Shown: piece after piece, positions 1-64,000 of the stretch
Layout: the number at the start of each line of letters is the position of its first letter
How positions within the stretch are numbered: position 1 is the first letter of the stretch
From: Stutzerimonas stutzeri RCH2
GTDB lineage: Bacteria; Pseudomonadota; Gammaproteobacteria; Pseudomonadales; Pseudomonadaceae
Reading direction: 5' to 3'
DNA length: 64,000 bases
NCBI RefSeq assembly: GCF_000327065.1
Contig: NC_019936.1
Location: forward strand, 4,244,001 to 4,308,000
The notes under the pieces: generated by a model
Told to the model about the DNA's origin: nothing
The model's input: only the letters and a program-made list of their open reading frames with translations
The model's database searches: none
Program-made: the position numbers and the translations under genes

Positions 1-764
1 GCCGCGATGCCACGCGGCGGTGCGGCACGGAAGCCGTCGTTGAATACCTCCAACGACAACGGACCGCTGTAGCCGGCCTGCAGCACCGGCGCGAGGAAGC
101 CCGCCAGATCGAACTCGCCCTGGCCGGGGAAGCAGCGGAAATGCCGGCTCCACTCCAGCACGTCCATGGCCAGCACCGGCGCATCAGCCAGCTGCACGAA
201 GAAGATCCGCTCACCGGGAATCTCGACGATACCGCTCGGATCGTCGCCCAGGGCCAGGGTATGGAAGCTGTCGAGAATCACGCCCAGTGCCGGATGGTCG
301 ACCTGCTGCACCAGCGTCCAGACATCACGCCAGGTCTTCACGTGGCGACCCCAGGCCAGCGCCTCGTAGCCGACCCGCAGACCACGTGCGCCAGCCCGCT
401 CGGCGATGAGGCCGAGGTCGCCGAGCAGCGTCTCGCGATCGCCCAGCGCATCGGCCTGCACGTTGCTGCACAACAGCATCAGCTCGGCGCCAAGTTCCTG
501 CATCAGATCGAACTTGCGTTCGGCACGGTCGAGATTGCGCTGCAGCCGCTCGCGCGGGCAGCCCTCGAAGTCTCGGAATGGCTGGAACAGCGTCACGGCC
601 AGCCCCAGCTCCTCGCAGCGCCGGCGGACGTCCAGCGGGCTGCCGGAGTGGTACAGCAGATCGTTCTCGAACAGTTCGATACCGTCGAACCCCGCGGCCG
701 CTGCGGCCTCGAGCTTTTCCGGCAGAGTACCGCTGAGAGACACGGTGGCGATGGAGCGCTTCAT
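1..764 (-). CDS. quiC: 3-dehydroshikimate dehydratase, QuiC1 type (partial, cut by window edge)
   Basis: I translated this from the minus strand, starting at ATG 764-762; the gene runs off the left edge, so only about the first 254 residues are visible. They form the sugar-phosphate isomerase/epimerase-like TIM barrel seen in pseudomonad QuiC1, with conserved stretches such as IATVSLSGTLPEKL, FDGIELFEND, GYEALAWGRHV and ILDSFHTL. That family converts 3-dehydroshikimate to protocatechuate and normally carries a C-terminal hydroxyphenylpyruvate-dioxygenase-like domain, which lies outside the window. It starts 69 bp after the stop of the upstream adenylation-carrier-thioesterase gene on the same strand, so the two may be co-transcribed. 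Confidence 0.85.
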   Translation of the reverse strand, partial: MKRSIATVSLSGTLPEKLEAAAAAGFDGIELFENDLLYHSGSPLDVRRRCEELGLAVTLFQPFRDFEGCPRERLQRNLDRAERKFDLMQELGAELMLLCSNVQADALGDRETLLGDLGLIAERAGARGLRVGYEALAWGRHVKTWRDVWTLVQQVDHPALGVILDSFHTLALGDDPSGIVEIPGERIFFVQLADAPVLAMDVLEWSRHFRCFPGQGEFDLAGFLAPVLQAGYSGPLSLEVFNDGFRAAPPRGIA

Positions 765-833
765 GCGGTTAATCCTGTTACCGGGGGCTTCGGCCGTGCA
801 GGCCGCCGACGGATATGCGAGGCCAGGGTCATG

Positions 834-3566
834 TCAGGGCACCAGGCCGTCACGCTTGACCGGATCGGTCAGCGGCAGCCTCAGACCGCTCTGGGCTGGC
901 ATCGGCGCTGCCGAATCCTCCAGCAGTGCGCGCAGCGGAGTGGCGATCGAGGCGGTGTAATCCTTGACGCAGCGGTGGTGACCGCCGAGGACGTCGTAGC
1001 TTTCGAAGCTCGCGCCCATGTTGCGCCAGGCCCGGCTGGTGTAATCGGCAGAGAAATAGACCACCGGCGCATCGATGCGCTGCGGCAGGTAGCGCGCCAT
1101 CACCAGCGAGTACTGCAGGAAGCGCACGCGCACTTCGCGGTCCCGCGCCGTGGGGGGCGGTGCCACCTCGCCGGCCAGCCGCTGCTGCACCATGCGCGTA
1201 CCGCGGTGCGTGAGCTTCCAGGCCAGGTTGGCCAGGCGCTTCGGGTAGGGCCATTTGCTGGTTTCGCCGAAGCGGCTCAGCGCCTCGTAGGCACGGGCGA
1301 GATAGCTATCCGGCAACACGCGGTCGAGGGTGCGCAGGATCGCTCGCGACCAGGGCCGCACATTGGCGGTGGGCGGGTCGATCAGCGCGACGATTTCCAC
1401 GCGGTGTCCGGCTTCCACGAGCAGGCGAGCCGCTTCGAAGGCCACCAGCGCGCCGTTGCAGTAGCCGCCAATGCGATACGGCCCTTCGGGCTGACGCTCG
1501 AGGATCAGCGGCAGGCGCTCGCGGGCCATCTGTTGCACCGATTCGGGAATCGGCTCGTCGCCCATGCCGTGCGGCGCAATGGCGGTCAGCGGCTGCTGAG
1601 AGCCGAGCAGCCTGGCCAGGCGGCGGATGTAGTAACCGCCATGGGCGAAATCGCCGTGGAACCAGAACAACGCCGTCCGCCCCGGCTGCGCGTTAAAGTC
1701 GATGACGGGGATGACGTGCGCCGCGAGATTTTCCAGGCGCTCGGCCAGCTCACGTGCGGTCTCGGCCTCCACCAGTACTGACTCGGGAATCACCCGGCCG
1801 AGCATCTGCTCCAGTTCGGTCAGCATCTCGGTGGCCAGCAGCGAATCGCCGCCGCAATCGAGGAAGTTGTCCTGCGGGCCTACCGCTTCGGTTTTCAGCA
1901 GGCGGCGCCAGAGCGCCAGCACTTGCTGCTCCAGCGGCGAGGCGGCCTCGCTGGCCTCGGCCTGACGGGCTCGCTCGCTGCGCTGCTCGACATACGCATC
2001 CGCCAGGTGATGGCGCAGTACCTTGCCCGTCAGCCCGCGCGGCAAGGCGTCGACGACCTGTACGCGCCGCGGCACCTTGAAATACACCAGCTCACCACGC
2101 AGGAAGTTCTGCAATTCACTGGGCGAGACGCTCATCTGCGGATGCAGCACGACCGCCGCGGCTACGTCCTGGCCGAGACGCGGATGCGGCACGGCGAACG
2201 CGGCGGCATCCGCCACCGCCGGATGGCGCAGCAAGGCGGCGTCGACTTCCGGCAGGCTGACCTTTTCACCACCGCGGTTGATGACTTCGCGCAGGCGCCC
2301 GTGCAGGTAGAGGAAGCCGTGCTCGTCGAGGCTGCCGATGTCGCCGGTGTGGAACCAACCCTCTCGCAGCACCTCATTCAGCGCGGGATCGCCGAGATAG
2401 CCGGGCATGACCGTTGCGCCGCGGACGCGGATTTCACCGCGCTGGCCGGTCGGCACCGGCAGGCCATCCTCATCGACGATGCTCAGCGTTTCCGGCCAGG
2501 GTCGGCCTACGCTGCCATTCTTGCGCTCCCCGGGGGTATTGACGGCGATCTGCGCTGCCTCGCTGGAACCGTAATGCTCCAGCAGCGGGAAGCCCATGGC
2601 CTGCTCGAAGGCGTCGATGATGTCCTGTCCCAGCGGCGCGCCGCCGGAAGAGGCGAAGCGCGGTCGGTGCGCGCCAAGGCCTTCGGGATGGGTAGTGGCG
2701 GCCTCGAGGACTGCGCGATGCAGCGCCGGGCCGGCGGAATACCAGCTCGGGCGCAGGGCTTCGAACCACTCGTGCAGGTCCACCACCGCAGGGCTGAGCG
2801 GAAAGGCGACACTGCCGCCTGCGAGCAAGGGTGTCAGGATGGTGACCTTCAGCCCGTGGGAATAATAGGGCGCCGACACGCACAGGCAGCGGTCGCCGGC
2901 ATCCAGGCCGAACCAGCGCTGCCACTTGCGCGCAGCGGTCAGCATGTTGCGATGGGTGAAGGGAATCAGCTTGGGCAGGGCGGTGGTGCCGGAGCTGCGC
3001 AGGATGAATGCCGGAGCGTCAGGCAGCGGCAGCTCGTCGGCGGCCGGCTGCGCGGCGACCGGCATGTCGAGCAGCAACGCCGGCGTGCCGTCTTCGGCCG
3101 CTTCGGCGCTGATCAGCGTCAGCCCATGGCGCTCGGCTGCGGCTCGGCCCTGCTGATCGCCATCGCTGCCGATCAGCAGGGCATCGAGCGGCAACTGCTT
3201 GAGAAACTGGTCCAGCTCGGCCGGGCCGAGGCGCGGATCGAGCGGTACGGCAACCGCCGAACAGGCGATGGCAATGATCGCGACCGCCGCCTGCGGGGCT
3301 TCCGGCAGCAATACACCGATCCGCGCATCGCGGCCGAAGCCGGCCAGGCGCAACTGGCGACGGGTCTGCTCGATCATCTGCTGCAGGCCGCGATGGTCCA
3401 GCGGCGCGAAGCGGGTCGAAAGCACCGCCAGTCGATCGGGCGCGCCTTGCGCAATTCGGGTCAGCGCGGCATGCAGCGTGACGGGCGCGATGCTGCCGGT
3501 CGCCGGGTCGGGTATAGCAAAGACCGCGTCCGTAGCGGGCACGGTGGCGTCGGAGTCGTGGTTCAC
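834..3566 (-). CDS. Stand-alone adenylation-carrier-thioesterase (A-PCP-TE) enzyme
   Basis: 910 residues with a GTG start at 3566. Residues about 1-540 are an AMP-binding ligase (RSSGTTALPKLIPFTHRN phosphate loop; YLHGRLREVINRGGEKV near the C-terminal subdomain), closest by eye to acyl/oxalyl-CoA ligase-type rather than amino-acid A domains. About 555-620 is a carrier domain with the phosphopantetheine site LDCGGDSLLATE. About 640-900 is a type I thioesterase whose nucleophile elbow reads GGYCNGAL, a Cys (residue about 703) where Ser is usual; the Asp (ALIDPP) and His (LGGHHR) follow. There is no condensation domain. It would load one carboxylic acid, tether it and release it to water or another acceptor. 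The substrate is unknown; the downstream quiC suggests protocatechuate, which is inference. Confidence 0.8.
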   Translation of the reverse strand: MNHDSDATVPATDAVFAIPDPATGSIAPVTLHAALTRIAQGAPDRLAVLSTRFAPLDHRGLQQMIEQTRRQLRLAGFGRDARIGVLLPEAPQAAVAIIAIACSAVAVPLDPRLGPAELDQFLKQLPLDALLIGSDGDQQGRAAAERHGLTLISAEAAEDGTPALLLDMPVAAQPAADELPLPDAPAFILRSSGTTALPKLIPFTHRNMLTAARKWQRWFGLDAGDRCLCVSAPYYSHGLKVTILTPLLAGGSVAFPLSPAVVDLHEWFEALRPSWYSAGPALHRAVLEAATTHPEGLGAHRPRFASSGGAPLGQDIIDAFEQAMGFPLLEHYGSSEAAQIAVNTPGERKNGSVGRPWPETLSIVDEDGLPVPTGQRGEIRVRGATVMPGYLGDPALNEVLREGWFHTGDIGSLDEHGFLYLHGRLREVINRGGEKVSLPEVDAALLRHPAVADAAAFAVPHPRLGQDVAAAVVLHPQMSVSPSELQNFLRGELVYFKVPRRVQVVDALPRGLTGKVLRHHLADAYVEQRSERARQAEASEAASPLEQQVLALWRRLLKTEAVGPQDNFLDCGGDSLLATEMLTELEQMLGRVIPESVLVEAETARELAERLENLAAHVIPVIDFNAQPGRTALFWFHGDFAHGGYYIRRLARLLGSQQPLTAIAPHGMGDEPIPESVQQMARERLPLILERQPEGPYRIGGYCNGALVAFEAARLLVEAGHRVEIVALIDPPTANVRPWSRAILRTLDRVLPDSYLARAYEALSRFGETSKWPYPKRLANLAWKLTHRGTRMVQQRLAGEVAPPPTARDREVRVRFLQYSLVMARYLPQRIDAPVVYFSADYTSRAWRNMGASFESYDVLGGHHRCVKDYTASIATPLRALLEDSAAPMPAQSGLRLPLTDPVKRDGLVP

Positions 3567-3712
3567 GGCTGTCTGTCCTAGGCTGGGTCCGGCCTGGCCA
3601 CGGCTCGGATTGCTCAGCTAAGACAGTGCCGCCAGAAAAAGTTGCCCTGCACGACGCAACAAAATGTGTGCAATTAGCCGCTTGATACGCTCATTTGGCT
3701 GCGCAGAACGCT

Positions 3713-4645
3713 TTAACCCGCCGCTTCGCCCGCCTGTCGCTGGGCTTCCGCGGCACGGTTTTCCAACCTTCGCCAGAGCAATCGCACCGCGCCCTTGCGC
3801 ATCAGCGAGCAGCGATACAGGCGGATCTCCAGTGGCACGCGCCATTGCTCGCTACCGCAGACCGCCAGCTCGCCGCGCTGCAGTTCGGGTTCGACACTGA
3901 GCCGCGGCACCCAGGCAATGCCCAGCCCCTGCAGCGCCATGCTTTTCAGGCTGTCGGCCATGGCCGTCTCGTAAACGGTGGTCGAACGCAGCGCGCGCTG
4001 GCGCAGCAGCAGGTTCACCGAACGACCGAGAAAGGCGCCGGCGCTGTAGGCCAGCAGCGGCACCGTCTGCCCGCTGTCGACGTCGTACAGCGGGACGCCG
4101 TCGGCACCCGCCGCGCAAACCGGCAGCATCTCGGTGCGGCCCAGGTGCAGCGAGGGAAACAGCTCCGGGTCGAGCTGCAGCGCGGCGTCCGGGTCGTAGT
4201 AGGCGAGGATCAGGTCGCAGCCACCTTCGCGCAGCACATGCACGGCTTCGCCGACGTTGGTGGCGATCAGCCGGGTGGCGAGGTTCAGTCCTTCGTGGCG
4301 CAGCCCGGCGATCCAGGCGGGGAAGAAGCCCAGCGCCAGTGAGTGCGCGGCGGAAATCTGCAGCACCTCGCCCTGCTGGCCCTCGACGTGGTGCAGATGG
4401 CGCACCACTTCGCCGAGCTGTTCGACCATGTTGCGCGCACTGACAAGAAACAGCTGACCGGCCTCGGTCAGCTCGATCGGCGTGCGCGAACGATTGATCA
4501 ACTGCAGACCGAGAGCCTCTTCCAGCGAACGGATCCGCCGGCTGAAGGCAGGCTGGGTGACGAAGCGGCGTTGCGCGGCCTGGGAGAAGCTGCGGGTCGC
4601 TGCCAGGGCGATGAAGTCCTCCAGCCACTTGGTTTCCAGATTCAA
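3713..4645 (-). CDS. LysR-family transcriptional regulator, HypT-like
   Basis: 310 residues. The N-terminal winged helix-turn-helix (about 1-65, with ETKWLEDFIALAATRSFSQAA and TQPAFSRRIRSLE) resembles the HypT/YjiE subgroup of LysR regulators; the rest is the periplasmic-binding-like effector domain. It is divergent from aspA, and the space between them holds a perfect inverted repeat (4695-4711), so regulation of aspA and of itself is the natural guess. Hypochlorite sensing is known for E. coli HypT, but nothing here proves the same ligand. Confidence 0.8.
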   Translation of the reverse strand: MNLETKWLEDFIALAATRSFSQAAQRRFVTQPAFSRRIRSLEEALGLQLINRSRTPIELTEAGQLFLVSARNMVEQLGEVVRHLHHVEGQQGEVLQISAAHSLALGFFPAWIAGLRHEGLNLATRLIATNVGEAVHVLREGGCDLILAYYDPDAALQLDPELFPSLHLGRTEMLPVCAAGADGVPLYDVDSGQTVPLLAYSAGAFLGRSVNLLLRQRALRSTTVYETAMADSLKSMALQGLGIAWVPRLSVEPELQRGELAVCGSEQWRVPLEIRLYRCSLMRKGAVRLLWRRLENRAAEAQRQAGEAAG

Positions 4646-4694
4646 CTGAACATCCCTCGATACGATTGCGGCCAGTACAAAGTCACAGCCACAT

Positions 4695-4711
4695 TATGCC
4701 GTTTCGGCATA
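4695..4711. promoter_or_regulatory. Inverted repeat between LysR gene and aspA
   Basis: TATGCCG-TTT-CGGCATA, a perfect 7-bp dyad with a 3-bp spacer, lies 49 bp upstream of the LysR start and 96 bp upstream of aspA. It is a plausible LysR-type operator; assignment is by position only. Confidence 0.5.
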
Positions 4712-4807
4712 GGGCAGCCAGCAACGGCATTGGCCGCAAAACCTCTGAAAGCCTTACTTTAGGCGCACTGCAGCACTGCCTGCGCCTACCGAAGCCACAT
4801 TACCATC

Positions 4808-6232
<1,425 letters not shown>

Positions 6233-6240
6233 TCATCCCT

Positions 6241-6268
6241 GCGCCCGGCACATAGCCGGGCGCTTGCT
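6241..6268 (+). terminator. Rho-independent terminator after aspA
   Basis: GCGCCCGGC, a 5-nt loop and GCCGGGCGC (6241-6263) form a 9-bp perfect stem, followed by TTGCTTT. It begins 8 bp after the aspA stop and separates aspA from the symporter gene. Confidence 0.8.
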
Positions 6269-6320
6269 TTACGGGCCGCCAGTCCGGCCCGTTCGCACAA
6301 TAAAAACAACAGGAAAACCC

Positions 6321-7580
6321 ATGACTCAGAGTACGACCCTCTCCGCTCCCCTGCGCCTGCTCGTCCGCCTGCCGCTCTGGCAGCAGATCCTCATTGGCCT
6401 CGCCCTCGGCGTCGCCGCCGGCATGGCCTTCGGCGCAGACGCGCAGCTGCTGGCACCCATCGGCACGCTGTTTCTCAATGCGATCAAGATGCTCATCGTG
6501 CCGCTGGTGTTCGTCTCGCTGGTGGCCGGCATCACCTCGATGCAGGACAGCGCCAAGCTTGGCCGTATCAGCCTGAAAACCATCGCCATCTATCTGGTGA
6601 CCACCGCCTTCGCGGTCAGCATCGGCCTGCTGTTCGGCGCGCTGTTCAGCCCCGGCGAAGGGATGAACATGGTCGCCAGTGGCAACGAACAGGCCAAGCA
6701 GGCGCCCTCGCTGGTGTCGATCCTGGTCGGCCTGGTGCCGGCCAATCCGGTCACCGCCTTTGCCGAAGGCAACATCCTGCAGATCATCGTTTTCGCTATC
6801 GCGCTGGGCGTGAGCATCAACCTGATCGGCGAGCGCGGCGCGCCGGCGGTGCGCCTGTTCGATGCGCTGGCCGAAACCTTCTACAAGCTCACCGACCTGG
6901 TGATGCGCGTCGCGCCCATCGGCGTCTTCGCGCTGACCGCCGGCGTGGTCGGCAGCCATGGTGCAGAAGTGCTGCTGCCGCTGGCGGGTGTGATCGGCGT
7001 GATCTACCTGGCCAGCATCGCCCATGTACTGCTGGTCTACGGCGGCCTGCTCGGCCTGCTGGCGCGGCTCAACCCGCTGCGTTTCTTCCAGGGCATCGCC
7101 CCGGCGCTGGCGGTCGCGTTCAGCACTTCCAGCAGCTCCGGCACGCTGCCGGTGTCCATCGAATGCGCACGCAAGAACCTCGGCGTATCGGAAGGTGTGG
7201 CCGGCTTCGTGCTGCCGGTGGGCGCGACCATCAACATGGACGGCACCGCGATCTATCAGGGCGTGCTCGCGCTGTTCATCGCCCAGGCCTTCGGCATCGA
7301 CCTCAGTGCCGGGCAGTACGCGATGATCATCCTCACCGCGACGCTGGCGTCGATCGGCACCGCCGGCATCCCCGGCGCCGGGCTGATCATGCTCGGGCTG
7401 GTGCTCACCGCCGCCGGCCTGCCGCTCGAAGGCGTGGCGCTGATCGCCGGTATCGACCGCATCCTCGACATGGCCCGCACCACGGTGAACGTCGCCGGCG
7501 ACCTGATGACCACCACGCTGGTCGGTCGCAGCGAACAGGAACTCGACCGAGCGATCTACGACAGCAGCAACAAGGAGTGA
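6321..7580 (+). CDS. Dicarboxylate/amino acid:cation symporter (DAACS family)
   Basis: 419 residues from ATG 6321 (AGGAAAA 5' of it). It is a polytopic inner-membrane carrier of the DctA/GltP family. The serine-rich re-entrant loop is visible (AFSTSSSSGTLPVSIECA), as is the substrate/cation motif INMDGTAIYQG and the C-terminal IDRILDMARTTVNVAGD. It couples import of C4-dicarboxylates or Glu/Asp to sodium or protons. The neighbouring aspartase suggests aspartate as substrate; family membership alone cannot separate it from glutamate or succinate. It converges on the HTH gene, whose stop lies 9 bp away. Confidence 0.9.
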   Translation: MTQSTTLSAPLRLLVRLPLWQQILIGLALGVAAGMAFGADAQLLAPIGTLFLNAIKMLIVPLVFVSLVAGITSMQDSAKLGRISLKTIAIYLVTTAFAVSIGLLFGALFSPGEGMNMVASGNEQAKQAPSLVSILVGLVPANPVTAFAEGNILQIIVFAIALGVSINLIGERGAPAVRLFDALAETFYKLTDLVMRVAPIGVFALTAGVVGSHGAEVLLPLAGVIGVIYLASIAHVLLVYGGLLGLLARLNPLRFFQGIAPALAVAFSTSSSSGTLPVSIECARKNLGVSEGVAGFVLPVGATINMDGTAIYQGVLALFIAQAFGIDLSAGQYAMIILTATLASIGTAGIPGAGLIMLGLVLTAAGLPLEGVALIAGIDRILDMARTTVNVAGDLMTTTLVGRSEQELDRAIYDSSNKE

Positions 7581-7589
7581 AGGCGCGTG

Positions 7590-8408
7590 TCACTCGATGC
7601 CGAACAGGCCGTTCTCCAGATGCGGCGTCGCCAGCCGCTCACGGATTTCCGGGTCAATGCGCGGGTCGTCCGGGCTGTAGAGCATCACCTGGCGATAGGC
7701 ACTGACCCGGTTGATCTCGCGGCCCAGGTATTCCCACACCACCGAGGTGCACGCCGGCGTTCGCCGGTCGCCCGAGGAAACGCCGGTCTTAAGGCCGTTG
7801 AGGCGGGTGATGCGGCTCTTGAAGCTGGGAATGAGGATGGTCTGGCTCATCTCGTTGAGCGTCAGCGACTCGTAGTCGATCAGAAACAGCCGGTCCTGCA
7901 GGCCGAACGCGGCGCCGAGGTAGCGACAACGCACCCAGTCCTCGGCCTGGCCAAGGGTGGGGCTGGCACGCTCCTGGCGCTCCTGACGCTCGAACAGGTA
8001 CAGGCCATTTTCTTCACGCAGGTGCACCAGCGAGATGAGGATGCTGCCCGGTACCGACATGCAGTTGGCGTATTCGAAGTAGTAGCCGCAATAGCGCGCC
8101 AAGCTGGTCGCGTGCTCGCGAAGCGGCTGCAGCAACGCCAGCAGTGGATCGGTACGCGGCACCGCCTGCGCCTCTGGATGGCGCGCGCCGACCAGCCGGG
8201 CGAACTGTTCCGGCGGCATTTCCAGCTCGTAGCCCTCGACTCCGAAGAAGTCGCCGATGCGCTTGAGATTGAACGGTGTCGGCCGGCTTTGCCCACCCAG
8301 GTACTTGTTGAACTGCGCTCGATTGATGGCCAGCTTGCGGCACACCTCGGCAATCGAACGGTAATGACTGCAGAGCAACTTGAGATTTTCGGCGAGATGG
8401 GAGGTCAC
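7590..8408 (-). CDS. XRE-type helix-turn-helix regulator
   Basis: N-terminal HTH (SIAEVCRKLAINRAQFNKYLGG) followed by about 200 residues of unrecognised, probably ligand-binding sequence. I prefer GTG 8408, which has AGGGGC just upstream and gives the family-like start TSHLAENLKLLC (272 aa). An upstream ATG at 8450 would add 14 residues. It is divergent from the alanine/glycine symporter gene, so that gene and the adjoining amino acid genes are plausible targets. Confidence 0.75.
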   Translation of the reverse strand: MTSHLAENLKLLCSHYRSIAEVCRKLAINRAQFNKYLGGQSRPTPFNLKRIGDFFGVEGYELEMPPEQFARLVGARHPEAQAVPRTDPLLALLQPLREHATSLARYCGYYFEYANCMSVPGSILISLVHLREENGLYLFERQERQERASPTLGQAEDWVRCRYLGAAFGLQDRLFLIDYESLTLNEMSQTILIPSFKSRITRLNGLKTGVSSGDRRTPACTSVVWEYLGREINRVSAYRQVMLYSPDDPRIDPEIRERLATPHLENGLFGIE

Positions 8409-8577
8409 GGTTGCCCCTGGAGATTGGCGCGAGTGCAGCCATTCTAGCATCAGGTCGCGTCACATCGCGGCCAACCGCGAAATTGCCCTACACGCCACAC
8501 TGTTGAAACATCCCCCGCTTGCACGGCGCAGCGGCGTGCGCCGGCACTCAAACAACGACAACAAGGTGAACATTGCC

Positions 8578-9999
8578 ATGCTCGACCTTCTGAATGACCT
8601 CATTTGGAGCAAGCTGCTGATCGTCATGCTGATTGGCCTCGGTCTGCTCTTCACGATTCGCTCTGGCTTCGTCCAGTTCCGCTATTTCGGCAACATGTTC
8701 ACGATCTTCGGCCACGCCTTCGAGCGTCAGCCGGGACAGCTCTCCTCCTTCCAGGCCCTGATGCTCTCGGTGGCCGGCCGGGTCGGTGCGGGCAACATCG
8801 CCGGCGTCTCCGTGGCGATCATGCTCGGCGGCCCGGGCGCGATCTTCTGGATGTGGGTGGTGGCGCTGGTGGGCATGGCGACCAGCTACTTCGAGTGTTC
8901 GCTGGCGCAGCTGTACAAGCGTCGCGAGCCGGACGGCACCTACCGCGGCGGCCCGGCGTTCTACATCCAGCATGGCCTCGGTCAGCGCTGGTTGGGCATC
9001 GTGGTGTCGATCCTGCTGCTGATGACCTTCGGCTTCGGCTTCAACGCCGTGCAGTCGTTCACCGTCGCCAGCTCGCTGCATGACACCTTCGGCGTACCGA
9101 CCGTGGCCAGCGGCATCGCGCTGACGCTGGTGATCGCCGGCATCATCTTCGGCGGCATCCGCCGTATCGCCAAGTGGGCGGACGTGCTGGTACCCGTCAT
9201 GGCGTTCTCCTACCTGGCCATGGCGCTGTTCGTCATCGGCAGCAATTTCAGCGCGATTCCGGAAACCTTCGGCCTGATCTTCCGTAGCGCCTTCGGTCTG
9301 GAGCAGGCGTTCGCCGGCGGCATTGGCGCGGCGATCCTGATGGGCGTCAAGCGTGGCCTGTTCTCCAACGAGGCGGGCCTGGGCAGCGCGCCAAACGTCG
9401 CCGCGGTCGCCGAGGTCAAGCACCCGGTGGCGCAGGGCATCGTGCAGTCGCTCTCGGTGTTCATCGACACCATCATCCTGTGCAGCTGCACCGCGCTGAT
9501 CATCCTGCTCTCCGGTGTCTACGAGCCGGGCATGGACCAGGCCGGCGTGGTGCTGACCCAGACCGCCGTGGCCGCCGTAGTCGGCGAATGGGGCCGGGTG
9601 TTCGTCAGCGTCGCGCTGCTGCTGTTCGTGTTCACTACGCTGATCTACAACTACTACCTCGGCGAGAACGCGCTGGGCTTCTTCACCGAGAAGCGCATGC
9701 CGGTGGTGATCTATCGCATCCTGGTGGTCATCCTCGTGCTCTGGGGTTCGGTGCAGGACCTGGGCACGGTGTTCGCCTTCGCCGACGTGACCATGGGCCT
9801 GCTGGCGATCGCCAACCTGATCGCAGTGGCCCTGCTGTTCAAGGTCGGCCTGCGTCTGATGCGCGACTACGACCGGCAGATCCGCGCCGGTATCGAACAG
9901 CCCGTGCTCGATCCGAAGGACTTCGCCGACCTGGATCTCGACCCGGCCGTGTGGAAGGCGAACATGCCTGCCGCGCCCGACGCCACCGAGCGCCGCTAA
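8578..9999 (+). CDS. Alanine/glycine:cation symporter (AGCS family)
   Basis: 473 residues from ATG 8578 (AAGGTG just upstream). Polytopic inner-membrane sodium/amino acid symporter. Family hallmarks include the N-terminal FTIRSGFVQFRYF, GRVGAGNIAGVSVAI, and KRGLFSNEAGLGSAPN. It should import alanine or glycine. It lies in a run of amino acid genes (aspartase, symporter, asparaginase, binding protein). An earlier in-frame start at 8380 would overlap the divergent regulator and lacks homologous sequence. Confidence 0.9.
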   Translation: MLDLLNDLIWSKLLIVMLIGLGLLFTIRSGFVQFRYFGNMFTIFGHAFERQPGQLSSFQALMLSVAGRVGAGNIAGVSVAIMLGGPGAIFWMWVVALVGMATSYFECSLAQLYKRREPDGTYRGGPAFYIQHGLGQRWLGIVVSILLLMTFGFGFNAVQSFTVASSLHDTFGVPTVASGIALTLVIAGIIFGGIRRIAKWADVLVPVMAFSYLAMALFVIGSNFSAIPETFGLIFRSAFGLEQAFAGGIGAAILMGVKRGLFSNEAGLGSAPNVAAVAEVKHPVAQGIVQSLSVFIDTIILCSCTALIILLSGVYEPGMDQAGVVLTQTAVAAVVGEWGRVFVSVALLLFVFTTLIYNYYLGENALGFFTEKRMPVVIYRILVVILVLWGSVQDLGTVFAFADVTMGLLAIANLIAVALLFKVGLRLMRDYDRQIRAGIEQPVLDPKDFADLDLDPAVWKANMPAAPDATERR

Positions 10000-10099
10000 A
10001 CGCTCCGCCGCGACCGGCCAGCCCCGTGCGCAACTGCGTACGGGCTGGCCCATCCGCCTGATTTCCTGATGGCCTGCGCCGAACGAGCGAGGTACGCGT

Positions 10100-11083
10100 G
10101 TGAACCAACCAATCGAACGCCTGCTGGTGCTCTACACCGGGGGCACCATCGGCATGCAACAGAGCGCCGCCGGCTTGATGCCGGCCTCCGGTTTCGAAGC
10201 CCGCCTGCGGGCGCAGCAAGCGCTGGAAACCGGGCCGCTGCCGAGCTGGACCTTCCGCGAACTGCAGCCACTGCTGGACAGCGCCAACATGCAACCGAGT
10301 CACTGGCTGCAGATGGCGACCGCCGTCCGCGAAGCCGTGGCGCAGAGCGACTGCGATGCGGTGCTGTTGCTGCACGGCACCGATACCCTGGCCTACAGCG
10401 CCGCTGCGTTGTCCTTCCTGCTGCTCGATCTTGAGATACCCGTTCTGCTTACCGGCGCCATGCTGCCGGCGGGAAGCCCGGGCAGCGATGCCTGGCCCAA
10501 CCTGTTCGGTGCCATGCGCGCATTGCAGGCGGGTCGCGTTGAGGGCGTGCGGCTGTTCTTCAACGGCGTCCTGCTGCACGGCGCGCGAGTCAGCAAACTG
10601 CGCAGCGATGCGTTCGATGCCTTTGCCGAAGCACCGCGCAAACGCTCGGCTACAGTGGTCGGCGAACGCCCGCCCATGCTGCTGCCGCAGCAGCCGGCCC
10701 AGGTCGTGGTATTGCCACTGTATCCCGGCGTCGGCGCCGCGCAGGTCCAGGCGCTGGTCGCCAGTGGAGCTCAGGCGCTGCTGCTGGAATGCTATGGCAG
10801 CGGTACCGGTCCGGCCGGCGACGCCCCGTTCATCGAAGCGCTGCGCCAGGCGCATCGACAGGGCGTGGTGCTGGCGGCGATCAGCCAGTGCCCGGGCGGC
10901 CATGTCGACTTTGGGGTATATGCCACCGGCAGCGGCCTGCGCGATGCCGGCCTGGTCTCCGGCGGTGGCATGACCCGCGAAGCGGCACTGGGCAAGCTGT
11001 TTGCGCTGCTCACGGCGGGGCTGAACCAGGCCCAGGTGGAACACTGGTTCTGCCGCGACCTCTGCGGCGAAATGGCCAACTGA
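10100..11083 (+). CDS. L-asparaginase
   Basis: 327 residues with a GTG start at 10100 preceded by GAGGTACGC. It hydrolyses asparagine to aspartate and ammonia. Both asparaginase signatures are present: the first Thr in LYTGGTIGM near the N-terminus and the second block LLHGTDTLAYSAAAL. There is no signal peptide, so it is the cytoplasmic (type I-like) form. The aspartate it makes would feed the aspartase encoded about 4 kb upstream. Confidence 0.9.
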   Translation: MNQPIERLLVLYTGGTIGMQQSAAGLMPASGFEARLRAQQALETGPLPSWTFRELQPLLDSANMQPSHWLQMATAVREAVAQSDCDAVLLLHGTDTLAYSAAALSFLLLDLEIPVLLTGAMLPAGSPGSDAWPNLFGAMRALQAGRVEGVRLFFNGVLLHGARVSKLRSDAFDAFAEAPRKRSATVVGERPPMLLPQQPAQVVVLPLYPGVGAAQVQALVASGAQALLLECYGSGTGPAGDAPFIEALRQAHRQGVVLAAISQCPGGHVDFGVYATGSGLRDAGLVSGGGMTREAALGKLFALLTAGLNQAQVEHWFCRDLCGEMAN

Positions 11084-11207
11084 AACCCTCCGCCGCGGCA
11101 GAATGCGCGCTGTCCCGCAGCGCGGGTTCTGCCAACTGGCGGCAGGCGCCTGGCACCGCTACCCTTGCATACGCCAACAATAAAAAAAGCGTCAAGGAGC
11201 CGATGCC

Positions 11208-12017
11208 ATGGCCAGATCCCGAACTGCCGGGGCGCTGTTCGCCCTGCTCATCAGCGCTGTATGCACCGCCCAGGCTGACCTGCCTGCCAACTACCAGATC
11301 ACCCTACAAACCGACAGCTTCCCGCCCTTCAACATGGGTCCCAACAGCAAGGGTTTCGCCCGCGGCGACGATGTGCAAGGCATCGATGCCGATACGGTGC
11401 GCGATATCTTTCGCCGCGCCGGCATCGCCTACAACCTGACCCTGCGCGGCCCGTGGAACCGGCTCTACGAGCAGACCCAGCAGCAGCCGGCCCACGGCCT
11501 GTTTTCGGTGGCGCGCACGCCGCAGAACGCCGGCCAGTTCAAGTGGGTCGGGCCCTTGGCCCACCACGCCAGCGTGCTGCTGGCACCGGCCGACAGTGGC
11601 TTGAAGTTCGACAGCCTGGCACAGGCGCAGGGCTACCAGATCGGCGGCCACGCCAACGGCAGTGTCAGCCTGTTCCTGAAAAGCCAGGGCATCCGCACCA
11701 GCAACAGCCTCAACGACGCCGAAAACCTGCGCAAACTGCTGACCGGGCGCATCGACCTGTGGGCGGTGGCCGATCCGGTGTGGCGCCATTACGCGCGGTT
11801 GCAGGGCGTCGATGAAAGCCAGCTGCGCATAGCGCTGAGCTATCGCAGCGAGCCGCTGTATCTGGCGCTGAGCCCTGATACACCGGACGAGGTCGTCAGT
11901 CGCCTGCAGCAGGCGCTCGACGAAGTGATCGCCGAAGGCTACGCCGGCTGCAGCAAGACACCGGATCTGTGTTACCTGATCCAGAACCGCAGCAAAACCC
12001 TCGCCGGCAGCCGCTGA
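11208..12017 (+). CDS. Periplasmic solute-binding protein (SBP_bac_3-like)
   Basis: 269 residues; AAGGAG sits 8 bp before ATG 11208. The first 24 residues are a Sec signal peptide ending near AQADLP. The remainder resembles type 2 periplasmic binding proteins of polar amino acid ABC systems (YQITLQTDSFPPFNM; VQGIDADTVRDIFRRAGI). No ABC permease or ATPase gene adjoins it, so it is either an orphan receptor or works with a transporter elsewhere. It converges with the carbonic anhydrase gene, 16 bp apart. Confidence 0.75.
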   Translation: MARSRTAGALFALLISAVCTAQADLPANYQITLQTDSFPPFNMGPNSKGFARGDDVQGIDADTVRDIFRRAGIAYNLTLRGPWNRLYEQTQQQPAHGLFSVARTPQNAGQFKWVGPLAHHASVLLAPADSGLKFDSLAQAQGYQIGGHANGSVSLFLKSQGIRTSNSLNDAENLRKLLTGRIDLWAVADPVWRHYARLQGVDESQLRIALSYRSEPLYLALSPDTPDEVVSRLQQALDEVIAEGYAGCSKTPDLCYLIQNRSKTLAGSR

Positions 12018-12033
12018 GGCCTGCGGCTGCGCC

Positions 12034-12732
12034 TCAGCTCTGCTGGTAGCGCGGCCGCGGCGTGGCCATTGGCAACGGACCGTCACCGATCACGCGCCAT
12101 TCGCCGCGCTCGGCATCGTAGGCACGGATGGCGCTGGTTTCGATGTCGTACAGCCAGCCGTGGATGAACAGCTGACCACTGGCCAGCCGCGCCGCTACTG
12201 ACGGATGGGTGCGCAGATGATCGAGCTGGGCCACCACGTTCTCCGCGGTGAGGATGCCGAGAGTGTTGTGGTCGGCGCAGCCACAGTTCTGCTCGACGAC
12301 GATCTTCGCCACCTCGGCATGGCGCAGCCAGGCCTTCACGGTCGGCATGCGCTTCAGCTCGGCGGGGTTGAGCACGGCCTTCATCGCGCCGCAATCGGAA
12401 TGGCCACAGACAATGATGTGCTGCACGCCGAGGGCCATCACGGCGAACTCGATGGCCGTCGAAACACCGCCGTTCATCTGCCCGTAGGGCGGCACCACAT
12501 TGCCGACATTGCGCGTGACGAACAGGTCGCCAGGCGAACTCTGGGTGATCAGCTCGGGGATGATCCGTGAATCGGCACAGGTAATGAACATGGCCCTGGG
12601 CGTCTGTTCGTGGGCGAGCTTCTTGAACAGCTCGCGCTGCTCGGGGTAGACCTCTTCACGAAACCGTCGGACTCCGGAAACGATCTGCTCCAGGGCCTCC
12701 TGAGCGGTTTCGCTCCTCCTGTCGTCACTCAT
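12034..12732 (-). CDS. Beta-class carbonic anhydrase
   Basis: 232 residues. It interconverts carbon dioxide and bicarbonate. The zinc and catalytic residues of beta-carbonic anhydrases are visible: Cys and Asp/Arg in TCADSRIIPEL, and His plus Cys in CGHSDCGAMKA. Length fits the family. It is cytoplasmic (no signal). It lies on the same strand as an SbtA/SbtB-like bicarbonate uptake pair and pyruvate carboxylase, which suggests a role in supplying bicarbonate for carboxylation. Confidence 0.93.
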   Translation of the reverse strand: MSDDRRSETAQEALEQIVSGVRRFREEVYPEQRELFKKLAHEQTPRAMFITCADSRIIPELITQSSPGDLFVTRNVGNVVPPYGQMNGGVSTAIEFAVMALGVQHIIVCGHSDCGAMKAVLNPAELKRMPTVKAWLRHAEVAKIVVEQNCGCADHNTLGILTAENVVAQLDHLRTHPSVAARLASGQLFIHGWLYDIETSAIRAYDAERGEWRVIGDGPLPMATPRPRYQQS

Positions 12733-12771
12733 TGCTCGGTTCTCTCCATAGGGTTAACGGGTTGCGGCGCA

Positions 12772-13680
12772 TCAGAACACCGACCAGCCGATGCGCTGCG
12801 AAAGCGCCTCGAGCGCGGCCATGCCGATCAGCGAATTGCCGGCAGCGTTCAGCTCCGGCGACCACACACAAACGGTGAAGCGCCCCGGCACCACCGCAAC
12901 GATGCCGCCACCAACGCCGCTCTTGCCGGGCAGGCCGACGCGGTAGGCAAAGTTGCCGGCCTCGTCGTACAGACCGCTGGTGGCCATGATGGCGTTGACC
13001 TGCTTGGCCTGACGCGGCGCCAGGATCACCTCACCGCTCTGCGGGCAGCTGCCCTCGCGGGCGAGGAAGGCGAAGGCCCGGGCCAGGTCGATGCAGTTCA
13101 TGCGCAGCGCACAATGATGAAAGTAGCTGCGCAGCACCGCCTCCACGTCGTTGTGGAAATTGCCGAAGGCCTGCATCAGGTAAGCCATGGCGGCGTTGCG
13201 TGCACGGTGCTGGTATTCGGACTCGGCAACGCGTGTGTCCGAGACGATCTGCCGGTTGCCGGACAGATGCCGGACGAAATCGCGCATCGACAGTTCAGGG
13301 GTGGCGAAGCGCGACTGATTGACGTCGCAGATCACCAGCGCACCGGCGTTGATGAACGGATTGCGCGGCCGGCCGCGTTCGAACTCAAGCTGCACCAGCG
13401 AATTGAACGGCTGGCCGGACGGCTCGTGGCCGAGGCGTTCCCACAGTGATTCACCGCGGTGTCCGATGGCCTGCACCAGGCTGAAGACCTTGGAGATGCT
13501 CTGGATCGAAAACGGCGTTTGCGCGTCGCCGGCCTCGAACACTTCGCCATCGGCACTGCACACGGCGATACCGAGCTGCTCGGCCGGGACGTCCGCCAGC
13601 GCCGGGATGTAACTGGCCACGCGCCCCTGCCCGAGCAGCGGGCGCACCTCGTCGAGAATCTCCTGCAGCAGGGCTTGCAT
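12772..13680 (-). CDS. glsB: Glutaminase
   Basis: 302 residues from ATG 13680, with GGAG upstream; longer in-frame starts add a low-complexity, unfamily-like leader. It deaminates glutamine to glutamate. Serine-dependent beta-lactamase-fold glutaminase motifs are present: [13 protein letters not shown] (Ser-x-x-Lys), [24 protein letters not shown] and [12 protein letters not shown]. It is cytoplasmic and follows the SbtB-like gene by 64 bp on the same strand. Confidence 0.93.
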
Positions 13681-13744
13681 CGGCAGCTCCATCGGTCCTG
13701 GGTCGAAGGTGGACGTCCGCCGGTCGAGGGGCATCACAGACGAT

Positions 13745-14047
13745 TCAGAACTTCTCGGGGCGCAAAACGGCAACCTCGGCGAGGTAGCAGACCATGGCGA
13801 AATGTTCGTAGTAGCGGGCCTGCAGGTGCTCGGCAATGCGCTCGGCGATCTCGCGGCTGCAGATCACCTCCACGCGGATATTGCCGTCGGTGTCCCAGCC
13901 TGCACTGCGCACGCCGCGGCTGCCGCTACCGCGGGCATCCGACAGCGTCCAGCCGGGCGCGCCAAGGGTTTTCAGGTCGGCGACCAGTTTGTGTTCCAGC
14001 GCGGCTTCGCAGATCACGGTCAGCAGCGTTCGATTGTGCGCGTTCAT
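13745..14047 (-). CDS. PII-like signalling protein, SbtB type
   Basis: 100 residues. PII-like fold with a T-loop region reading [12 protein letters not shown] and the C-terminal [13 protein letters not shown] typical of SbtB-like proteins. It starts one base after the stop of the SbtA-like permease gene, so the two are translationally coupled. In cyanobacteria SbtB binds adenine nucleotides and gates the SbtA bicarbonate transporter; the same pairing is inferred here from gene order. Confidence 0.8.
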
Positions 14048-14048
14048 C

Positions 14049-14990
14049 TCAGAACCCCCAGGCGATCAGCCGCTCGGCCAGGGCCAGGTAGAGCGGTATG
14101 CCGATCAGGATGTTGAACGGAAAGGTGATGCCCAGCGAAGCAGTCAGCGACAGAGACGGATTGGCCTCCGGCACCGCCAGACGCATCGCCGCCGGCACCG
14201 CGATGTAGGACGCACTCGCCGCCAGGGTGGCGAGCATCGCCGTACCGCCGAGCGACAGGCCCATGAAGCGCGCCAGCATGGCACCGATCAGCGCGCCGAT
14301 CAGCGGCATGATCAGGGCGAAAGCGGCGAGCTTGATGCCGTAACGCTTGAGCGAACCCAGCTGGCCAGAAGCGATCAGGCCCATCTCCAGCAGGAAGAAC
14401 GCCAGCACCGGTTTGAACATGCTGGTGTACAGGGGTTCGAGCGGCTTGATCGCCTCCTTGCCGGCAATCGCGCCGATCAGCAGGCCGCCAAGCAGCAGCA
14501 TGATGCTCTTGCCAAGGAAGATTTCGCGGCCCAGCTCCTTCCAGTCGGTTTCGCGCGAGACGCCCTTGGCCAGCAGGATGCCGACCAGGATCGCCGGGAT
14601 TTCGAGGATCGCCACGAACAGCGGCATATAGCTCTCGAAGAAGATCTCCCGCGCAGCCAGATAGGCCACCACCACCGCGAAGGTACCGGCACTCACCGAA
14701 CCATAGTGCGCCGCTACCGCCGCTGCGTTGACCCGGTCGAAGCGCAGGCCGCGCAGCAGGACGAAGGCCAGGATCGGCAACAGCACACCGAGCGCCAGCA
14801 CCAGCAGCGACTGGCCGAGCAACGCGGCACTGGCCTGCTCGGCCAGTTCCACCCCGCCGTGCAGACCGATGGCCAGCAAGAGCACGATAGACAGCGTCTC
14901 GTAGAGCGCCGGGGGCAATTTCAACTCGCTCTTCACCAGCCCGGCGAACAGGCCGAAGACGAAGAACAGCACTACCGGGTCGATACCCAT
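14049..14990 (-). CDS. Sodium-dependent bicarbonate transporter, SbtA-like
   Basis: 313 residues, about ten hydrophobic segments. It resembles the SbtA (sodium-dependent bicarbonate transport) family: short N-terminus MGIDPVVLFFVFGLFAGLVKS, the HGGVELAEQ region and AAHYGSVSAGTF. It would import bicarbonate with sodium at the inner membrane. It is the first gene of a minus-strand set with its PII-like partner and probably glutaminase. The pyruvate carboxylase genes lie upstream on the same strand but are separated by a terminator. Confidence 0.82.
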   Translation of the reverse strand: MGIDPVVLFFVFGLFAGLVKSELKLPPALYETLSIVLLLAIGLHGGVELAEQASAALLGQSLLVLALGVLLPILAFVLLRGLRFDRVNAAAVAAHYGSVSAGTFAVVVAYLAAREIFFESYMPLFVAILEIPAILVGILLAKGVSRETDWKELGREIFLGKSIMLLLGGLLIGAIAGKEAIKPLEPLYTSMFKPVLAFFLLEMGLIASGQLGSLKRYGIKLAAFALIMPLIGALIGAMLARFMGLSLGGTAMLATLAASASYIAVPAAMRLAVPEANPSLSLTASLGITFPFNILIGIPLYLALAERLIAWGF

Positions 14991-15043
14991 CTACATTCTC
15001 CACAGCTCGGAAATTGAACCGCTCCCTGGTAGACATTGGCTCG

Positions 15044-15067
15044 AAAAAAAGGAGCCACCCGGGCTCC
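15044..15067 (-). terminator. Rho-independent terminator downstream of pycB
   Basis: On the minus strand GGAGCC, a 5-nt loop and GGCTCC are followed by seven T residues (plus-strand A run at 15044-15050). It lies 120 bp beyond the pycB stop and just before the SbtA gene, so the two transcription units look separate. Confidence 0.8.
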
Positions 15068-15186
15068 CAAAGGGGACCTGCTGCCAGCGCCGATCAGCTC
15101 GTCGCGCCGTGCGGCTCGCACGGCACGGCTCGATAGCCCGGATCAGCCCTGACCTGGCGCGATCGCAACGCCAGGCAACCCTTCAT

Positions 15187-16995
15187 TCAGGCCTCGATCT
15201 CTATCAAGACTTCTCCCGGGTTCACCCGGTCACCTTTGGCGACGTGAATCGCCTTCACCGTGCCGGCGATCGGTGCCTGGATCTCGGTTTCCATCTTCAT
15301 CGCCTCGCTGACCAGCACCGTCTGCCCGGCCTTCACCTGATCGCCAACGGCGACCAGCACATCGACCACGTTGCCGGGCATGGTGGTGCTCACATCACCG
15401 GGCGCACTGGCCTGTTTGCGCTGACTGCCGCCGCCACCGACGAAGGCGTTGAGTGGCTCGAAGACCACCTCTTCCGGCATACCGTCGATGGACAGGTAGA
15501 AGTGTCGCTTGCCCTCGGCCTTGACGCCGACACCGGTGATGTCGACCCGATAGGTCTCACCATGGACATCGATGACGAACTCGGTGGGCACACCACCCTG
15601 AGCCGGCGCCGCGGCGGTGCCGGGAATCGGCAACAGCACCTCGGGCTGCAGCGTACCGGCTTCACGCTCCTCGAGGAATTTGCGCCCGATGTCCGGGAAC
15701 ATCGCGTAGGTCAGTACGTCCTCTTCATTCTTGGCCAGCGCGCCAACCTCGTTGCGCAGCTTGTCCAGCTCGGGCGCGATCAGATCAGCCGGACGGCATT
15801 CGATCACTTCCTCACTGCCGATGGCCTGGAAGCGCAGGTGCTCGCTGACCGCGGCCGGCGCCTTGCCGTAACGGCCCTGCAGGTAGTACTTCACCTCGGT
15901 GGTGATGGTCTTGTAGCGCTCGCCGGCGAGCACGTTGAAGAACGCCTGGGTGCCGACGATCTGCGAAGTCGGCGTGACCAGCGGCGGGTAGCCGAGGTCC
16001 TTGCGCACCTTGGGAATCTCCGCCAGCACTTCGTCCATGCGGTGCAGCGCGCCTTGTTCCTTGAGCTGGTTGGCGAGGTTGGAAATCATCCCGCCCGGCA
16101 CCTGGTTGACCTGCACGCGAGTGTCGACGCCGGTGAATTCGCTTTCGAACTGGTGGTACTTCTTGCGCACGGCATAGAAGTACAGGCCGATCTCCTGCAG
16201 CAACTCAAGGTCCAGGCCCGTGTCGTAGGGCGTACCGCGCAGCGCGGCGACCATCGACTCGGTGCCAGGATGGCTGGTGCCCCAGGCCATGGAGGAAATG
16301 GCGGTGTCGATATGGTCGGCGCCGCTCTCGATGGCCTTGAGCTGACACATGCTGGCGACACCGGCGGTGTCGTGGGAATGAATGAACACCGGCAGGTCGA
16401 TCTCGGCCTTCAGTGCACGGACCAGATCGCCGGTGGCGAACGGGGTCAGCAGGCCGGCCATGTCCTTGATCGCGATGGAGTCGACGCCCATGTCGCGCAT
16501 GGCCCGCGCCTGCTCGACGAACAGCTCGACGGTGTGCACCGGGCTGGTGGTGTAGGCAATGGTGCCCTGGGCGTGCTTGCCGCTTTTCTTCACCGCACGG
16601 ATCGCAGTTTCCAGGTTACGCACATCGTTCATCGCATCGAAGATGCGGAACACGTCGATGCCATTCGCCGCCGCCTTGGCGACGAAGGCTTCAACCACAT
16701 CATCGCTGTAGTGACGGTAGCCGAGCAGGTTCTGTCCGCGCAGCAGCATCTGCAGGCGGGTATTGGGCAGTGCGGCCTTGAGCTGGCGCAGACGCTCCCA
16801 GGGATCTTCCTTGAGAAAGCGCACACAGGCGTCGAAGGTGGCGCCGCCCCAGACTTCCAGCGACCAGTAGCCGACGCGGTCGAGCTTGTCGCAGATCGGC
16901 AGCATGTCTTCGGTACGCATGCGGGTGGCCAGCAGGGACTGGTGGGCGTCACGCAGGATGGTGTCGGTAACGGTGATTTTCTTCTGGGCAGTCAT
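15187..16995 (-). CDS. pycB: Pyruvate carboxylase subunit B (carboxyltransferase + biotin carrier)
   Basis: 602 residues. N-terminal carboxyltransferase TIM barrel (ITVTDTILRDAHQSLLATRM; metal/substrate region FIHSHDTAGVASM), a conserved central region, and a C-terminal biotinyl domain with the biotin lysine in SEAMKMETEI. It transfers carboxyl from biotin to pyruvate, making oxaloacetate. The related oxaloacetate decarboxylase alpha subunit has the same layout, but there is no oadB/oadG membrane subunit nearby and a biotin carboxylase subunit is directly upstream, so anaplerotic pyruvate carboxylase is favoured. Confidence 0.93.
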   Translation of the reverse strand: MTAQKKITVTDTILRDAHQSLLATRMRTEDMLPICDKLDRVGYWSLEVWGGATFDACVRFLKEDPWERLRQLKAALPNTRLQMLLRGQNLLGYRHYSDDVVEAFVAKAAANGIDVFRIFDAMNDVRNLETAIRAVKKSGKHAQGTIAYTTSPVHTVELFVEQARAMRDMGVDSIAIKDMAGLLTPFATGDLVRALKAEIDLPVFIHSHDTAGVASMCQLKAIESGADHIDTAISSMAWGTSHPGTESMVAALRGTPYDTGLDLELLQEIGLYFYAVRKKYHQFESEFTGVDTRVQVNQVPGGMISNLANQLKEQGALHRMDEVLAEIPKVRKDLGYPPLVTPTSQIVGTQAFFNVLAGERYKTITTEVKYYLQGRYGKAPAAVSEHLRFQAIGSEEVIECRPADLIAPELDKLRNEVGALAKNEEDVLTYAMFPDIGRKFLEEREAGTLQPEVLLPIPGTAAAPAQGGVPTEFVIDVHGETYRVDITGVGVKAEGKRHFYLSIDGMPEEVVFEPLNAFVGGGGSQRKQASAPGDVSTTMPGNVVDVLVAVGDQVKAGQTVLVSEAMKMETEIQAPIAGTVKAIHVAKGDRVNPGEVLIEIEA

Positions 16996-17005
16996 GGTGC
17001 GTTCC

Positions 17006-18421
17006 TCACAGGCCTGCGTGGGCAGCGATGGCGGCGGCGATGGCCAGGGCCAGTTCGCCCGGCTTGCGTTTGATCGAGTAGTTCAGCAGTTCCGGATGGT
17101 TGTCGACGAAGCTGGTGTTGAACTGGCCGCTGCGGAAATCCGGGTTGGCGAGAATCTGCTGGTAGTAGGTGGCGGTGGTCTTCACGCCCTGCACGCGCAT
17201 GTCGTCCAGCGCGCGTGAGCCGCGGGCCAGCGCCTCCTCCCAGGTCAGCGCCCAGACCACCAGCTTCAGGCACATCGAGTCGTAGTACGGCGGAATGGTG
17301 TAGCCGGTGTAGATCGCCGTGTCGGTGCGCACGCCGGGGCCGCCGGGGGCGTAGTAGCGGGTGATCTTGCCGAAGCAGGGCAGGAAGTTGTTGCGCGGGT
17401 CCTCGGCATTGATGCGGAACTGCAGGGAGAAGCCGCGATGCTGGATGTCTTCCTGCTTGACCGACAGCGGCTGGCCGGAAGCGATGCGGATCTGCTCGCG
17501 GACGATGTCGATGCCGGTGATTTCCTCGGTGATGGTGTGCTCCACCTGCACCCGGGTGTTCATCTCCATGAAGTACACCTCGCCATCGGCGAGCAGGAAC
17601 TCCACGGTGCCGGCGTTCTCGTAGCCGACCGCCTTGGCCGCGCGCACCGCCAGATCGCCGATGTAGGCGCGCTGTTCGGGGGTCAGCTGCGGGCTGGGAG
17701 CGATCTCGATGAGCTTCTGGTTGCGCCGCTGGATCGAGCAGTCGCGCTCGAACAGGTGCACGGTGTTGCCGAACGAGTCGGCGAGAATCTGCGCCTCGAT
17801 ATGCTTGGGCTCGACGATGCACTTCTCGAGGAACACTTCCGCGCTGCCGAAGGCCTTGGTCGCCTCGGAAATGACTCGCGGGTAGGCCGATTCCAGCTCC
17901 GCTTGAGAGTTGCAGCGGCGAATACCACGACCGCCGCCGCCCGAGGTGGCCTTGAGCATCACCGGATAGCCGATGCGCTCGGCTTCGCGCAACGCCTCGG
18001 CGAGGTCCCTGACGTTGCCTTCGGTGCCCGGCGTGACCGGCACGCCGGCCTTGATCATGCTGCGCCGCGCCTCGGTCTTGTCGCCCATGCGGCGGATGAC
18101 TTCTGCCGAAGGACCGACGAACTTGATTCCACGTTCGGCGCAGATATCTGCAAGTTCGGCGTTTTCGGAGAGGAAACCGTAGCCCGGATGCAGTGCATCA
18201 CAGCCGGTTTCCACCGCTAGGTTCACCAGCTTGCGCGGGTTCAGGTAACCGGCCAGCGGGTCCTCGCCGATGAAATGTGCCTCATCGGCACGTTTGACAT
18301 GCAGGGCATGGCGGTCGGCTTCGGAAAATACCGCCACCGAGCGGACACCCATTTCGGCACAGGCGCGAACGATGCGCACCGCGATTTCCCCGCGGTTGGC
18401 GATCAGCAGCTTCTTGATCAC
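17006..18421 (-). CDS. pycA: Pyruvate carboxylase subunit A (biotin carboxylase)
   Basis: 471 residues from GTG 18421 with GAGGGA upstream, giving the family start IKKLLIANRGEIAVRIVRA. ATP-grasp biotin carboxylase: ATP-binding glycine loop SGGGGRGIRRC, and EMNTRVQVEHTITEEITG around the active site. It uses ATP and bicarbonate to carboxylate the biotin on PycB. It ends 10 bp before pycB, so the two form an operon. A LysR gene is divergent, with a palindrome between them. Confidence 0.93.
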   Translation of the reverse strand: MIKKLLIANRGEIAVRIVRACAEMGVRSVAVFSEADRHALHVKRADEAHFIGEDPLAGYLNPRKLVNLAVETGCDALHPGYGFLSENAELADICAERGIKFVGPSAEVIRRMGDKTEARRSMIKAGVPVTPGTEGNVRDLAEALREAERIGYPVMLKATSGGGGRGIRRCNSQAELESAYPRVISEATKAFGSAEVFLEKCIVEPKHIEAQILADSFGNTVHLFERDCSIQRRNQKLIEIAPSPQLTPEQRAYIGDLAVRAAKAVGYENAGTVEFLLADGEVYFMEMNTRVQVEHTITEEITGIDIVREQIRIASGQPLSVKQEDIQHRGFSLQFRINAEDPRNNFLPCFGKITRYYAPGGPGVRTDTAIYTGYTIPPYYDSMCLKLVVWALTWEEALARGSRALDDMRVQGVKTTATYYQQILANPDFRSGQFNTSFVDNHPELLNYSIKRKPGELALAIAAAIAAHAGL

Positions 18422-18549
18422 GCTGTCTTCCCTCGGATCGTTGAGCAGGCGACCCGCGTGCGGGTCATGATCACTCGCATTTGCAACGAGCCGCTTCACC
18501 CTACGCCCCAGGGGGTGATTACTGAAAATGAATAATTGTTTGCCTGATA

Positions 18550-18565
18550 ATAAGTAATTACTTAT
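18550..18565. promoter_or_regulatory. 16-bp perfect palindrome in the pycA-LysR intergenic region
   Basis: ATAAGTAA-TTACTTAT lies in an AT-rich stretch between divergent pycA and the LysR gene. It is a likely regulator site; which protein binds is not shown by the sequence. Confidence 0.45.
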
Positions 18566-18660
18566 ACATAGCGACACACAAGCCTTTACCTGGCCGAGCG
18601 GTCAACACTCCCGCAGCGACCGGGCGCCGTTTGGAAATTCAATAAAACGCAGAGAGCGTG

Positions 18661-19620
18661 ATGCGAAAATCACTGATGCGCATGACATTGCGCCAGCTTC
18701 AGGTATTCCGCGCCGTCTGTGAGACGCTCTCCTACAGTCGCGCCGCCGAAGAAATGGCACTGACCCAGCCGGCCGTCAGCCTGCAGATCAGACAGCTGGA
18801 AGAACTGGTTGGGCAACCGCTGTTCGAGTACGTCGGCAAGAAGCTCTACCTCACCGATGCCGCCGACGCGCTGCAGCGGGCCAGCACCGATATCTTCGGC
18901 CGGCTGGACAGCCTCGACATGCAGCTGTCGGATCTGCAGGGTTCGTTGCAGGGCCAGCTCAACCTCGCCGTGGAGTCCAGCGCCAAGTACGTCACGCCGC
19001 ATCTGTTCGCCGCCTTCAAGCGCCTGCACCCGGAGGTAAGCCTGCAACTGGTGGTGGTGAACCATGCTCAGGCGGTCAAGCGCCTGTCGGTCAGCCGTGA
19101 CGACCTGCTGATCATGTCCCAGGTGCCCACCGACATGGATCTGGAGTTCATGCCCTTTCTGAACAACCCGATCATCGCCGTGGCGCCACCCGGACATCCG
19201 CTGTGCCACGCCGCCACGCTTTCCCTGCAGGACCTCACCGGCTATCCGCTGCTGGTGCGCGAGCCTGGCTCAGGCACACGGCGGGCCGGCGAAGACTATC
19301 TGCGCCAGAAGCGCGCGCATTTCGCCCAGACCATCCAGGTCGCGTCGCTGGACGCGCTGCGTGAGTGCGTGGTGGCAGGCCTTGGCCTAGCACTGTTGCC
19401 GCGGCACGCCGTGCACCTCGAACTGGCCAGCGGGCTGTTGCGCGAGCTGCCGGTGGCGGAGCTGCCGCTGTATCGCAGCTGGTGCGTGGTGCATCCGCGC
19501 AGCAAACGCCTGAGCCCGGTAGCTCAGGCGTTCTTCACCTTCCTCCGTGAAGAGCGCGCGCAGATCAGTGTGCTGGCGGAGCGCTTCGCCGGCTCGCCGA
19601 CGACTGCCGCAACGAGCTGA
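18661..19620 (+). CDS. LysR-family regulator divergent from pycA
   Basis: 319 residues from ATG 18661; GTG 18658 and ATG 18682 are alternative starts. N-terminal HTH (LRQLQVFRAVCETLSYSRAAEEMALTQPAVSLQIRQLEELVG) with a LysR effector domain. Its head-to-head position with pycA, like PycR in other pseudomonads, suggests it controls pyruvate carboxylase. The 3' end overlaps, tail to tail, the end of the small minus-strand gene ending at 19565. Confidence 0.82.
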   Translation: MRKSLMRMTLRQLQVFRAVCETLSYSRAAEEMALTQPAVSLQIRQLEELVGQPLFEYVGKKLYLTDAADALQRASTDIFGRLDSLDMQLSDLQGSLQGQLNLAVESSAKYVTPHLFAAFKRLHPEVSLQLVVVNHAQAVKRLSVSRDDLLIMSQVPTDMDLEFMPFLNNPIIAVAPPGHPLCHAATLSLQDLTGYPLLVREPGSGTRRAGEDYLRQKRAHFAQTIQVASLDALRECVVAGLGLALLPRHAVHLELASGLLRELPVAELPLYRSWCVVHPRSKRLSPVAQAFFTFLREERAQISVLAERFAGSPTTAATS

Positions 19621-19777
19621 GCACCAGCGCATCGGCGTAGTCGTTCAGCTCGGCATGCAGCTGGCGTTGCTCGGTATAGCTCTCGATGGCGCGGCGAAAC
19701 CGCATGCGGCGTTCATCCTGCTGCTTGCGGCGGGACTTGCTGTCGAGCTGGCTGGTGTCGTCGGTGTGCCGGAGCAT
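19565..19777 (-). CDS. Small PA3496-family protein
   Basis: 70 residues, highly charged; the core DSKSRRKQQDERRMRFRRAIESYTEQRQL resembles the small pseudomonad PA3496 family described as putative envelope integrity proteins. No signal or membrane segment. Its last 56 bp overlap the end of the LysR gene in the opposite direction, which is unusual in this otherwise well-spaced region. Function is not known to me. Confidence 0.6.
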   Translation of the reverse strand: MLRHTDDTSQLDSKSRRKQQDERRMRFRRAIESYTEQRQLHAELNDYADALVLSSLRQSSASRRSAPPAH

Positions 19778-19878
19778 GAGTGATCTCCCAGAACAGGTAA
19801 CGGGAGATCAGCATCGACGCCAGGAATGACAGCCTGAAGTCAGCGCCATGACGCGCCGATGAAAAAGCGCGGCGCCGC

Positions 19879-20745
19879 TCAGTCGTCGTGCGACTTGACC
19901 TTCTGCGGCGACAGACGAAGGCTGCGCAGGCTGCGCTTCACGCTCTTGAGGTGGTTGACCAGGCTCGGCCCGCGCGCCATCGCGACCCCCATCGCCAGCA
20001 CGTCGATCACCACCAGATGGGCGATACGCGAGGTCAGCGGGGTGTAGATCTCGGTGTCTTCCTGCACATCGATGGCCAGGTTGATGGTGGCCAGCTCGGC
20101 CAGCGGTGTCTGGCTCGGGCAGAGGGTGATCAGCGTCGCACCGGACTCACGCACCACGTTGGCGGTGATCAGCAGATCCTTCGAGCGCCCCGACTGCGAG
20201 ATGCAGATCGCCACATCGGTGGGCTTGAGCGTCACCGCCGACATGGCCTGCATGTGCGGGTCGGAATAGGCGGCGGCCGACAGCAGCAGGCGGAAGAATT
20301 TGTGCTGGGCATCGGTGGCCACCGCGCCGGATGCGCCGAAGCCGTAGAACTCGACACGCTCGGCCTTGGCCATCGCCGCAATGGCGCGCTGCAGCGCTTC
20401 GGGGTCGAGCCGCTCGCGCACTTCCATCAGCGTGTGCAGGGTGGTGTCGAAGATCTTCAAGGCAAAGTCGGCCACCGAGTCGTTCTCGCTGATGGCGAAC
20501 TGACCGAAACTGGCACCGGCAGCCAGGCTTTGCGCCAGCTTGAGTTTCAGATCCTGGAAGCCCAGACAACCGATGGCGCGGCAGAAGCGCACGATGGTCG
20601 GCTCGCTGACCCCGACCACATGGGCCAGGTCAGCCATGGAACTGTGCATCACCGACGCCGGATCGAGCAGGACATGGTCGGCCACCTTCAGCTCCGACTT
20701 CCGTAGCAGGCTTCTCGACTGGGCGATGTGTTGCAGCAGATTCAC
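19879..20745 (-). CDS. hexR: HexR-type transcriptional regulator (RpiR family)
   Basis: 288 residues with a GTG start at 20745. N-terminal RpiR-type HTH (MADLAHVVGVSEPTIVRFCRAIGC) and C-terminal SIS sugar-phosphate-binding domain (EFYGFGASGAVATDAQHKF; CISQSGRSKDLL). HexR represses glucose catabolic genes and is released by 2-keto-3-deoxy-6-phosphogluconate. It is divergent from zwf, with a HexR-like operator between them. Confidence 0.92.
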   Translation of the reverse strand: MNLLQHIAQSRSLLRKSELKVADHVLLDPASVMHSSMADLAHVVGVSEPTIVRFCRAIGCLGFQDLKLKLAQSLAAGASFGQFAISENDSVADFALKIFDTTLHTLMEVRERLDPEALQRAIAAMAKAERVEFYGFGASGAVATDAQHKFFRLLLSAAAYSDPHMQAMSAVTLKPTDVAICISQSGRSKDLLITANVVRESGATLITLCPSQTPLAELATINLAIDVQEDTEIYTPLTSRIAHLVVIDVLAMGVAMARGPSLVNHLKSVKRSLRSLRLSPQKVKSHDD

Positions 20746-20827
20746 GTTGCGGACTCGCTATGCTCACTCTGAGGGCCGATTCAGGCGCGACAGGCGCCGC
20801 TCGGTCGTCAGCGGGTTGTAGTGGGGC

Positions 20828-20843
20828 GGTAGTTATACTACAA
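20828..20843. promoter_or_regulatory. HexR-type operator upstream of zwf
   Basis: GTAGT-TAT-ACTAC, a perfect 5-bp dyad, sits inside GGTAGTTATACTACAA and matches the known HexR consensus (TGTAGT, short AT spacer, ACTACA) except for the first base. It lies 44 bp before the zwf start. A further TTGTAGT half-site is just upstream (about 20815-20821). Confidence 0.65.
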
Positions 20844-20886
20844 GCCTCGCCATGCCGCCCATTTTTTGGCCTCTAGGAGTGCTTCT

Positions 20887-22329
<1,443 letters not shown>

Positions 22330-22880
22330 AGGCGGCCTGAGCAACTCGCTCGCAACTTCGCCACAGCGCCCGTATTACGCGGGATAGAGCGGATATAGGC
22401 ACTTTCCGAAAGCCGGTGAATATGACAGCGGCAACTAGCCTGAGCAACTAGCATTGCCGCGTCATTATCGGCCTTCATATTCACGACATATCTCCTGAAT
22501 ATAATCGGCCGCGCACCGTGCGTAATTAGCAGCGCTCAGGAGCCGATTACTCACCGATATAGAGCACTGCACTCCGTCGCTCTCGAGCTACCAATGACTG
22601 CTCGTACCGACGGGACATTCGCGGCGCCAGCCTGAAGGCGAAACCCAGCAAGAATGCAGCCTCCAGCGGCATCAGCTCGTTTTTCGAAGAACTTCTGCAG
22701 TTCTCCGCCATCGAACTTCCCGGGCCATCCCAGCAAGTATCAGAGCAACTCCGATGCAGCAAAAAGAAACAGACTGAAACAGTCTCCTCGCCATCGCCGC
22801 TATCACGCGGGCTGCAGCGATATATACACGCCTTCGCACTTCGCATATTGGGAAGTTCGGGTTGAGAATATTTCCGTGAT
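22330..22880. other. Gene-free interval between zwf and ectA with nested inverted repeats
   Basis: I see no convincing gene. At 22416-22484 GTGAATATGA and TCATATTCAC form a 10-bp dyad, and inside it GCGGCAA/TTGCCGC and CTAG/CTAG can pair, so a long hairpin or cruciform is possible. There is no T run, so it is not a classic terminator. The rest is less GC-rich than the flanks and must hold the ectA promoter, which I cannot place with confidence. Confidence 0.45.
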
Positions 22881-23462
22881 ATGCCTACCCTAAAAAGGAA
22901 TTCAATCAACAACCCCAAAGGCATTGTTTTGAGTTTCCCTACCGTAGTGCTCCGTCGCCCAACCGACGGCGACGGTTACAACCTGCATCAGCTGGTGGCG
23001 CGCTGCCAGCCCCTCGATACCAATTCGGTCTACTGCAACCTGCTGCAGTGTTCGGATTTCGCCGATACCGCCATCGCCGCGGAGAACGCTCAGGGCGAAC
23101 TGGTTGGTTTCATCTCGGGTTACCGCCCCCCTGCCCGCCCGGACACCCTGTTCGTCTGGCAGGTCGCCGTCGACAGTTCGATGCGCGGTCAGGGCCTGGC
23201 CCTGCGCATGCTGCTGGCGCTGACCGCTCGGGTCGCCCGTGAGCACGACGTGCGCTTCATGGAAACCACCATCTCGCCGGACAACGCGGCATCCCAGGCG
23301 CTGTTCAAGCGGGCCTTCGATCGCCTGCATGCCGAGTGCACCACGCGCACGCTGTTTTCCCGCGCCGCGCATTTTGGCGGCCAGCACGAGGACGAGGTGC
23401 TCTACCGCGCCGGCCCGTTCACCGTTTCCCATCTAGAAGAAGAGCTCAAGGAGCACGCATGA
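22881..23462 (+). CDS. ectA: L-2,4-diaminobutyrate acetyltransferase
   Basis: 193 residues; GNAT acetyltransferase that acetylates diaminobutyrate in ectoine synthesis. Acetyl-CoA loop region [20 protein letters not shown] and [17 protein letters not shown] match EctA. Start 22881 gives a leader of about 25 residues before the conserved [11 protein letters not shown]; a later non-ATG start is possible. First gene of the ectABCD-ask operon, overlapping ectB by 4 bp (ATGA). Confidence 0.93.
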
Positions 23463-24736
23463 AAACTTTTGAACTGAACGAATCCAAGGTTCGTAGCTAC
23501 TGCCGTTCCTTCCCCGTGGTCTTCAACCAGGCCCAGGGCGCCGAACTGGTCACCCAGGACGGCAAGCGATACATCGACTTCCTCGCCGGTGCCGGCACGC
23601 TCAACTACGGGCACAACCACCCGGTACTCAAGCAGGCGCTGCTCGAGTACATCGAGAACGACGGCATCACCCATGGCCTGGACATGTACACCGCGGCCAA
23701 GGAGCGTTTCCTCGAAACCTTCAACCGCCTGATCCTCGAACCGCGCGGCATGGGCGACTACCGCATGCAGTTCACCGGCCCGACCGGCACCAACGCGGTG
23801 GAAGCGGCGATGAAGCTGGCGCGCAAGGTCACCGGGCGCAACAACATCATCAGCTTCACCAACGGCTTCCACGGCTGCAGCATCGGCGCGCTGGCCGCGA
23901 CCGGCAACCAGCATCACCGTGGTGGCTCCGGCATCAGCCTCACCGATGTCAGCCGCATGCCCTACGCCAACTATTTCGGCGACAAGACCAACACCATCGG
24001 CATGATGGACAAGCTGCTCTCCGACCCGTCCAGCGGCATCGACAAGCCGGCCGCGGTGATCGTCGAGGTGGTGCAGGGCGAAGGCGGCCTGAACACCGCG
24101 TCGACCGAGTGGATGCGCAAGCTCGAGAAGCTCTGCCGCAAGCACGAAATGCTGCTGATCGTCGATGACATCCAGGCCGGTTGCGGCCGCACCGGCACCT
24201 TCTTCAGCTTCGAGGAGATGGGCATCCAGCCGGACATCGTCACCCTGTCCAAGTCGCTGTCCGGCTACGGCCTGCCGTTCGCCATGGTGCTGCTGCGCCA
24301 GGAGCTGGACCAGTGGAAGCCGGGCGAGCACAACGGCACCTTCCGGGGTAACAACCATGCCTTCGTCACCGCGGCCGCGGCCGTCGAGCACTTCTGGCAG
24401 AACGACGCGTTCGCCAACAGCGTGAAGGCCAAGGGCAAGCGCATCGCCGACGGCATGCAGCGCATCATCCGTCGCCACGGCCCGGATTCGCTGTACCTCA
24501 AGGGCCGCGGAATGATGATCGGCATCAGCTGCCCGGATGGCGAGATCGCCGCCGCGGTCTGCCGCCACGCCTTCGAAAACGGCCTGGTGATCGAGACCAG
24601 CGGCGCCCACAGCGAAGTGGTCAAGTGTCTCTGCCCGCTGATCATCAGCGAAGAACAGATCGACAAGGCGCTCGCCATCCTCGACAAGGCCTTCGCCGCC
24701 GTGATGAGCGAGCAGACCGAAAACCAGGCTTCCTGA
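23459..24736 (+). CDS. ectB: Diaminobutyrate-2-oxoglutarate transaminase
   Basis: 425 residues from ATG 23459, preceded by AAGGAG. Class III PLP aminotransferase that converts aspartate semialdehyde and glutamate to 2,4-diaminobutyrate. Conserved segments include [17 protein letters not shown], the PLP aspartate in [15 protein letters not shown], and the PLP lysine in [15 protein letters not shown]. Length matches EctB. Confidence 0.95.
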
Positions 24737-24746
24737 GGTATTCGCA

Positions 24747-25148
24747 ATGATTGTCAGAACCCTCGCCGAGTGCGAAAAGACCGACCGCAAGGTCCACAGC
24801 CAGACCGGCACCTGGGACAGCACGCGCATGCTGCTCAAGGACGACAAGGTGGGCTTCTCGTTCCACATCACCACCATCTACGCCGGCAGCGAGACGCACA
24901 TCCACTACCAGAACCACTTCGAGTCGGTGTACTGCATCAGCGGCAATGGCGAGATCGAGACCATTGCCGACGGCAAGATCTACAAGATCGAGCCCGGCAC
25001 GCTGTATGTGCTGGACAAGCACGACGAGCACCTGCTGCGTGGCGGCAGCGAAGACATGAAGCTGGCCTGCGTGTTCAACCCGCCGCTCAACGGCCGCGAA
25101 GTGCATGACGAAAGCGGCGTCTATCCGCTGGAGGCCGAAATCGTCTGA
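24747..25148 (+). CDS. ectC: L-ectoine synthase
   Basis: 133 residues, cupin fold; cyclises N-gamma-acetyl-diaminobutyrate to ectoine. Metal-binding cupin residues are visible in [10 protein letters not shown] and [14 protein letters not shown]. It starts 10 bp after ectB and has the family length (about 130). Confidence 0.95.
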
Positions 25149-25207
25149 TAGCGGTCAACCGGGGCGGCCGCCGCGCCGCCCCGCCATTACAAGAAAAGGA
25201 GGTATGC

Positions 25208-26125
25208 GTGAACCCTATGCAAGCCGACCTGTATCCCTCGCGCCAGGAAGACCAGCCCAGCTGGCAGGAACGCCTGGATCCGGTCGTCTACCGCAGCGAC
25301 CTGGAGAATGCGCCGATCGCGGCAGAGCTGATCGAGCGTTTCGAGCGCGACGGCTACCTGGTCATCCCCAATCTGTTCAGCGCCGACGAAGTCGCGCTGT
25401 TTCGCGCCGAACTCGAGCGCATGCGCCAGGACCCGGCCGTCGCCGGCTCCGGCAAGACCATCAAGGAACCCGACAGCGGCGCGATCCGCTCGGTGTTCGA
25501 CATCCACAGCGACAACGAACTGTTTGCCCGCGTGGCCGCTGACGAGCGCACCGCCGGCATCGCCCGCTTCATCCTCGGCGGCGACCTTTACGTGCATCAG
25601 TCGCGGATGAACTTCAAACCCGGCTTCACCGGCAAGGAGTTCTACTGGCACTCGGACTTCGAGACCTGGCACGTCGAGGACGGCATGCCGCGCATGCGCT
25701 GCCTGTCCTGCTCGATCCTCTTGACCGACAACGAGCCGCACAACGGCCCGCTGATGCTCATGCCCGGTTCGCACAAGCACTACGTGCGCTGCGTCGGTGC
25801 CACGCCGGAAAATCACTACGAGAAATCCCTGCGCAAGCAGGAGATCGGCATCCCCGACCAGAACAGCCTGAGCGAGCTGGCCAGCCGCTTCGGCATCGAC
25901 TGCGCCACCGGCCCGGCCGGCAGCGTGGTGTTCTTCGACTGCAACACCATGCACGGCTCTAACGGCAACATCACTCCCAGCGCCCGCAGCAATCTGTTCT
26001 ACGTCTACAACCACGTGGATAATGCCGTGCTGGCGCCATTCTGCGAGCAGAAACCCCGTCCGGCCTTCGTCGCCGAGCGCGAGAAATTCAAGCCGCTGGA
26101 AATTCAGCCGCAACAGTATCTCTGA
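25208..26125 (+). CDS. ectD: Ectoine hydroxylase
   Basis: 305 residues with AAGGAGG upstream of GTG 25208. Iron(II)/2-oxoglutarate dioxygenase that makes 5-hydroxyectoine. The iron ligands fit HSDFETW (His, Asp) and the later His in NTMHGSNGN; the EctD signature FYWHSDFETWHVEDGMPRMR is present. It lies between ectC and the dedicated aspartokinase, as in the published P. stutzeri ectABCD-ask arrangement. Confidence 0.95.
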   Translation: MNPMQADLYPSRQEDQPSWQERLDPVVYRSDLENAPIAAELIERFERDGYLVIPNLFSADEVALFRAELERMRQDPAVAGSGKTIKEPDSGAIRSVFDIHSDNELFARVAADERTAGIARFILGGDLYVHQSRMNFKPGFTGKEFYWHSDFETWHVEDGMPRMRCLSCSILLTDNEPHNGPLMLMPGSHKHYVRCVGATPENHYEKSLRKQEIGIPDQNSLSELASRFGIDCATGPAGSVVFFDCNTMHGSNGNITPSARSNLFYVYNHVDNAVLAPFCEQKPRPAFVAEREKFKPLEIQPQQYL

Positions 26126-26280
26126 GGCGATCGGGCGCGTCTGATGACGGGCCCGTTTCCCCGGTTAGGCCGACGCTCATACCGGCCCAGGGATGAATTC
26201 ATTTTCAGCTCGTTGATCGACAGGTGCGCCAGCCGCGCCGGGCCCGTCAACGGCCTGCCAGATTCGGACGCAATATAACG

Positions 26281-27711
26281 ATGCATACCGTAGAAAAGAT
26301 CGGCGGCACGTCGATGAGCCGCTTCGAGGAAGTCCTCGACAATATCTTCATTGGCCGCCGGGAAGGCGCGGCGCTGTATCAGCGCATCTTCGTCGTGTCG
26401 GCCTACAGTGGCATGACCAACCTGCTGCTGGAACACAAGAAGACCGGCGAGCCCGGTGTCTACCAGCGCTTTGCCGATGCGCAGAACGAAGGCGCCTGGC
26501 GCGAAGCGCTGGAACAGGTGCGCCAGCGCATGCTGGAAAAGAACGCCGAGCTGTTCAGCTCCGAGTACGAACTGCACGCCGCCAACCAGTTCATCAACTC
26601 GCGCATCGACGATGCCAGCGAGTGCATGCACAGCCTGCAGAAGCTCTGTGCCTACGGCCACTTCCAGCTCTCCGAGCACCTGATGAAGGTGCGCGAGATG
26701 CTTGCCTCCCTTGGTGAAGCACACAGCGCCTTCAACTCGGTGCTGGCGCTCAAGCAGCGCGGCGTCAACGCGCGCCTGGCCGACCTTACCGGTTGGCAGC
26801 AGGAAGCACCGCTGCCGTTCGAGGAGATGATCGCCAGCCATTTCGCCGGCTTCGATCTGAGCCGCGAACTGGTGGTCGCCACCGGCTATACGCATTGTGC
26901 CGAAGGCCTGATGAACACCTACGATCGCGGCTACAGCGAGATCACCTTCGCCCAGATCGCCGCCGCCACCGGCGCCCATGAAGCGATCATCCACAAGGAA
27001 TTCCACCTCTCTTCCGCCGACCCGAACCTGGTCGGTGCCGACAAGGTGGTGACCATCGGCCGCACCAACTACGACGTCGCCGACCAGCTGTCGAACCTCG
27101 GCATGGAAGCGATCCACCCGCGTGCGGCCAAGACCCTGCGCCGTGCCGGTGTCGAGCTGCGCATCAAGAATGCCTTCGAGCCCGAGCACGGCGGCACGCT
27201 GATCAGCCAGGACTACAAGTCCGAGAAGCCCTGCGTGGAAATCATCGCCGGGCGCAAGGACGTCTTTGGCATCGAGGTGTTCGACCAGGACATGCTCGGC
27301 GACATCAGCCACGACATGGAAATCAGCAAGCTGCTCAAGCAGCTCAAGCTCTACGTGGTGAACAAGGACTCCGACGCCAACAGCATCACCTACTACGCCT
27401 CCGGCTCGCGCAAGCTGATCAACCGCGCCGCCCGGCTGATCGAGGAGCACTACCCGGCCGCCGAGGTCACGGTGCACAACCTGGCCATCGTCTCGGCGAT
27501 CGGCTCGGACCTCAAGGTCAAGGGCATCCTCGCCAAGACCGTGGCCGCCCTGGCCGAGGCCGGCATCAGCATCCAGGCGATCCACCAGTCGATCCGTCAG
27601 GTGGAGATGCAGTGCGTGGTCAATGAAGAGGACTACGATGCCGCCATCGCCGCGCTGCACCGCGCGCTGATCGAGCCGGAAAACCACGGCGACGTGATCG
27701 CCGCAGCCTAA
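26281..27711 (+). CDS. ask: Ectoine-specific aspartokinase (Ask_Ect)
   Basis: 476 residues from ATG 26281. Phosphorylates aspartate, the entry step to aspartate semialdehyde. It begins VEKIGGTSM, the aspartokinase substrate/ATP motif, and ends in ACT-type regulatory sequence (VSAIGSDLKVKGILAKTVAALAEAGISIQAIHQS). The divergent sequence and operon position mark the Ask_Ect paralogue, usually less feedback-inhibited than the housekeeping enzyme; that property is not visible in sequence. Confidence 0.93.
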   Translation: MHTVEKIGGTSMSRFEEVLDNIFIGRREGAALYQRIFVVSAYSGMTNLLLEHKKTGEPGVYQRFADAQNEGAWREALEQVRQRMLEKNAELFSSEYELHAANQFINSRIDDASECMHSLQKLCAYGHFQLSEHLMKVREMLASLGEAHSAFNSVLALKQRGVNARLADLTGWQQEAPLPFEEMIASHFAGFDLSRELVVATGYTHCAEGLMNTYDRGYSEITFAQIAAATGAHEAIIHKEFHLSSADPNLVGADKVVTIGRTNYDVADQLSNLGMEAIHPRAAKTLRRAGVELRIKNAFEPEHGGTLISQDYKSEKPCVEIIAGRKDVFGIEVFDQDMLGDISHDMEISKLLKQLKLYVVNKDSDANSITYYASGSRKLINRAARLIEEHYPAAEVTVHNLAIVSAIGSDLKVKGILAKTVAALAEAGISIQAIHQSIRQVEMQCVVNEEDYDAAIAALHRALIEPENHGDVIAAA

Positions 27712-27727
27712 GCGCAGCGTCACCCGA

Positions 27728-27752
27728 AACGCCGGGCTCGTCCCGGCGTTTT
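27728..27752 (+). terminator. Terminator of the ect operon
   Basis: AACGCCGGG, a 5-nt loop, CCCGGCGTT and then TT form a 9-bp perfect stem, 16 bp after the ask stop. Confidence 0.75.
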
Positions 27753-27875
27753 GCTGTCCGGCGCATGACGCCGATCAATACCGCAGCGCCCGCGCAGAAT
27801 GACTATGGAGACAAGAAGCAGGTCACGCTTTACGCCTGATCTGCTCACCGGCTCATCCATAAAACAGGAGTTGCC

Positions 27876-28094
27876 ATGTTTCCCGAGTACCGCGACCTGA
27901 TCACCCGTCTAAAGGCCGACAACAAGACCTTTGCCCGCCTGTTCGATGAGCACAACGAGCTCGACCAACGCGTCAAGAACATCGAAGCGCACATCGTGCC
28001 CGGCACCGACAGCGAGGTGGAAAACCTGAAGAAGGAGAAACTGCAGCTCAAGGACCGTCTCTATCAGATGCTCAAGGAAGCGTCTGCCGCCTGA
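27876..28094 (+). CDS. DUF465 (YdcH-like) small protein
   Basis: 72 residues, almost wholly charged helix likely to form a coiled coil. The core FPEYRDLITRLKADNKTFARLFDEHNELDQRVKNIE matches the DUF465/YdcH family. Function is unknown. ATG 27876 has AGGAG 10-14 bp upstream. It is monocistronic, bounded by the ect terminator and a hairpin. Confidence 0.88.
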   Translation: MFPEYRDLITRLKADNKTFARLFDEHNELDQRVKNIEAHIVPGTDSEVENLKKEKLQLKDRLYQMLKEASAA

Positions 28095-28099
28095 CCCTC

Positions 28100-28123
28100 G
28101 GTGCCCCGCCCAGGCGGGGCACC
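28100..28123 (+). terminator. GC-rich hairpin after the DUF465 gene
   Basis: GGTGCCCCGCC, CA and GGCGGGGCACC make an 11-bp perfect stem with a 2-nt loop, 5 bp after the stop. There is no T run, so it may be a weak terminator or an mRNA-stabilising stem. Confidence 0.5.
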
Positions 28124-28219
28124 CTCGCCGCGTTCCAAATATCGCGGACGACGCGCAATCGGTTGGCAAGCGCAGTAAAATGCCGCGCTTCTCCGATGCC
28201 CTCCTGCGAGTCACGCGCC

Positions 28220-29593
28220 ATGAGCACCCCCTACCGCACCGAGCTGCTGTCGCCCGCCGGCACGCTGAAATCCATGCGCTACGCCTTCGCCTACGGCGCC
28301 GATGCGGTATACGCCGGGCAGCCGCGCTACAGCCTGCGCGTGCGCAACAACGAGTTCGACCACGCCAACCTCAAGCTCGGCATCGACGAAGCGCATGCGC
28401 TGGGCAAGCAGTTCTATGTAGTGGTCAACATCGCCCCGCACAACGCCAAGCTGAAGACCTTCATCAAGGATCTGGAGCCCGTGGTGGCGATGGGGCCGGA
28501 TGCGCTGATCATGTCCGATCCCGGCCTGATCATGCTGGTTCGTCAGCACTTCCCGCAGATGACCATTCACCTCTCGGTGCAGGCCAACGCGGTGAACTGG
28601 GCGACGGTGAAGTTCTGGGAAAGCCAGGGCGTCAGCCGCGTGATCCTCTCCCGCGAGCTGTCGCTGGAGGAGATCGGCGAGATCCGCGAGCAGGTACCGG
28701 GCATGGAGCTGGAAGTGTTCGTCCACGGCGCGCTGTGCATGGCTTATTCCGGCCGTTGTCTGCTGTCGGGCTACATCAACAAGCGCGACCCCAACCAGGG
28801 CAGCTGCACCAACGCCTGCCGCTGGGAGTACAAGACCCACGAAGCGAAGGAGAACGAGATCGGCGACATCGTGCACAAGTACGAGCCGATCGCCGTGCAG
28901 CCAGCCGAGCCGGTCCGCAGCGAACCGACTCTCGGCGTCGGCGCGCCGACCGATGAAGTGTTCCTGCTCGAGGACAGCAGCCGTCCGGGCGAATTCATGT
29001 CCGCCTTCGAGGACGAGCACGGCACCTACATCATGAATTCCAAGGACCTGCGCGCCGTGCAGCACGTCGAGCGCCTGGTGCAGATGGGCGTGCACTCGCT
29101 GAAGATCGAGGGCCGCACCAAGAGCCACTACTACGTGGCGCGCACCGCGCAGGTCTACCGCAAGGCCATCGACGATGCGCTCGCCGGCCGGCCATTCGAC
29201 AAGTCGCTGATGGATACCCTCGAATCCCTCGCCCACCGTGGCTACACCGAGGGCTTCCTGCGCCGCCATGTGCATGACGAATACCAGAACTACGAACGCG
29301 GCTTCTCGCTCTCCGAGCGCCAGCAGTTCGTTGGCGAGCTGACCGGCGAGCGGCGCAACGGCCTGGCTGAAGTGACGGTGAAGAACCGTTTCGCCGTTGG
29401 CGACAAGCTGGAGCTGATGACGCCGCAGGGCAACCTGAACCTGCGCCTGGAGCAACTGGAGAACAAGCGCGGCGAAGCCATCGAGGTAGCCCCGGGCGAC
29501 GGTCACACCGTCTACCTGGCGGTGCCGGAAGATGTGGACCTGCGCTACGCGCTGCTGATGCGCGAGCTGGAAGGCAGCACCACCCGCGGCTGA
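28220..29593 (+). CDS. trhP: U32-family tRNA hydroxylation protein (TrhP/YegQ-like)
   Basis: 457 residues from ATG 28220. Peptidase U32 family; the E. coli homologue TrhP (YegQ) takes part in prephenate-dependent 5-hydroxyuridine formation at tRNA position 34. The U32 signature is clear (EVFVHGALCMAYSGRCLLSG, then a Cys-containing NQGSCTNACRWEY), as is SLKIEGRTKSHYYVA. The protease name is historical. The gene stands alone and converges with the GGDEF-EAL gene. Confidence 0.9.
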   Translation: MSTPYRTELLSPAGTLKSMRYAFAYGADAVYAGQPRYSLRVRNNEFDHANLKLGIDEAHALGKQFYVVVNIAPHNAKLKTFIKDLEPVVAMGPDALIMSDPGLIMLVRQHFPQMTIHLSVQANAVNWATVKFWESQGVSRVILSRELSLEEIGEIREQVPGMELEVFVHGALCMAYSGRCLLSGYINKRDPNQGSCTNACRWEYKTHEAKENEIGDIVHKYEPIAVQPAEPVRSEPTLGVGAPTDEVFLLEDSSRPGEFMSAFEDEHGTYIMNSKDLRAVQHVERLVQMGVHSLKIEGRTKSHYYVARTAQVYRKAIDDALAGRPFDKSLMDTLESLAHRGYTEGFLRRHVHDEYQNYERGFSLSERQQFVGELTGERRNGLAEVTVKNRFAVGDKLELMTPQGNLNLRLEQLENKRGEAIEVAPGDGHTVYLAVPEDVDLRYALLMRELEGSTTRG

Positions 29594-29626
29594 CGCCGCT
29601 ACGGGCGGCGCGTTACCGCGTCGCCG

Positions 29627-32479
29627 CTAGCGCAGCAACTCGGCGAACTGCAGGGCCGGCACCGGCGGGCTGAGCAGGTAGCCCTGAATCTCGTCGCAGT
29701 GGTTGGCCTTGAGGAAGTCCATCTGCGCCTGGGTTTCAACCCCCTCGGCCACCACCTTGCGTTCCAGGCTGTGAACCATGGCGATGATCGCCCGGGTAAT
29801 CGCTGCGTCCTGGCTGGAATGCTCCAGCTCGCTGATGAAGGAACGGTCGATCTTCACGTAGTCCACCGGGAAGCGCTTGAGGTAGCTCAGCGACGAGAAA
29901 CCGGTGCCGAAGTCGTCGATGGCCAACTTCACACCCAGCGCGCGCAGCTGTTCGCTGATGCTGATGGCATTGTCGATGTCGTCGAGCAGCTGGCTCTCGG
30001 TCAGCTCCAGTTCCAGCATCGTCGCCGGCAGCCCGGTTTCCTCCAGCACCTGACGCACCAGGCTGACGAAGTTGCCCTGGCGTAGCTGCTTGACCGACAG
30101 ATTCACCGATACGCGGATCGCGGCCAGCCCGTCCTGCTGCCACTGGCGCGCCTGACGGCAGGCCTCGCGCAACACGAACTCGCCAAGCGGAATGATCAGC
30201 CCGGTTTCTTCGGCCAGCGGAATGAATTGCGCCGGCGCCACCAGCCCCAGCTCCGGGTGACGCCAGCGCACCAGCGCCTCGGCCGCTTCCAGACTGTCGT
30301 CGGCAAGACTCAGCCGCGGCTGGTAGAAGACCTCCAGCTGCCCGACCTCCAGCGCCTTGCGCAGCTGATTTTCCAGCTGCAGGTAGTGCATGCTCGAGGC
30401 CTGTGGCCGATCGGTGAAGAACTGCAAGGTGTTGCCGCCCAGGTGCTTGGCCTGCTGCATGGCGATATTCGCCTGGCGCAGCAGCGCCTCGGCGTCGCGG
30501 CTGTTATCCGGCAAAAGGCTGACGCCGATGGACGCACTGATCACCAGCTCCTGCTCATCAATGACCATCGGCTTGCGGATTCGCTGCAGCAGCCGGCTAC
30601 CCAGGTGCGCCAGGCTGCTGAGGCTGCCATAGGCATCCAGCAGTACGACGAACTCGTCACCAGAAAGCCGTGCGATGGTGTCGGCTTCAGCCAGGGTCGT
30701 GGAAAGTCGGCGCGAGACTTCGCGCAACAACGCATCCGCCGCCTCATGACCAAGGCTCTCATTGAGCAACTTGAAACGATCCAGGTCGATGTACAGCACC
30801 GCCATGTTGCGTCCGTTACGCCGTACGCGCTGGCAGGCCTCGTGCAGACGCTCCTTGAACAGACCGCGGTTGGCCAGTCCGGTGAGGTCGTCGTAGTGGG
30901 TCAGGTAGCGCAGGCGTTCCTCGATCTTGCGCCGTACGCTGAGATCGGAGATGAAGGCGACCACGTGGGTCACGCTGTCGTCGCTATCACGCACCTCGCG
31001 CAGCTGCACCCACTGCGGGTAGACCTCGCCGCTCTTGCGCTTCTCGATCAGCTCGCCCTGCCAGTGGCCATGGCGCTCCAGCGCGTCGCGCATCGCCTCG
31101 TACTGGCGCTGGCTTTCCGGCGTGCCGGCGATTCGCGCGATGCTGCGGCCGAGCAGTTCCTCGCGCTCATAGCCGGAGAGCGCGCAGCACGCGTCATTGA
31201 CGGCCAGCACCCGGTAAGTGGCGTCCATGATCACCATGCCTTCGCTGGCCGCCTCGAACACCGTGGCGGCCAGGCGTTGCTGCTCGGCCTGGCGGCGGAC
31301 GTCACTGATGTCGCGACGGGTGCCGATCATGCGCAGCGCGCGGCCGGAGGCATCGCGCTGGATCACTCGACCGCGGTCCTCGATACAGATCTCACTGCCG
31401 TCGGCACGCACCGCCCGGTACTCGACGGCGAACTGTTCGCTTTCGCCCTTCAGGTGCGCGATCAGCGTGGCGTGCACGATCGGCAGATCCTGCGGGTGAA
31501 TGTCCGGCAGCAGCGAGCCGTCCTCGGCGTGGCGTTTCTCCAGCCCCACGCCAAACACCACCTCGAGCCGGGAGTGATGTACGCGGTTGTGTTGCAGGTC
31601 CCAGTCCCACAAGCCCAGCCCGCTCGCATCCAACGCCAGATTCAGCCGGGCCTCGCTCTCGCCGAGCTCTTCGGCGGCCCGGGCCAGCTCTGCGGTTCGC
31701 TCGACAACCCGTTGCTCGAGGCCATCATAAGCACGTTGCAGTTGCTGCTCGGCGCGACGACGCTGCTCGACCTCATTGGCCAGCCTGACGTTCAGCCGCT
31801 CGGAATCGCGCCCGACCTTCTCCAGCCGCTCGATCAGCTGCAGCTTGTCCCAGCGCTGCTCCAGGCCGTCGCTGAGCAGACGGCTGATCTGCCAGGCAAT
31901 CAGGCTGAGCGTCGCCAGCACGATCAGCGCAAAAAGGCCCCAACCCTGCTGTAGCGGATGACCGCTGTTGATCAGCAGCAAACCGGTCGGCAACAGGCTC
32001 GGCACGGCGAAACTGAAGAAAGCCGGCAGGCTGACGCCATAAGCGACACTGGCAGCCACCACCACCGAGCCGATCAGACCATAGAGCAATGCCTGGGTAA
32101 CGAACGCATCGGCTGGAACCAGCGCGACCATGGCGTAACAGAGACTCAGGGCAGACGCCGCACTGCCCAGCATGAAGCGCCAGCGCCAGTGCGGCGCGGC
32201 CTGCAGCTCGGGGCTGGCGCGGTTGAACGCCATGACCTGCTGCAGTCGCAACAGACCCAAGCCGAGCATCCATACCAGCCAGACACCTAGCTCGACACCG
32301 GCCTGCTCGCCCCACAACACGACGCCGCAGACCAGAGTGGTCAGCAACAGCAGTACGGCGGGGATGCGGGAACCGCGATAGAGCAGACGCGTACGCTCGG
32401 CGGTCTGGTCGCAGAGGGCTTGCGCATCTGGCAAAGGCTGGGCCGATGCAGGGCAAGCGGCTCGAATGGAATCGGTCAT
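29627..32479 (-). CDS. Membrane PAS-GGDEF-EAL cyclic-di-GMP protein
   Basis: 950 residues. N-terminal 210 residues hold several membrane segments (VLLLLTTLVCGVVLW; FALIVLATLSLIAW), then a coiled coil, two PAS domains (about 280-540), a GGDEF domain with the site RLSGDEFVVLL (SGDEF variant) and an EAL domain with AEALVRWRHPE plus the IDDFGTGFSSLSYLKRFP loop. It may make and/or degrade cyclic di-GMP; the intact EAL signature favours phosphodiesterase activity, while SGDEF does not rule out synthesis. The stimulus is unknown. Confidence 0.9.
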   Translation of the reverse strand: MTDSIRAACPASAQPLPDAQALCDQTAERTRLLYRGSRIPAVLLLLTTLVCGVVLWGEQAGVELGVWLVWMLGLGLLRLQQVMAFNRASPELQAAPHWRWRFMLGSAASALSLCYAMVALVPADAFVTQALLYGLIGSVVVAASVAYGVSLPAFFSFAVPSLLPTGLLLINSGHPLQQGWGLFALIVLATLSLIAWQISRLLSDGLEQRWDKLQLIERLEKVGRDSERLNVRLANEVEQRRRAEQQLQRAYDGLEQRVVERTAELARAAEELGESEARLNLALDASGLGLWDWDLQHNRVHHSRLEVVFGVGLEKRHAEDGSLLPDIHPQDLPIVHATLIAHLKGESEQFAVEYRAVRADGSEICIEDRGRVIQRDASGRALRMIGTRRDISDVRRQAEQQRLAATVFEAASEGMVIMDATYRVLAVNDACCALSGYEREELLGRSIARIAGTPESQRQYEAMRDALERHGHWQGELIEKRKSGEVYPQWVQLREVRDSDDSVTHVVAFISDLSVRRKIEERLRYLTHYDDLTGLANRGLFKERLHEACQRVRRNGRNMAVLYIDLDRFKLLNESLGHEAADALLREVSRRLSTTLAEADTIARLSGDEFVVLLDAYGSLSSLAHLGSRLLQRIRKPMVIDEQELVISASIGVSLLPDNSRDAEALLRQANIAMQQAKHLGGNTLQFFTDRPQASSMHYLQLENQLRKALEVGQLEVFYQPRLSLADDSLEAAEALVRWRHPELGLVAPAQFIPLAEETGLIIPLGEFVLREACRQARQWQQDGLAAIRVSVNLSVKQLRQGNFVSLVRQVLEETGLPATMLELELTESQLLDDIDNAISISEQLRALGVKLAIDDFGTGFSSLSYLKRFPVDYVKIDRSFISELEHSSQDAAITRAIIAMVHSLERKVVAEGVETQAQMDFLKANHCDEIQGYLLSPPVPALQFAELLR

Positions 32480-32730
32480 GACTGTTGTTCTAATAGTGAC
32501 TGCACCCGAATGAAGCTCCTCGGAACCACGAGCGATAATGGCACGTTGCTAGCGTTGCGTCATACGGCGACACGTCGGAAAAAGTGTTGAACATCACATT
32601 CGCCGACCGGCGGACGCAGGCCGATGCATGCCTCTCAGCCGCCCAAAGAGTGCGCTCTGCAGACCTGAAAACGGCGTGACAACAGACCACAGGGCGAGCG
32701 CAGCGCAGGCATTTCCAATAGAATGCCGCG

Positions 32731-34920
32731 ATGCACGACGATCTCTCTCTCCTCCTGAATTCCCTCAACGATGCTCAGCGCCAGGCCGTGGCCGCGCCGC
32801 TGGGACGTCAACTGGTATTGGCTGGCGCTGGCTCGGGCAAGACCCGCGTGCTGGTGCACCGGATCGCCTGGCTGAATCAGGTCGAACGCGCCTCGCTGCA
32901 CTCGATCCTGTCGGTGACCTTCACCAACAAGGCTGCCGCCGAAATGCGCCAGCGTATTGAGCAGTTGCTGCACGTGAACCCGCAGGGCATGTGGGTCGGC
33001 ACCTTCCACGGCCTGGCCCACCGCCTGTTGCGCGCGCACTGGCAGGAAGCCAAGCTGGCGCAGAACTTCCAGATTCTCGACTCCGACGACCAGCAACGCC
33101 TGGTCAAGCGGGTGATCCGCGAACTCGGCCTCGACGAGCAGCGCTGGCCGGCACGCCAGGCGCAGTGGTGGATCAACGCGCAGAAGGACGAAGGCCTGCG
33201 CCCACGCAACATCCAGCCCGGCGGTGATCTGTTCCTCGCCACACAGCTGAAGATCTACGAAGCCTATGAAGAGGCCTGCGCCCGCGCTGGCGTCATCGAC
33301 TTCTCCGAGCTGCTGCTGCGTGCGCTGGATCTGTGGCGCGACCACCCCGGCCTGCTCGAGCACTATCAGCGGCGCTTCCGCCATGTGCTGGTCGACGAGT
33401 TTCAGGACACCAACGCCGTGCAGTACGCCTGGCTGCGCCTGCTGGCCAAGGGCGGCGAAAGCCTGATGGTGGTCGGCGACGACGACCAGTCGATCTACGG
33501 CTGGCGTGGCGCGCGCATCGAGAACCTGCATCAGTTCAGCCAGGACTTCCCCGACGCCGAAACCATCCGCCTGGAGCAGAACTACCGCTCCACCGCCTGC
33601 ATCCTCAAGGCCGCCAACGCGCTGATCGCCAACAACCAGGGCCGTCTCGGCAAGGAACTCTGGACCTCCGGTTGCGAGGGCGAGCCGATCAGCCTGTATG
33701 CCGCCTTCAACGAGCACGACGAAGCGCGCTACGTGGTCGAGAGCATCGAGAAGGCCATTCGCGACGGCATGAGCCGCAGCGAGATCGCCATCCTCTACCG
33801 CTCCAACGCCCAGTCGCGGGTGCTGGAAGAGGCGCTGCTGCGCGAGAAGATTCCCTACCGCATCTATGGCGGCCAGCGCTTCTTCGAGCGCGCCGAAATC
33901 AAGAACGCCATGGCCTACCTGCGCCTGATCCAGACCCGCGACAACGACGCGGCGCTGGAGCGGGTGATCAACGTGCCGGCCCGTGGCATCGGTGAAAAGA
34001 CCGTCGAATGCCTGCGCCAGCTGGCGCGCGAGCAAGGCTTGTCGATGTGGGCGGCGCTGCATCAGGCGGTCGGCACCAAGGCGGTTTCCGGCCGCGCAGC
34101 CAGCGCGCTGAACGGCTTCGTCGAGCTGGTCGATACCCTGGCGCTGAAAGTCGAAGGCATGCAGCTGCACAACATGGCACAGCTGGTCATCGAGCAGTCC
34201 GGGCTGCTGGCCTACCACCGCGACGAAAAGGGTGAAAAAGCCCAGGCGCGGGTGGAAAACCTTGAGGAACTGGTCTCCGCTGCACGCGCCTTCGACAGCT
34301 ACAGCGAAGAGGATGACGACATCCAGTCACCGCTGGCCGCCTTTCTCGACCACGCCTCGCTGGAGGCCGGCGAACAGCAGGCCGGCGACCACGAGGACAG
34401 CGTGCAGCTGATGACCCTGCACAGTGCCAAGGGTCTGGAGTTTCCGCTGGTGTTCCTGGTCGGCATGGAAGAAGGCCTGTTCCCGCACAAGATGAGCCTG
34501 GAGGAGTCCGGCCGTCTGGAAGAAGAACGTCGCCTGGCCTATGTCGGCATCACCCGCGCCATGCAGCAGCTGGTGATCACCTACGCCGAGACCCGCCGGC
34601 TCTACGGCAGCGAGACCTATAACAAGATCTCGCGCTTCGTCCGCGAAATCCCGCCGGCGCTGGTGCAGGAAGTCCGCCTGAGCAACACCGTAACGCGCTC
34701 CTTCAACGGCAAGAGCATGAGCGGCTCGTCGCTGTTCGACGGTGCCGGCGTGCCGGAAACACCGTTCAGCCTCGGCCAGCGCGTGCGTCATTCGCTGTTC
34801 GGCGAAGGCACCATCCTCAACTTCGAAGGCTCCGGCGCCCAGGCGCGGGTGCAGGTGAATTTCGAGGATGAGGGCAGCAAATGGCTGATGCTCAGTTACG
34901 CAAAACTTGAAGCCCTATGA
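32731..34920 (+). CDS. uvrD: DNA helicase II (UvrD)
   Basis: 729 residues, the usual UvrD length. SF1A 3'-5' helicase used in mismatch and nucleotide excision repair. Walker A LAGAGSGKTRVLVHR near residue 30, Walker B VDEFQDTN, motif III VVGDDDQSIYGWRGA, motif IV QNYRSTACIL, and VQLMTLHSAKGLEFPLVFLVG are all intact. The last residues form the UvrD C-terminal Tudor-like segment (VRHSLFGEGTILNFEG). Confidence 0.95.
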   Translation: MHDDLSLLLNSLNDAQRQAVAAPLGRQLVLAGAGSGKTRVLVHRIAWLNQVERASLHSILSVTFTNKAAAEMRQRIEQLLHVNPQGMWVGTFHGLAHRLLRAHWQEAKLAQNFQILDSDDQQRLVKRVIRELGLDEQRWPARQAQWWINAQKDEGLRPRNIQPGGDLFLATQLKIYEAYEEACARAGVIDFSELLLRALDLWRDHPGLLEHYQRRFRHVLVDEFQDTNAVQYAWLRLLAKGGESLMVVGDDDQSIYGWRGARIENLHQFSQDFPDAETIRLEQNYRSTACILKAANALIANNQGRLGKELWTSGCEGEPISLYAAFNEHDEARYVVESIEKAIRDGMSRSEIAILYRSNAQSRVLEEALLREKIPYRIYGGQRFFERAEIKNAMAYLRLIQTRDNDAALERVINVPARGIGEKTVECLRQLAREQGLSMWAALHQAVGTKAVSGRAASALNGFVELVDTLALKVEGMQLHNMAQLVIEQSGLLAYHRDEKGEKAQARVENLEELVSAARAFDSYSEEDDDIQSPLAAFLDHASLEAGEQQAGDHEDSVQLMTLHSAKGLEFPLVFLVGMEEGLFPHKMSLEESGRLEEERRLAYVGITRAMQQLVITYAETRRLYGSETYNKISRFVREIPPALVQEVRLSNTVTRSFNGKSMSGSSLFDGAGVPETPFSLGQRVRHSLFGEGTILNFEGSGAQARVQVNFEDEGSKWLMLSYAKLEAL

Positions 34921-34976
34921 GGTTGACGCTAACGTCAACGCCTCATACCAACAAGAAAGACCAAGGAAACCGACCC

Positions 34977-36080
34977 ATGAAACGCCGCCATCTGTTCGGT
35001 GCTGCCGCTGCCTTGCTTGCGACCCTCGGCCTTGCCGGCTGCAATGACGACAAGAAAGTCGAAAACGCCGGCCAACAAGCCGCCAGCGAACCCGCCAAGA
35101 CCTACACCTGGAAAATGGTCACCGCCTGGCCGAAGAACTACCCGGGCCTGGGCACCGCCGCCGAACGCCTGGCCGACCGCGTCAAGGTGATGAGCGACGG
35201 CCGCCTGACCATCAAGGTCTATGCCGCCGGCGAGCTGGTCCCGGCGCTGGAAGTGTTCGATGCCGTCTCCCGCGGCACCGCAGAACTGGGCCACGGCGCC
35301 GCCTATTACTGGAAAGGCAAGGTGCCGACCGCACAGTTCTTCACTTCGGTACCGTTCGGCCTGTCGGCCATCGAGATGAACGCCTGGTTGAGCCGCGGCG
35401 AAGGCCAGAAGTTCTGGGAAGAGGCCTATGCACCCTTCGGCGTGAAGCCGATGGTGGTCGGCAACACCGGGATGCAGATGGGCGGCTGGTACAACAAGGA
35501 AATCAATGCGCTGGGCGACCTGCGCGGGCTGAAGATTCGTATGCCGGGCCTGGGCGGCGAAGTGCTGGCGCGCCTCGGTGCCACCACCGTGAACCTGCCC
35601 GGCGGCGAAGTGTTCACTGCACTGCAGACCGGCGCCATCGACGCCACCGACTGGGTCAGCCCGTACAACGACTTGGCCTTCGGTCTGCACAAGGCAGCCA
35701 AGTACTACTACTACCCGGGCTGGCAGGAACCGCAGGCGGTGCTGGAGCTGCTGGTCAACCAGAAGGCGATGGACACCCTGCCCGAGGACCTGCAGGCCAT
35801 CCTCACCGAGGCGACCCGCGCGGCCAGCCGCGACATGATGGATGACTATGTCTACAACAACGCCCTGGCACTGGAGCAGCTCAAGCAGCAGGGCGTCGAG
35901 CTCAAGCGCTTCCCCGACGAAGTGCTCGACGCCATGCAGGAGCAATCGGAACTGGTGCTTGGCGAGCTGGCCGCGCAGAGCGAGCTGAACGGTCGCATCT
36001 GGGCCTCGATGAAGGCCTTCCAGGAGCAAGTCAAGCCGATGCACGAGATCTCCGAGAAGGAGCTGTACAACTGGCGTTGA
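34977..36080 (+). CDS. TRAP-type dicarboxylate/monocarboxylate-binding lipoprotein (DctP family), orphan
   Basis: 367 residues from ATG 34977. Lipoprotein signal with lipobox LAGC at about residue 20. The mature part is a TRAP DctP-like receptor (KMVTAWPKNYPGLGTAAERLADRVKVMSDGRL; GHGAAYYWKGKVPT; GWYNKEINALGDLRGLKIRMPG), resembling 2-oxoacid-type receptors. The DctQ/DctM membrane partners are absent on both sides, so the permease must be elsewhere. It begins 57 bp after uvrD and ends in a terminator. Confidence 0.85.
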   Translation: MKRRHLFGAAAALLATLGLAGCNDDKKVENAGQQAASEPAKTYTWKMVTAWPKNYPGLGTAAERLADRVKVMSDGRLTIKVYAAGELVPALEVFDAVSRGTAELGHGAAYYWKGKVPTAQFFTSVPFGLSAIEMNAWLSRGEGQKFWEEAYAPFGVKPMVVGNTGMQMGGWYNKEINALGDLRGLKIRMPGLGGEVLARLGATTVNLPGGEVFTALQTGAIDATDWVSPYNDLAFGLHKAAKYYYYPGWQEPQAVLELLVNQKAMDTLPEDLQAILTEATRAASRDMMDDYVYNNALALEQLKQQGVELKRFPDEVLDAMQEQSELVLGELAAQSELNGRIWASMKAFQEQVKPMHEISEKELYNWR

Positions 36081-36095
36081 TCCAGCGGCCGGAAG

Positions 36096-36119
36096 AACGG
36101 AGCCGCGAGGCTCCGTTTT
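36096..36119 (+). terminator. Terminator after the TRAP receptor gene
   Basis: AACGGAGCC, GCGA loop, GGCTCCGTT and then TT: a 9-bp perfect stem, 16 bp after the stop codon. Confidence 0.8.
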
Positions 36120-36261
36120 CGCAACCGCACCACCCCATCTGGCCATTCCAGGCGCGACCAACGGTCGCAAGCAAAAGCCGGTAACATACTGCCCCTGGCC
36201 AACCCCTGCCCGCCTCGGCAGGATGGCGCGCGTACTCCACTCTTTTCAGCGGGAACACTCA

Positions 36262-37104
36262 ATGCAACGTGTGCTTAGCATTTTCATGGCGCTGTGTATC
36301 AGCCTGACCTTCGCGCTCGACGCCCACGCCAAGCGCTTCGGCGGCGGCAAGAGCTTCGGCTCGGCGCCCAGCCACCAAACCCGCCAGGCGCCCCAGCAGA
36401 CTCAGGCCGCGCCGAATCAGGCAGGCCGTCAGACGCCCGCCGCCGCCAGCGGTGCTTCGCGCTGGCTCGGTCCGTTGGCCGGTCTGGCCGCCGGTGGCCT
36501 GCTCGCCTCGATGTTCATGGGCGACGGCTTCGAAGGCATCCAGTTCATGGATATCCTGATCTTCGGCGTGATCGCGTTCCTGCTGTTCCGCTTCCTCGCC
36601 GCTCGCCGTCGCCAGCAGCAGCCGGCCATGGCCGGCCATGCGCCGATGCAACGTGAAATGCCGCAGCAGCCGGCAACCTCCATCTTCGGTGGCAGCGCCG
36701 CCCCGGTTGCCGCCGCTCCGGTGATCAACGCCCCGGCCTGGTTCAACGAGCAGAGCTTCGTCGCTGCGGCCCGCGAGCACTTCCTCTCGCTGCAGCAGCA
36801 CTGGGACGCCAACGAGATGGACAAGATCTCCGAGTTCGTCACTCCGCAGCTGTTGGGCTTCCTCAAGCAGGAACGCGCCGAGATCGGTGATGCCTATCAG
36901 TCGACCTACATCGACGATCTGCAGATCCAGCTCGACGGCGTCGACGATGATGCCGAGAAGACCACTGCCACCCTGACCTTCAGCGGTGTGTCGAAGACCT
37001 CGCGCTTCGACCAGGGCGAGCCGTTCAGCGAAAGCTGGCGCATGGAACGTGCCCAGGGCGAGAACCAGCCCTGGCTGGTCGCTGGTATCCGCCAGAACGC
37101 CTGA
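36262..37104 (+). CDS. Tim44-like domain membrane protein
   Basis: 280 residues from ATG 36262. Signal/anchor at the N-terminus (LSIFMALCISLTFALDAHA), a Gln/Ala/Pro-rich linker, membrane segments near residues 72-85 and 92-112, and a C-terminal Tim44-like domain (about 165-280: FVAAAREHFLSLQQHWDANEMDKISEF). Bacterial members are common in proteobacteria and have no settled function. Monocistronic. Confidence 0.85.
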   Translation: MQRVLSIFMALCISLTFALDAHAKRFGGGKSFGSAPSHQTRQAPQQTQAAPNQAGRQTPAAASGASRWLGPLAGLAAGGLLASMFMGDGFEGIQFMDILIFGVIAFLLFRFLAARRRQQQPAMAGHAPMQREMPQQPATSIFGGSAAPVAAAPVINAPAWFNEQSFVAAAREHFLSLQQHWDANEMDKISEFVTPQLLGFLKQERAEIGDAYQSTYIDDLQIQLDGVDDDAEKTTATLTFSGVSKTSRFDQGEPFSESWRMERAQGENQPWLVAGIRQNA

Positions 37105-37144
37105 TCGACGTAACGCAGGAAACGGTCTGCCCCGGCAGACCACA

Positions 37145-37174
37145 GACAAACCCCGCCACTCGGCGGGGTTTGTC
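37145..37174. terminator. Bidirectional terminator between Tim44-like and hydrolase genes
   Basis: GACAAACCCCGCC, ACTC loop and GGCGGGGTTTGTC form a 13-bp perfect stem between convergent genes, with A/T runs that suit either strand. Confidence 0.75.
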
Positions 37175-37217
37175 GTTTCTGAGCGGCAAGCGGCGCGGTG
37201 CTGCGAGCCGCTCCACA

Positions 37218-38168
37218 TCACTCCTTGAGAAAGGCCAGCAGATCGTTGTTGAAGCGCTCCTTGTGGGTGTCGGTCAGGCCGTGCGGTGCACCGGGATAGA
37301 CGATCAGCTTCGCGCCCTTAACCAGTGCGGCAGACGCCTTGCCCGAGCTGTCCAGCGGCACGATCTGGTCATCGTCGCCGTGGATCACCAGCGTCGGCAC
37401 ATCGAACTTCTTCAGGTCGCCGCGAAAGTCCGTGGCCGAGAATGCAGCGATGGAGTCGTAGGTGTTCTTGTGCCCGGCCTGCAGGCCCTGGGCACGCCAG
37501 TTGTCGATCAGCCCCTGGGAAACCTTGGCGCCTGAACGATTGAAGCCGTAGAACGGGCCGGAGGCGAGGTCCAGATACAGCTGCGCGCGATCCTCCAGCG
37601 AGGCCTTGCGGATGCCGTCGAAGACTTCCAGCGGCAGGCCACCCGGGTTATCCGCCGTTTTCAGCATCATCGGTGGCACGGCGCTGACCAGCACGGCCTT
37701 CTTTATCCGTTCGGTGCCTTGGCGGCCGATGTAGCGGGCCACCTCGCCACCACCGGTGGAGAAGCCCACCAGGGTGACGTCCTTCAAATCGAGCGCTTCG
37801 ATCACCGCGGCTAGGTCGTCGGCGTAGTGATCCATGTCGTTGCCTTCCCACGGCTGACTGGAACGGCCATGACCGCGGCGGTCATGGGCGACCACCCGAT
37901 AGCCCTCGGATGCGAGGAACAGCATCTGCGATTCCCAGCTGTCCGAGTTGAGCGGCCAGCCGTGGCTGAAGGTCACCACCGGACCGTCCTTCGGACCCCA
38001 GTCCTTGTAGTAGAGCTGCACGCCGTCGGCCGTGGTGATGGTGCTGGCAGTGCGGGCACTGGCGACACCGGATGTCGGTTGCGTGGCCTGTTCCGGTTGT
38101 GCGGCGAAAACTGGCTGCATCGCGATGGCCAGCAGCGGGAGGGTGAAGGTGCGAATGATGGCATTCAT
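37218..38168 (-). CDS. Exported alpha/beta hydrolase (chloroperoxidase-like)
   Basis: 316 residues with a Sec signal ([20 protein letters not shown]). The rest is a cofactor-free haloperoxidase/esterase-type hydrolase: oxyanion HG in [13 protein letters not shown], nucleophile Ser in [16 protein letters not shown], acid in [11 protein letters not shown] and His in [12 protein letters not shown]. It follows the Ohr gene by 40 bp on the same strand, so a shared role in peroxide or peracid handling is plausible. Confidence 0.85.
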
Positions 38169-38208
38169 GGCGTGAGTCTCCTGTTCGTAGGTTTGGGGGC
38201 GGTCTGGA

Positions 38209-38637
38209 TCAGTCAGCGATGAGCAGCGTTACGTCGATGTTGCCGCGGGTGGCGTTGGAGTACGGGCAGACCACGTGGGCCTGTTCGACCAGCCCCTGCA
38301 ACACGTCGCGGGCAATGCCGGGCGCGGCGATGGTCAGCTCGGCCTCGATGCCGAAGCCGGTAGGGATCTGGCCAATGCCGACCTTGCCGGTGATGCGGGT
38401 GTCGGCCGGCAGTGCGACCTTCTGCTTGCCGGCGACGAACTTCAAAGCACCGAGGAAGCAGGCTGAGTAGCCGGCAGCGAAGAGCTGCTCGGGGTTGGTG
38501 CCGGGGCCGCCGGCGCCACCCAGTTCACGCGGCGTGGACAGCTGTACGTCGAGCGCCTGGTCGGAGGAGCTGGCGCGACCTTCACGGCCGCCGGTGGCGG
38601 TTGCAGTGGCGGTGTAGAGAATCTTTTCGATGGTCAT
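38209..38637 (-). CDS. ohr: Organic hydroperoxide resistance protein (Ohr/OsmC family)
   Basis: 142 residues. Thiol peroxidase that reduces organic hydroperoxides. Both redox cysteines are present, in [11 protein letters not shown] and [13 protein letters not shown], and the length fits Ohr. No MarR-type OhrR gene lies nearby; the divergent AraC gene is the candidate regulator. Confidence 0.9.
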
Positions 38638-38756
38638 GGCTACGGTTCCTGTTCTGTCGGTAGGCCAGGGCGTTGTTGCCCGGTGAGAGCTATTCTGCTC
38701 ACCACGGAAAACTATTGGTGACGTAAAATCCGGAAAACATGATCAGGAGTACGAAG

Positions 38757-39593
38757 ATGGCTGACAGGCTCGCCGCTCTGATGACGCATTTCCCGATGAG
38801 CGCACAGGTGTTCAATACCGGGCCGCTGTGCGGCATCAACACGCTGCAAAGCGATGGTGTGCATGGGCAGCTGCATCTGGTGCGCAGCGGTGCCGTCGAG
38901 GTGCATTACGGCAGGGACAAGCTGCAAGTCGAGCGCCCCAGCCTGCTGCTGTTTCCGCGACCACTGACGCATCGCTTCGTTGTCGCCGCCGGGCAGCAGG
39001 CAGACATGGTCTGCGCGAACCTGTCGTTCGAGGGCGGCGCCAGCAACCCAATCGCGTCAGGCCTGGCCGATGTCGTCTGCCTGCCGCTCGACGAGGTCTG
39101 GGGCACCGAGCCGGTGCTGACGCTGCTGTTCGAAGAAGCCTTCGAGCAGCGCTGCGGGCGTGTGGCGATGGTCGAGCGCCTGCTCGAAGTGGTGATGATC
39201 CAGGTGTTGCGCCAGCTGATGGAAAGCGACGCGGTGAATGGCGGCCTGCTCTCCGGGCTGGCGCACCCGCGGCTGCGCAATGCCTTGGTGGCGATGCACG
39301 AGGCGCCAGCGCAGGACTGGACGCTCGAGGAACTGGCCAGTGTCGCCGGGATGTCGCGCAGCGTGTTCGCCACGGCCTTTCGCGAGACGGTCGGCACCAC
39401 GCCGGGACAGTACCTGCAGGGCTGGCGCGTGCGGCTGGCGCAGAAGGCACTGCGCCGTGGCCGCCCACTGAAGATGATCTCGGCCGAGGTCGGCTACGGC
39501 AGCGAAGCTGCGTTCTCGCGGGCGTTCAAGGCGCACTCCGGCCTGTCGCCGCGGGACTGGAAGAACCAGTTGTCCATGCCGGCCAACCCCTGA
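38757..39593 (+). CDS. AraC-family transcriptional regulator
   Basis: 278 residues from ATG 38757, chosen over 38739 because AGGAG lies 9 bp upstream. N-terminal cupin-type sensing domain (about 1-170) and C-terminal double HTH (about 180-275; LEELASVAGMSRSVFATAFRETVGTTPGQYLQGWRVRLA). It is divergent from ohr and the hydrolase gene and probably controls them. Confidence 0.85.
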   Translation: MADRLAALMTHFPMSAQVFNTGPLCGINTLQSDGVHGQLHLVRSGAVEVHYGRDKLQVERPSLLLFPRPLTHRFVVAAGQQADMVCANLSFEGGASNPIASGLADVVCLPLDEVWGTEPVLTLLFEEAFEQRCGRVAMVERLLEVVMIQVLRQLMESDAVNGGLLSGLAHPRLRNALVAMHEAPAQDWTLEELASVAGMSRSVFATAFRETVGTTPGQYLQGWRVRLAQKALRRGRPLKMISAEVGYGSEAAFSRAFKAHSGLSPRDWKNQLSMPANP

Positions 39594-39745
39594 CAGCAGG
39601 ACCTCGCGCCGAACCAAACTCCGCGCGGAGTGGCTAGAAGCGAAAGACCGAATTAATCCTTCGCTTCTTCCAATGTTGACTAAGCTCCTTGGCAGACGCC
39701 GGCAAAGCATCGGCGTTCCAGCCTGATAAGAAAGGAGAACCACCG

Positions 39746-42700
39746 ATGGATATGAACCGTCGACAGTTCTTCAAGGTCTGCGGTGTGGGCCTTGGGGCGT
39801 CGAGCATGGCGGCATTGGGCATGGCCCCACCGACGGCGTATGCCGAATCAATCCGGCATTTCAAACTGACCAACACCCGTGAAACCCGCAACACCTGCCC
39901 CTACTGCTCCGTCGGTTGCGGGCTGATCCTCTACAGCCAGGGCAGCGGCGGCAAGAATGTCGCGCAGAACATCATCCACATCGAAGGCGACTCCGATCAC
40001 CCGGTCAACCGCGGCACCCTCTGCCCGAAAGGCGCGGGCCTGCTCGACTTCGTCCACAGCCCCAACCGCCTGACCCATCCGGAAGTCCGCGAAGCCGGCA
40101 CCAACGAGTGGAAGCGCATCGAGTGGAGCGAAGCCCTCGACCGCATCGCCCGACTGATGAAGGACGACCGCGATGCCAACTTCATCGAGCGCAACGACAA
40201 GGGCCAGACGGTCAATCGCTGGCTGACTACCGGTTTCCTCGCCGCCTCGGCTTCATCCAATGAGGCCGGCTATATCACCCACAAGGTGGTTCGATCACTC
40301 GGCATACTGGCGTTCGACAACCAGGCACGTGTCTGACACGGCCCGACGGTGGCAAGTCTTGCCCCGACGTTTGGCCGTGGAGCCATGACCAATCACTGGA
40401 GTGATATCCAGAACGCCGATCTGGTCCTGATCATGGGCGGTAACGCCGCCGAAGCGCACCCGTGCGGCTTCAAGTGGGTCACCGAAGCCAAGGCGCGCAA
40501 CAAGGCGCGGTTGGTGGTGGTCGATCCGCGCTTCACCCGTTCGGCCTCGGTGGCCGACATGTATGCACCGATCCGCACCGGCACCGACATCGCCTTTCTC
40601 GGCGGGCTGATCAACTACCTGCTGGAAAACGACAAGATCCAGCACGAGTACGTGGTCAACTACACCGACGTCTCGTTCATCGTGAAGGAAGGCTTCGGCT
40701 TCGAGGATGGCCTGTTCAACGGCTACGACGCCGAGAAACGCAGCTATCCAGACAAGTCCGCCTGGAGCTACGAGCTGGACGAGGACGGCTTTGCCCGCGT
40801 CGACAAGAGCCTCACCCACCCGCGCTGCGTGTTCAATCTGCTCAAGCAGCACTACAGCCGCTATACACCGGAGGTGGTCAGCAACATCTGCGGCACGCCG
40901 CAGGACAAGATGTTGCAGGTCTGGGAAACCATTGCCGAGACCTCGGCGCCGGGCAAGGTCATGACCATCATGTACGCCCTGGGCTGGACGCAGCATTCGG
41001 TCGGTTCGCAGATGATCCGCACCGGCGCCATGGTGCAGCTGCTGCTCGGCAACATCGGCATGCCTGGCGGCGGCATGAACGCCCTGCGCGGGCACTCCAA
41101 CATCCAGGGGCTGACCGACCTGGGCCTGCTCTCCAACCTGCTGCCGGGCTACATGACCCTGCCGCTGGAAGCCGAGCAGGATTACACCGCTTACATCACC
41201 AAGCGCACCGCCAAGCCGCTACGGCCGGGGCAGCTGTCCTACTGGCAGCACTACGAGAAATTCCACGTCAGCCTGATGAAGGCCTGGTACGGCAGGAACG
41301 CCACGGCGGAGAACAACTGGGGCTACGACTGGCTGCCGAAGCTGGATATCCCTGGCTACGACGTGCTCAAGGTGTTCGACATGATGTATCAGGGGCAGGT
41401 GAACGGCTATTTCTGCCAGGGCTTCAACCCCATCGCCTCGTTCCCCAACAAGGCCAAGGTCAGCGCCGCGCTGGCCAAGCTCAAGTACCTGGTGATCATG
41501 GACCCGCTGGCCACCGAGACCTCGGAGTTCTGGCGCAATGCCGGCGAGTACAACGACGTCGACACCGCCAGCATCCAGACCACGGTGTTCCGCCTACCGA
41601 CCACCTGCTTCGCCGAGGAGGATGGCTCGCTGGTCAACAGCGGGCGCTGGCTGCAATGGCACTGGAAGGCCGCCGAGCCGCCAGGGCAGGCGCAGACCGA
41701 CGTGGTGATCATGGGCGGGCTGTTCCATCGGCTGCGCGAGCTGTACCGCAAGGAAGGTGGCGCCTATGCCGAACCGCTGCTCAACATTGACTGGGGCTAT
41801 CGTCAGCCGGAAGAACCGAGCGCCGAGGAAATTGCCCAGGAGTACAACGGCAAGGCCCTGAGCGACGTCTTCGATCTGCAAACCGGCGCACAGGTGGCCA
41901 AGGCCGGCGAGCTGCTACCCGGCTTCGGCCTGCTGCGCGCCGACGGCACGACCTCCAGCGGTTGCTGGATCTTCTGCGGCTCCTGGACCCAGGCCGGCAA
42001 CCAGATGGCCCGGCGCGACAACGCCGACCCCTACGGCATGGGCCAGACGCTGGGTTGGGCCTGGGCCTGGCCGGCCAACCGGCGCATCCTCTACAACCGC
42101 GCCTCGGCCGACCCCGCGGGCAATCCGTGGGATAAGCAGAAGAAACGCCTGGTCTGGTGGGACGGCGGCAAGTGGGGCGGCACCGACGTGCCGGACTTCA
42201 AGGTCGACTCGCGGCCCGAGGACGGCATGAACCCGTTCATCATGAACCCCGAAGGGGTGGCGCGGCTGTTCGCCGTGGACAAGATGAACGAGGGGCCATT
42301 CCCCGAGCACTACGAGCCGTTCGAGACGCCGATCGGGCGCAACCCGCTGCACCCAGGCAACGCGCTGGCGATCAGCAACCCCGCGGCGCGAGTGTTCAAG
42401 AACGACATGGAGCTGTTCGGCACGGCGGAGGACTTCCCCTACGCCGCCACCACCTACCGGCTCACCGAGCACTTCCACTTCTGGACCAAGCATTGCCGGC
42501 TCAACGCGATCACCCAACCCGAGCAGTTCGTCGAGATTGGCGAGGTGCTGGCCAAGGAACTGGGCATCGTCGCCGGCGAGCGGGTCAAGGTGTCGTCCAA
42601 CCGCGGCTATATCAAGGCGGTAGCGGTGGTGACCAAGCGCATCAAGCCGCTGACGGTGGACGGGCAAACGGTGCACCAGATCGGCATCCCGCTGCACTGG

Positions 42701-42820
42701 GGCTTCGCCGGGGTGGCGCGCAATGGCTACCTGACCAACACGCTGACGCCGTTCGTCGGTGACGCCAACACCCAGACGCCGGAGTTCAAGTCGTTCCTGG
42801 TCAACGTGGAGAAGGCATGA
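39746..42820 (+). CDS. fdnG: Formate dehydrogenase major subunit, selenocysteine-containing
   Basis: 1024 residues with UGA at 40334-40336 (codon 197) read as selenocysteine in NQARV-Sec-HGPTVA, equal to Sec196 of E. coli FdnG. Start ATG 39746 has AAAGGAG upstream and a twin-arginine signal ([14 protein letters not shown]). A [4Fe-4S] motif follows ([10 protein letters not shown], with CPKGA later), then the molybdopterin guanine dinucleotide domains. It oxidises formate in the periplasm and passes electrons to FdnH. The SECIS hairpin follows the UGA directly, and selA/selB lie downstream. It overlaps fdnH by ATGA. Confidence 0.95.
40334..40379 (+). promoter_or_regulatory. SECIS element of fdnG
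   Basis: The UGA is followed at once by a hairpin: outer CACGGCC (40337-40343) pairs with GGCCGTG (40373-40379). The apical part is CGG/CCG, a bulged U at 40350, GGCAA/TTGCC and a GUC loop. The bulged U and the GU-containing loop are the features SelB recognises in E. coli fdnG/fdhF. Confidence 0.85.
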
Positions 42821-43758
42821 TGGCTACTCAAGACGTGATTGCCCGCTCCGCCACAACCACCGAGCGGCCGTCGATCCGCGAGATCGGCGAAGTGGCGAAA
42901 CTGATCGACACCTCCAAGTGCATCGGCTGCAAGGCGTGCCAGGTGGCGTGCTCGGAATGGAACGACCTGCGTGACGATGTCGGCACCAGCAATGGGACCT
43001 ACGACAACCCGATCGACCTCACCGCCGAGTCCTGGACGGTGATGAAGTTCGCCGAGTACGAGAACCCCGGCAGCGGCAACCTCGAATGGCTGATCCGCAA
43101 AGACGGCTGCATGCACTGCGCCGATCCGGGCTGCCTAAAGGCCTGCCCAGCGCCGGGGGCGATCGTGAAGTACGCCAACGGCATCGTCGACTTCAACCAG
43201 GACCACTGTATCGGCTGCGGCTACTGCATCACCGGTTGCCCGTTCGACATCCCGCGCATCTCCGAGAAGGACAAGAAAGCCTACAAGTGCACGCTCTGTT
43301 CCGACCGTGTTTCAGTCGGGTTGGAGCCGGCCTGCGTGAAGACCTGCCCCACCGGGGCGATCGTCTTCGGCAGCAAGGAGGACATGAAGGAGCATGCCGC
43401 CGGGCGCATTGCCGATCTCAAGGAGCGCGGTTTCGACCAGGCCGGCCTGTACGACCCCGATGGCGTCGGCGGTACGCACGTGATGTACGTGCTGCACCAT
43501 GCCGATCAGCCCTCGCTGTACAGCGACCTGCCGAACGAGCCGACCATCAGCCCGCTGGTCAGCCTGTGGAAAGGCGTGACCAAGCCCCTCGCCCTGCTGG
43601 GCATGGGCGCGGCGGTGCTGGCCGGCTTCTTCCATTACACGCGGGTCGGCCCGATCCGCGTCGAGGAAGACGAGAACAAGACCGAACTCAGCGAGCCCGT
43701 GGTGCACCAGGTCGATCCTTCGGTGCATGTGGTCGATCCCAAGGAGCCGCGACCCTGA
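42817..43758 (+). CDS. fdnH: Formate dehydrogenase iron-sulfur subunit
   Basis: 313 residues; ATG 42817 overlaps the fdnG stop, with ATG 42820 as the alternative. Four [4Fe-4S] cysteine sets are visible: [43 protein letters not shown] and CTLCSDRV with [11 protein letters not shown]-terminal membrane anchor follows ([17 protein letters not shown]). It relays electrons from FdnG to the membrane cytochrome. Confidence 0.95.
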
Positions 43759-43815
43759 CCGAGCGGCCCCGTTCGCGGGGCCGCCCTCGGAGTCCGCTCG
43801 CTCAAGGAGTCAACG

Positions 43816-44439
43816 ATGAACAACAACGAGATCGAACGCTACAACCCCTCGCAACGGACCAACCACTGGATCGTTGCGATTCTCTTCGTGCTCGCCGCGC
43901 TGTCCGGCCTGGCGCTGTTCCATCCGGCGCTTTTCGGCCTCTCCGGGCTGTTCGGCGGCGGCACCTGGACGCGCATCCTGCACCCCTTCATCGGGGTCGC
44001 GATGTTCGTCTTCTTCCTCTGGCTGGCGATCCGCTTCGCCGGGCACAACCGCATCGAGGCGCGGGATCGCCAGTGGCTCAGGCAGATCAACGACGTGGTG
44101 CACAACCGCGAAGACAGACTACCGGAAGTCGGCCGCTACAACGCCGGGCAGAAGGTGCTGTTCTGGGTGCTGATCCTCAGCATGCTGGTGCTGCTGCTCA
44201 GCGGCATCGTCATCTGGCGCGAGTACTTCAGCAGCTTCTTCGGCATCGTCTCGCTGCGCTGGGCCAGCCTGCTGCATGCCATCGCCGCCTTCGTGCTGAT
44301 CGTCAGCATCATCGTGCACATCTACGCCGCCATCTGGATCAAGGGTTCGATGGGTTCGATGCTCTACGGCACCGTCAGCCGCGCTTGGGCACGCAAGCAC
44401 CATCCAGCCTGGTACCGGGAGATCACCGAACGCAAATAA
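43816..44439 (+). CDS. fdnI: Formate dehydrogenase cytochrome b556 subunit
   Basis: 207 residues with AAGGAG 8 bp before ATG 43816. Four membrane helices and the haem-ligand histidines expected in FdnI/FdoI (TNHWIVAILFVLAALSG; ILHPFIGVAMF; LLHAIAAFVLIVSIIVHIYAA). It hands electrons to quinone. Last gene of the structural operon; a hairpin follows. Confidence 0.93.
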   Translation: MNNNEIERYNPSQRTNHWIVAILFVLAALSGLALFHPALFGLSGLFGGGTWTRILHPFIGVAMFVFFLWLAIRFAGHNRIEARDRQWLRQINDVVHNREDRLPEVGRYNAGQKVLFWVLILSMLVLLLSGIVIWREYFSSFFGIVSLRWASLLHAIAAFVLIVSIIVHIYAAIWIKGSMGSMLYGTVSRAWARKHHPAWYREITERK

Positions 44440-44460
44440 GCGGCACTGCTGTTCAACCGG

Positions 44461-44485
44461 AGATTCCCGCGCCGCGCGGGAATCT
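44461..44485 (+). terminator. Hairpin between fdnI and fdhE
   Basis: AGATTCCCGCG, CCG loop and CGCGGGAATCT: an 11-bp perfect stem 22 bp after fdnI. There is no T run, so it may attenuate rather than stop transcription into fdhE-selAB. Confidence 0.5.
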
Positions 44486-44531
44486 TCGGCGACGCGCACC
44501 ATCGAAAGCCGAGCGACAACCGCTGACGGAC

Positions 44532-44547
44532 TATGCTGTTCGGCATA
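44532..44547. promoter_or_regulatory. TATGC/GCATA dyad upstream of fdhE
   Basis: TATGC-N6-GCATA lies 23 bp before the fdhE start and resembles the perfect dyad upstream of aspA (4695-4711). It could be an operator or overlap a -10 element; evidence is similarity by eye only. Confidence 0.3.
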
Positions 44548-44569
44548 ACCACAAGAAAAGGAGTCCTGC

Positions 44570-45487
44570 GTGGCAGGCACCATTCTAGAGCCCGGGCAGA
44601 TCGAAGCCGCGGCCAGCAAACCACCCTTCACCAACCTGCCGCCGCGCGATCTGTTCGCTCTGCGCAGCGAACGTTTCAGCAAGCTCGCTGAAGGCCACCC
44701 ATTCGCCGACTACCTGCGCCTGCTGGCCGCGGTCTGCCAGGCGCAACAGCAGGTGCTGGACAACCCGCCGGCAATGCCGCCGCTGGACGAACACCGCACC
44801 CGTGAAAGCCTCAAACACAACCTGCCGCCGCTGGCTGCCGACACCCTGGTCCGCGACGATGCCTGGCTGACGATGCTGGATGCCTGGCTGGATGCCTTCG
44901 TGGCGCCGGAAAATCCCGCGGTAGTCGCGGCCATCAGGCAACTGCGCGACGCCGAGAACGGCCAGCGCAAGGCCTGGGCCGTGGCACTGGTCAGCGGCCA
45001 GTACGACAGCCTGCCGCCGGCGCTGGTGCCTTTTCTCGGCGCCGCCCTGCAACTGGCCTGGAGCCACCAGCTGCTGCAGCTCGACCTCTCCGACCTGCGC
45101 GAGCGCGAAGACCAGACCCACTGCCCCTGCTGCGGCGCGCCGCCCATGGCCGGCATCATCCGCCATCGCGGCCAACTCAACGGCCTGCGCTATCTGGTCT
45201 GCTCGCTGTGTGCCTGCGAGTGGCATTACGTGCGGGTCAAATGCAGCCAATGCCGCAGCACCAAGAAGCTCGACTACCTGCACTTCGAAGGCTCGCCTCA
45301 GGGCGTCAAGGCCGAGGTCTGCCCCGAGTGCAACAGCTACCTCAAGCAGCTCTATCTCGACCTGGCGCCGGATGGTGAAAGCCTCTCGGCCGACCTCGCC
45401 ACTCTGGACCTGGACATGCTGCTGGCCGAGCAGGGCTTCCAGCGTCACGCGCCCAATCTGCTGCTGGCACCGGGGGACGATGCATGA
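44570..45487 (+). CDS. fdhE: Formate dehydrogenase accessory protein FdhE
   Basis: 305 residues from GTG 44570 with AAGGAG at 44558-44563. Cytoplasmic maturation factor for Tat-exported formate dehydrogenases. The rubredoxin-like zinc/iron cysteine pairs are all present: [24 protein letters not shown] and CPECNSY. It overlaps selA by ATGA, so maturation and selenocysteine genes are one unit. Confidence 0.93.
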
Positions 45488-46893
45488 GCAGCAGCCACCT
45501 GCCCTCGGTCGACAAGCTGCTGCGTGACCCGGCCTGCCAACCGCTGCAGCAGCGCTACGGCCGCCAGGCATTGCTGAGCACCCTGCGCGACCTGCTCGAT
45601 GAATTGCGCGAACCGGCCCGCCATGGCCAGCTGGCCGCGCTGGAACTGTCCGAAGCGGTGCTCGCCGGGCGCGCCGGCGAACGCCTGGCCAACCAGCACC
45701 GCAGCCGCGTACGCCGGGTGTTCAACCTCACCGGCACGGTGCTGCACACCAACCTCGGGCGCGCTCTGCTGCCGGATGAAGCCATCGAGGCGATCACCCT
45801 TGCCGCGCGCTATCCGCTCAATCTGGAATTCGATCTCGCCACCGGCAAGCGCGGCGATCGCGACGACCTCATCGAAGGGCTGATCCGCGAGCTGACCGGC
45901 GCCGAGGCCGTCACCGTGGTCAACAACAATGCCGCCGCCGTGCTGCTGGCCTTGAACAGCCTCGGCGCACGCAAGGAAGGCATCATTTCCCGCGGCGAGC
46001 TGATCGAGATCGGCGGTGCCTTCCGCATCCCCGACATCATGGCCCGCGCCGGCGTGAAGCTGCATGAAGTCGGCACCACCAATCGCACCCACGCCAAGGA
46101 TTACGAAGCGGCGATCAACCCGCGCTCGGGCCTGCTGATGCGCGTGCACACCAGCAACTACAGCGTGCAGGGCTTCACCGCCAGCGTCGCCACCGCCGAA
46201 CTGGCGCGCATCGCCCATGCCCACGATCTGCCGCTACTGGAAGACCTCGGCAGCGGCAGCCTGCTCGACCTCTCGCGTTGGGGTCTGCCGAAGGAGCCGA
46301 CCGTGCAGGAAGCCCTGCGCGATGGCGCCGATATCGTCACCTTCAGCGGCGACAAGCTGCTCGGCGGCCCGCAGGCCGGGCTGATCGTCGGCAGCAAGGC
46401 ACTGATCCAGAAGATCAAGAACAACCCGCTCAAGCGCACCCTGCGCGTCGACAAGCTGACCCTCGCCGCGCTGGAAGCGGTACTCAACCTCTATCGCGAC
46501 CCCGACCGCCTGGCCGAGCGCCTCACCAGCCTGCGCCTGCTCAGCCGCCCGCAGGCGGAGATCCGCACCCAGGCCGAACGTATCGCCCCGGCGCTGACCG
46601 CCGTGCTCGGCGAAACCTGGCAAGTCGCCGTAACCGATGCGCTGGGCATGATCGGCAGCGGCGCGCAGCCGGTGGCACGCCTGCCCAGCGCCGCGCTGTG
46701 CATCCGTCCGCAGCAGCCCAAGCGCTTGCGCGGCCGCAGCCTGCGCCAACTGGAAGAAGCCCTGCGCTGCCTGCCGATTCCGGTGCTCGGGCGCATCGAC
46801 GACGACGCCTTCTGGCTCGACCTGCGCCAGCTCGACGACGAGCCGACCTTCCTCGAATTGCTGCCACATCTGCAAGAGGAACTCGCCCGTTGA
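45484..46893 (+). CDS. selA: L-seryl-tRNA(Sec) selenium transferase
   Basis: 469 residues. PLP enzyme that turns Ser-tRNA(Sec) into Sec-tRNA(Sec) using selenophosphate. The PLP lysine is in [36 protein letters not shown] and [12 protein letters not shown] are SelA signatures. It overlaps fdhE and selB by 4 bp each. The selenophosphate synthase gene selD is not in the window. Confidence 0.95.
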
Positions 46894-48806
46894 TCGTCGG
46901 TACCGCCGGCCATATCGACCATGGCAAGACCGCACTGCTGCAAGCCCTTACCGGGCAACAGGGCGACCGCCGCCGCGAGGAGCGCGAGCGCGGCATCACC
47001 ATCGACCTCGGCTACGTCTACGCCGACCTCGGTGAAGGCAGCCTCACCGGCTTTATCGACGTGCCGGGCCATGAGCGTTTCGTACACAACATGCTGGCCG
47101 GCGCCAGCGGCATCGATTGCGTGCTGCTGGTGGTCGCCGCTGACGATGGCGTGATGCCGCAGACTCGCGAGCACCTGGCCATCGTCGAGCTGCTCGGCAT
47201 CCGCCGCGCGCTGGTAGCGCTGACCAAGATCGACCGCGTCGAGACGGCGCGCATCGCTGAAGTGCAGCGGCAGATCGAAAACCTGCTGGTCACCGGGCCA
47301 CTGGCCGGCGCGCCGATCTTCCCGGTCTCCAGCATTCGCGGCGATGGCGTCGACGCCCTGCGCACCGCGCTGATCGAAGAAGCCGCCCGCACCGCCGCAC
47401 GCAGCGCCAGCGGCCACTTCAGGCTGGCCATCGACCGCGCCTTCAGTGTCACTGGCGCCGGGGTGGTGGTTACCGGCACCGCCTTTGCCGGGCGCGTGCG
47501 AATCGGCGACGAACTATTACTCGGTCCCACCGGCAAACGCGTGCGCGTACGCGGCCTGCACGCGCAGAACCGGGAAGCGGACGAAGCCCATGCCGGCCAG
47601 CGCGTGGCGCTGAATCTTGCCGGCGAGCGACTGGCCGTCGAGCAGATCCATCGCGGCGACTGGCTACTGCACCCCCTGCTGCATACCCCAACCCAACGCA
47701 TCGATATCGACTTCAAGCTGCTGCCCGGCGAAGCCCACGAGCTCAAGCACTGGGCGCCGGTGCACGTGCATCTCGGCGCCCAGGACGTCACCGCGCGCGT
47801 CGCCCTGCTCGAAGATGCGAGCCTGGCGCCGGGCGAACACGCCTTTGCGCAGCTCCTGCTGAACGCACCGAGCCACGCCGTGCATGGCGATCGCATCGTC
47901 CTGCGCGATCAATCCGCCCAGCGCACCCTTGGTGGCGGCCGCGTGCTCGATCCGTACGCACCACCGCGCAATCGCCGCCGCGCCGCACGGCTGGAACAAC
48001 TTCGCGCCCTCGACCAGCCGAGCCTGGAGCAGGCGTTGCCGCAACTGCTCGCCAGCGCCACCAACGGCATTGACCCACAAAGCCTGGCACGCCAGTTCAA
48101 CCGCCCACGCGAAGGCTGGCAGCTGCCGCACGGCGTAGTGGAAGTCGGCACCCGGCTCGGCCCGCGCATGTTCGATCAGGCCCGCTGGAGCGAACTCGAC
48201 ACCACCCTGCTCGCGGCCCTGCAACGTTTTCACGAAGAACAACCCGACGAACTCGGCCCCGACCGCGACCGCCTGCGGCGCTACGCCCTGCCGCAGCTGG
48301 AACGACCGGTATTTATCGCCCTGCTGGAACAGGCACTGGCCGCCGGCCGCATCGAAACCAGCGGCCCGTGGCTGCACCGCCCCGATCACCGGGTGCGCCT
48401 GAGCGATGCGGAAGAAGGTTTGAAGGAACGCCTGTGGCCGCTGCTCGAAGCCGGCCAGTTCGACCCACCCTGGGTCCGCGACCTGGCCCGCGACCTCGGC
48501 GTCGACGAAACGCAGATGCGCAACCTGCTACGCAAACTCGCCCGCCTCGGCCTGCTGCAACAGGTGGTGAAAGATTTGTTCTACCCCGAGTTCACCATTC
48601 GCCAACTCGCGGGGCATGTACTGCAACTGGAAGCACAAAGCGGCGTGATCCGCGCCGCCGCCTTCCGCGACCGCATCCAGCTCGGCCGCAAACGCAGCAT
48701 CCAACTGCTCGAACACTTCGACCGCATCGGCCTCACCCGCCGCTTCGGCAACGAACGCAAAGTCCGCCCCGACAGCGCCTTGGCGATCCAGTCAGCCCTG
48801 GGTTAG
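46890..48806 (+). CDS. selB: Selenocysteine-specific elongation factor SelB
   Basis: 638 residues from TTG 46890, overlapping the selA stop (TTGA) and giving [22 protein letters not shown]-terminal EF-Tu-like GTPase (DVPGHERF G3; TKID G4), two beta-barrels, and C-terminal winged helices that bind the SECIS hairpin. It delivers Sec-tRNA to UGA codons in fdnG. The truncated 5' copy of selC begins 39 bp downstream. Confidence 0.94.
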
Positions 48807-48841
48807 GCTGGTCGCCGCTTCCTCTTCGGCGTCTCGACAAG

Positions 48842-48884
48842 ATAAGGAAGGCAATCGCACCCGGTGGTGCGGCCGGGCTTCAAA
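48842..48884 (+). repeat. attL core with truncated selC 5' half
   Basis: 43 bp identical to 59745-59787. From 48846 it is the 5' part of selC (acceptor strand, D arm, anticodon arm to just after the TCA anticodon). After 48884 the sequence departs from tRNA, so this copy cannot fold into a tRNA. It marks the original position of selC, directly after selB. Confidence 0.92.
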
Positions 48885-49275
48885 TCCTGTTTAGCGTGAG
48901 TCATCAATGGACTACGTTGGTCAAAACCGGTGTTCTGCGAATTTTGAGCGACTCGTTGCGGTCTATGTTGGCGATTGATGGCCATAGCTTTCGACACTTT
49001 TTCGACACCATGAGAATGCTGCTAAACAGCTCAGCTGGTGCAATTGGTGCGACTAATGGCCAGCTTCTACAACCAGCCAAATGCTAAGCTCAACCATGAT
49101 AGCAGCGCACCAATAGGTTTAATGCTATTAAGATACACCGGCCGATAGAAAATTAATTATAGACACAGCTTTAGGTGCTCTATGTTAAAGACTGTCAAGC
49201 CGTTTTTTTTTATGTTTCAAGCTGTAGAATGCGCCCAATTTTGCGCCTCCAGCTTCATGGAGGAAGGAGAGCAAG
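48885..49275. other. Left prophage arm without a clear gene
   Basis: 391 bp, AT-rich toward the right, with a 9-T run near 49202-49210. No convincing ORF. It contains a 20-bp element at 48989-49008 repeated near the right end, and probably the promoter of the deaminase unit. The sequence around the element could instead be the remnant of an older integrase 3' end, since it encodes FRHFFDT in one frame. Confidence 0.4.
48989..49008 (+). repeat. Left candidate integrase arm-type site
   Basis: Two TTCGACAC copies in tandem, 104 bp inside attL. The same 20 bp, with one T/C difference, occurs at 59678-59697 near attR in the same orientation, so the pair would flank attP in the circular phage. Confidence 0.45.
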
Positions 49276-49483
49276 GTGAAAATCGTAGATTTTCATAAGT
49301 CCAAATGTGAAAGGGCATCATCTAAAAACCGCAACGGTTTAGATGCAAATGTTGTTGCATTTTCTTCGCTCAGAGAGCGAAAGAAAGAAGATGAACACAA
49401 AAAAGCATTGAATAATATTCTTGCCAGAGCACAAGAGCTGGATTGGTAAATAGTTACAACCTGCTCCTAAAAGGATGTTGAGC
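49150..49483 (+). ncRNA. Candidate antitoxin RNA region (AvcI/DifV-type) upstream of the deaminase gene
   Basis: Known AvcD/DcdV deaminases are kept inactive by a short RNA encoded just upstream on the same strand. The corresponding place here is the AT-rich interval before 49484, which also contains a 57-codon ORF. Ends are approximate; I cannot show transcription or a conserved fold from one sequence. Confidence 0.3.
49276..49449 (+). CDS. 57-aa charged protein upstream of the deaminase
   Basis: GTG 49276 is preceded by a strong GGAAGGAGA site. The product is basic/acidic mixed and hydrophilic (MKIVDFHKSKCERASS at the start, ending ARAQELDW), with a likely C-terminal helix. It stops 34 bp before the deaminase start. 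I do not recognise a family. It may be a real small protein, or an ORF lying within an antitoxin RNA, as reported for avcI loci. Confidence 0.5.
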   Translation: MKIVDFHKSKCERASSKNRNGLDANVVAFSSLRERKKEDEHKKALNNILARAQELDW

Positions 49484-51079
49484 ATGGCCAATGTAAGCAC
49501 AGCTGCAAGAACACTCACCAGTCTTGGCAGCGCCAAGGGAGATATTCTAGAACGAGTCGAAGGGCGCCGTAGCGACGAAATAGTTGCTGCATTCTGTGGC
49601 GCGGTCGGATGTAATCTCTCAGATGTTATTAGAAACATGAGACACCAGTTCGAGGACTATGGATATGTCGTCGAACACATCAAAATTAGCGACATCATAA
49701 AGCAGCACTTCCAAGACAATCCTTTACCGCCTGACCTTGCATCAGAAGACCTTAGCTCCTTAACTGGAATCAAGCGCTATTCTGTCCTGCAAGACCTGGG
49801 TAATCACTTGCGGCAGAAACATGGAACGAGAGTCCTTGCAGCTCTCGCAATGTCTAGAATTGCCACGCATCGGAATATACAAACTAAAGACGGCAAGATA
49901 AAAGCCCCAAAAACTGTATACATCATAGATCAGCTCAAGCATCACCATGAGGTTGAGCTTTTCAGGCTTGTATACGAAGATCTATTTTATCTTATAGGGG
50001 TTTTCAGCCCCCAACGGGTTAGGTTCAATCATTTAACTAAGATTGAGCAAATGTCAGGCCCGGATGCGCTCTCCTTAATTGAGCGAGACAGAAACGAGTC
50101 TGCGTCAACGCACGGTCAAAAGCTTGAAAAAACTATTCAGCTTTCGGATTATTTTGTTTGCAACGGGCAAGATAACTCCTCTAACTTAGTTGAACCCGCT
50201 CAGCGTTTTTTAGGTTTAGTCCACGGAAAAAATGGCATAACCCCTACTAAAGATGAAGCGGGGATGTACGCGGCTTACTCTGCGTCGCTGAAATCTGCCT
50301 GCCTAAGCCGGCAAGTCGGCGCGGCCATCGCGAACAAGGATGGCAACATCATATCCGTTGGTTGGAACGATGTTCCACGGTCGGGCGGCGGGCTTTATAC
50401 ATCAGACTCTCCTAATGATCAGCGTTGCTTTCATCATCGTGGATTTTGCTACAACGACTTTCATAAAGATCGCCTCATTTCGAGCATCGTTGACATCGTA
50501 GGCGCGCAATTAAGCGTAACCCCGGAAATAAAAGACAAATTAGCTGATCTAATTCAGAAAGAAACCCGCGCCGGCTCCATTATCGAATATTCGCGAGCCA
50601 TTCACGCAGAAATGGAAGCTATTTTGGGGCTAGCACGCGCTCAAGGTGGCTCGACTGAGTCCTCCACGCTATATACAACAACTTTCCCCTGTCACAATTG
50701 CGCCCGGCACATTATTGCTGCGGGAATAAAAAGAGTTGTTTATATCGAGCCCTACGAAAAAAGCCTAGCTTTAGATTTACATGATGACGCGATAACCCTC
50801 GAAGAAGGCCGTACTGATATGACCCTCTTTGAAAACTTTAGCGGTGTTTCTCCCGCACGCTATGCCTCGTTCTTCTTAGCAAAAGGCAAAAGAAAAGACG
50901 ATAAAGGACATGCCGTAGATATAATTAAAGGCGACGCCAAACATATAGCAATCAAGTATCTCGACCCCTATCAAATGATCGAGACTAAGGTCGTAGCTGA
51001 TACTTTAGAAAAAATGGCAGGATCTGAATTTAGTCCGCCCCATCCTGAAGACGACTTCACGCCTCCTGGTGCTGCCTAG
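49484..51079 (+). CDS. DcdV/AvcD-type deoxycytidylate deaminase (anti-phage)
   Basis: 531 residues from ATG 49484 (AAAGG 9 bp upstream). N-terminal P-loop-kinase-like domain (AAFCGAVGCNLSDVI, lacking the usual Walker lysine, as in this family) and C-terminal zinc-dependent CMP/dCMP deaminase domain: HAE at 374-376, then Cys403 and Cys406 in FPCHNCARH. A third conserved block precedes it (SRQVGAAIANKDGNIISVGWNDVP). This two-domain layout is that of DcdV/AvcD enzymes, which deaminate dC nucleotides on phage infection and starve phage DNA synthesis. Codon use and base composition are more AT-rich than any neighbour, which points to horizontal acquisition as prophage cargo. Confidence 0.85.
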   Translation: MANVSTAARTLTSLGSAKGDILERVEGRRSDEIVAAFCGAVGCNLSDVIRNMRHQFEDYGYVVEHIKISDIIKQHFQDNPLPPDLASEDLSSLTGIKRYSVLQDLGNHLRQKHGTRVLAALAMSRIATHRNIQTKDGKIKAPKTVYIIDQLKHHHEVELFRLVYEDLFYLIGVFSPQRVRFNHLTKIEQMSGPDALSLIERDRNESASTHGQKLEKTIQLSDYFVCNGQDNSSNLVEPAQRFLGLVHGKNGITPTKDEAGMYAAYSASLKSACLSRQVGAAIANKDGNIISVGWNDVPRSGGGLYTSDSPNDQRCFHHRGFCYNDFHKDRLISSIVDIVGAQLSVTPEIKDKLADLIQKETRAGSIIEYSRAIHAEMEAILGLARAQGGSTESSTLYTTTFPCHNCARHIIAAGIKRVVYIEPYEKSLALDLHDDAITLEEGRTDMTLFENFSGVSPARYASFFLAKGKRKDDKGHAVDIIKGDAKHIAIKYLDPYQMIETKVVADTLEKMAGSEFSPPHPEDDFTPPGAA

Positions 51080-51115
51080 GAAACGTTTTTTAGCTAGCTG
51101 GTTGAAAACCCAATG

Positions 51116-51667
51116 CTAATTTCTAGTATTTAGGTTTACGCTGGCTTTGCAATTTCGGCGTTCAATACTTCCTTCCCCACCAGGGCAGAAGTCGCTTATC
51201 CGTGACTCTTTGCCTACAACCACAATTTCTTTTTGGCGGGCTGGGATCGTTACAGCCGGCTCCGGGATAACCCGTGTGGCAGGAACGATATTCGCCGCCC
51301 CCTGGGGAACGTAGTTCTTGTCGTTGAATACGGTTTGCTTGGGTGGTGTCTCTGTCGTAGCAGCTTGGGGCTGGGGTGTTTGCGGCTGAGGCGTTGCACC
51401 TCTCGCGGCCACTTCTTCTACTACCCTGTCCCAATCCTTGGTCGCTGCTGGCTCTGCTCGCTTGATTTCGGCCACGGGGGCTGGCTTGGGTTGGATGCGC
51501 TTATCGGCGATGCCCTGGGCGGTGCCTTTGAGGAATGACGAACTCGCCATCTGTAGGCCGGCTAGCATGATCGCGGTGCCGATCAGCCCTGGTATCAGCC
51601 ATGCTACGGCTCCCTTGCGCGGGCGCCTTCTGATGTAGTCCGGGGCGTCGTGCCATTCAGCCTTCAT
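51116..51667 (-). CDS. Hypothetical single-pass membrane protein
   Basis: 183 residues on the strand opposite to the phage core. A short basic N-terminus, one membrane segment (AVAWLIPGLIGTAIMLAGLQMA), then a long Pro/Gln/Ala/Thr-rich hydrophilic region with a Cys pair near the C-terminus (DFCPGGEGS, RRNCKAS). I do not recognise a family. Position between the deaminase and the repressor suggests a phage accessory or superinfection gene. Confidence 0.6.
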   Translation of the reverse strand: MKAEWHDAPDYIRRRPRKGAVAWLIPGLIGTAIMLAGLQMASSSFLKGTAQGIADKRIQPKPAPVAEIKRAEPAATKDWDRVVEEVAARGATPQPQTPQPQAATTETPPKQTVFNDKNYVPQGAANIVPATRVIPEPAVTIPARQKEIVVVGKESRISDFCPGGEGSIERRNCKASVNLNTRN

Positions 51668-51724
51668 ATCTCCCTCTCCCTGTCCTTCGGGCGTACCAGC
51701 GCCTAGTCACTTCCTTGGTGATCG

Positions 51725-51994
51725 CTATCCCGCGTCTTGACCGGTCAAGTTTCGGTTGGCCTCGTCGTAATCGGGACTCGTCTGCCCGCACTCCGGAGCG
51801 ATCTCACCGCTTGCGACCCATAAGGCGTACTGCGGATAGAGCTTCACCAGGACCTCGACCTCCTCTGTACTCAACCGCGCCTTCTTGTGGCGTAGGTTTT
51901 TCCATCGGCTGTAGTTGATCTCCGACTTGCGGACCAGATCGTCTAGGCCAGCCTTATAGATCAGAGCAATAGCTCTATCCTGCATCGATTCCAT
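51725..51994 (-). CDS. Phage repressor-like DNA-binding protein
   Basis: 89 residues. The sequence AIALIYKAGLDDLVRKSEINYSRWKNLRHKKARLSTEEVEVLVKLYPQYALWVASG has the XRE/Cro-like HTH layout followed by the YxLWxxSG segment common in small prophage repressors. No Shine-Dalgarno is evident, so translation may be from a near-leaderless mRNA; Met at 51985 is an alternative. It is divergent from the excisionase-like gene, and repeated operators lie between. Confidence 0.7.
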   Translation of the reverse strand: MESMQDRAIALIYKAGLDDLVRKSEINYSRWKNLRHKKARLSTEEVEVLVKLYPQYALWVASGEIAPECGQTSPDYDEANRNLTGQDAG

Positions 51995-52013
51995 AAAGGT
52001 CTAAGAATCTCTG

Positions 52014-52080
52014 AGTTCACTATTTGAACTCTAGGAATACACTGTTATTCTTTGCCTGTCAGTTCACTATTTACACTCTA
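52014..52080. promoter_or_regulatory. Repeated operators in the lysogeny switch region
   Basis: Two 20-bp direct repeats, 52014-52033 and 52061-52080, differ at two bases. The first contains a perfect dyad GTTCA-N5-TGAAC. Between them lies GAATA-N6-TATTC (52035-52050). The array occupies the space between the divergent repressor and excisionase-like genes, as expected for repressor binding. Confidence 0.6.
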
Positions 52081-52136
52081 AAGCTGCACTGACGTAGCCC
52101 TATAAAGACCAACATAGTGCAACAAAGGCCAAGGAC

Positions 52137-52352
52137 ATGGAAGGAAACCTACCGCCGATAGACCTGCTCAACGCGCCCCCTGTCATGCCGTGGCGCCAGT
52201 TCGCGGACTGGATTCGCATGAATGATGAACACGACGTGGTGTGGGGCTGGATTCGCAACGGCTACATCCCGTCGCACAAGGTTGGCAAGTACGTGATGGT
52301 CAACGTGGCGCTGCTGGTTAAGCAGCTCATGGAAAAGGAGTGGGACTCATGA
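52137..52352 (+). CDS. Excisionase/AlpA-like small DNA-binding protein
   Basis: 71 residues. MPWRQFADWIRMNDEHDVVWGWIRNGYIPSHKVGKYVMVNV has the pattern of winged-HTH excisionase proteins such as Pf XisF. As the first rightward gene next to the repressor it likely controls excision and early expression. Confidence 0.65.
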   Translation: MEGNLPPIDLLNAPPVMPWRQFADWIRMNDEHDVVWGWIRNGYIPSHKVGKYVMVNVALLVKQLMEKEWDS

Positions 52353-52391
52353 TCCGCGCCGCCTACGGAAAGCCAGGGGAAGGGATGACCT

Positions 52392-52730
52392 ATGTCGAAG
52401 CTGACCAGCTATCAACGCCTTCCGCACGCCCAGGACTGCGACTGCTCTGTCTGCTGGTCCAGACGCGAAATGGCGAAACACGCTCCCTCCCCGTCCACAC
52501 GCTGCGCCCAATGCCGCCCCGCCTCTGCGCGGCCGATTCGCACGCTGCAAATGGGCCGCGTCGGTGGTGCCTGGAAGCCTCTGGTCTCGGAGTGGACAGT
52601 GGAACCGGCCTTTATCTGCGAGAAGCACACGCCGCCCGACCGCCCCACGAAGTGGTGGAGCGTTATCTACGACTCGGGCAAGCCCACGCCCTACGTACCG
52701 ATTCACGAACCGTTCGAACTGGTGGGCTAA
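52392..52730 (+). CDS. Cys-rich phage protein of unknown function
   Basis: 112 residues from ATG 52392. Cysteine pairs in CDCSVCWSR and RCAQC plus a later FICEKH suggest metal binding. The competing frame (52349-52930) gives Arg/Pro-rich sequence typical of out-of-frame GC-rich DNA, so this frame is preferred. No family recognised. Confidence 0.55.
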   Translation: MSKLTSYQRLPHAQDCDCSVCWSRREMAKHAPSPSTRCAQCRPASARPIRTLQMGRVGGAWKPLVSEWTVEPAFICEKHTPPDRPTKWWSVIYDSGKPTPYVPIHEPFELVG

Positions 52731-53105
52731 AGCCAACCGCCCCCGCCGAAGCCGAACAGGTCCAGGGCCGCGCTCCCGGCTCGTCGGATCACGCTTCACC
52801 GATCCGGCGAACGGAAGCACGGGCGCAGCGCACCCTTGACCCGGCACAAACCGAAACAGCCTCCGCTCGTGAGTGTGGGGCAGCTTCACCGCCCCGCGCT
52901 CCCGAGCCCTCGGCGGCAAGAGTGGGATGACAAGGGCAAAGCCCTTGGTGTTAACCAACTAGAGAACACGCACAACGCGACGTTTTAACCGGTAGGCCAA
53001 GTAACAGATCACCTCGGCGAACTTGCGAGTTCACCGGTTCGGGATCGCTCGGCCTGCAGAAAGCAAAGCAGCGCAATAAAGCGCAACTAGAGAGAGGAAA
53101 CACAA
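52731..53105. other. Gene-free interval with hairpin
   Basis: About 375 bp with no convincing gene in either direction. A small perfect hairpin CAAGGGC-AAA-GCCCTTG lies at 52931-52947. The region may hold the promoter of the ssDNA-binding/coat operon or part of the phage intergenic signals. Confidence 0.4.
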
Positions 53106-53477
53106 ATGGCACGTTCGATCATGGAAGTTGCATTTCTCAGCGCCGAGAAAGTCGAGTTCGACAACGTGAAGCTGGTGAAGCTGTTTGTTGGTGACGAGCC
53201 AGACGGCAAGCGTGACCTCGGCATTTCCATCCTGTCGATGAATGTCTCCGAAGAAGCCCTGGACGAAGTGTGGTCCGCCTGCGAAAGCCTCGATGTGCTT
53301 GAGCCGATCCGCGTCACCACCGAGATCGAGCGAGGCTCCAAGAACGCCGGCAAGTTCATCGTCCTGCACGTTGAGCCTGTGAAAGCCGCCGCTGCTCAAG
53401 CCACCAAGCCGACCCAGCAACCGACCCCAACCGCCAAGCCAGCCGGCACCCAGCCGGAACCGGCGAAGGCCAACTAA
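53106..53477 (+). CDS. Candidate phage single-stranded DNA-binding protein (gpV position)
   Basis: 123 residues. A compact N-terminal domain of about 95 residues (ARSIMEVAFLSAEKVEFDNVKLVKLFVGDE) and a flexible Ala/Pro/Lys/Gln tail. Size, tail and place, just ahead of the small virion genes, match inovirus ssDNA-binding proteins, but the sequence itself is not diagnostic. GAGAGGAAA precedes the start. Confidence 0.55.
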   Translation: MARSIMEVAFLSAEKVEFDNVKLVKLFVGDEPDGKRDLGISILSMNVSEEALDEVWSACESLDVLEPIRVTTEIERGSKNAGKFIVLHVEPVKAAAAQATKPTQQPTPTAKPAGTQPEPAKAN

Positions 53478-53492
53478 CCGGGAGGGGCGGCC

Positions 53493-53672
53493 ATGCTGAT
53501 TGATGACCGGGTGTACTGCGACTGCTGCGGAAACGACATGGGCAAGCTCATGGCGCTGCCCGCGCCGCAAAGCGACCTGCTGCCCGACCTCAGCCTGCCG
53601 CCCCATTTCGCCGTCTGCCCTGACTGCGAACCCTCCGAACAAACCACCGACCTCGAGCAGGCCGGCGAATGA
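53493..53672 (+). CDS. 59-aa zinc-ribbon-like phage protein
   Basis: ATG 53493 has GGGAGGGG just upstream. Two cysteine clusters, YCDCCGN and VCPDCE, are spaced as in a small treble-clef or zinc ribbon. It overlaps the next gene by ATGA. Function unknown. Confidence 0.65.
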   Translation: MLIDDRVYCDCCGNDMGKLMALPAPQSDLLPDLSLPPHFAVCPDCEPSEQTTDLEQAGE

Positions 53673-53884
53673 ATTTCCTCGCCTGTGACGGTGACTGGCT
53701 ACAAGGCGCCGATGGCTCGCCCATCTGCTCCGGCTCGCTGGTCGCCCTCACGGTCGAGGAAATGCAAAGCCTCTACGGCTCTGCACTGACCTGGGACCAA
53801 GTCTCCGAGCTGCAAGGCGAAGCGATTGTTCTGTTCGCCACCGTGTTCGGCTTCCTGGTCCTGAAAAAAGCCCTGAAACAGTGA
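53669..53884 (+). CDS. 71-aa phage membrane protein
   Basis: Hydrophilic N-terminus with two cysteines and one C-terminal membrane segment (AIVLFATVFGFLVLKKALK). Lies between the zinc-ribbon gene and the coat gene; comparable small membrane proteins in inoviruses are minor virion or assembly proteins. Role not determined. Confidence 0.65.
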   Translation: MNFLACDGDWLQGADGSPICSGSLVALTVEEMQSLYGSALTWDQVSELQGEAIVLFATVFGFLVLKKALKQ

Positions 53885-53894
53885 GGTATCACCC

Positions 53895-54104
53895 ATGCAA
53901 CTGAACAAGCACTTCATCAAGAAAATCGGCGTTGGCGCTGCTGTCGCGCTCTCCACCCTGGCCGGCTCCGTCTACGCGGCAGTCCCGGCCGAAGCCACCG
54001 CGGCGCTGGATACCGCCGGCACCGACGTCGGCACCATCGGCTGGGCGGTGTTCGCCGTGATCATCGCCGCGATGGCGTTCAAGTACATGCGCCGCGCCCT
54101 GTAA
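53895..54104 (+). CDS. Major coat protein precursor (pVIII-like)
   Basis: 69 residues. Signal sequence with the likely signal peptidase site after VYA, leaving a mature chain of about 41 residues: acidic N-terminus (AVPAEATAALDTAG), hydrophobic centre (IGWAVFAVIIAAMAF) and basic end (KYMRRAL). This three-part plan is the hallmark of the inovirus major capsid protein. A terminator follows, as expected for the most abundant phage transcript. Confidence 0.9.
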   Translation: MQLNKHFIKKIGVGAAVALSTLAGSVYAAVPAEATAALDTAGTDVGTIGWAVFAVIIAAMAFKYMRRAL

Positions 54105-54139
54105 CCGGGGTTTTGCGCACTGCATGTGCCGAAGCAAAC

Positions 54140-54163
54140 AAACCCCGCTCCGGCGGGGTTTTC
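54140..54163 (+). terminator. Terminator after the major coat gene
   Basis: AAACCCCGC, TCCG loop, GCGGGGTTT and further T: a 9-bp perfect stem 35 bp after the coat stop. It would lower expression of the downstream minor protein genes, as in Ff phages. Confidence 0.85.
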
Positions 54164-54181
54164 TCTTCCAGGGAAACGCCA

Positions 54182-54253
54182 ATGAGCTACGAACTGTACG
54201 TCCTGATCCTCACCACCCTGGCGTTTTATCTCGTGTTTTTTGGGCGGGTGTGA
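54182..54253 (+). CDS. 23-aa membrane mini-protein (minor coat candidate)
   Basis: MSYELYVLILTTLAFYLVFFGRV, given here as SYELYVLILTTLAFYLVFF in its core, is one short membrane helix. It has AGGGAAA upstream and ends 2 bp before the pIII start. Size and location are like pVII/pIX or pVII-type minor coat proteins. It could instead be a leader peptide. Confidence 0.55.
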   Translation: MSYELYVLILTTLAFYLVFFGRV

Positions 54254-54255
54254 TT

Positions 54256-55749
54256 ATGAAAAGGATTTTTGCGGTTTTTTTGCCTTTGCTGCTCTGGCAC
54301 TTGTCCGCTAGCGCCGAAGATTATTATTGGACCATTCAATTTCCGGACCCGCTAATAAGATATTCCAGCGGTGTCGCCGCCTGTAATGCAAACCATGCCT
54401 ACTACAAGCAACTAAACTCCGGGCAATATGTTTCGTTTGAGCAGGAGATTGAAAAAGGTACGGCGTCTTTTACCTGTCGTACATATGGATTAAATATCAA
54501 TCCCTATTCCGGGAAGCTTGAGCGTTACGGTTCTTGGTACAACGCAGCAGCTAGACGCGGCGATTCTTGCGCCCCTGATTCCACTTACGACCCTTCGACT
54601 GGCGAGTGTGTCGCCCCTGAACCCGACCAGTGCGCCACCGCAACCGGCGAGTTCGTCCACGAGTACAACGCCGGCTCGCTGGATCCGTCCGTTCCGCCTT
54701 CCCTGCCGCCGTCCTCCATCTGCGAAAGCGGCTGCCTCTACAACCGCACCGCCACGGTCAAAGGCTGCAACCGCTTTCTGGAAGACACCACCGGCAAGGA
54801 CCTGAACTCCGTTTATTGCAAGGTGGTTTACCAAGGCGCCGGATCTCAATGCACCTCAAACAGCCCACCTCCCGGCAGTGTCTTTGATCAGCCACCGTCC
54901 AAGCCCCCGGCCGACAGCACACCGCAATTCACCAGCGAAAGCCAATGCGGTGACTGGGTGACCAACGCGGACGGCTCGCAATCGCGCAACTGCACCAGTA
55001 GCGAAAAGCTGAAAGAGCCCGGCCAGCTCAATTGCGACAACGCCGGGGATTACCTGCACTGCACCACCGGCAAGCCCGCGCCACGGCTTGAAGACACTAC
55101 AAAAACCGAGGAAACCACCAAGACCACCAATCCGGACGGCTCCACGAAGACGGAAACCAACACCACCACCGACAAGACCGTCTGCGTTGGCACCAAGCCC
55201 TGTACCTCCACCACGGCTGAAGAAAAGTCCACCTCTGGCACCAACCCTGATGGCACTCCAGGCGATGAGAGCAAGGAATGCAAAGGGTCTGGCTGTAAGG
55301 AAAGCCAGGAGGGTGAAGAAGACGGCGAAGAAGGCCCGGAGCGTTTGGCTTCTGCCGGCTCCTGCGATGCGGCGTTCTCGTGCAGTGGTGACCCTATTGA
55401 TTGCGAAGTGCTCCGGCAGCAGAAGGAACAGCTTTGCCTTGCTGAGGAAATGGCCGATTTCCCCAAACAGCAGTCCGCCATCGAGGCGGCTGTTACCGGT
55501 GACCGATTCCAGCTGGATGAAGGTAACGGCGTCATCGACGTGCCTTCGTTCATCAACCAGGGCACCCGCTTTCTGCCGTCCGCCTGTCCCGCCGCCGAGA
55601 GCTTCAGCCTGACCACAGCAGGCGGTCGCACTTTCCAGCTCAGCTACGAACCGCTTTGCCGCGCCGCCAGTGACCTGAGCGGCCTCTTCGTGGCCGTGGC
55701 CACCGTTCTTGCCGCCCTGTATGTGGGCCGCGCCGTAGGAGGTCAGTGA
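54256..55749 (+). CDS. pIII-like adsorption/attachment protein
   Basis: 497 residues from ATG 54256. Signal peptide (RIFAVFLPLLLWHLSASA), a Cys-rich N-terminal region, a long Thr/Lys/Glu/Ser-rich linker (about 280-400), a C-terminal domain and a final membrane anchor (LSGLFVAVATVLAALYVGRAVGG). This is the layout of inovirus pIII, which binds the pilus/Tol receptors and releases the virion. The first 100 codons are noticeably more AT-rich than the rest, as often seen for the exchangeable receptor-binding domain. Confidence 0.8.
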   Translation: MKRIFAVFLPLLLWHLSASAEDYYWTIQFPDPLIRYSSGVAACNANHAYYKQLNSGQYVSFEQEIEKGTASFTCRTYGLNINPYSGKLERYGSWYNAAARRGDSCAPDSTYDPSTGECVAPEPDQCATATGEFVHEYNAGSLDPSVPPSLPPSSICESGCLYNRTATVKGCNRFLEDTTGKDLNSVYCKVVYQGAGSQCTSNSPPPGSVFDQPPSKPPADSTPQFTSESQCGDWVTNADGSQSRNCTSSEKLKEPGQLNCDNAGDYLHCTTGKPAPRLEDTTKTEETTKTTNPDGSTKTETNTTTDKTVCVGTKPCTSTTAEEKSTSGTNPDGTPGDESKECKGSGCKESQEGEEDGEEGPERLASAGSCDAAFSCSGDPIDCEVLRQQKEQLCLAEEMADFPKQQSAIEAAVTGDRFQLDEGNGVIDVPSFINQGTRFLPSACPAAESFSLTTAGGRTFQLSYEPLCRAASDLSGLFVAVATVLAALYVGRAVGGQ

Positions 55750-56075
55750 TGCAGTTTCTATTCATCGTCCAGATGCTCGTGATCATCGTCGGGCCGCTGG
55801 TGAAGATGGTGCTGAAGATGATCGGTTTCGGTTTTGTCTCCTACATGGGCTTCAACCTCATCATTGGCCAGGCGCAGGACTACCTGTTCGGGCTGATGGG
55901 CGATGTCGGGCCGGTCATCCAAGGGATTCTCGGACTGGCGAAGTTCGATGTGGTGGTGAACCTGTATTTCGCCGCGATCTCCACGCGCTTCATCCTCGCC
56001 GGCATCGACAAGGCCACCGACCGCAAACGTAATCAGGTCTGGCATAAGCCGGGCGGCACCTCTATCGACGCATAA
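55749..56075 (+). CDS. pVI-like minor coat protein (DUF2523-type)
   Basis: 108 residues; ATG 55749 overlaps the pIII stop. Three hydrophobic segments (FLFIVQMLVIIVGPLVKMVL; FGFVSYMGFNLIIG; VVVNLYFAAISTRFILAGI). Between the pIII and Zot genes this matches the pVI position in inoviruses. Confidence 0.8.
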   Translation: MQFLFIVQMLVIIVGPLVKMVLKMIGFGFVSYMGFNLIIGQAQDYLFGLMGDVGPVIQGILGLAKFDVVVNLYFAAISTRFILAGIDKATDRKRNQVWHKPGGTSIDA

Positions 56076-56087
56076 GGAGGCGCCGTC

Positions 56088-57272
56088 ATGCTCGTTATCC
56101 GCACCGGCAAGCCCGGCCATGGCAAGACCCTGAACACCATCCGCGAGGTCGACCAGAAGGCTCACGCCGAAGGCCGGGTCGTCTACTTCCATAACATCAA
56201 CGGTCTCAAGCCCGATCAGCTGCAAGCGCAGTGGTTCGAGTTCGAAGATCCCGAGAAGTGGTTCGAGCTGCCCAACGATTCGATCATCGTGGTCGACGAA
56301 GCGCAGGGCTGGTTTGGCTCGCGCGATCCCAGGGCGCGGCCACCGGAGCACATCACCCGCTTCGAGACCATGCGCCACCAGGGCCACGAAGTGCACCTCG
56401 TCACACAGGACCCGCGCTATCTCGATGTGCATCTGCGCCGGCTGTGTAACACCCACATTCACTACTGGCGCGTCTTCAAGTCCGCCCAGCTGCTGCGCTT
56501 CGAGTCGGAAGTCGTCGTAGAAAAGGTCGAGCTGAAAACCAGCTTCAAGGATGCTGACAAGAAGTCACTGCGCCTGGATAAGCGCTACTTCGGTGCCTAC
56601 ACCAGCAGCAACGCCAAGCACCACTTTCAGGCCAAGGTGCCGACCAAGTTCATCTTGGCCATCTGCGTGCTGGTCGGTGCCGGCATCCTCGTTTATCGCG
56701 CCTATGAACGCTATGCAGCCGAAAAAGCTCAAGCCGCGACGGCTACCAGCGCGCCGGCCGGGAGCATGGTCGATCAAGTGAGGGATACGGTCGGCGCATT
56801 CATCAAGCCGGTAGGCGAGGCGAAAACCGATGCGCCGGAAAGCGCCGCCAGCTACATCGGGCGGCGCGTGCCTCGGATACCGCAAGTCCCATCGTCGGCG
56901 CCGATCTACGACGAGCTTACGCGGCCCGTGTCGTTTCCCCGACTCTACTGCATGTCCAGCACGGACCCTGCGACCTATGCCCGCGAGTTCGGGCGAATGG
57001 CGCATGCGGTAGTCAACGGCACGCCCACCGTCTGCCAGTGCTACACGCAGCAGAGCACGCGGGTCGAAACCGACTTCGCATTCTGCATGCGCGTGGTCGA
57101 AAACGGCTTCTTCGATCCGACCCTTCCTGATCGCTCCGCTGGCGAGCGAACGCAGCAAGTCCAGAACAGCCAGCCTCCGGCAATGCAGGGGCCACGCCCT
57201 GGACCAGCACAGCCAGCCAGTGGCACGAACATGACTGTCGTGCCGTACCAGAAGGGGCAATTCCTGTGGTGA
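56088..57272 (+). CDS. zot: Zot-domain assembly ATPase (pI)
   Basis: 394 residues with AAGGAGG upstream. Cytoplasmic P-loop ATPase (GKPGHGKT at 7-14; Walker B SIIVVDEAQGWF near 65-75), one membrane helix about 188-207 (FILAICVLVGAGILVYRAY), and a periplasmic C-terminal part. pI/Zot proteins drive phage extrusion; the cholera-toxin connection of the name does not apply here. Confidence 0.9.
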   Translation: MLVIRTGKPGHGKTLNTIREVDQKAHAEGRVVYFHNINGLKPDQLQAQWFEFEDPEKWFELPNDSIIVVDEAQGWFGSRDPRARPPEHITRFETMRHQGHEVHLVTQDPRYLDVHLRRLCNTHIHYWRVFKSAQLLRFESEVVVEKVELKTSFKDADKKSLRLDKRYFGAYTSSNAKHHFQAKVPTKFILAICVLVGAGILVYRAYERYAAEKAQAATATSAPAGSMVDQVRDTVGAFIKPVGEAKTDAPESAASYIGRRVPRIPQVPSSAPIYDELTRPVSFPRLYCMSSTDPATYAREFGRMAHAVVNGTPTVCQCYTQQSTRVETDFAFCMRVVENGFFDPTLPDRSAGERTQQVQNSQPPAMQGPRPGPAQPASGTNMTVVPYQKGQFLW

Positions 57273-57276
57273 TGAC

Positions 57277-57352
57277 CGTCAGCGCGCGTGCGCTCCGCGC
57301 TCTTTGCACGCACGGCGAGGCACGAGCCGGCGTGCAAACGCGCGCGCTGACG
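57277..57352. repeat. Nested inverted repeat: candidate phage origin or packaging signal
   Basis: Outer 12-bp perfect arms CGTCAGCGCGCG (57277-57288) and its complement (57341-57352) enclose a second perfect dyad TTTGCACGC (57303-57311)/GCGTGCAAA (57330-57338). It starts 5 bp after the Zot stop and ends 67 bp before the replication gene, the place of the Ff packaging signal and origin. Confidence 0.6.
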
Positions 57353-57419
57353 TCCCTGTAACACGTCAGATAGATCGAGTTGAAACCGTCCGTTATTGGA
57401 CATTGTTGGAGATTCAAGA

Positions 57420-58700
57420 ATGAGCGTTAAAGACCAAGCAAGACTGGACCACATCACGGGCAATCCGACCAAGCGTGGACGGTTGTTCGTTGACCCTGGT
57501 ACTGCGGCAATCACCGATCTGTCGAAGGTCCGTCTGCTGCGTTGCGGCGTCGATACGGTTCGCCAGTTGTATCGCGGGCTGATCCGTCCAGAGATCATGG
57601 CGCTGTTCGAGAAAACGGGCGCGATGGTGGAGTTTGCTGGCGAAGTCTGGCACTCGGGACGGGTTGGCCGGGACTCTGGCTACCAATACAAGCTCCAGAA
57701 CGCTGACCTTGGGTTCATCCTGCTCATCAAGAATTTCAACGCCAAGCTGGAGAACATCGGGCCGCACCTGAAAATCGAGGTGTCGCCGCACGCCATCGAC
57801 GCGCTGTCGCCTGAGCGTCTGCAAGAGCGGATGGATTACTACGCGGCGGCAGTCATGACCAACCGCGAACGTAACCAGTGCGCCGTCCATTTGGCGTTGG
57901 ACCTCCAGGGCTGGAAGCCTCCAGTCGATCTGGTAGCCCGCCTGCACTGCCGCGCGCGAACGCATCGCGATATTTCCGGAATCAAGGAAATTCAGTGGGC
58001 CACCAAGTCCAGTGTTTACGGTCGGGGCGAAACGTCCATGTTCGGCTCGGCCAGCGGCGTGCAGCTCTGCATCTACAACAAGACCGAGCAGGCCCGCGCA
58101 ACCGACAAGCTCGACTACTGGGAAAGCGTGTGGCGTCGCCGTGACTCCTTCGACCCGACCGACCCTGACAACTACGATCCAGGCGCTGACGTGTGGCGCG
58201 TTGAGTTGCGCTATCACCACTCGGTCATCCAGCAGTTCGCCAGCGGCTCGATCAGTGCGAAGACCGGTGAGGCCATCGATACGGATTCGTTTTCGGCCTT
58301 CTCGGCTCATCTGGACGGCCTGTGGCGCTATGGCCTGAGCCAATTCAAGCTGATCGCCCGCCCCGGCTATTACGAGCCGATCTGGACGCTAATGCGTGAT
58401 GACGCGAGGGTCGATCTACCGGTCGATTCCCTGGTCGAGGAAACGGAGTACAAGCGCTATTACAAGACCTCAAGGGGCTTCTCGGGCAAGAACGTCGAGC
58501 TGTTCCTGGGAAACTTCGTAAGCCTGCTGGCACGGGAGCGAGTGGGCGCTAAGACCGCATTTGATCGATTGAAGCAATGGGAATGCTGGCCAGTGATCCG
58601 CGACCACTACGCCGCCAAGGACATGAGCGAGCGCGACCTCTACAAGCACATCAAGAACCTGTTACAGGAACGACACGTGCGATGGGGGCGTGCCGTCTGA
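57420..58700 (+). CDS. Phage replication initiation protein
   Basis: 426 residues from ATG 57420. It resembles the phage/plasmid replication proteins found after zot in Pf-like phages (VKDQARLDHITGNPTKRGRLFVDPG; QLCIYNKTEQARATDKLDYWESVW; WRVELRYHHSVIQQFA). It should nick the plus strand to start rolling-circle replication. The stop overlaps the integrase start (TGATG), so both genes are translated from one message. Confidence 0.8.
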   Translation: MSVKDQARLDHITGNPTKRGRLFVDPGTAAITDLSKVRLLRCGVDTVRQLYRGLIRPEIMALFEKTGAMVEFAGEVWHSGRVGRDSGYQYKLQNADLGFILLIKNFNAKLENIGPHLKIEVSPHAIDALSPERLQERMDYYAAAVMTNRERNQCAVHLALDLQGWKPPVDLVARLHCRARTHRDISGIKEIQWATKSSVYGRGETSMFGSASGVQLCIYNKTEQARATDKLDYWESVWRRRDSFDPTDPDNYDPGADVWRVELRYHHSVIQQFASGSISAKTGEAIDTDSFSAFSAHLDGLWRYGLSQFKLIARPGYYEPIWTLMRDDARVDLPVDSLVEETEYKRYYKTSRGFSGKNVELFLGNFVSLLARERVGAKTAFDRLKQWECWPVIRDHYAAKDMSERDLYKHIKNLLQERHVRWGRAV

Positions 58701-59740
58701 TGGCGATACTGGCACTGCCTGACGGTCGCTGGCGGGTCGATGTTGAACCGATCAAGGGCAAGCGATTCCGCAAGACCTTCAAGACCAAGGGCGAAGCCCA
58801 GCGGTTCGAGGCTACCTGTCGATCCAAGCTGATCGAAAGCCCGCAATGGTCACCAAAACCGAAGGATCGTCGTCGCCTGTCTCAACTGGTGGACTGCTGG
58901 GGGCGTCTGCACGGTCAGTCGCTGTCCGACTATGAGGGTCGGCGCGTCATCATGGATCGCATGGTCGAACGCCTGAAAGACCCTGTCGCCATAGCCTTCA
59001 CTGCTACCGATTTCGCGGAGTACCGCGCCAAGCGCCTCTCGTCCGGCATCAGCCCGAAAACGCTGAACAATGAGCTGTCTTACCTGCGGGCCATGTTCAA
59101 TGAGCTACGGCGACTTGGTGAGATCGAGTTCGAGAATCCGCTTTCGATGCTCAGGGCGATTCGTGTGCAGGAAAGGGAACTGTCCTGCCTCGACAGCCAT
59201 CAGATCGAACGGCTGTTCCAGGTACTGCGCAGCATGGTTCACCCACACGTGGAGCTGATCGCCACGATCTGTCTGGTGACCGGTTGCCGATGGGGTGAAG
59301 CGCAAGGGCTCACGATCAGTCGGGTGGGCGATGGCATGCTCCAGTTTGTGAACACGAAGTCGAAGCGTCGCCGTGTGGTGCCGATCGATCAGAAGCTAGC
59401 GGAGCGGATACGCCAGCACCTTCGGCAACACGGTGCGTTCACCAACTGCCGGGATCGGTTCGATGAAGCTGTGGTGCGTGCGGGGCTGGGTCTACCTGCG
59501 GGACAAAAGTCGCATGTGTTGCGGCATACCTTCGCCTCACACTTCATCGCGAACGGTGGCAATATCCTGACCTTGCAGAAGATACTCGGGCACTCGTCCC
59601 TGGCGATGACAATGCGGTACGCGCACCTTGCGCCCGATCATCTGCAAGACGTGTTAGCGTTTGGGCCTGCTAGGGATTTTCGACACTTCTTCGACACTCC
59701 CGCCTCTGAGCGACAGTCGGGGCAGGAAATTCCTTTGTAA
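58700..59740 (+). CDS. int: Tyrosine recombinase integrase
   Basis: 346 residues from ATG 58700. N-terminal arm-binding and core-binding domains, then the catalytic domain with Arg197 (TGCRWGEAQG), His272-x-x-Arg275 (HVLRHTFASHF), the LGHSS histidine, and nucleophile Tyr307 (MRYAHLAP). It catalyses attP x attB recombination at selC. The stop codon is only 8 bp from the first base of selC. Confidence 0.93.
   Translation: MAILALPDGRWRVDVEPIKGKRFRKTFKTKGEAQRFEATCRSKLIESPQWSPKPKDRRRLSQLVDCWGRLHGQSLSDYEGRRVIMDRMVERLKDPVAIAFTATDFAEYRAKRLSSGISPKTLNNELSYLRAMFNELRRLGEIEFENPLSMLRAIRVQERELSCLDSHQIERLFQVLRSMVHPHVELIATICLVTGCRWGEAQGLTISRVGDGMLQFVNTKSKRRRVVPIDQKLAERIRQHLRQHGAFTNCRDRFDEAVVRAGLGLPAGQKSHVLRHTFASHFIANGGNILTLQKILGHSSLAMTMRYAHLAPDHLQDVLAFGPARDFRHFFDTPASERQSGQEIPL
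59678..59697 (+). repeat. Right candidate integrase arm-type site
   Basis: Tandem TTCGACAC copies inside the 3' end of int, 47 bp before attR; 19 of 20 bases match 48989-49008. Confidence 0.45.
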
Positions 59741-59744
59741 ATCA

Positions 59745-59787
59745 ATAAGGAAGGCAATCGCACCCGGTGGTGCGGCCGGGCTTCAAA
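59745..59787 (+). repeat. attR core (inside intact selC)
   Basis: 43-bp perfect match to attL. It starts 4 bp before the tRNA and ends just after the anticodon, so recombination leaves the 3' half of selC joined to a phage-borne 5' half that is identical to the original. Confidence 0.92.
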
Positions 59788-59844
59788 CCCGGTTGGGGAC
59801 GGCAGCCGTTCCCGGGTGAGTTCGACTCTCACTGCCTTCCGCCA
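59749..59844 (+). tRNA. selC: tRNA-Sec (anticodon UCA)
   Basis: 96 nt. The 8-bp acceptor stem GGAAGGCA/TGCCTTCC, TCA anticodon at 59783-59785, long variable arm (GGGGACGGCAGCCGTTCCC region), T arm GGTTCGA-like GAGTTCGACTC, and encoded GCCA are as in bacterial selC. It serves UGA decoding in fdnG. In the lysogen its upstream DNA is phage sequence: it lies 8 bp after int and 10.9 kb from selB. Confidence 0.95.
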
Positions 59845-59988
59845 TTTCGACTCACACGCCCGACTCCCAAACCCTCGACACCTACCCCGCGACAGCCCGT
59901 CCCACCTCGCAATATCAAAAAGCCATCGCACTTCAACGCGAAGCGCGTCACAATCGCGGCTTTTCTTTCCAGGGATAGGAGAGACGTC

Positions 59989-60306
59989 GTGGGTAACTCG
60001 CCAGACGAGCGCCGTGCGTTGCACGCGCTGCGTGACCATATCGATTGCCTACTGGCCGAAGGAGCGTCCGTTGTCGGTCGCGACCCGGTGCAGCTGAGTT
60101 TTCAGGGCCGGACGTTGACGGTGCAGCACGGGATACTGCTCAACGAGAACGGCCATCAGGACCTGATCGAGACGCTTGCCGAGCTGGAGTGGACGAACAA
60201 GCGCACTCGCGATCTAGCCATCGATATCTGCATCCGCCAGCTAGACCATGCGATCAAGGCGAGCTGCTTCGACGCGCTGGAAAGCTCAAAGCCCGACAAG
60301 CCCTGA
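59989..60306 (+). CDS. Conserved-looking small protein of unknown function
   Basis: 105 residues from GTG 59989 with AGGAGAG upstream; longer in-frame starts run back into selC and are rejected. Charged, mostly helical-looking, no signal or membrane segment (ALHALRDHIDCLLAEGASVV; TLAELEWTNKRTRDLAIDI). I do not recognise a family. It is the first chromosomal gene after the prophage. Confidence 0.6.
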   Translation: MGNSPDERRALHALRDHIDCLLAEGASVVGRDPVQLSFQGRTLTVQHGILLNENGHQDLIETLAELEWTNKRTRDLAIDICIRQLDHAIKASCFDALESSKPDKP

Positions 60307-60384
60307 CAGGCCAAGCGCAACGCGGTGATTCTCTTTGCGCGGTGTGTGGGATGGCTGCAGTCTTCTACCGCGCTTCCAGTACCG

Positions 60385-60849
60385 CTACTTCCACTGCAAC
60401 GCCTGCACATGGGCGTTGGCTGGGTCGAAGTTGTCCAGCCGCATACGTTCGGCGATGGCGGCTTCGGCGGCCTTGCCCAGCGGGAACTCCTCGCGCACGG
60501 CGCCCCAGTCTTCCGGCCTCAGGCGGACCAGCCAGCCATCACCGTAACAATCCTGATTGATCAGCGCCGGCCGCTCGAGTAGCGCTTCGTTGACGGCCAG
60601 CAGCTCACCGGCGAGGGGGCTGCGCGCTGAGGATGCGGCCTTGGCGAACTCGACCACACCGAAGCTGCGCTCGCGCTCGATACGGGCGCCGACGCGTTTG
60701 GGAGTGAAGGCGAATATCTGGCCGTAGAGTGCGCAGCCGTAGGCGGTCAGGCCAAGGGTGACACTGCCATCTACCTCTTCACGCAGCCACAGACTGTGCT
60801 CCGGCGCGTAACGCAGCGCGTCGGGGAAGTCGAGACCCTGCACATTCAT
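60385..60849 (-). CDS. Glycine cleavage H-like lipoyl-carrier protein
   Basis: 154 residues from ATG 60849, overlapping the DsrE-like stop (ATGA). The lipoyl-lysine site VVEFAKAASSARSPLAGELLAVNEAL and the LINQDCYGDGWLVRL block match GcvH. No gcvT/gcvP genes are near, so it is unlikely to be the housekeeping H protein. Coupling to a DsrE-like sulfurtransferase recalls lipoate-bound sulfur carriers. Confidence 0.82.
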   Translation of the reverse strand: MNVQGLDFPDALRYAPEHSLWLREEVDGSVTLGLTAYGCALYGQIFAFTPKRVGARIERERSFGVVEFAKAASSARSPLAGELLAVNEALLERPALINQDCYGDGWLVRLRPEDWGAVREEFPLGKAAEAAIAERMRLDNFDPANAHVQALQWK

Positions 60850-61220
60850 AACGTCAGCACCCGGTCGTACTCGAGGATCATCTGCGCCAGCTCGCCGCCG
60901 CTGGAAATTTCGTCCAGTTCGGCGATCAGCGTCGCAGGGTCGACCTGCACGCCCGGCTGCCGGCACATCAGCAGGCGCGCGCCGGCCTGCTTGGCGTTGC
61001 GGATGAAGTGCAGTACCGGCTCGCCGCCTTCCACCGCGCGCAGCGATTCGGCCACCTCGCGCCGCGCCAGCTGCACACCCTCGCCGGTGAGATAAAGGGT
61101 TACTTCGGCGTCCATGCAGGCCAACAGCGTGGCGATATGAAAAGGCGCGGCGCAGCGCGCCGGTGTGCTGCGGCCGCTGGCGACAAGGATCAGCACGCGT
61201 TGTGAACCGTTGTGTTCCAT
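60846..61220 (-). CDS. DsrE-like protein
   Basis: 124 residues. DsrE/TusD-like fold pattern: RVLILVASGRSTPARCAAPFHIATLLACMDAEVTLYLTGEGVQL, with a conserved-position Cys in LLMCRQPGV. Such proteins shuttle sulfane sulfur between carriers. First gene of a two-gene unit with the H-like lipoyl protein. Confidence 0.78.
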   Translation of the reverse strand: MEHNGSQRVLILVASGRSTPARCAAPFHIATLLACMDAEVTLYLTGEGVQLARREVAESLRAVEGGEPVLHFIRNAKQAGARLLMCRQPGVQVDPATLIAELDEISSGGELAQMILEYDRVLTL

Positions 61221-61367
61221 AAGCCCTCATGCCCAAGCCGGCGAGCTAAGTCGTCATAAGCACGTTCGCCGTCGTTCGAACCATAGCGCGAAACTATCAT
61301 CACCATAGCCTACAGTTCTGTATTGATGGTCTAGGATTTTCACGGATGCACTAAAAGGAGATGGAGC

Positions 61368-62549
61368 ATGCTGGCGACATTGCTACCGGCCCTGAAAGAA
61401 CTCGCCTTGCCGCTGAAGCTGCAACTGTGGGACGGCAAAGAGATCGACATCGGGCCCGCCCCCTGCGTCACCTTGGTTATCAAGGACCCGAACCTGGTAA
61501 CCCGATTGGCGCAGCCGAGCCTGGTCGTGTTCGGTGCGGCCTACGTCGAGGGGCAGATCGACCTGCTCGGGCCGGTGCATGAGGTGATCCGCATCGGCGA
61601 TGTGATCACCCGGGCGCTGGGCGAGGACGACTTTCCGCTGCCGTCACGCGAGGCGCACGACAAGACGACCGATGCAGAAGCCATTTCCTATCACTACGAC
61701 CTGTCCAACGATTTCTACCGGCTCTGGCTGGACAAGGACATGGTCTATTCCTGCGCCTATTTCGAAACCGGCAGCGAGGACCTCGAGCAGGCGCAGCAGG
61801 CCAAGCTGCGCCACCTGTGCCGCAAGCTGCGGCTCAAGCCAGGCGAGCGTCTGCTGGATGTCGGCTGCGGCTGGGGCGGCCTGGCTCGCTACGCCGCGCG
61901 TGAGTTCGGCGCGAAGGTTTTCGGCATCACCCTCAGCCGCGAACAGCTCGAGCTGGCGCGCGAACGGGTAGCCGCCGAAGGCCTGCAAAAGCAGATCACC
62001 CTGGAGCTGATGGACTATCGCGATCTGCCGCAGGATGGCCGTTTCGACAAGGTCGTCAGCGTCGGCATGTTCGAGCATGTCGGCCACGCCAACCTGTCGC
62101 TGTACTGCCAGCGGCTGTTCGACGCCGTGCGCCCGGGCGGGCTGGTGATGAACCACGGCATCACCGCCCGACACATCGACGGCCGCCCGGTCGGGCACGG
62201 TGCGGGCGAGTTTATTGACCGCTACGTATTCCCCCACGGCGAACTGCCGCATCTGGTGAACATCAGCAGCTGCATCAGCGAGGCCGGGCTGGAAATCGTC
62301 GATGTGGAAAGCCTGCGCCTGCACTACGCGCGCACGCTGGACTTCTGGAGTGAGCGGCTGGAAGCGCAGCTGGAGCAGGCAAAACAGATGGTCCCCGAAC
62401 GCGCGCTGCGCATCTGGCGCCTCTATCTGGCCGGTTGCGCCTACGGCTTCCGCCACAACTGGATCAACCTGCACCAGATCCTCGCCAGCAAGCCGCTGGC
62501 GGATGGCTCCCACGAGCTGCCGTGGAGTCGGGCGGACCTTTATAGCTGA
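61368..62549 (+). CDS. cfa: Cyclopropane-fatty-acyl-phospholipid synthase family protein
   Basis: 393 residues; AAGGAG lies about 10 bp before ATG 61368. SAM-dependent methylene transfer to unsaturated phospholipid acyl chains at the membrane surface. The SAM loop LLDVGCGWGGLARYAA, EHYDL-type motif SYHYDLSNDFYRLWLD, the Cys in YSCAYF, and FEHVGHANL are family features. Typically induced in stationary phase or stress; no promoter could be assigned. Confidence 0.92.
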   Translation: MLATLLPALKELALPLKLQLWDGKEIDIGPAPCVTLVIKDPNLVTRLAQPSLVVFGAAYVEGQIDLLGPVHEVIRIGDVITRALGEDDFPLPSREAHDKTTDAEAISYHYDLSNDFYRLWLDKDMVYSCAYFETGSEDLEQAQQAKLRHLCRKLRLKPGERLLDVGCGWGGLARYAAREFGAKVFGITLSREQLELARERVAAEGLQKQITLELMDYRDLPQDGRFDKVVSVGMFEHVGHANLSLYCQRLFDAVRPGGLVMNHGITARHIDGRPVGHGAGEFIDRYVFPHGELPHLVNISSCISEAGLEIVDVESLRLHYARTLDFWSERLEAQLEQAKQMVPERALRIWRLYLAGCAYGFRHNWINLHQILASKPLADGSHELPWSRADLYS

Positions 62550-62590
62550 CTGCCGCCGCGCCCGGGACGGGGGGGCGCAGCGGATAGCGA

Positions 62591-63442
62591 TCAGCGCAGC
62601 AACAGCAGCGGCGTCGAGGTGGTGCGGATCATGTTGGTGGTGGTGCTGCCAACGAAGAACTGGCGAATGCGCGAGTGCCCGTAGGCGCCCATCACCAGCA
62701 GGTCGATACCGTGCTCGGCCTGATAGGCATGCAGGGTCGGCTCGACTTCACCGGCACGAATGGCGATTTCCACGTTGAAGCCGGCGGCGGTCAGCACGCC
62801 ACGGGCATTTTCCAGCTGCGCCTGGTTGTCGGCGGTGTCCGCCGCGACCATCACCAGATGAATCGGCATGTCCTTGAACAGCGGGCTGCCGGCGAGCATC
62901 TCCACACCCTTGCGGCTGGTGGCGCTGCCGTCGAAGGCGAGCATCACGCTTTGCGGTTCGCTGAAATCGCCAGGGGCAACCAAGATCGGCCGCTGCATGG
63001 TGCGGATGACGTTTTCCAGCTGGCTGCCGATGTGCTGGATGGCGTCGCCGCTGTCCTCGCCCTGGCGACCGATGACCAGCAGGCGCGTCTCGCTTTGCAG
63101 ATCACGCAGGGATTCGACCAGATCACCGTGGCGCTGCCGGCACTCGGGCTGGGCGACGCCGGCGGAGATCGCCCGCTGGCGTGCCGAATCGAGCATCATC
63201 CGGCCCTCTTCCAGCGCCAGCTTGGCGCGCTTCTCGTCCAGCGTCGCCAGTTCCTGCAGGAGGAATTCACGGCTGCCGAGGCCAATGATGCCGCTCAGGT
63301 CGCCCGACACCGGATACTGCTGGCGGTCGAGCACATGCAGCAGCGTCAGGGGCGCGTCCAGGCGCTTGCTGGCCCAGGCCGAATAGTCGCAAACCGCCGC
63401 AGCCTGCGGTGATCCGTCGATACACGCCATTACGTGGGTCAT
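62591..63442 (-). CDS. Tandem-domain universal stress protein
   Basis: 283 residues with two UspA domains (about 1-140 and 150-283). The second has the ATP-binding pattern VMGAYGHSRIRQFFVGSTTTNMI; the first has LLVIGRQGEDSGDAIQHIGSQLENVI. It starts 14 bp after the SulP-type transporter stop, so the pair is probably one operon. Confidence 0.9.
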   Translation of the reverse strand: MTHVMACIDGSPQAAAVCDYSAWASKRLDAPLTLLHVLDRQQYPVSGDLSGIIGLGSREFLLQELATLDEKRAKLALEEGRMMLDSARQRAISAGVAQPECRQRHGDLVESLRDLQSETRLLVIGRQGEDSGDAIQHIGSQLENVIRTMQRPILVAPGDFSEPQSVMLAFDGSATSRKGVEMLAGSPLFKDMPIHLVMVAADTADNQAQLENARGVLTAAGFNVEIAIRAGEVEPTLHAYQAEHGIDLLVMGAYGHSRIRQFFVGSTTTNMIRTTSTPLLLLR

Positions 63443-63456
63443 TGTCGTTCTCCTGG

Positions 63457-64000
63457 TCAGTGGCTCATGAGCTTGTCGATGGCCTCGGGTTTGTCATGCA
63501 CACCGAAGCGGTCGACGATGGTGGCGCTGGCTTCGTTCAGACCCAGCACTTCGACCTCGGTGCCTTCGCGGCGGAACTTGATGACCACCTTGTCCAGCGC
63601 CGCCACGGCAGTGATGTCCCAGAAATGTGCGCGGGACAGGTCGATGGTGACCTTGCCGAGCGCTTCCTTGAAATCGAACGCACCGGTGAATTTATCCGAT
63701 GAGCTGAAGAATACCTGCCCGATGACCTTGTAGGTGCGCTGATTGCCGGTGGCGTCTAGCTCCGAGCCGATGTGCAGGTAATGGCCGACCTTGTTGGCAA
63801 AGAACATCGCCGCCAGCAGCACGCCCGCCAGAACACCGTAGGCCAGGTTGTGAGTGAAGACCACCACCACCACGGTGACGACCATGACGATGTTGGTGGA
63901 AAGCGGATAGCGCTTGAGGTTGCGCAGCGAATCCCAGCTGAAGGTGCCGATCGACACCATGATCATCACCGCAACCAGCGCGGCCATGGGGATCTGCCCG
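63457..64000 (-). CDS. SulP-family anion transporter, C-terminal part (cut by window edge)
   Basis: About 180 residues are visible; the gene continues beyond the right edge. Final membrane segments (PMAALVAVMIMVSIGTFSW; VMVVTVVVVVFTHNLAYGVLAGVLLAAMFF) are followed by a STAS domain (about the last 100 residues; VTIDLSRAHFWDITAVAALDKVV). SulP proteins move sulfate, bicarbonate or other anions; substrate cannot be told from this part. Confidence 0.88.
   Translation of the reverse strand, partial: GQIPMAALVAVMIMVSIGTFSWDSLRNLKRYPLSTNIVMVVTVVVVVFTHNLAYGVLAGVLLAAMFFANKVGHYLHIGSELDATGNQRTYKVIGQVFFSSSDKFTGAFDFKEALGKVTIDLSRAHFWDITAVAALDKVVIKFRREGTEVEVLGLNEASATIVDRFGVHDKPEAIDKLMSH

Follow-up and report, generated by a model that had tools for sequence, protein, structure and literature searches.

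How does a filamentous phage live with an enzyme whose nucleotide depletion, if ever released, could harm its own replication? This question is raised by a deaminase gene in the window (the whole stretch of 64,000 nucleotides from Stutzerimonas stutzeri RCH2 that we analyzed), which a preliminary description made from the sequence alone had assigned to the DcdV/AvcD type and placed as cargo in a filamentous prophage. Our main reading, which we hold with a probability of about 0.8, is that this prophage carries a two-gene AvcID/DcdV-type anti-phage module in an accessory slot, working by a mechanism that we infer from published relatives. The coordinates of the module and its carrier are given in Table 1.

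Table 1. The putative defense module and its carrier prophage, in window positions
Feature	Coordinates	Strand	Evidence
Left att repeat, 43 bp, 5' half of tRNA-Sec	48842..48884	+	Exact repeat of 59745-59787
Probable extended -10 promoter element (TG-TAGAAT) of the module	49223..49230	+	Comparison of relatives
Conserved 57-codon ORF, GTG start, GGAGGAAGGAGAG before it; AvcI position	49276..49449	+	Homologues directly upstream of deaminase
DcdV/AvcD-type anti-phage dCTP/dCMP deaminase, 531 aa	49484..51079	+	NF041025, PADLOC dCTPase, fold search
Protein of 183 aa, PHROG 7381 (unknown function), right edge of cargo slot	51116..51667	-	42.5 bits
Phage transcriptional regulator; orf89/Pf4r position by layout	51725..51994	-	PHROG 147
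Phage protein of 71 aa; probable excisionase by position only	52137..52352	+	PHROG 1864
PflM lysogeny maintenance protein (DUF5447)	52392..52730	+	Pfam 153.8 bits
Possible ssDNA-binding protein, by position only	53106..53477	+	No Pfam match
Major coat protein	53895..54104	+	PHROG 7106, 95.5 bits
pIII-like minor coat protein, by position and size	54217..55749	+	PHROG 4352 (unknown function), 308 bits
pVI-like minor coat protein (DUF2523)	55746..56075	+	Pfam 47.9 bits
Zot/pI-like assembly ATPase	56088..57272	+	Pfam Zot 70.9 bits
Replication initiation protein (Rep)	57396..58700	+	PHROG 1159 (itself unnamed) 691 bits; Rep_trans 16.4 bits, below cut-off
Tyrosine integrase; true start probably nearer 58700	58577..59740	+	Pfam Int_N and Phage_integrase; PHROG 1
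Right att repeat, 43 bp	59745..59787	+	
Intact tRNA-Sec gene	59749..59844	+	ARAGORN; Rfam RF01852 80.6 bits

Identity of the deaminase

The deaminase ORF is intact, and its ATG, which lies behind AAAAGGA, is better placed than an in-frame ATG at position 49475. The protein scored 496 bits with the NCBIfam model NF041025 ('anti-phage dCTP deaminase'; cut-off, 400 bits; residues 35 to 474), 583 bits with the PADLOC dCTPase model, and 462 bits with PHROG 9198 (residues 25 to 515), while the housekeeping ComEB model gave 64 bits where 219 are required. This confirmed, at the level of the family, the DcdV/AvcD-type assignment of the preliminary description, with the anti-phage dCTP deaminase, and not a housekeeping dCMP deaminase lacking the N-terminal domain, as the best curated model. 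The zinc deaminase motifs lie exactly where they had been placed (HAE at residues 374 to 376 and PCHNC at residues 402 to 406), and H374, A375, E376, P402, C403, and C406 are invariant in an alignment of 42 sequences that includes the window's own. A protein search with the deaminase scored 7,999 candidates, of which 6,919 were kept at an E value of ≤1e-20; the nearest relatives besides the window's own are 84 to 88% identical and lie on contigs of at most 3.7 kb.

The AlphaFold model of the protein (mean pLDDT, 80; pTM, 0.78; pLDDT of 88 to 93 in residues 31 to 130) was used for fold searches. The C-domain found dCMP deaminases (2w4l, 2hvw, and 7fh4, including the PBCV-1 dCMP/dCTP enzyme), as had been claimed. 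The N-domain found the adenylate-kinase-related structures 3lw7 and 3h0k (TMt of 0.77 to 0.81) as well as dephospho-CoA kinase and UMP-CMP kinase; sequence-only matches in the PDB fall chiefly in the C-domain, with kinase-like proteins matching weakly (E value, 0.00036). The earlier claim of a P-loop-like N-domain thus holds for the kinase-like fold but not for the Walker A lysine, which is missing: the corresponding place reads GAVGCNLS (residues 39 to 46). The aligned Pseudomonas deaminases likewise have no lysine there, and most plasmid deaminases show Walker A motifs such as GAVGSGIK. Since the inactive double mutant S49K+E376A described in PMC10511110 implies a serine in the tested AvcD enzyme, we do not hold this lysine to be defining for the DcdV/AvcD family.

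The C-domain fold also fits an enzyme of nucleotide metabolism that supplies dUMP for phage DNA synthesis, as dCMP deaminases do in T4-like phages, and 1,158 phage records match the query, many of the 60 listed being annotated as dCMP deaminase. However, just 2 of the 1,158 cover at least 80% of the query, and the other 58 listed match residues 253 to 471 only. The extent of these matches and the model scores lead us to reject a housekeeping or T4-like dCMP deaminase; moreover, the gene occupies the accessory slot and is missing from 79 of the 81 related contigs searched (many of them partial). We therefore regard a metabolic role as very improbable.

Carrier prophage and its accessory slot

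Judged by its Zot/pI, coat, pIII-like, Rep, integrase, and PflM genes, the carrier is a Pf-like inovirus inserted in tRNA-Sec. By family searches, its core is complete, in agreement with the complete inovirus of the preliminary description, which had also rightly set the deaminase beside attL and in an AT-rich block: the gene has the left att repeat on one side and the leftward phage genes on the other, and in 500-base windows the GC content is 0.41 to 0.50 over positions 48750 to 51249, versus 0.52 to 0.66 in those over positions 51000 to 59749. The two 43-bp att copies are exact, and two matches occurred in none of 100 shuffles. The intact tRNA-Sec gene has its 5' half and upstream flank on the phage side, and the tRNA-Sec match at the left end (48846 to 48939) is weak, with 28.5 bits at a gathering score of 47. 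An IMG/VR provirus consists of the same 10,903 bp at 100% identity and probably comes from the same or a near-identical genome. The 183-aa protein at the right edge of the slot has relatives in other Pf-like contigs, and accessory genes have been described in the matching place of the Pf phages of Pseudomonas aeruginosa (PMC7549136). As a separate observation, Rfam istR matched at 54043 to 54164 with 21.8 bits (gathering score, 45).

The preliminary description had proposed a survey of inovirus genomes for the same cargo. Among 81 Pf-like contigs (the best 80 of 198 Rep matches plus the locus L002, many of the contigs being partial), the deaminase was found in L001 and L002 only. Scanning viral contigs with the deaminase protein alone gave 3 loci, and an alignment-based scan gave 32 contigs with deaminase relatives. 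Inovirus genes were recognized in three of these 32 (L001, L002, and L214); the other 29 were compared only with the window phage's own proteins, some also by ORF list, so that distant inoviruses may be missed.

L002 is a different Pf-like phage, from another genome, that carries the same att-to-deaminase block. Over this block, with the whole deaminase gene included, it is 96 to 100% identical to the window in 200-base bins, while matching backbone bins reach 76 to 97% (one 71-base bin, 69%), its Zot is 32% identical, and its coat, pIII, and pVI genes have no match to the window phage. The near identity of the block beside unmatched coat, pIII, and pVI genes points to a recent transfer of the block between phages. 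Within the block, the small ORF upstream of the deaminase differs at 0 of 171 bases and the deaminase at 22 of 1,593, with 18 silent and 4 replacement codon changes, which points to purifying selection on the deaminase, as expected of a working gene. A different kind of inovirus is represented by L214 (10,058 bp), which scored 85 bits with Rep_trans, 100 bits with Zot, and 33 bits with DUF2523. Its deaminase, which starts at the first base of the contig and so leaves the upstream DNA outside view, is 42% identical to the window's and passes NF041025 with 473 bits. A deaminase this distant on an unrelated inovirus suggests that inoviruses probably acquired the enzyme at least twice.

In bacterial genomes, the NF041025 cut-off is passed in 19 of the 398 genomes of the family, with 5 more just below it (376 to 396 bits), and a domain match, if only a weak one, occurs in 397 of the 398. 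Three of the 56 genomes of the window's genus have a long match (E value of <1e-70) and 17 more a short match only, and in a class-wide draw 3 of 369 genomes, the window's included, match the deaminase at an E value of ≤1e-60. Some candidate carriers were rejected. In the coat-less Pf-like element L182 (genome G044), the deaminase begins at 9579, beyond the repeat ending near 8919; the integrase match (85%) beside the deaminase of L191 appears to be a short remnant; and the 5-kb 'Bacteriophage sp.' record MT839973 (L043) shows no recognizable phage gene in its ORF list, from which we judge it to be probably a bacterial fragment.

We surveyed the slot itself in the 26 of the 81 contigs that have an integrase at least 80% identical and the regulator upstream of Rep, including six with fewer than 300 bases left of the regulator, where the slot is hardly visible. 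These contigs contain 34 non-core ORFs of at least 60 aa in 29 clusters, some of them spurious overlaps, and one contig (L001) has the deaminase. When 12 of the 34 ORFs, hand-picked and mostly the longest, were run against PADLOC, seven matched at an E value of <0.001, two of them weakly: an RT_IV reverse transcriptase (613 bits), HamB (223 bits) with an adjoining weak HamA (23 bits), AbiD (190 bits), an OLD-like ATPase (83 bits), the candidate PDC-S02 (46 bits), and a weak, partial DrmA (23 bits). The other five had no PADLOC match at this threshold, and one of them has a NACHT domain. By these matches, related phages hold other cargo in the slot, some of it defense-like, and the slot looks like a compact hunting ground for further defense genes.

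Anti-phage cargo on Pf phages is already known: eight defense systems are reported in 12 Pf phages, namely, type II TA, Retron, Kiwa, ShosTA, Gabija, IetAS, PfsE, and Avs (PMC11878078), and Pf6 carries KKP, a module of kinases and a phosphatase (PMC11341870). Small filamentous prophages of marine Vibrio likewise have a variable locus enriched in defense functions (PMC11630473). The word "deaminase" is absent from the main texts of these three papers and of PMC7549136, supplements aside, and among titles and abstracts, leaving out supplements and subscription papers, we found none that reports this deaminase on filamentous phages or a coding partner for it. What merits follow-up is that the cargo here is a deaminase, that it has spread between inoviruses, and that a conserved coding ORF occupies the place of the antitoxin.

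A conserved ORF in the antitoxin position

The ORF of 57 codons directly upstream of the deaminase, which does not appear in the preliminary description, ends 34 bases before the deaminase ATG and is a candidate partner or antitoxin, acting as protein, RNA, or both. Homologous ORFs of 55 to 64 codons occupy the same place in Pseudomonas, on E. coli and Klebsiella plasmids, in Photobacterium, and in V. coralliilyticus, and a protein search with the small ORF found four relatives, one being an identical cluster of 63 contigs and the others 72 to 79% identical. A first profile, built from 8 Pseudomonas ORFs and run against 31,365 ORF pieces from deaminase loci, gave 19 matches at an E value of ≤1e-10, all of them immediately in front of a deaminase gene and in the same orientation; the next match had an E value of 0.76. 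These 19 matches represent 11 distinct loci, some present two- or threefold. Of the 11, L162 and L043 were genuinely independent of the training set; the small ORF of L002 is the same as a training row and hence was not.

With a 14-row profile, the small ORF was found at 16 of 68 deaminase loci. Of the 16, 15 either served in training or duplicate a row that did, and among the 52 negative loci a few (e.g., L024) show almost no upstream DNA. In a deaminase tree of 65 rows, from which 3 partial rows had been dropped, the 16 positive loci fall into one clade of 17 with a support of 100/100. The 17th member is the ETEC H10407 plasmid p58, which we take to be the tested ETEC system and whose 61-codon upstream ORF scores nothing with the profile. 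Tryptophan is the last residue in 17 of 18 aligned small ORFs, p58 being the exception, in rows chosen for having such an ORF; it is also the last residue in L232, a viral contig outside training (E value, 3.9e-8). Among the 32 viral contigs, the small ORF family occurs in L001, L002, and L232 and weakly in L206 (E value, 0.0012).

The substitution pattern of the small ORF is of the coding type. Of 91 pairs we report the 19 that are more than 33% identical. Two of these gave dS values of 0.50 (L004/L009) and 0.38 (L005/L006) with dN values of 0.05 and 0.10, respectively, and the other 17 have a pS of 0.63 to 0.94 and a pN of 0.31 to 0.51; in each of the 19 pairs, third codon positions show the most differences. 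The dN of the small ORF exceeds that of the deaminase in nearly all 19 pairs (0.58 versus 0.26 for L001/L005). A structural model of the peptide has a helix at residues 19 to 56, with a pLDDT of about 90 in residues 31 to 50 and a low pTM of 0.36. Taken at the level of sequence, the small locus very probably makes a selected protein.

Signals of the leader were compared across relatives. The sequence GTAGAATGC lies 44 to 55 bases into the upstream piece in L001, L002, L004, L005, L006, L007, and L009, and the element was not seen in the alignment for L008, L010, and L043. A sigma-70 scan found nothing on the plus strand before the module, with 4 sites on both strands of the region versus 3.2 expected. 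As for RNA structure, the 250-nt leader of the window folds better than its shuffles (z of -3.2, 0 of 200), as does the small ORF against synonymous-codon shuffles (z of -3.2, 0 of 150). Six control pieces of 250 bases from the deaminase gene gave z values of -2.7 to 0.8, so a value near -3, though strong, is not unprecedented. Whole-leader z values of ≤-2 occur in 4 of 15 loci (L001, L005, L006, and L199), and RNAalifold found 0 consensus pairs in a leader alignment of 9 sequences, which speaks against RNA structure as a clade-wide feature. In a subset of 3 sequences there were 54 pairs, and in 13 of these both sides had changed; this subset carries little weight, since its sequences were chosen after they had been seen to fold well. 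No Rfam antitoxin RNA matched the leader up to an E value of 1.

These results bear on the possibility that the upstream locus acts purely as a non-coding AvcI RNA, with its ORF incidental. In the published system, AvcI is an RNA of slightly less than 300 nt with a functional minimum of about 171 bases, and it complexes with AvcD in vitro (PMC10511110). Rifampicin depletes avcI RNA, which spectinomycin, a blocker of translation, does not, and an earlier study cited in the same paper found V. cholerae AvcD to be activated by rifampicin and not by spectinomycin (PMC10511110); for the Vibrio systems that were tested, this lack of a spectinomycin effect counts against an antitoxin that is a labile protein. 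The folding of the window's leader and ORF and the high dN of the small ORF relative to the deaminase also fit a pure RNA. On the other side stand the low dN/dS pairs, the excess of third-position differences, the missing conserved pair, and the small number of loci that fold well. We consider a purely non-coding role less likely than not. As a side observation, 57 codons are 171 bases, a match in length to the AvcI minimum that is suggestive and nothing more.

Tentatively, and at well short of even odds, we propose that the locus in the antitoxin position of this clade, whose members come from Pseudomonas, Vibrio, Photobacterium, E. coli, and Klebsiella, codes for a genuine small protein. This protein, with an unstructured N terminus, a long C-terminal helix, and tryptophan as its last residue, would bind and silence the deaminase, alone or jointly with the mRNA that encodes it. 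On this reading, AvcID would be a type II-like TA system or one that uses both RNA and protein, and filamentous phages would spread it as defense cargo. A conserved coding ORF where the published antitoxin is non-coding poses a sharp, directly testable question.

Proposed mechanism and known systems

The sequence shows the family of the deaminase, the layout of the module, its carriage in one slot by two different Pf-like phages, and selection on the deaminase; the mode of action is inferred from the published relatives. Published AvcD is kept inactive until host transcription stops (PMC10511110). By analogy with its family, the window deaminase would defend the host in the same way: its partner locus, as RNA, small protein, or both, would keep the enzyme silent during transcription. 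Once host transcription is shut down by a lytic phage, the unstable inhibitor would be lost and the released deaminase would turn dCTP/dCMP into dUTP/dUMP, so that replication of the lytic phage stalls. Chronic, non-lytic phage release requires a transcribing host, and no filamentous phage is known to stop host transcription. Because the trigger is transcription shut-off while chronic release needs a transcribing host, the carrier, growing without shut-off or cell killing, would have the inhibitor constantly remade and could tolerate its own enzyme, and both phage and host would gain protection. If the module works, nucleotide depletion is the means by which an ssDNA phage of 10.9 kb protects its host from lytic phages, and the carrier's escape is explained by the shut-off trigger.

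The host genome contains two more Pf-like Rep genes elsewhere, one adjoining coat, pIII, pVI, and Zot proteins 97 to 100% identical to those of the window phage, and such neighbors might suggest that the module guards the prophage from rival filamentous, not lytic, phages. Yet both of these elements persist alongside it, and the published trigger would be absent, as such rivals are not known to stop transcription. In PMC11341870, four KKP modules, a different system on non-filamentous prophages, had no effect on M13. We therefore consider protection from filamentous rivals highly unlikely.

A less distant alternative is that the module serves mainly as a TA addiction device, with cells dying or stalling when the prophage is lost and the labile inhibitor runs out. 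The small locus and the toxic enzyme have the two-gene layout of such devices, the same pair forms much of two 4.6-kb plasmids of E. coli and Klebsiella, and AvcID is described as a toxin-antitoxin system (PMC10511110). Addiction is also compatible with defense, however, and the same source reports protection of E. coli against T5. Addiction as the main function appears rather unlikely to us.

The module resembles the AvcID systems of Vibrio and E. coli ETEC in the full-length family match, the HAE and PCHNC motifs, the kinase-like N-domain, and the short upstream locus; it is linked to the tested Vibrio systems through family membership only, while the p58 deaminase falls into the same clade as the window's. 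It differs from AvcID in being carried by an inovirus and in its upstream locus, a coding-type 57-codon ORF ending in tryptophan where p58 has an unrecognized 61-codon ORF. As in the Pf-tRNA-Sec prophages of P. aeruginosa, the phage, here in another genus, sits in tRNA-Sec (PMC7549136). The 27-bp att fragment printed in that paper ends like the tRNA 3' end, unlike the window's att repeat, a 43-bp 5' half with the phage on the upstream side of the tRNA. The KKP module of Pf6 and the systems of PMC11878078 are also anti-phage genes on Pf phages, mostly in the accessory part, with PfsE in the core, but as described there they are of kinds other than a deaminase, and the filamentous/tailless prophages of marine Vibrio share the variable, defense-enriched locus (PMC11630473). 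Finally, the module is like type III TA systems (ToxIN-like) in that a toxic enzyme would be held by an unstable upstream locus and triggered by transcription shut-off, as described for AvcID in PMC10511110 and PMC12409362; in the window, the upstream locus additionally appears to evolve as a protein-coding gene.

Pf-like elements elsewhere in the genome

The genome of S. stutzeri RCH2 (G000) holds a second Pf-like prophage, inserted at tRNA-Gly and co-resident with the one in the window. The coat, pIII, pVI and Zot proteins of these two prophages are 97 to 100% identical and their integrases 52%, and the cargo differs between them. Two 346-amino-acid proteins of the tRNA-Gly prophage had no match at an E value below 0.001 among the PADLOC defense-system models or the NCBIfam protein family models.

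A further Pf-like element of the same genome lies in tRNA-Thr, where it has 59-bp repeats. It encodes a regulator, Rep and an integrase, but genes for coat proteins or Zot were not detected within its boundaries. Its other genes include those for a Fic protein, for a 528-amino-acid protein that scores 235 bits with PDC-M55C, and for a protein with weak similarity to AbiC/AbiP (31 to 34 bits). The element is a candidate satellite of filamentous phages with defense cargo. A 4.6-kb stretch (92% identity) is common to this element and another genome, G044 (L182, 1926-8919), in whose Pf-like element no coat genes were recognized. A distant deaminase (35% identity) is encoded in G044 about 0.7 kb beyond the repeat of that element, i.e., outside it.

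Features and their coordinates
Feature	Locus	Position	Position in G000:C1
Pf-like prophage at tRNA-Gly	L179		about 3,232,400-3,245,100
Pf-like element in tRNA-Thr	L180	7256-15533	about 3,090,756-3,099,033
tRNA-Sec region	window	46278-59844	
Distant deaminase (G044)	L182	9579-11186	
Deaminase on viral contig	L232	from 9652 onward	

Organization at tRNA-Sec

The prophage of the window splits tRNA-Sec from apparent selA/selB genes, which were assigned by eye. Because the phage side holds the 5' half and the upstream flank of the intact tRNA-Sec, expression of this tRNA may depend on phage-borne DNA.

Deaminases and the partner ORF beyond the prophage

No annotated gene is larger than that for the deaminase in 4.6-kb plasmids of Escherichia coli and Klebsiella (L045 and L047). 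Of 66 plasmid records with a match to the deaminase query, 49 cover at least 80% of its length. The family of the 57-codon partner ORF, found upstream of the deaminase in one clade, had no member at non-clade deaminases (L202, L203 and L011 to L041) where upstream DNA was visible. On a 92-kb viral contig, a 45% identical deaminase is accompanied by a partner ORF with the terminal Trp.
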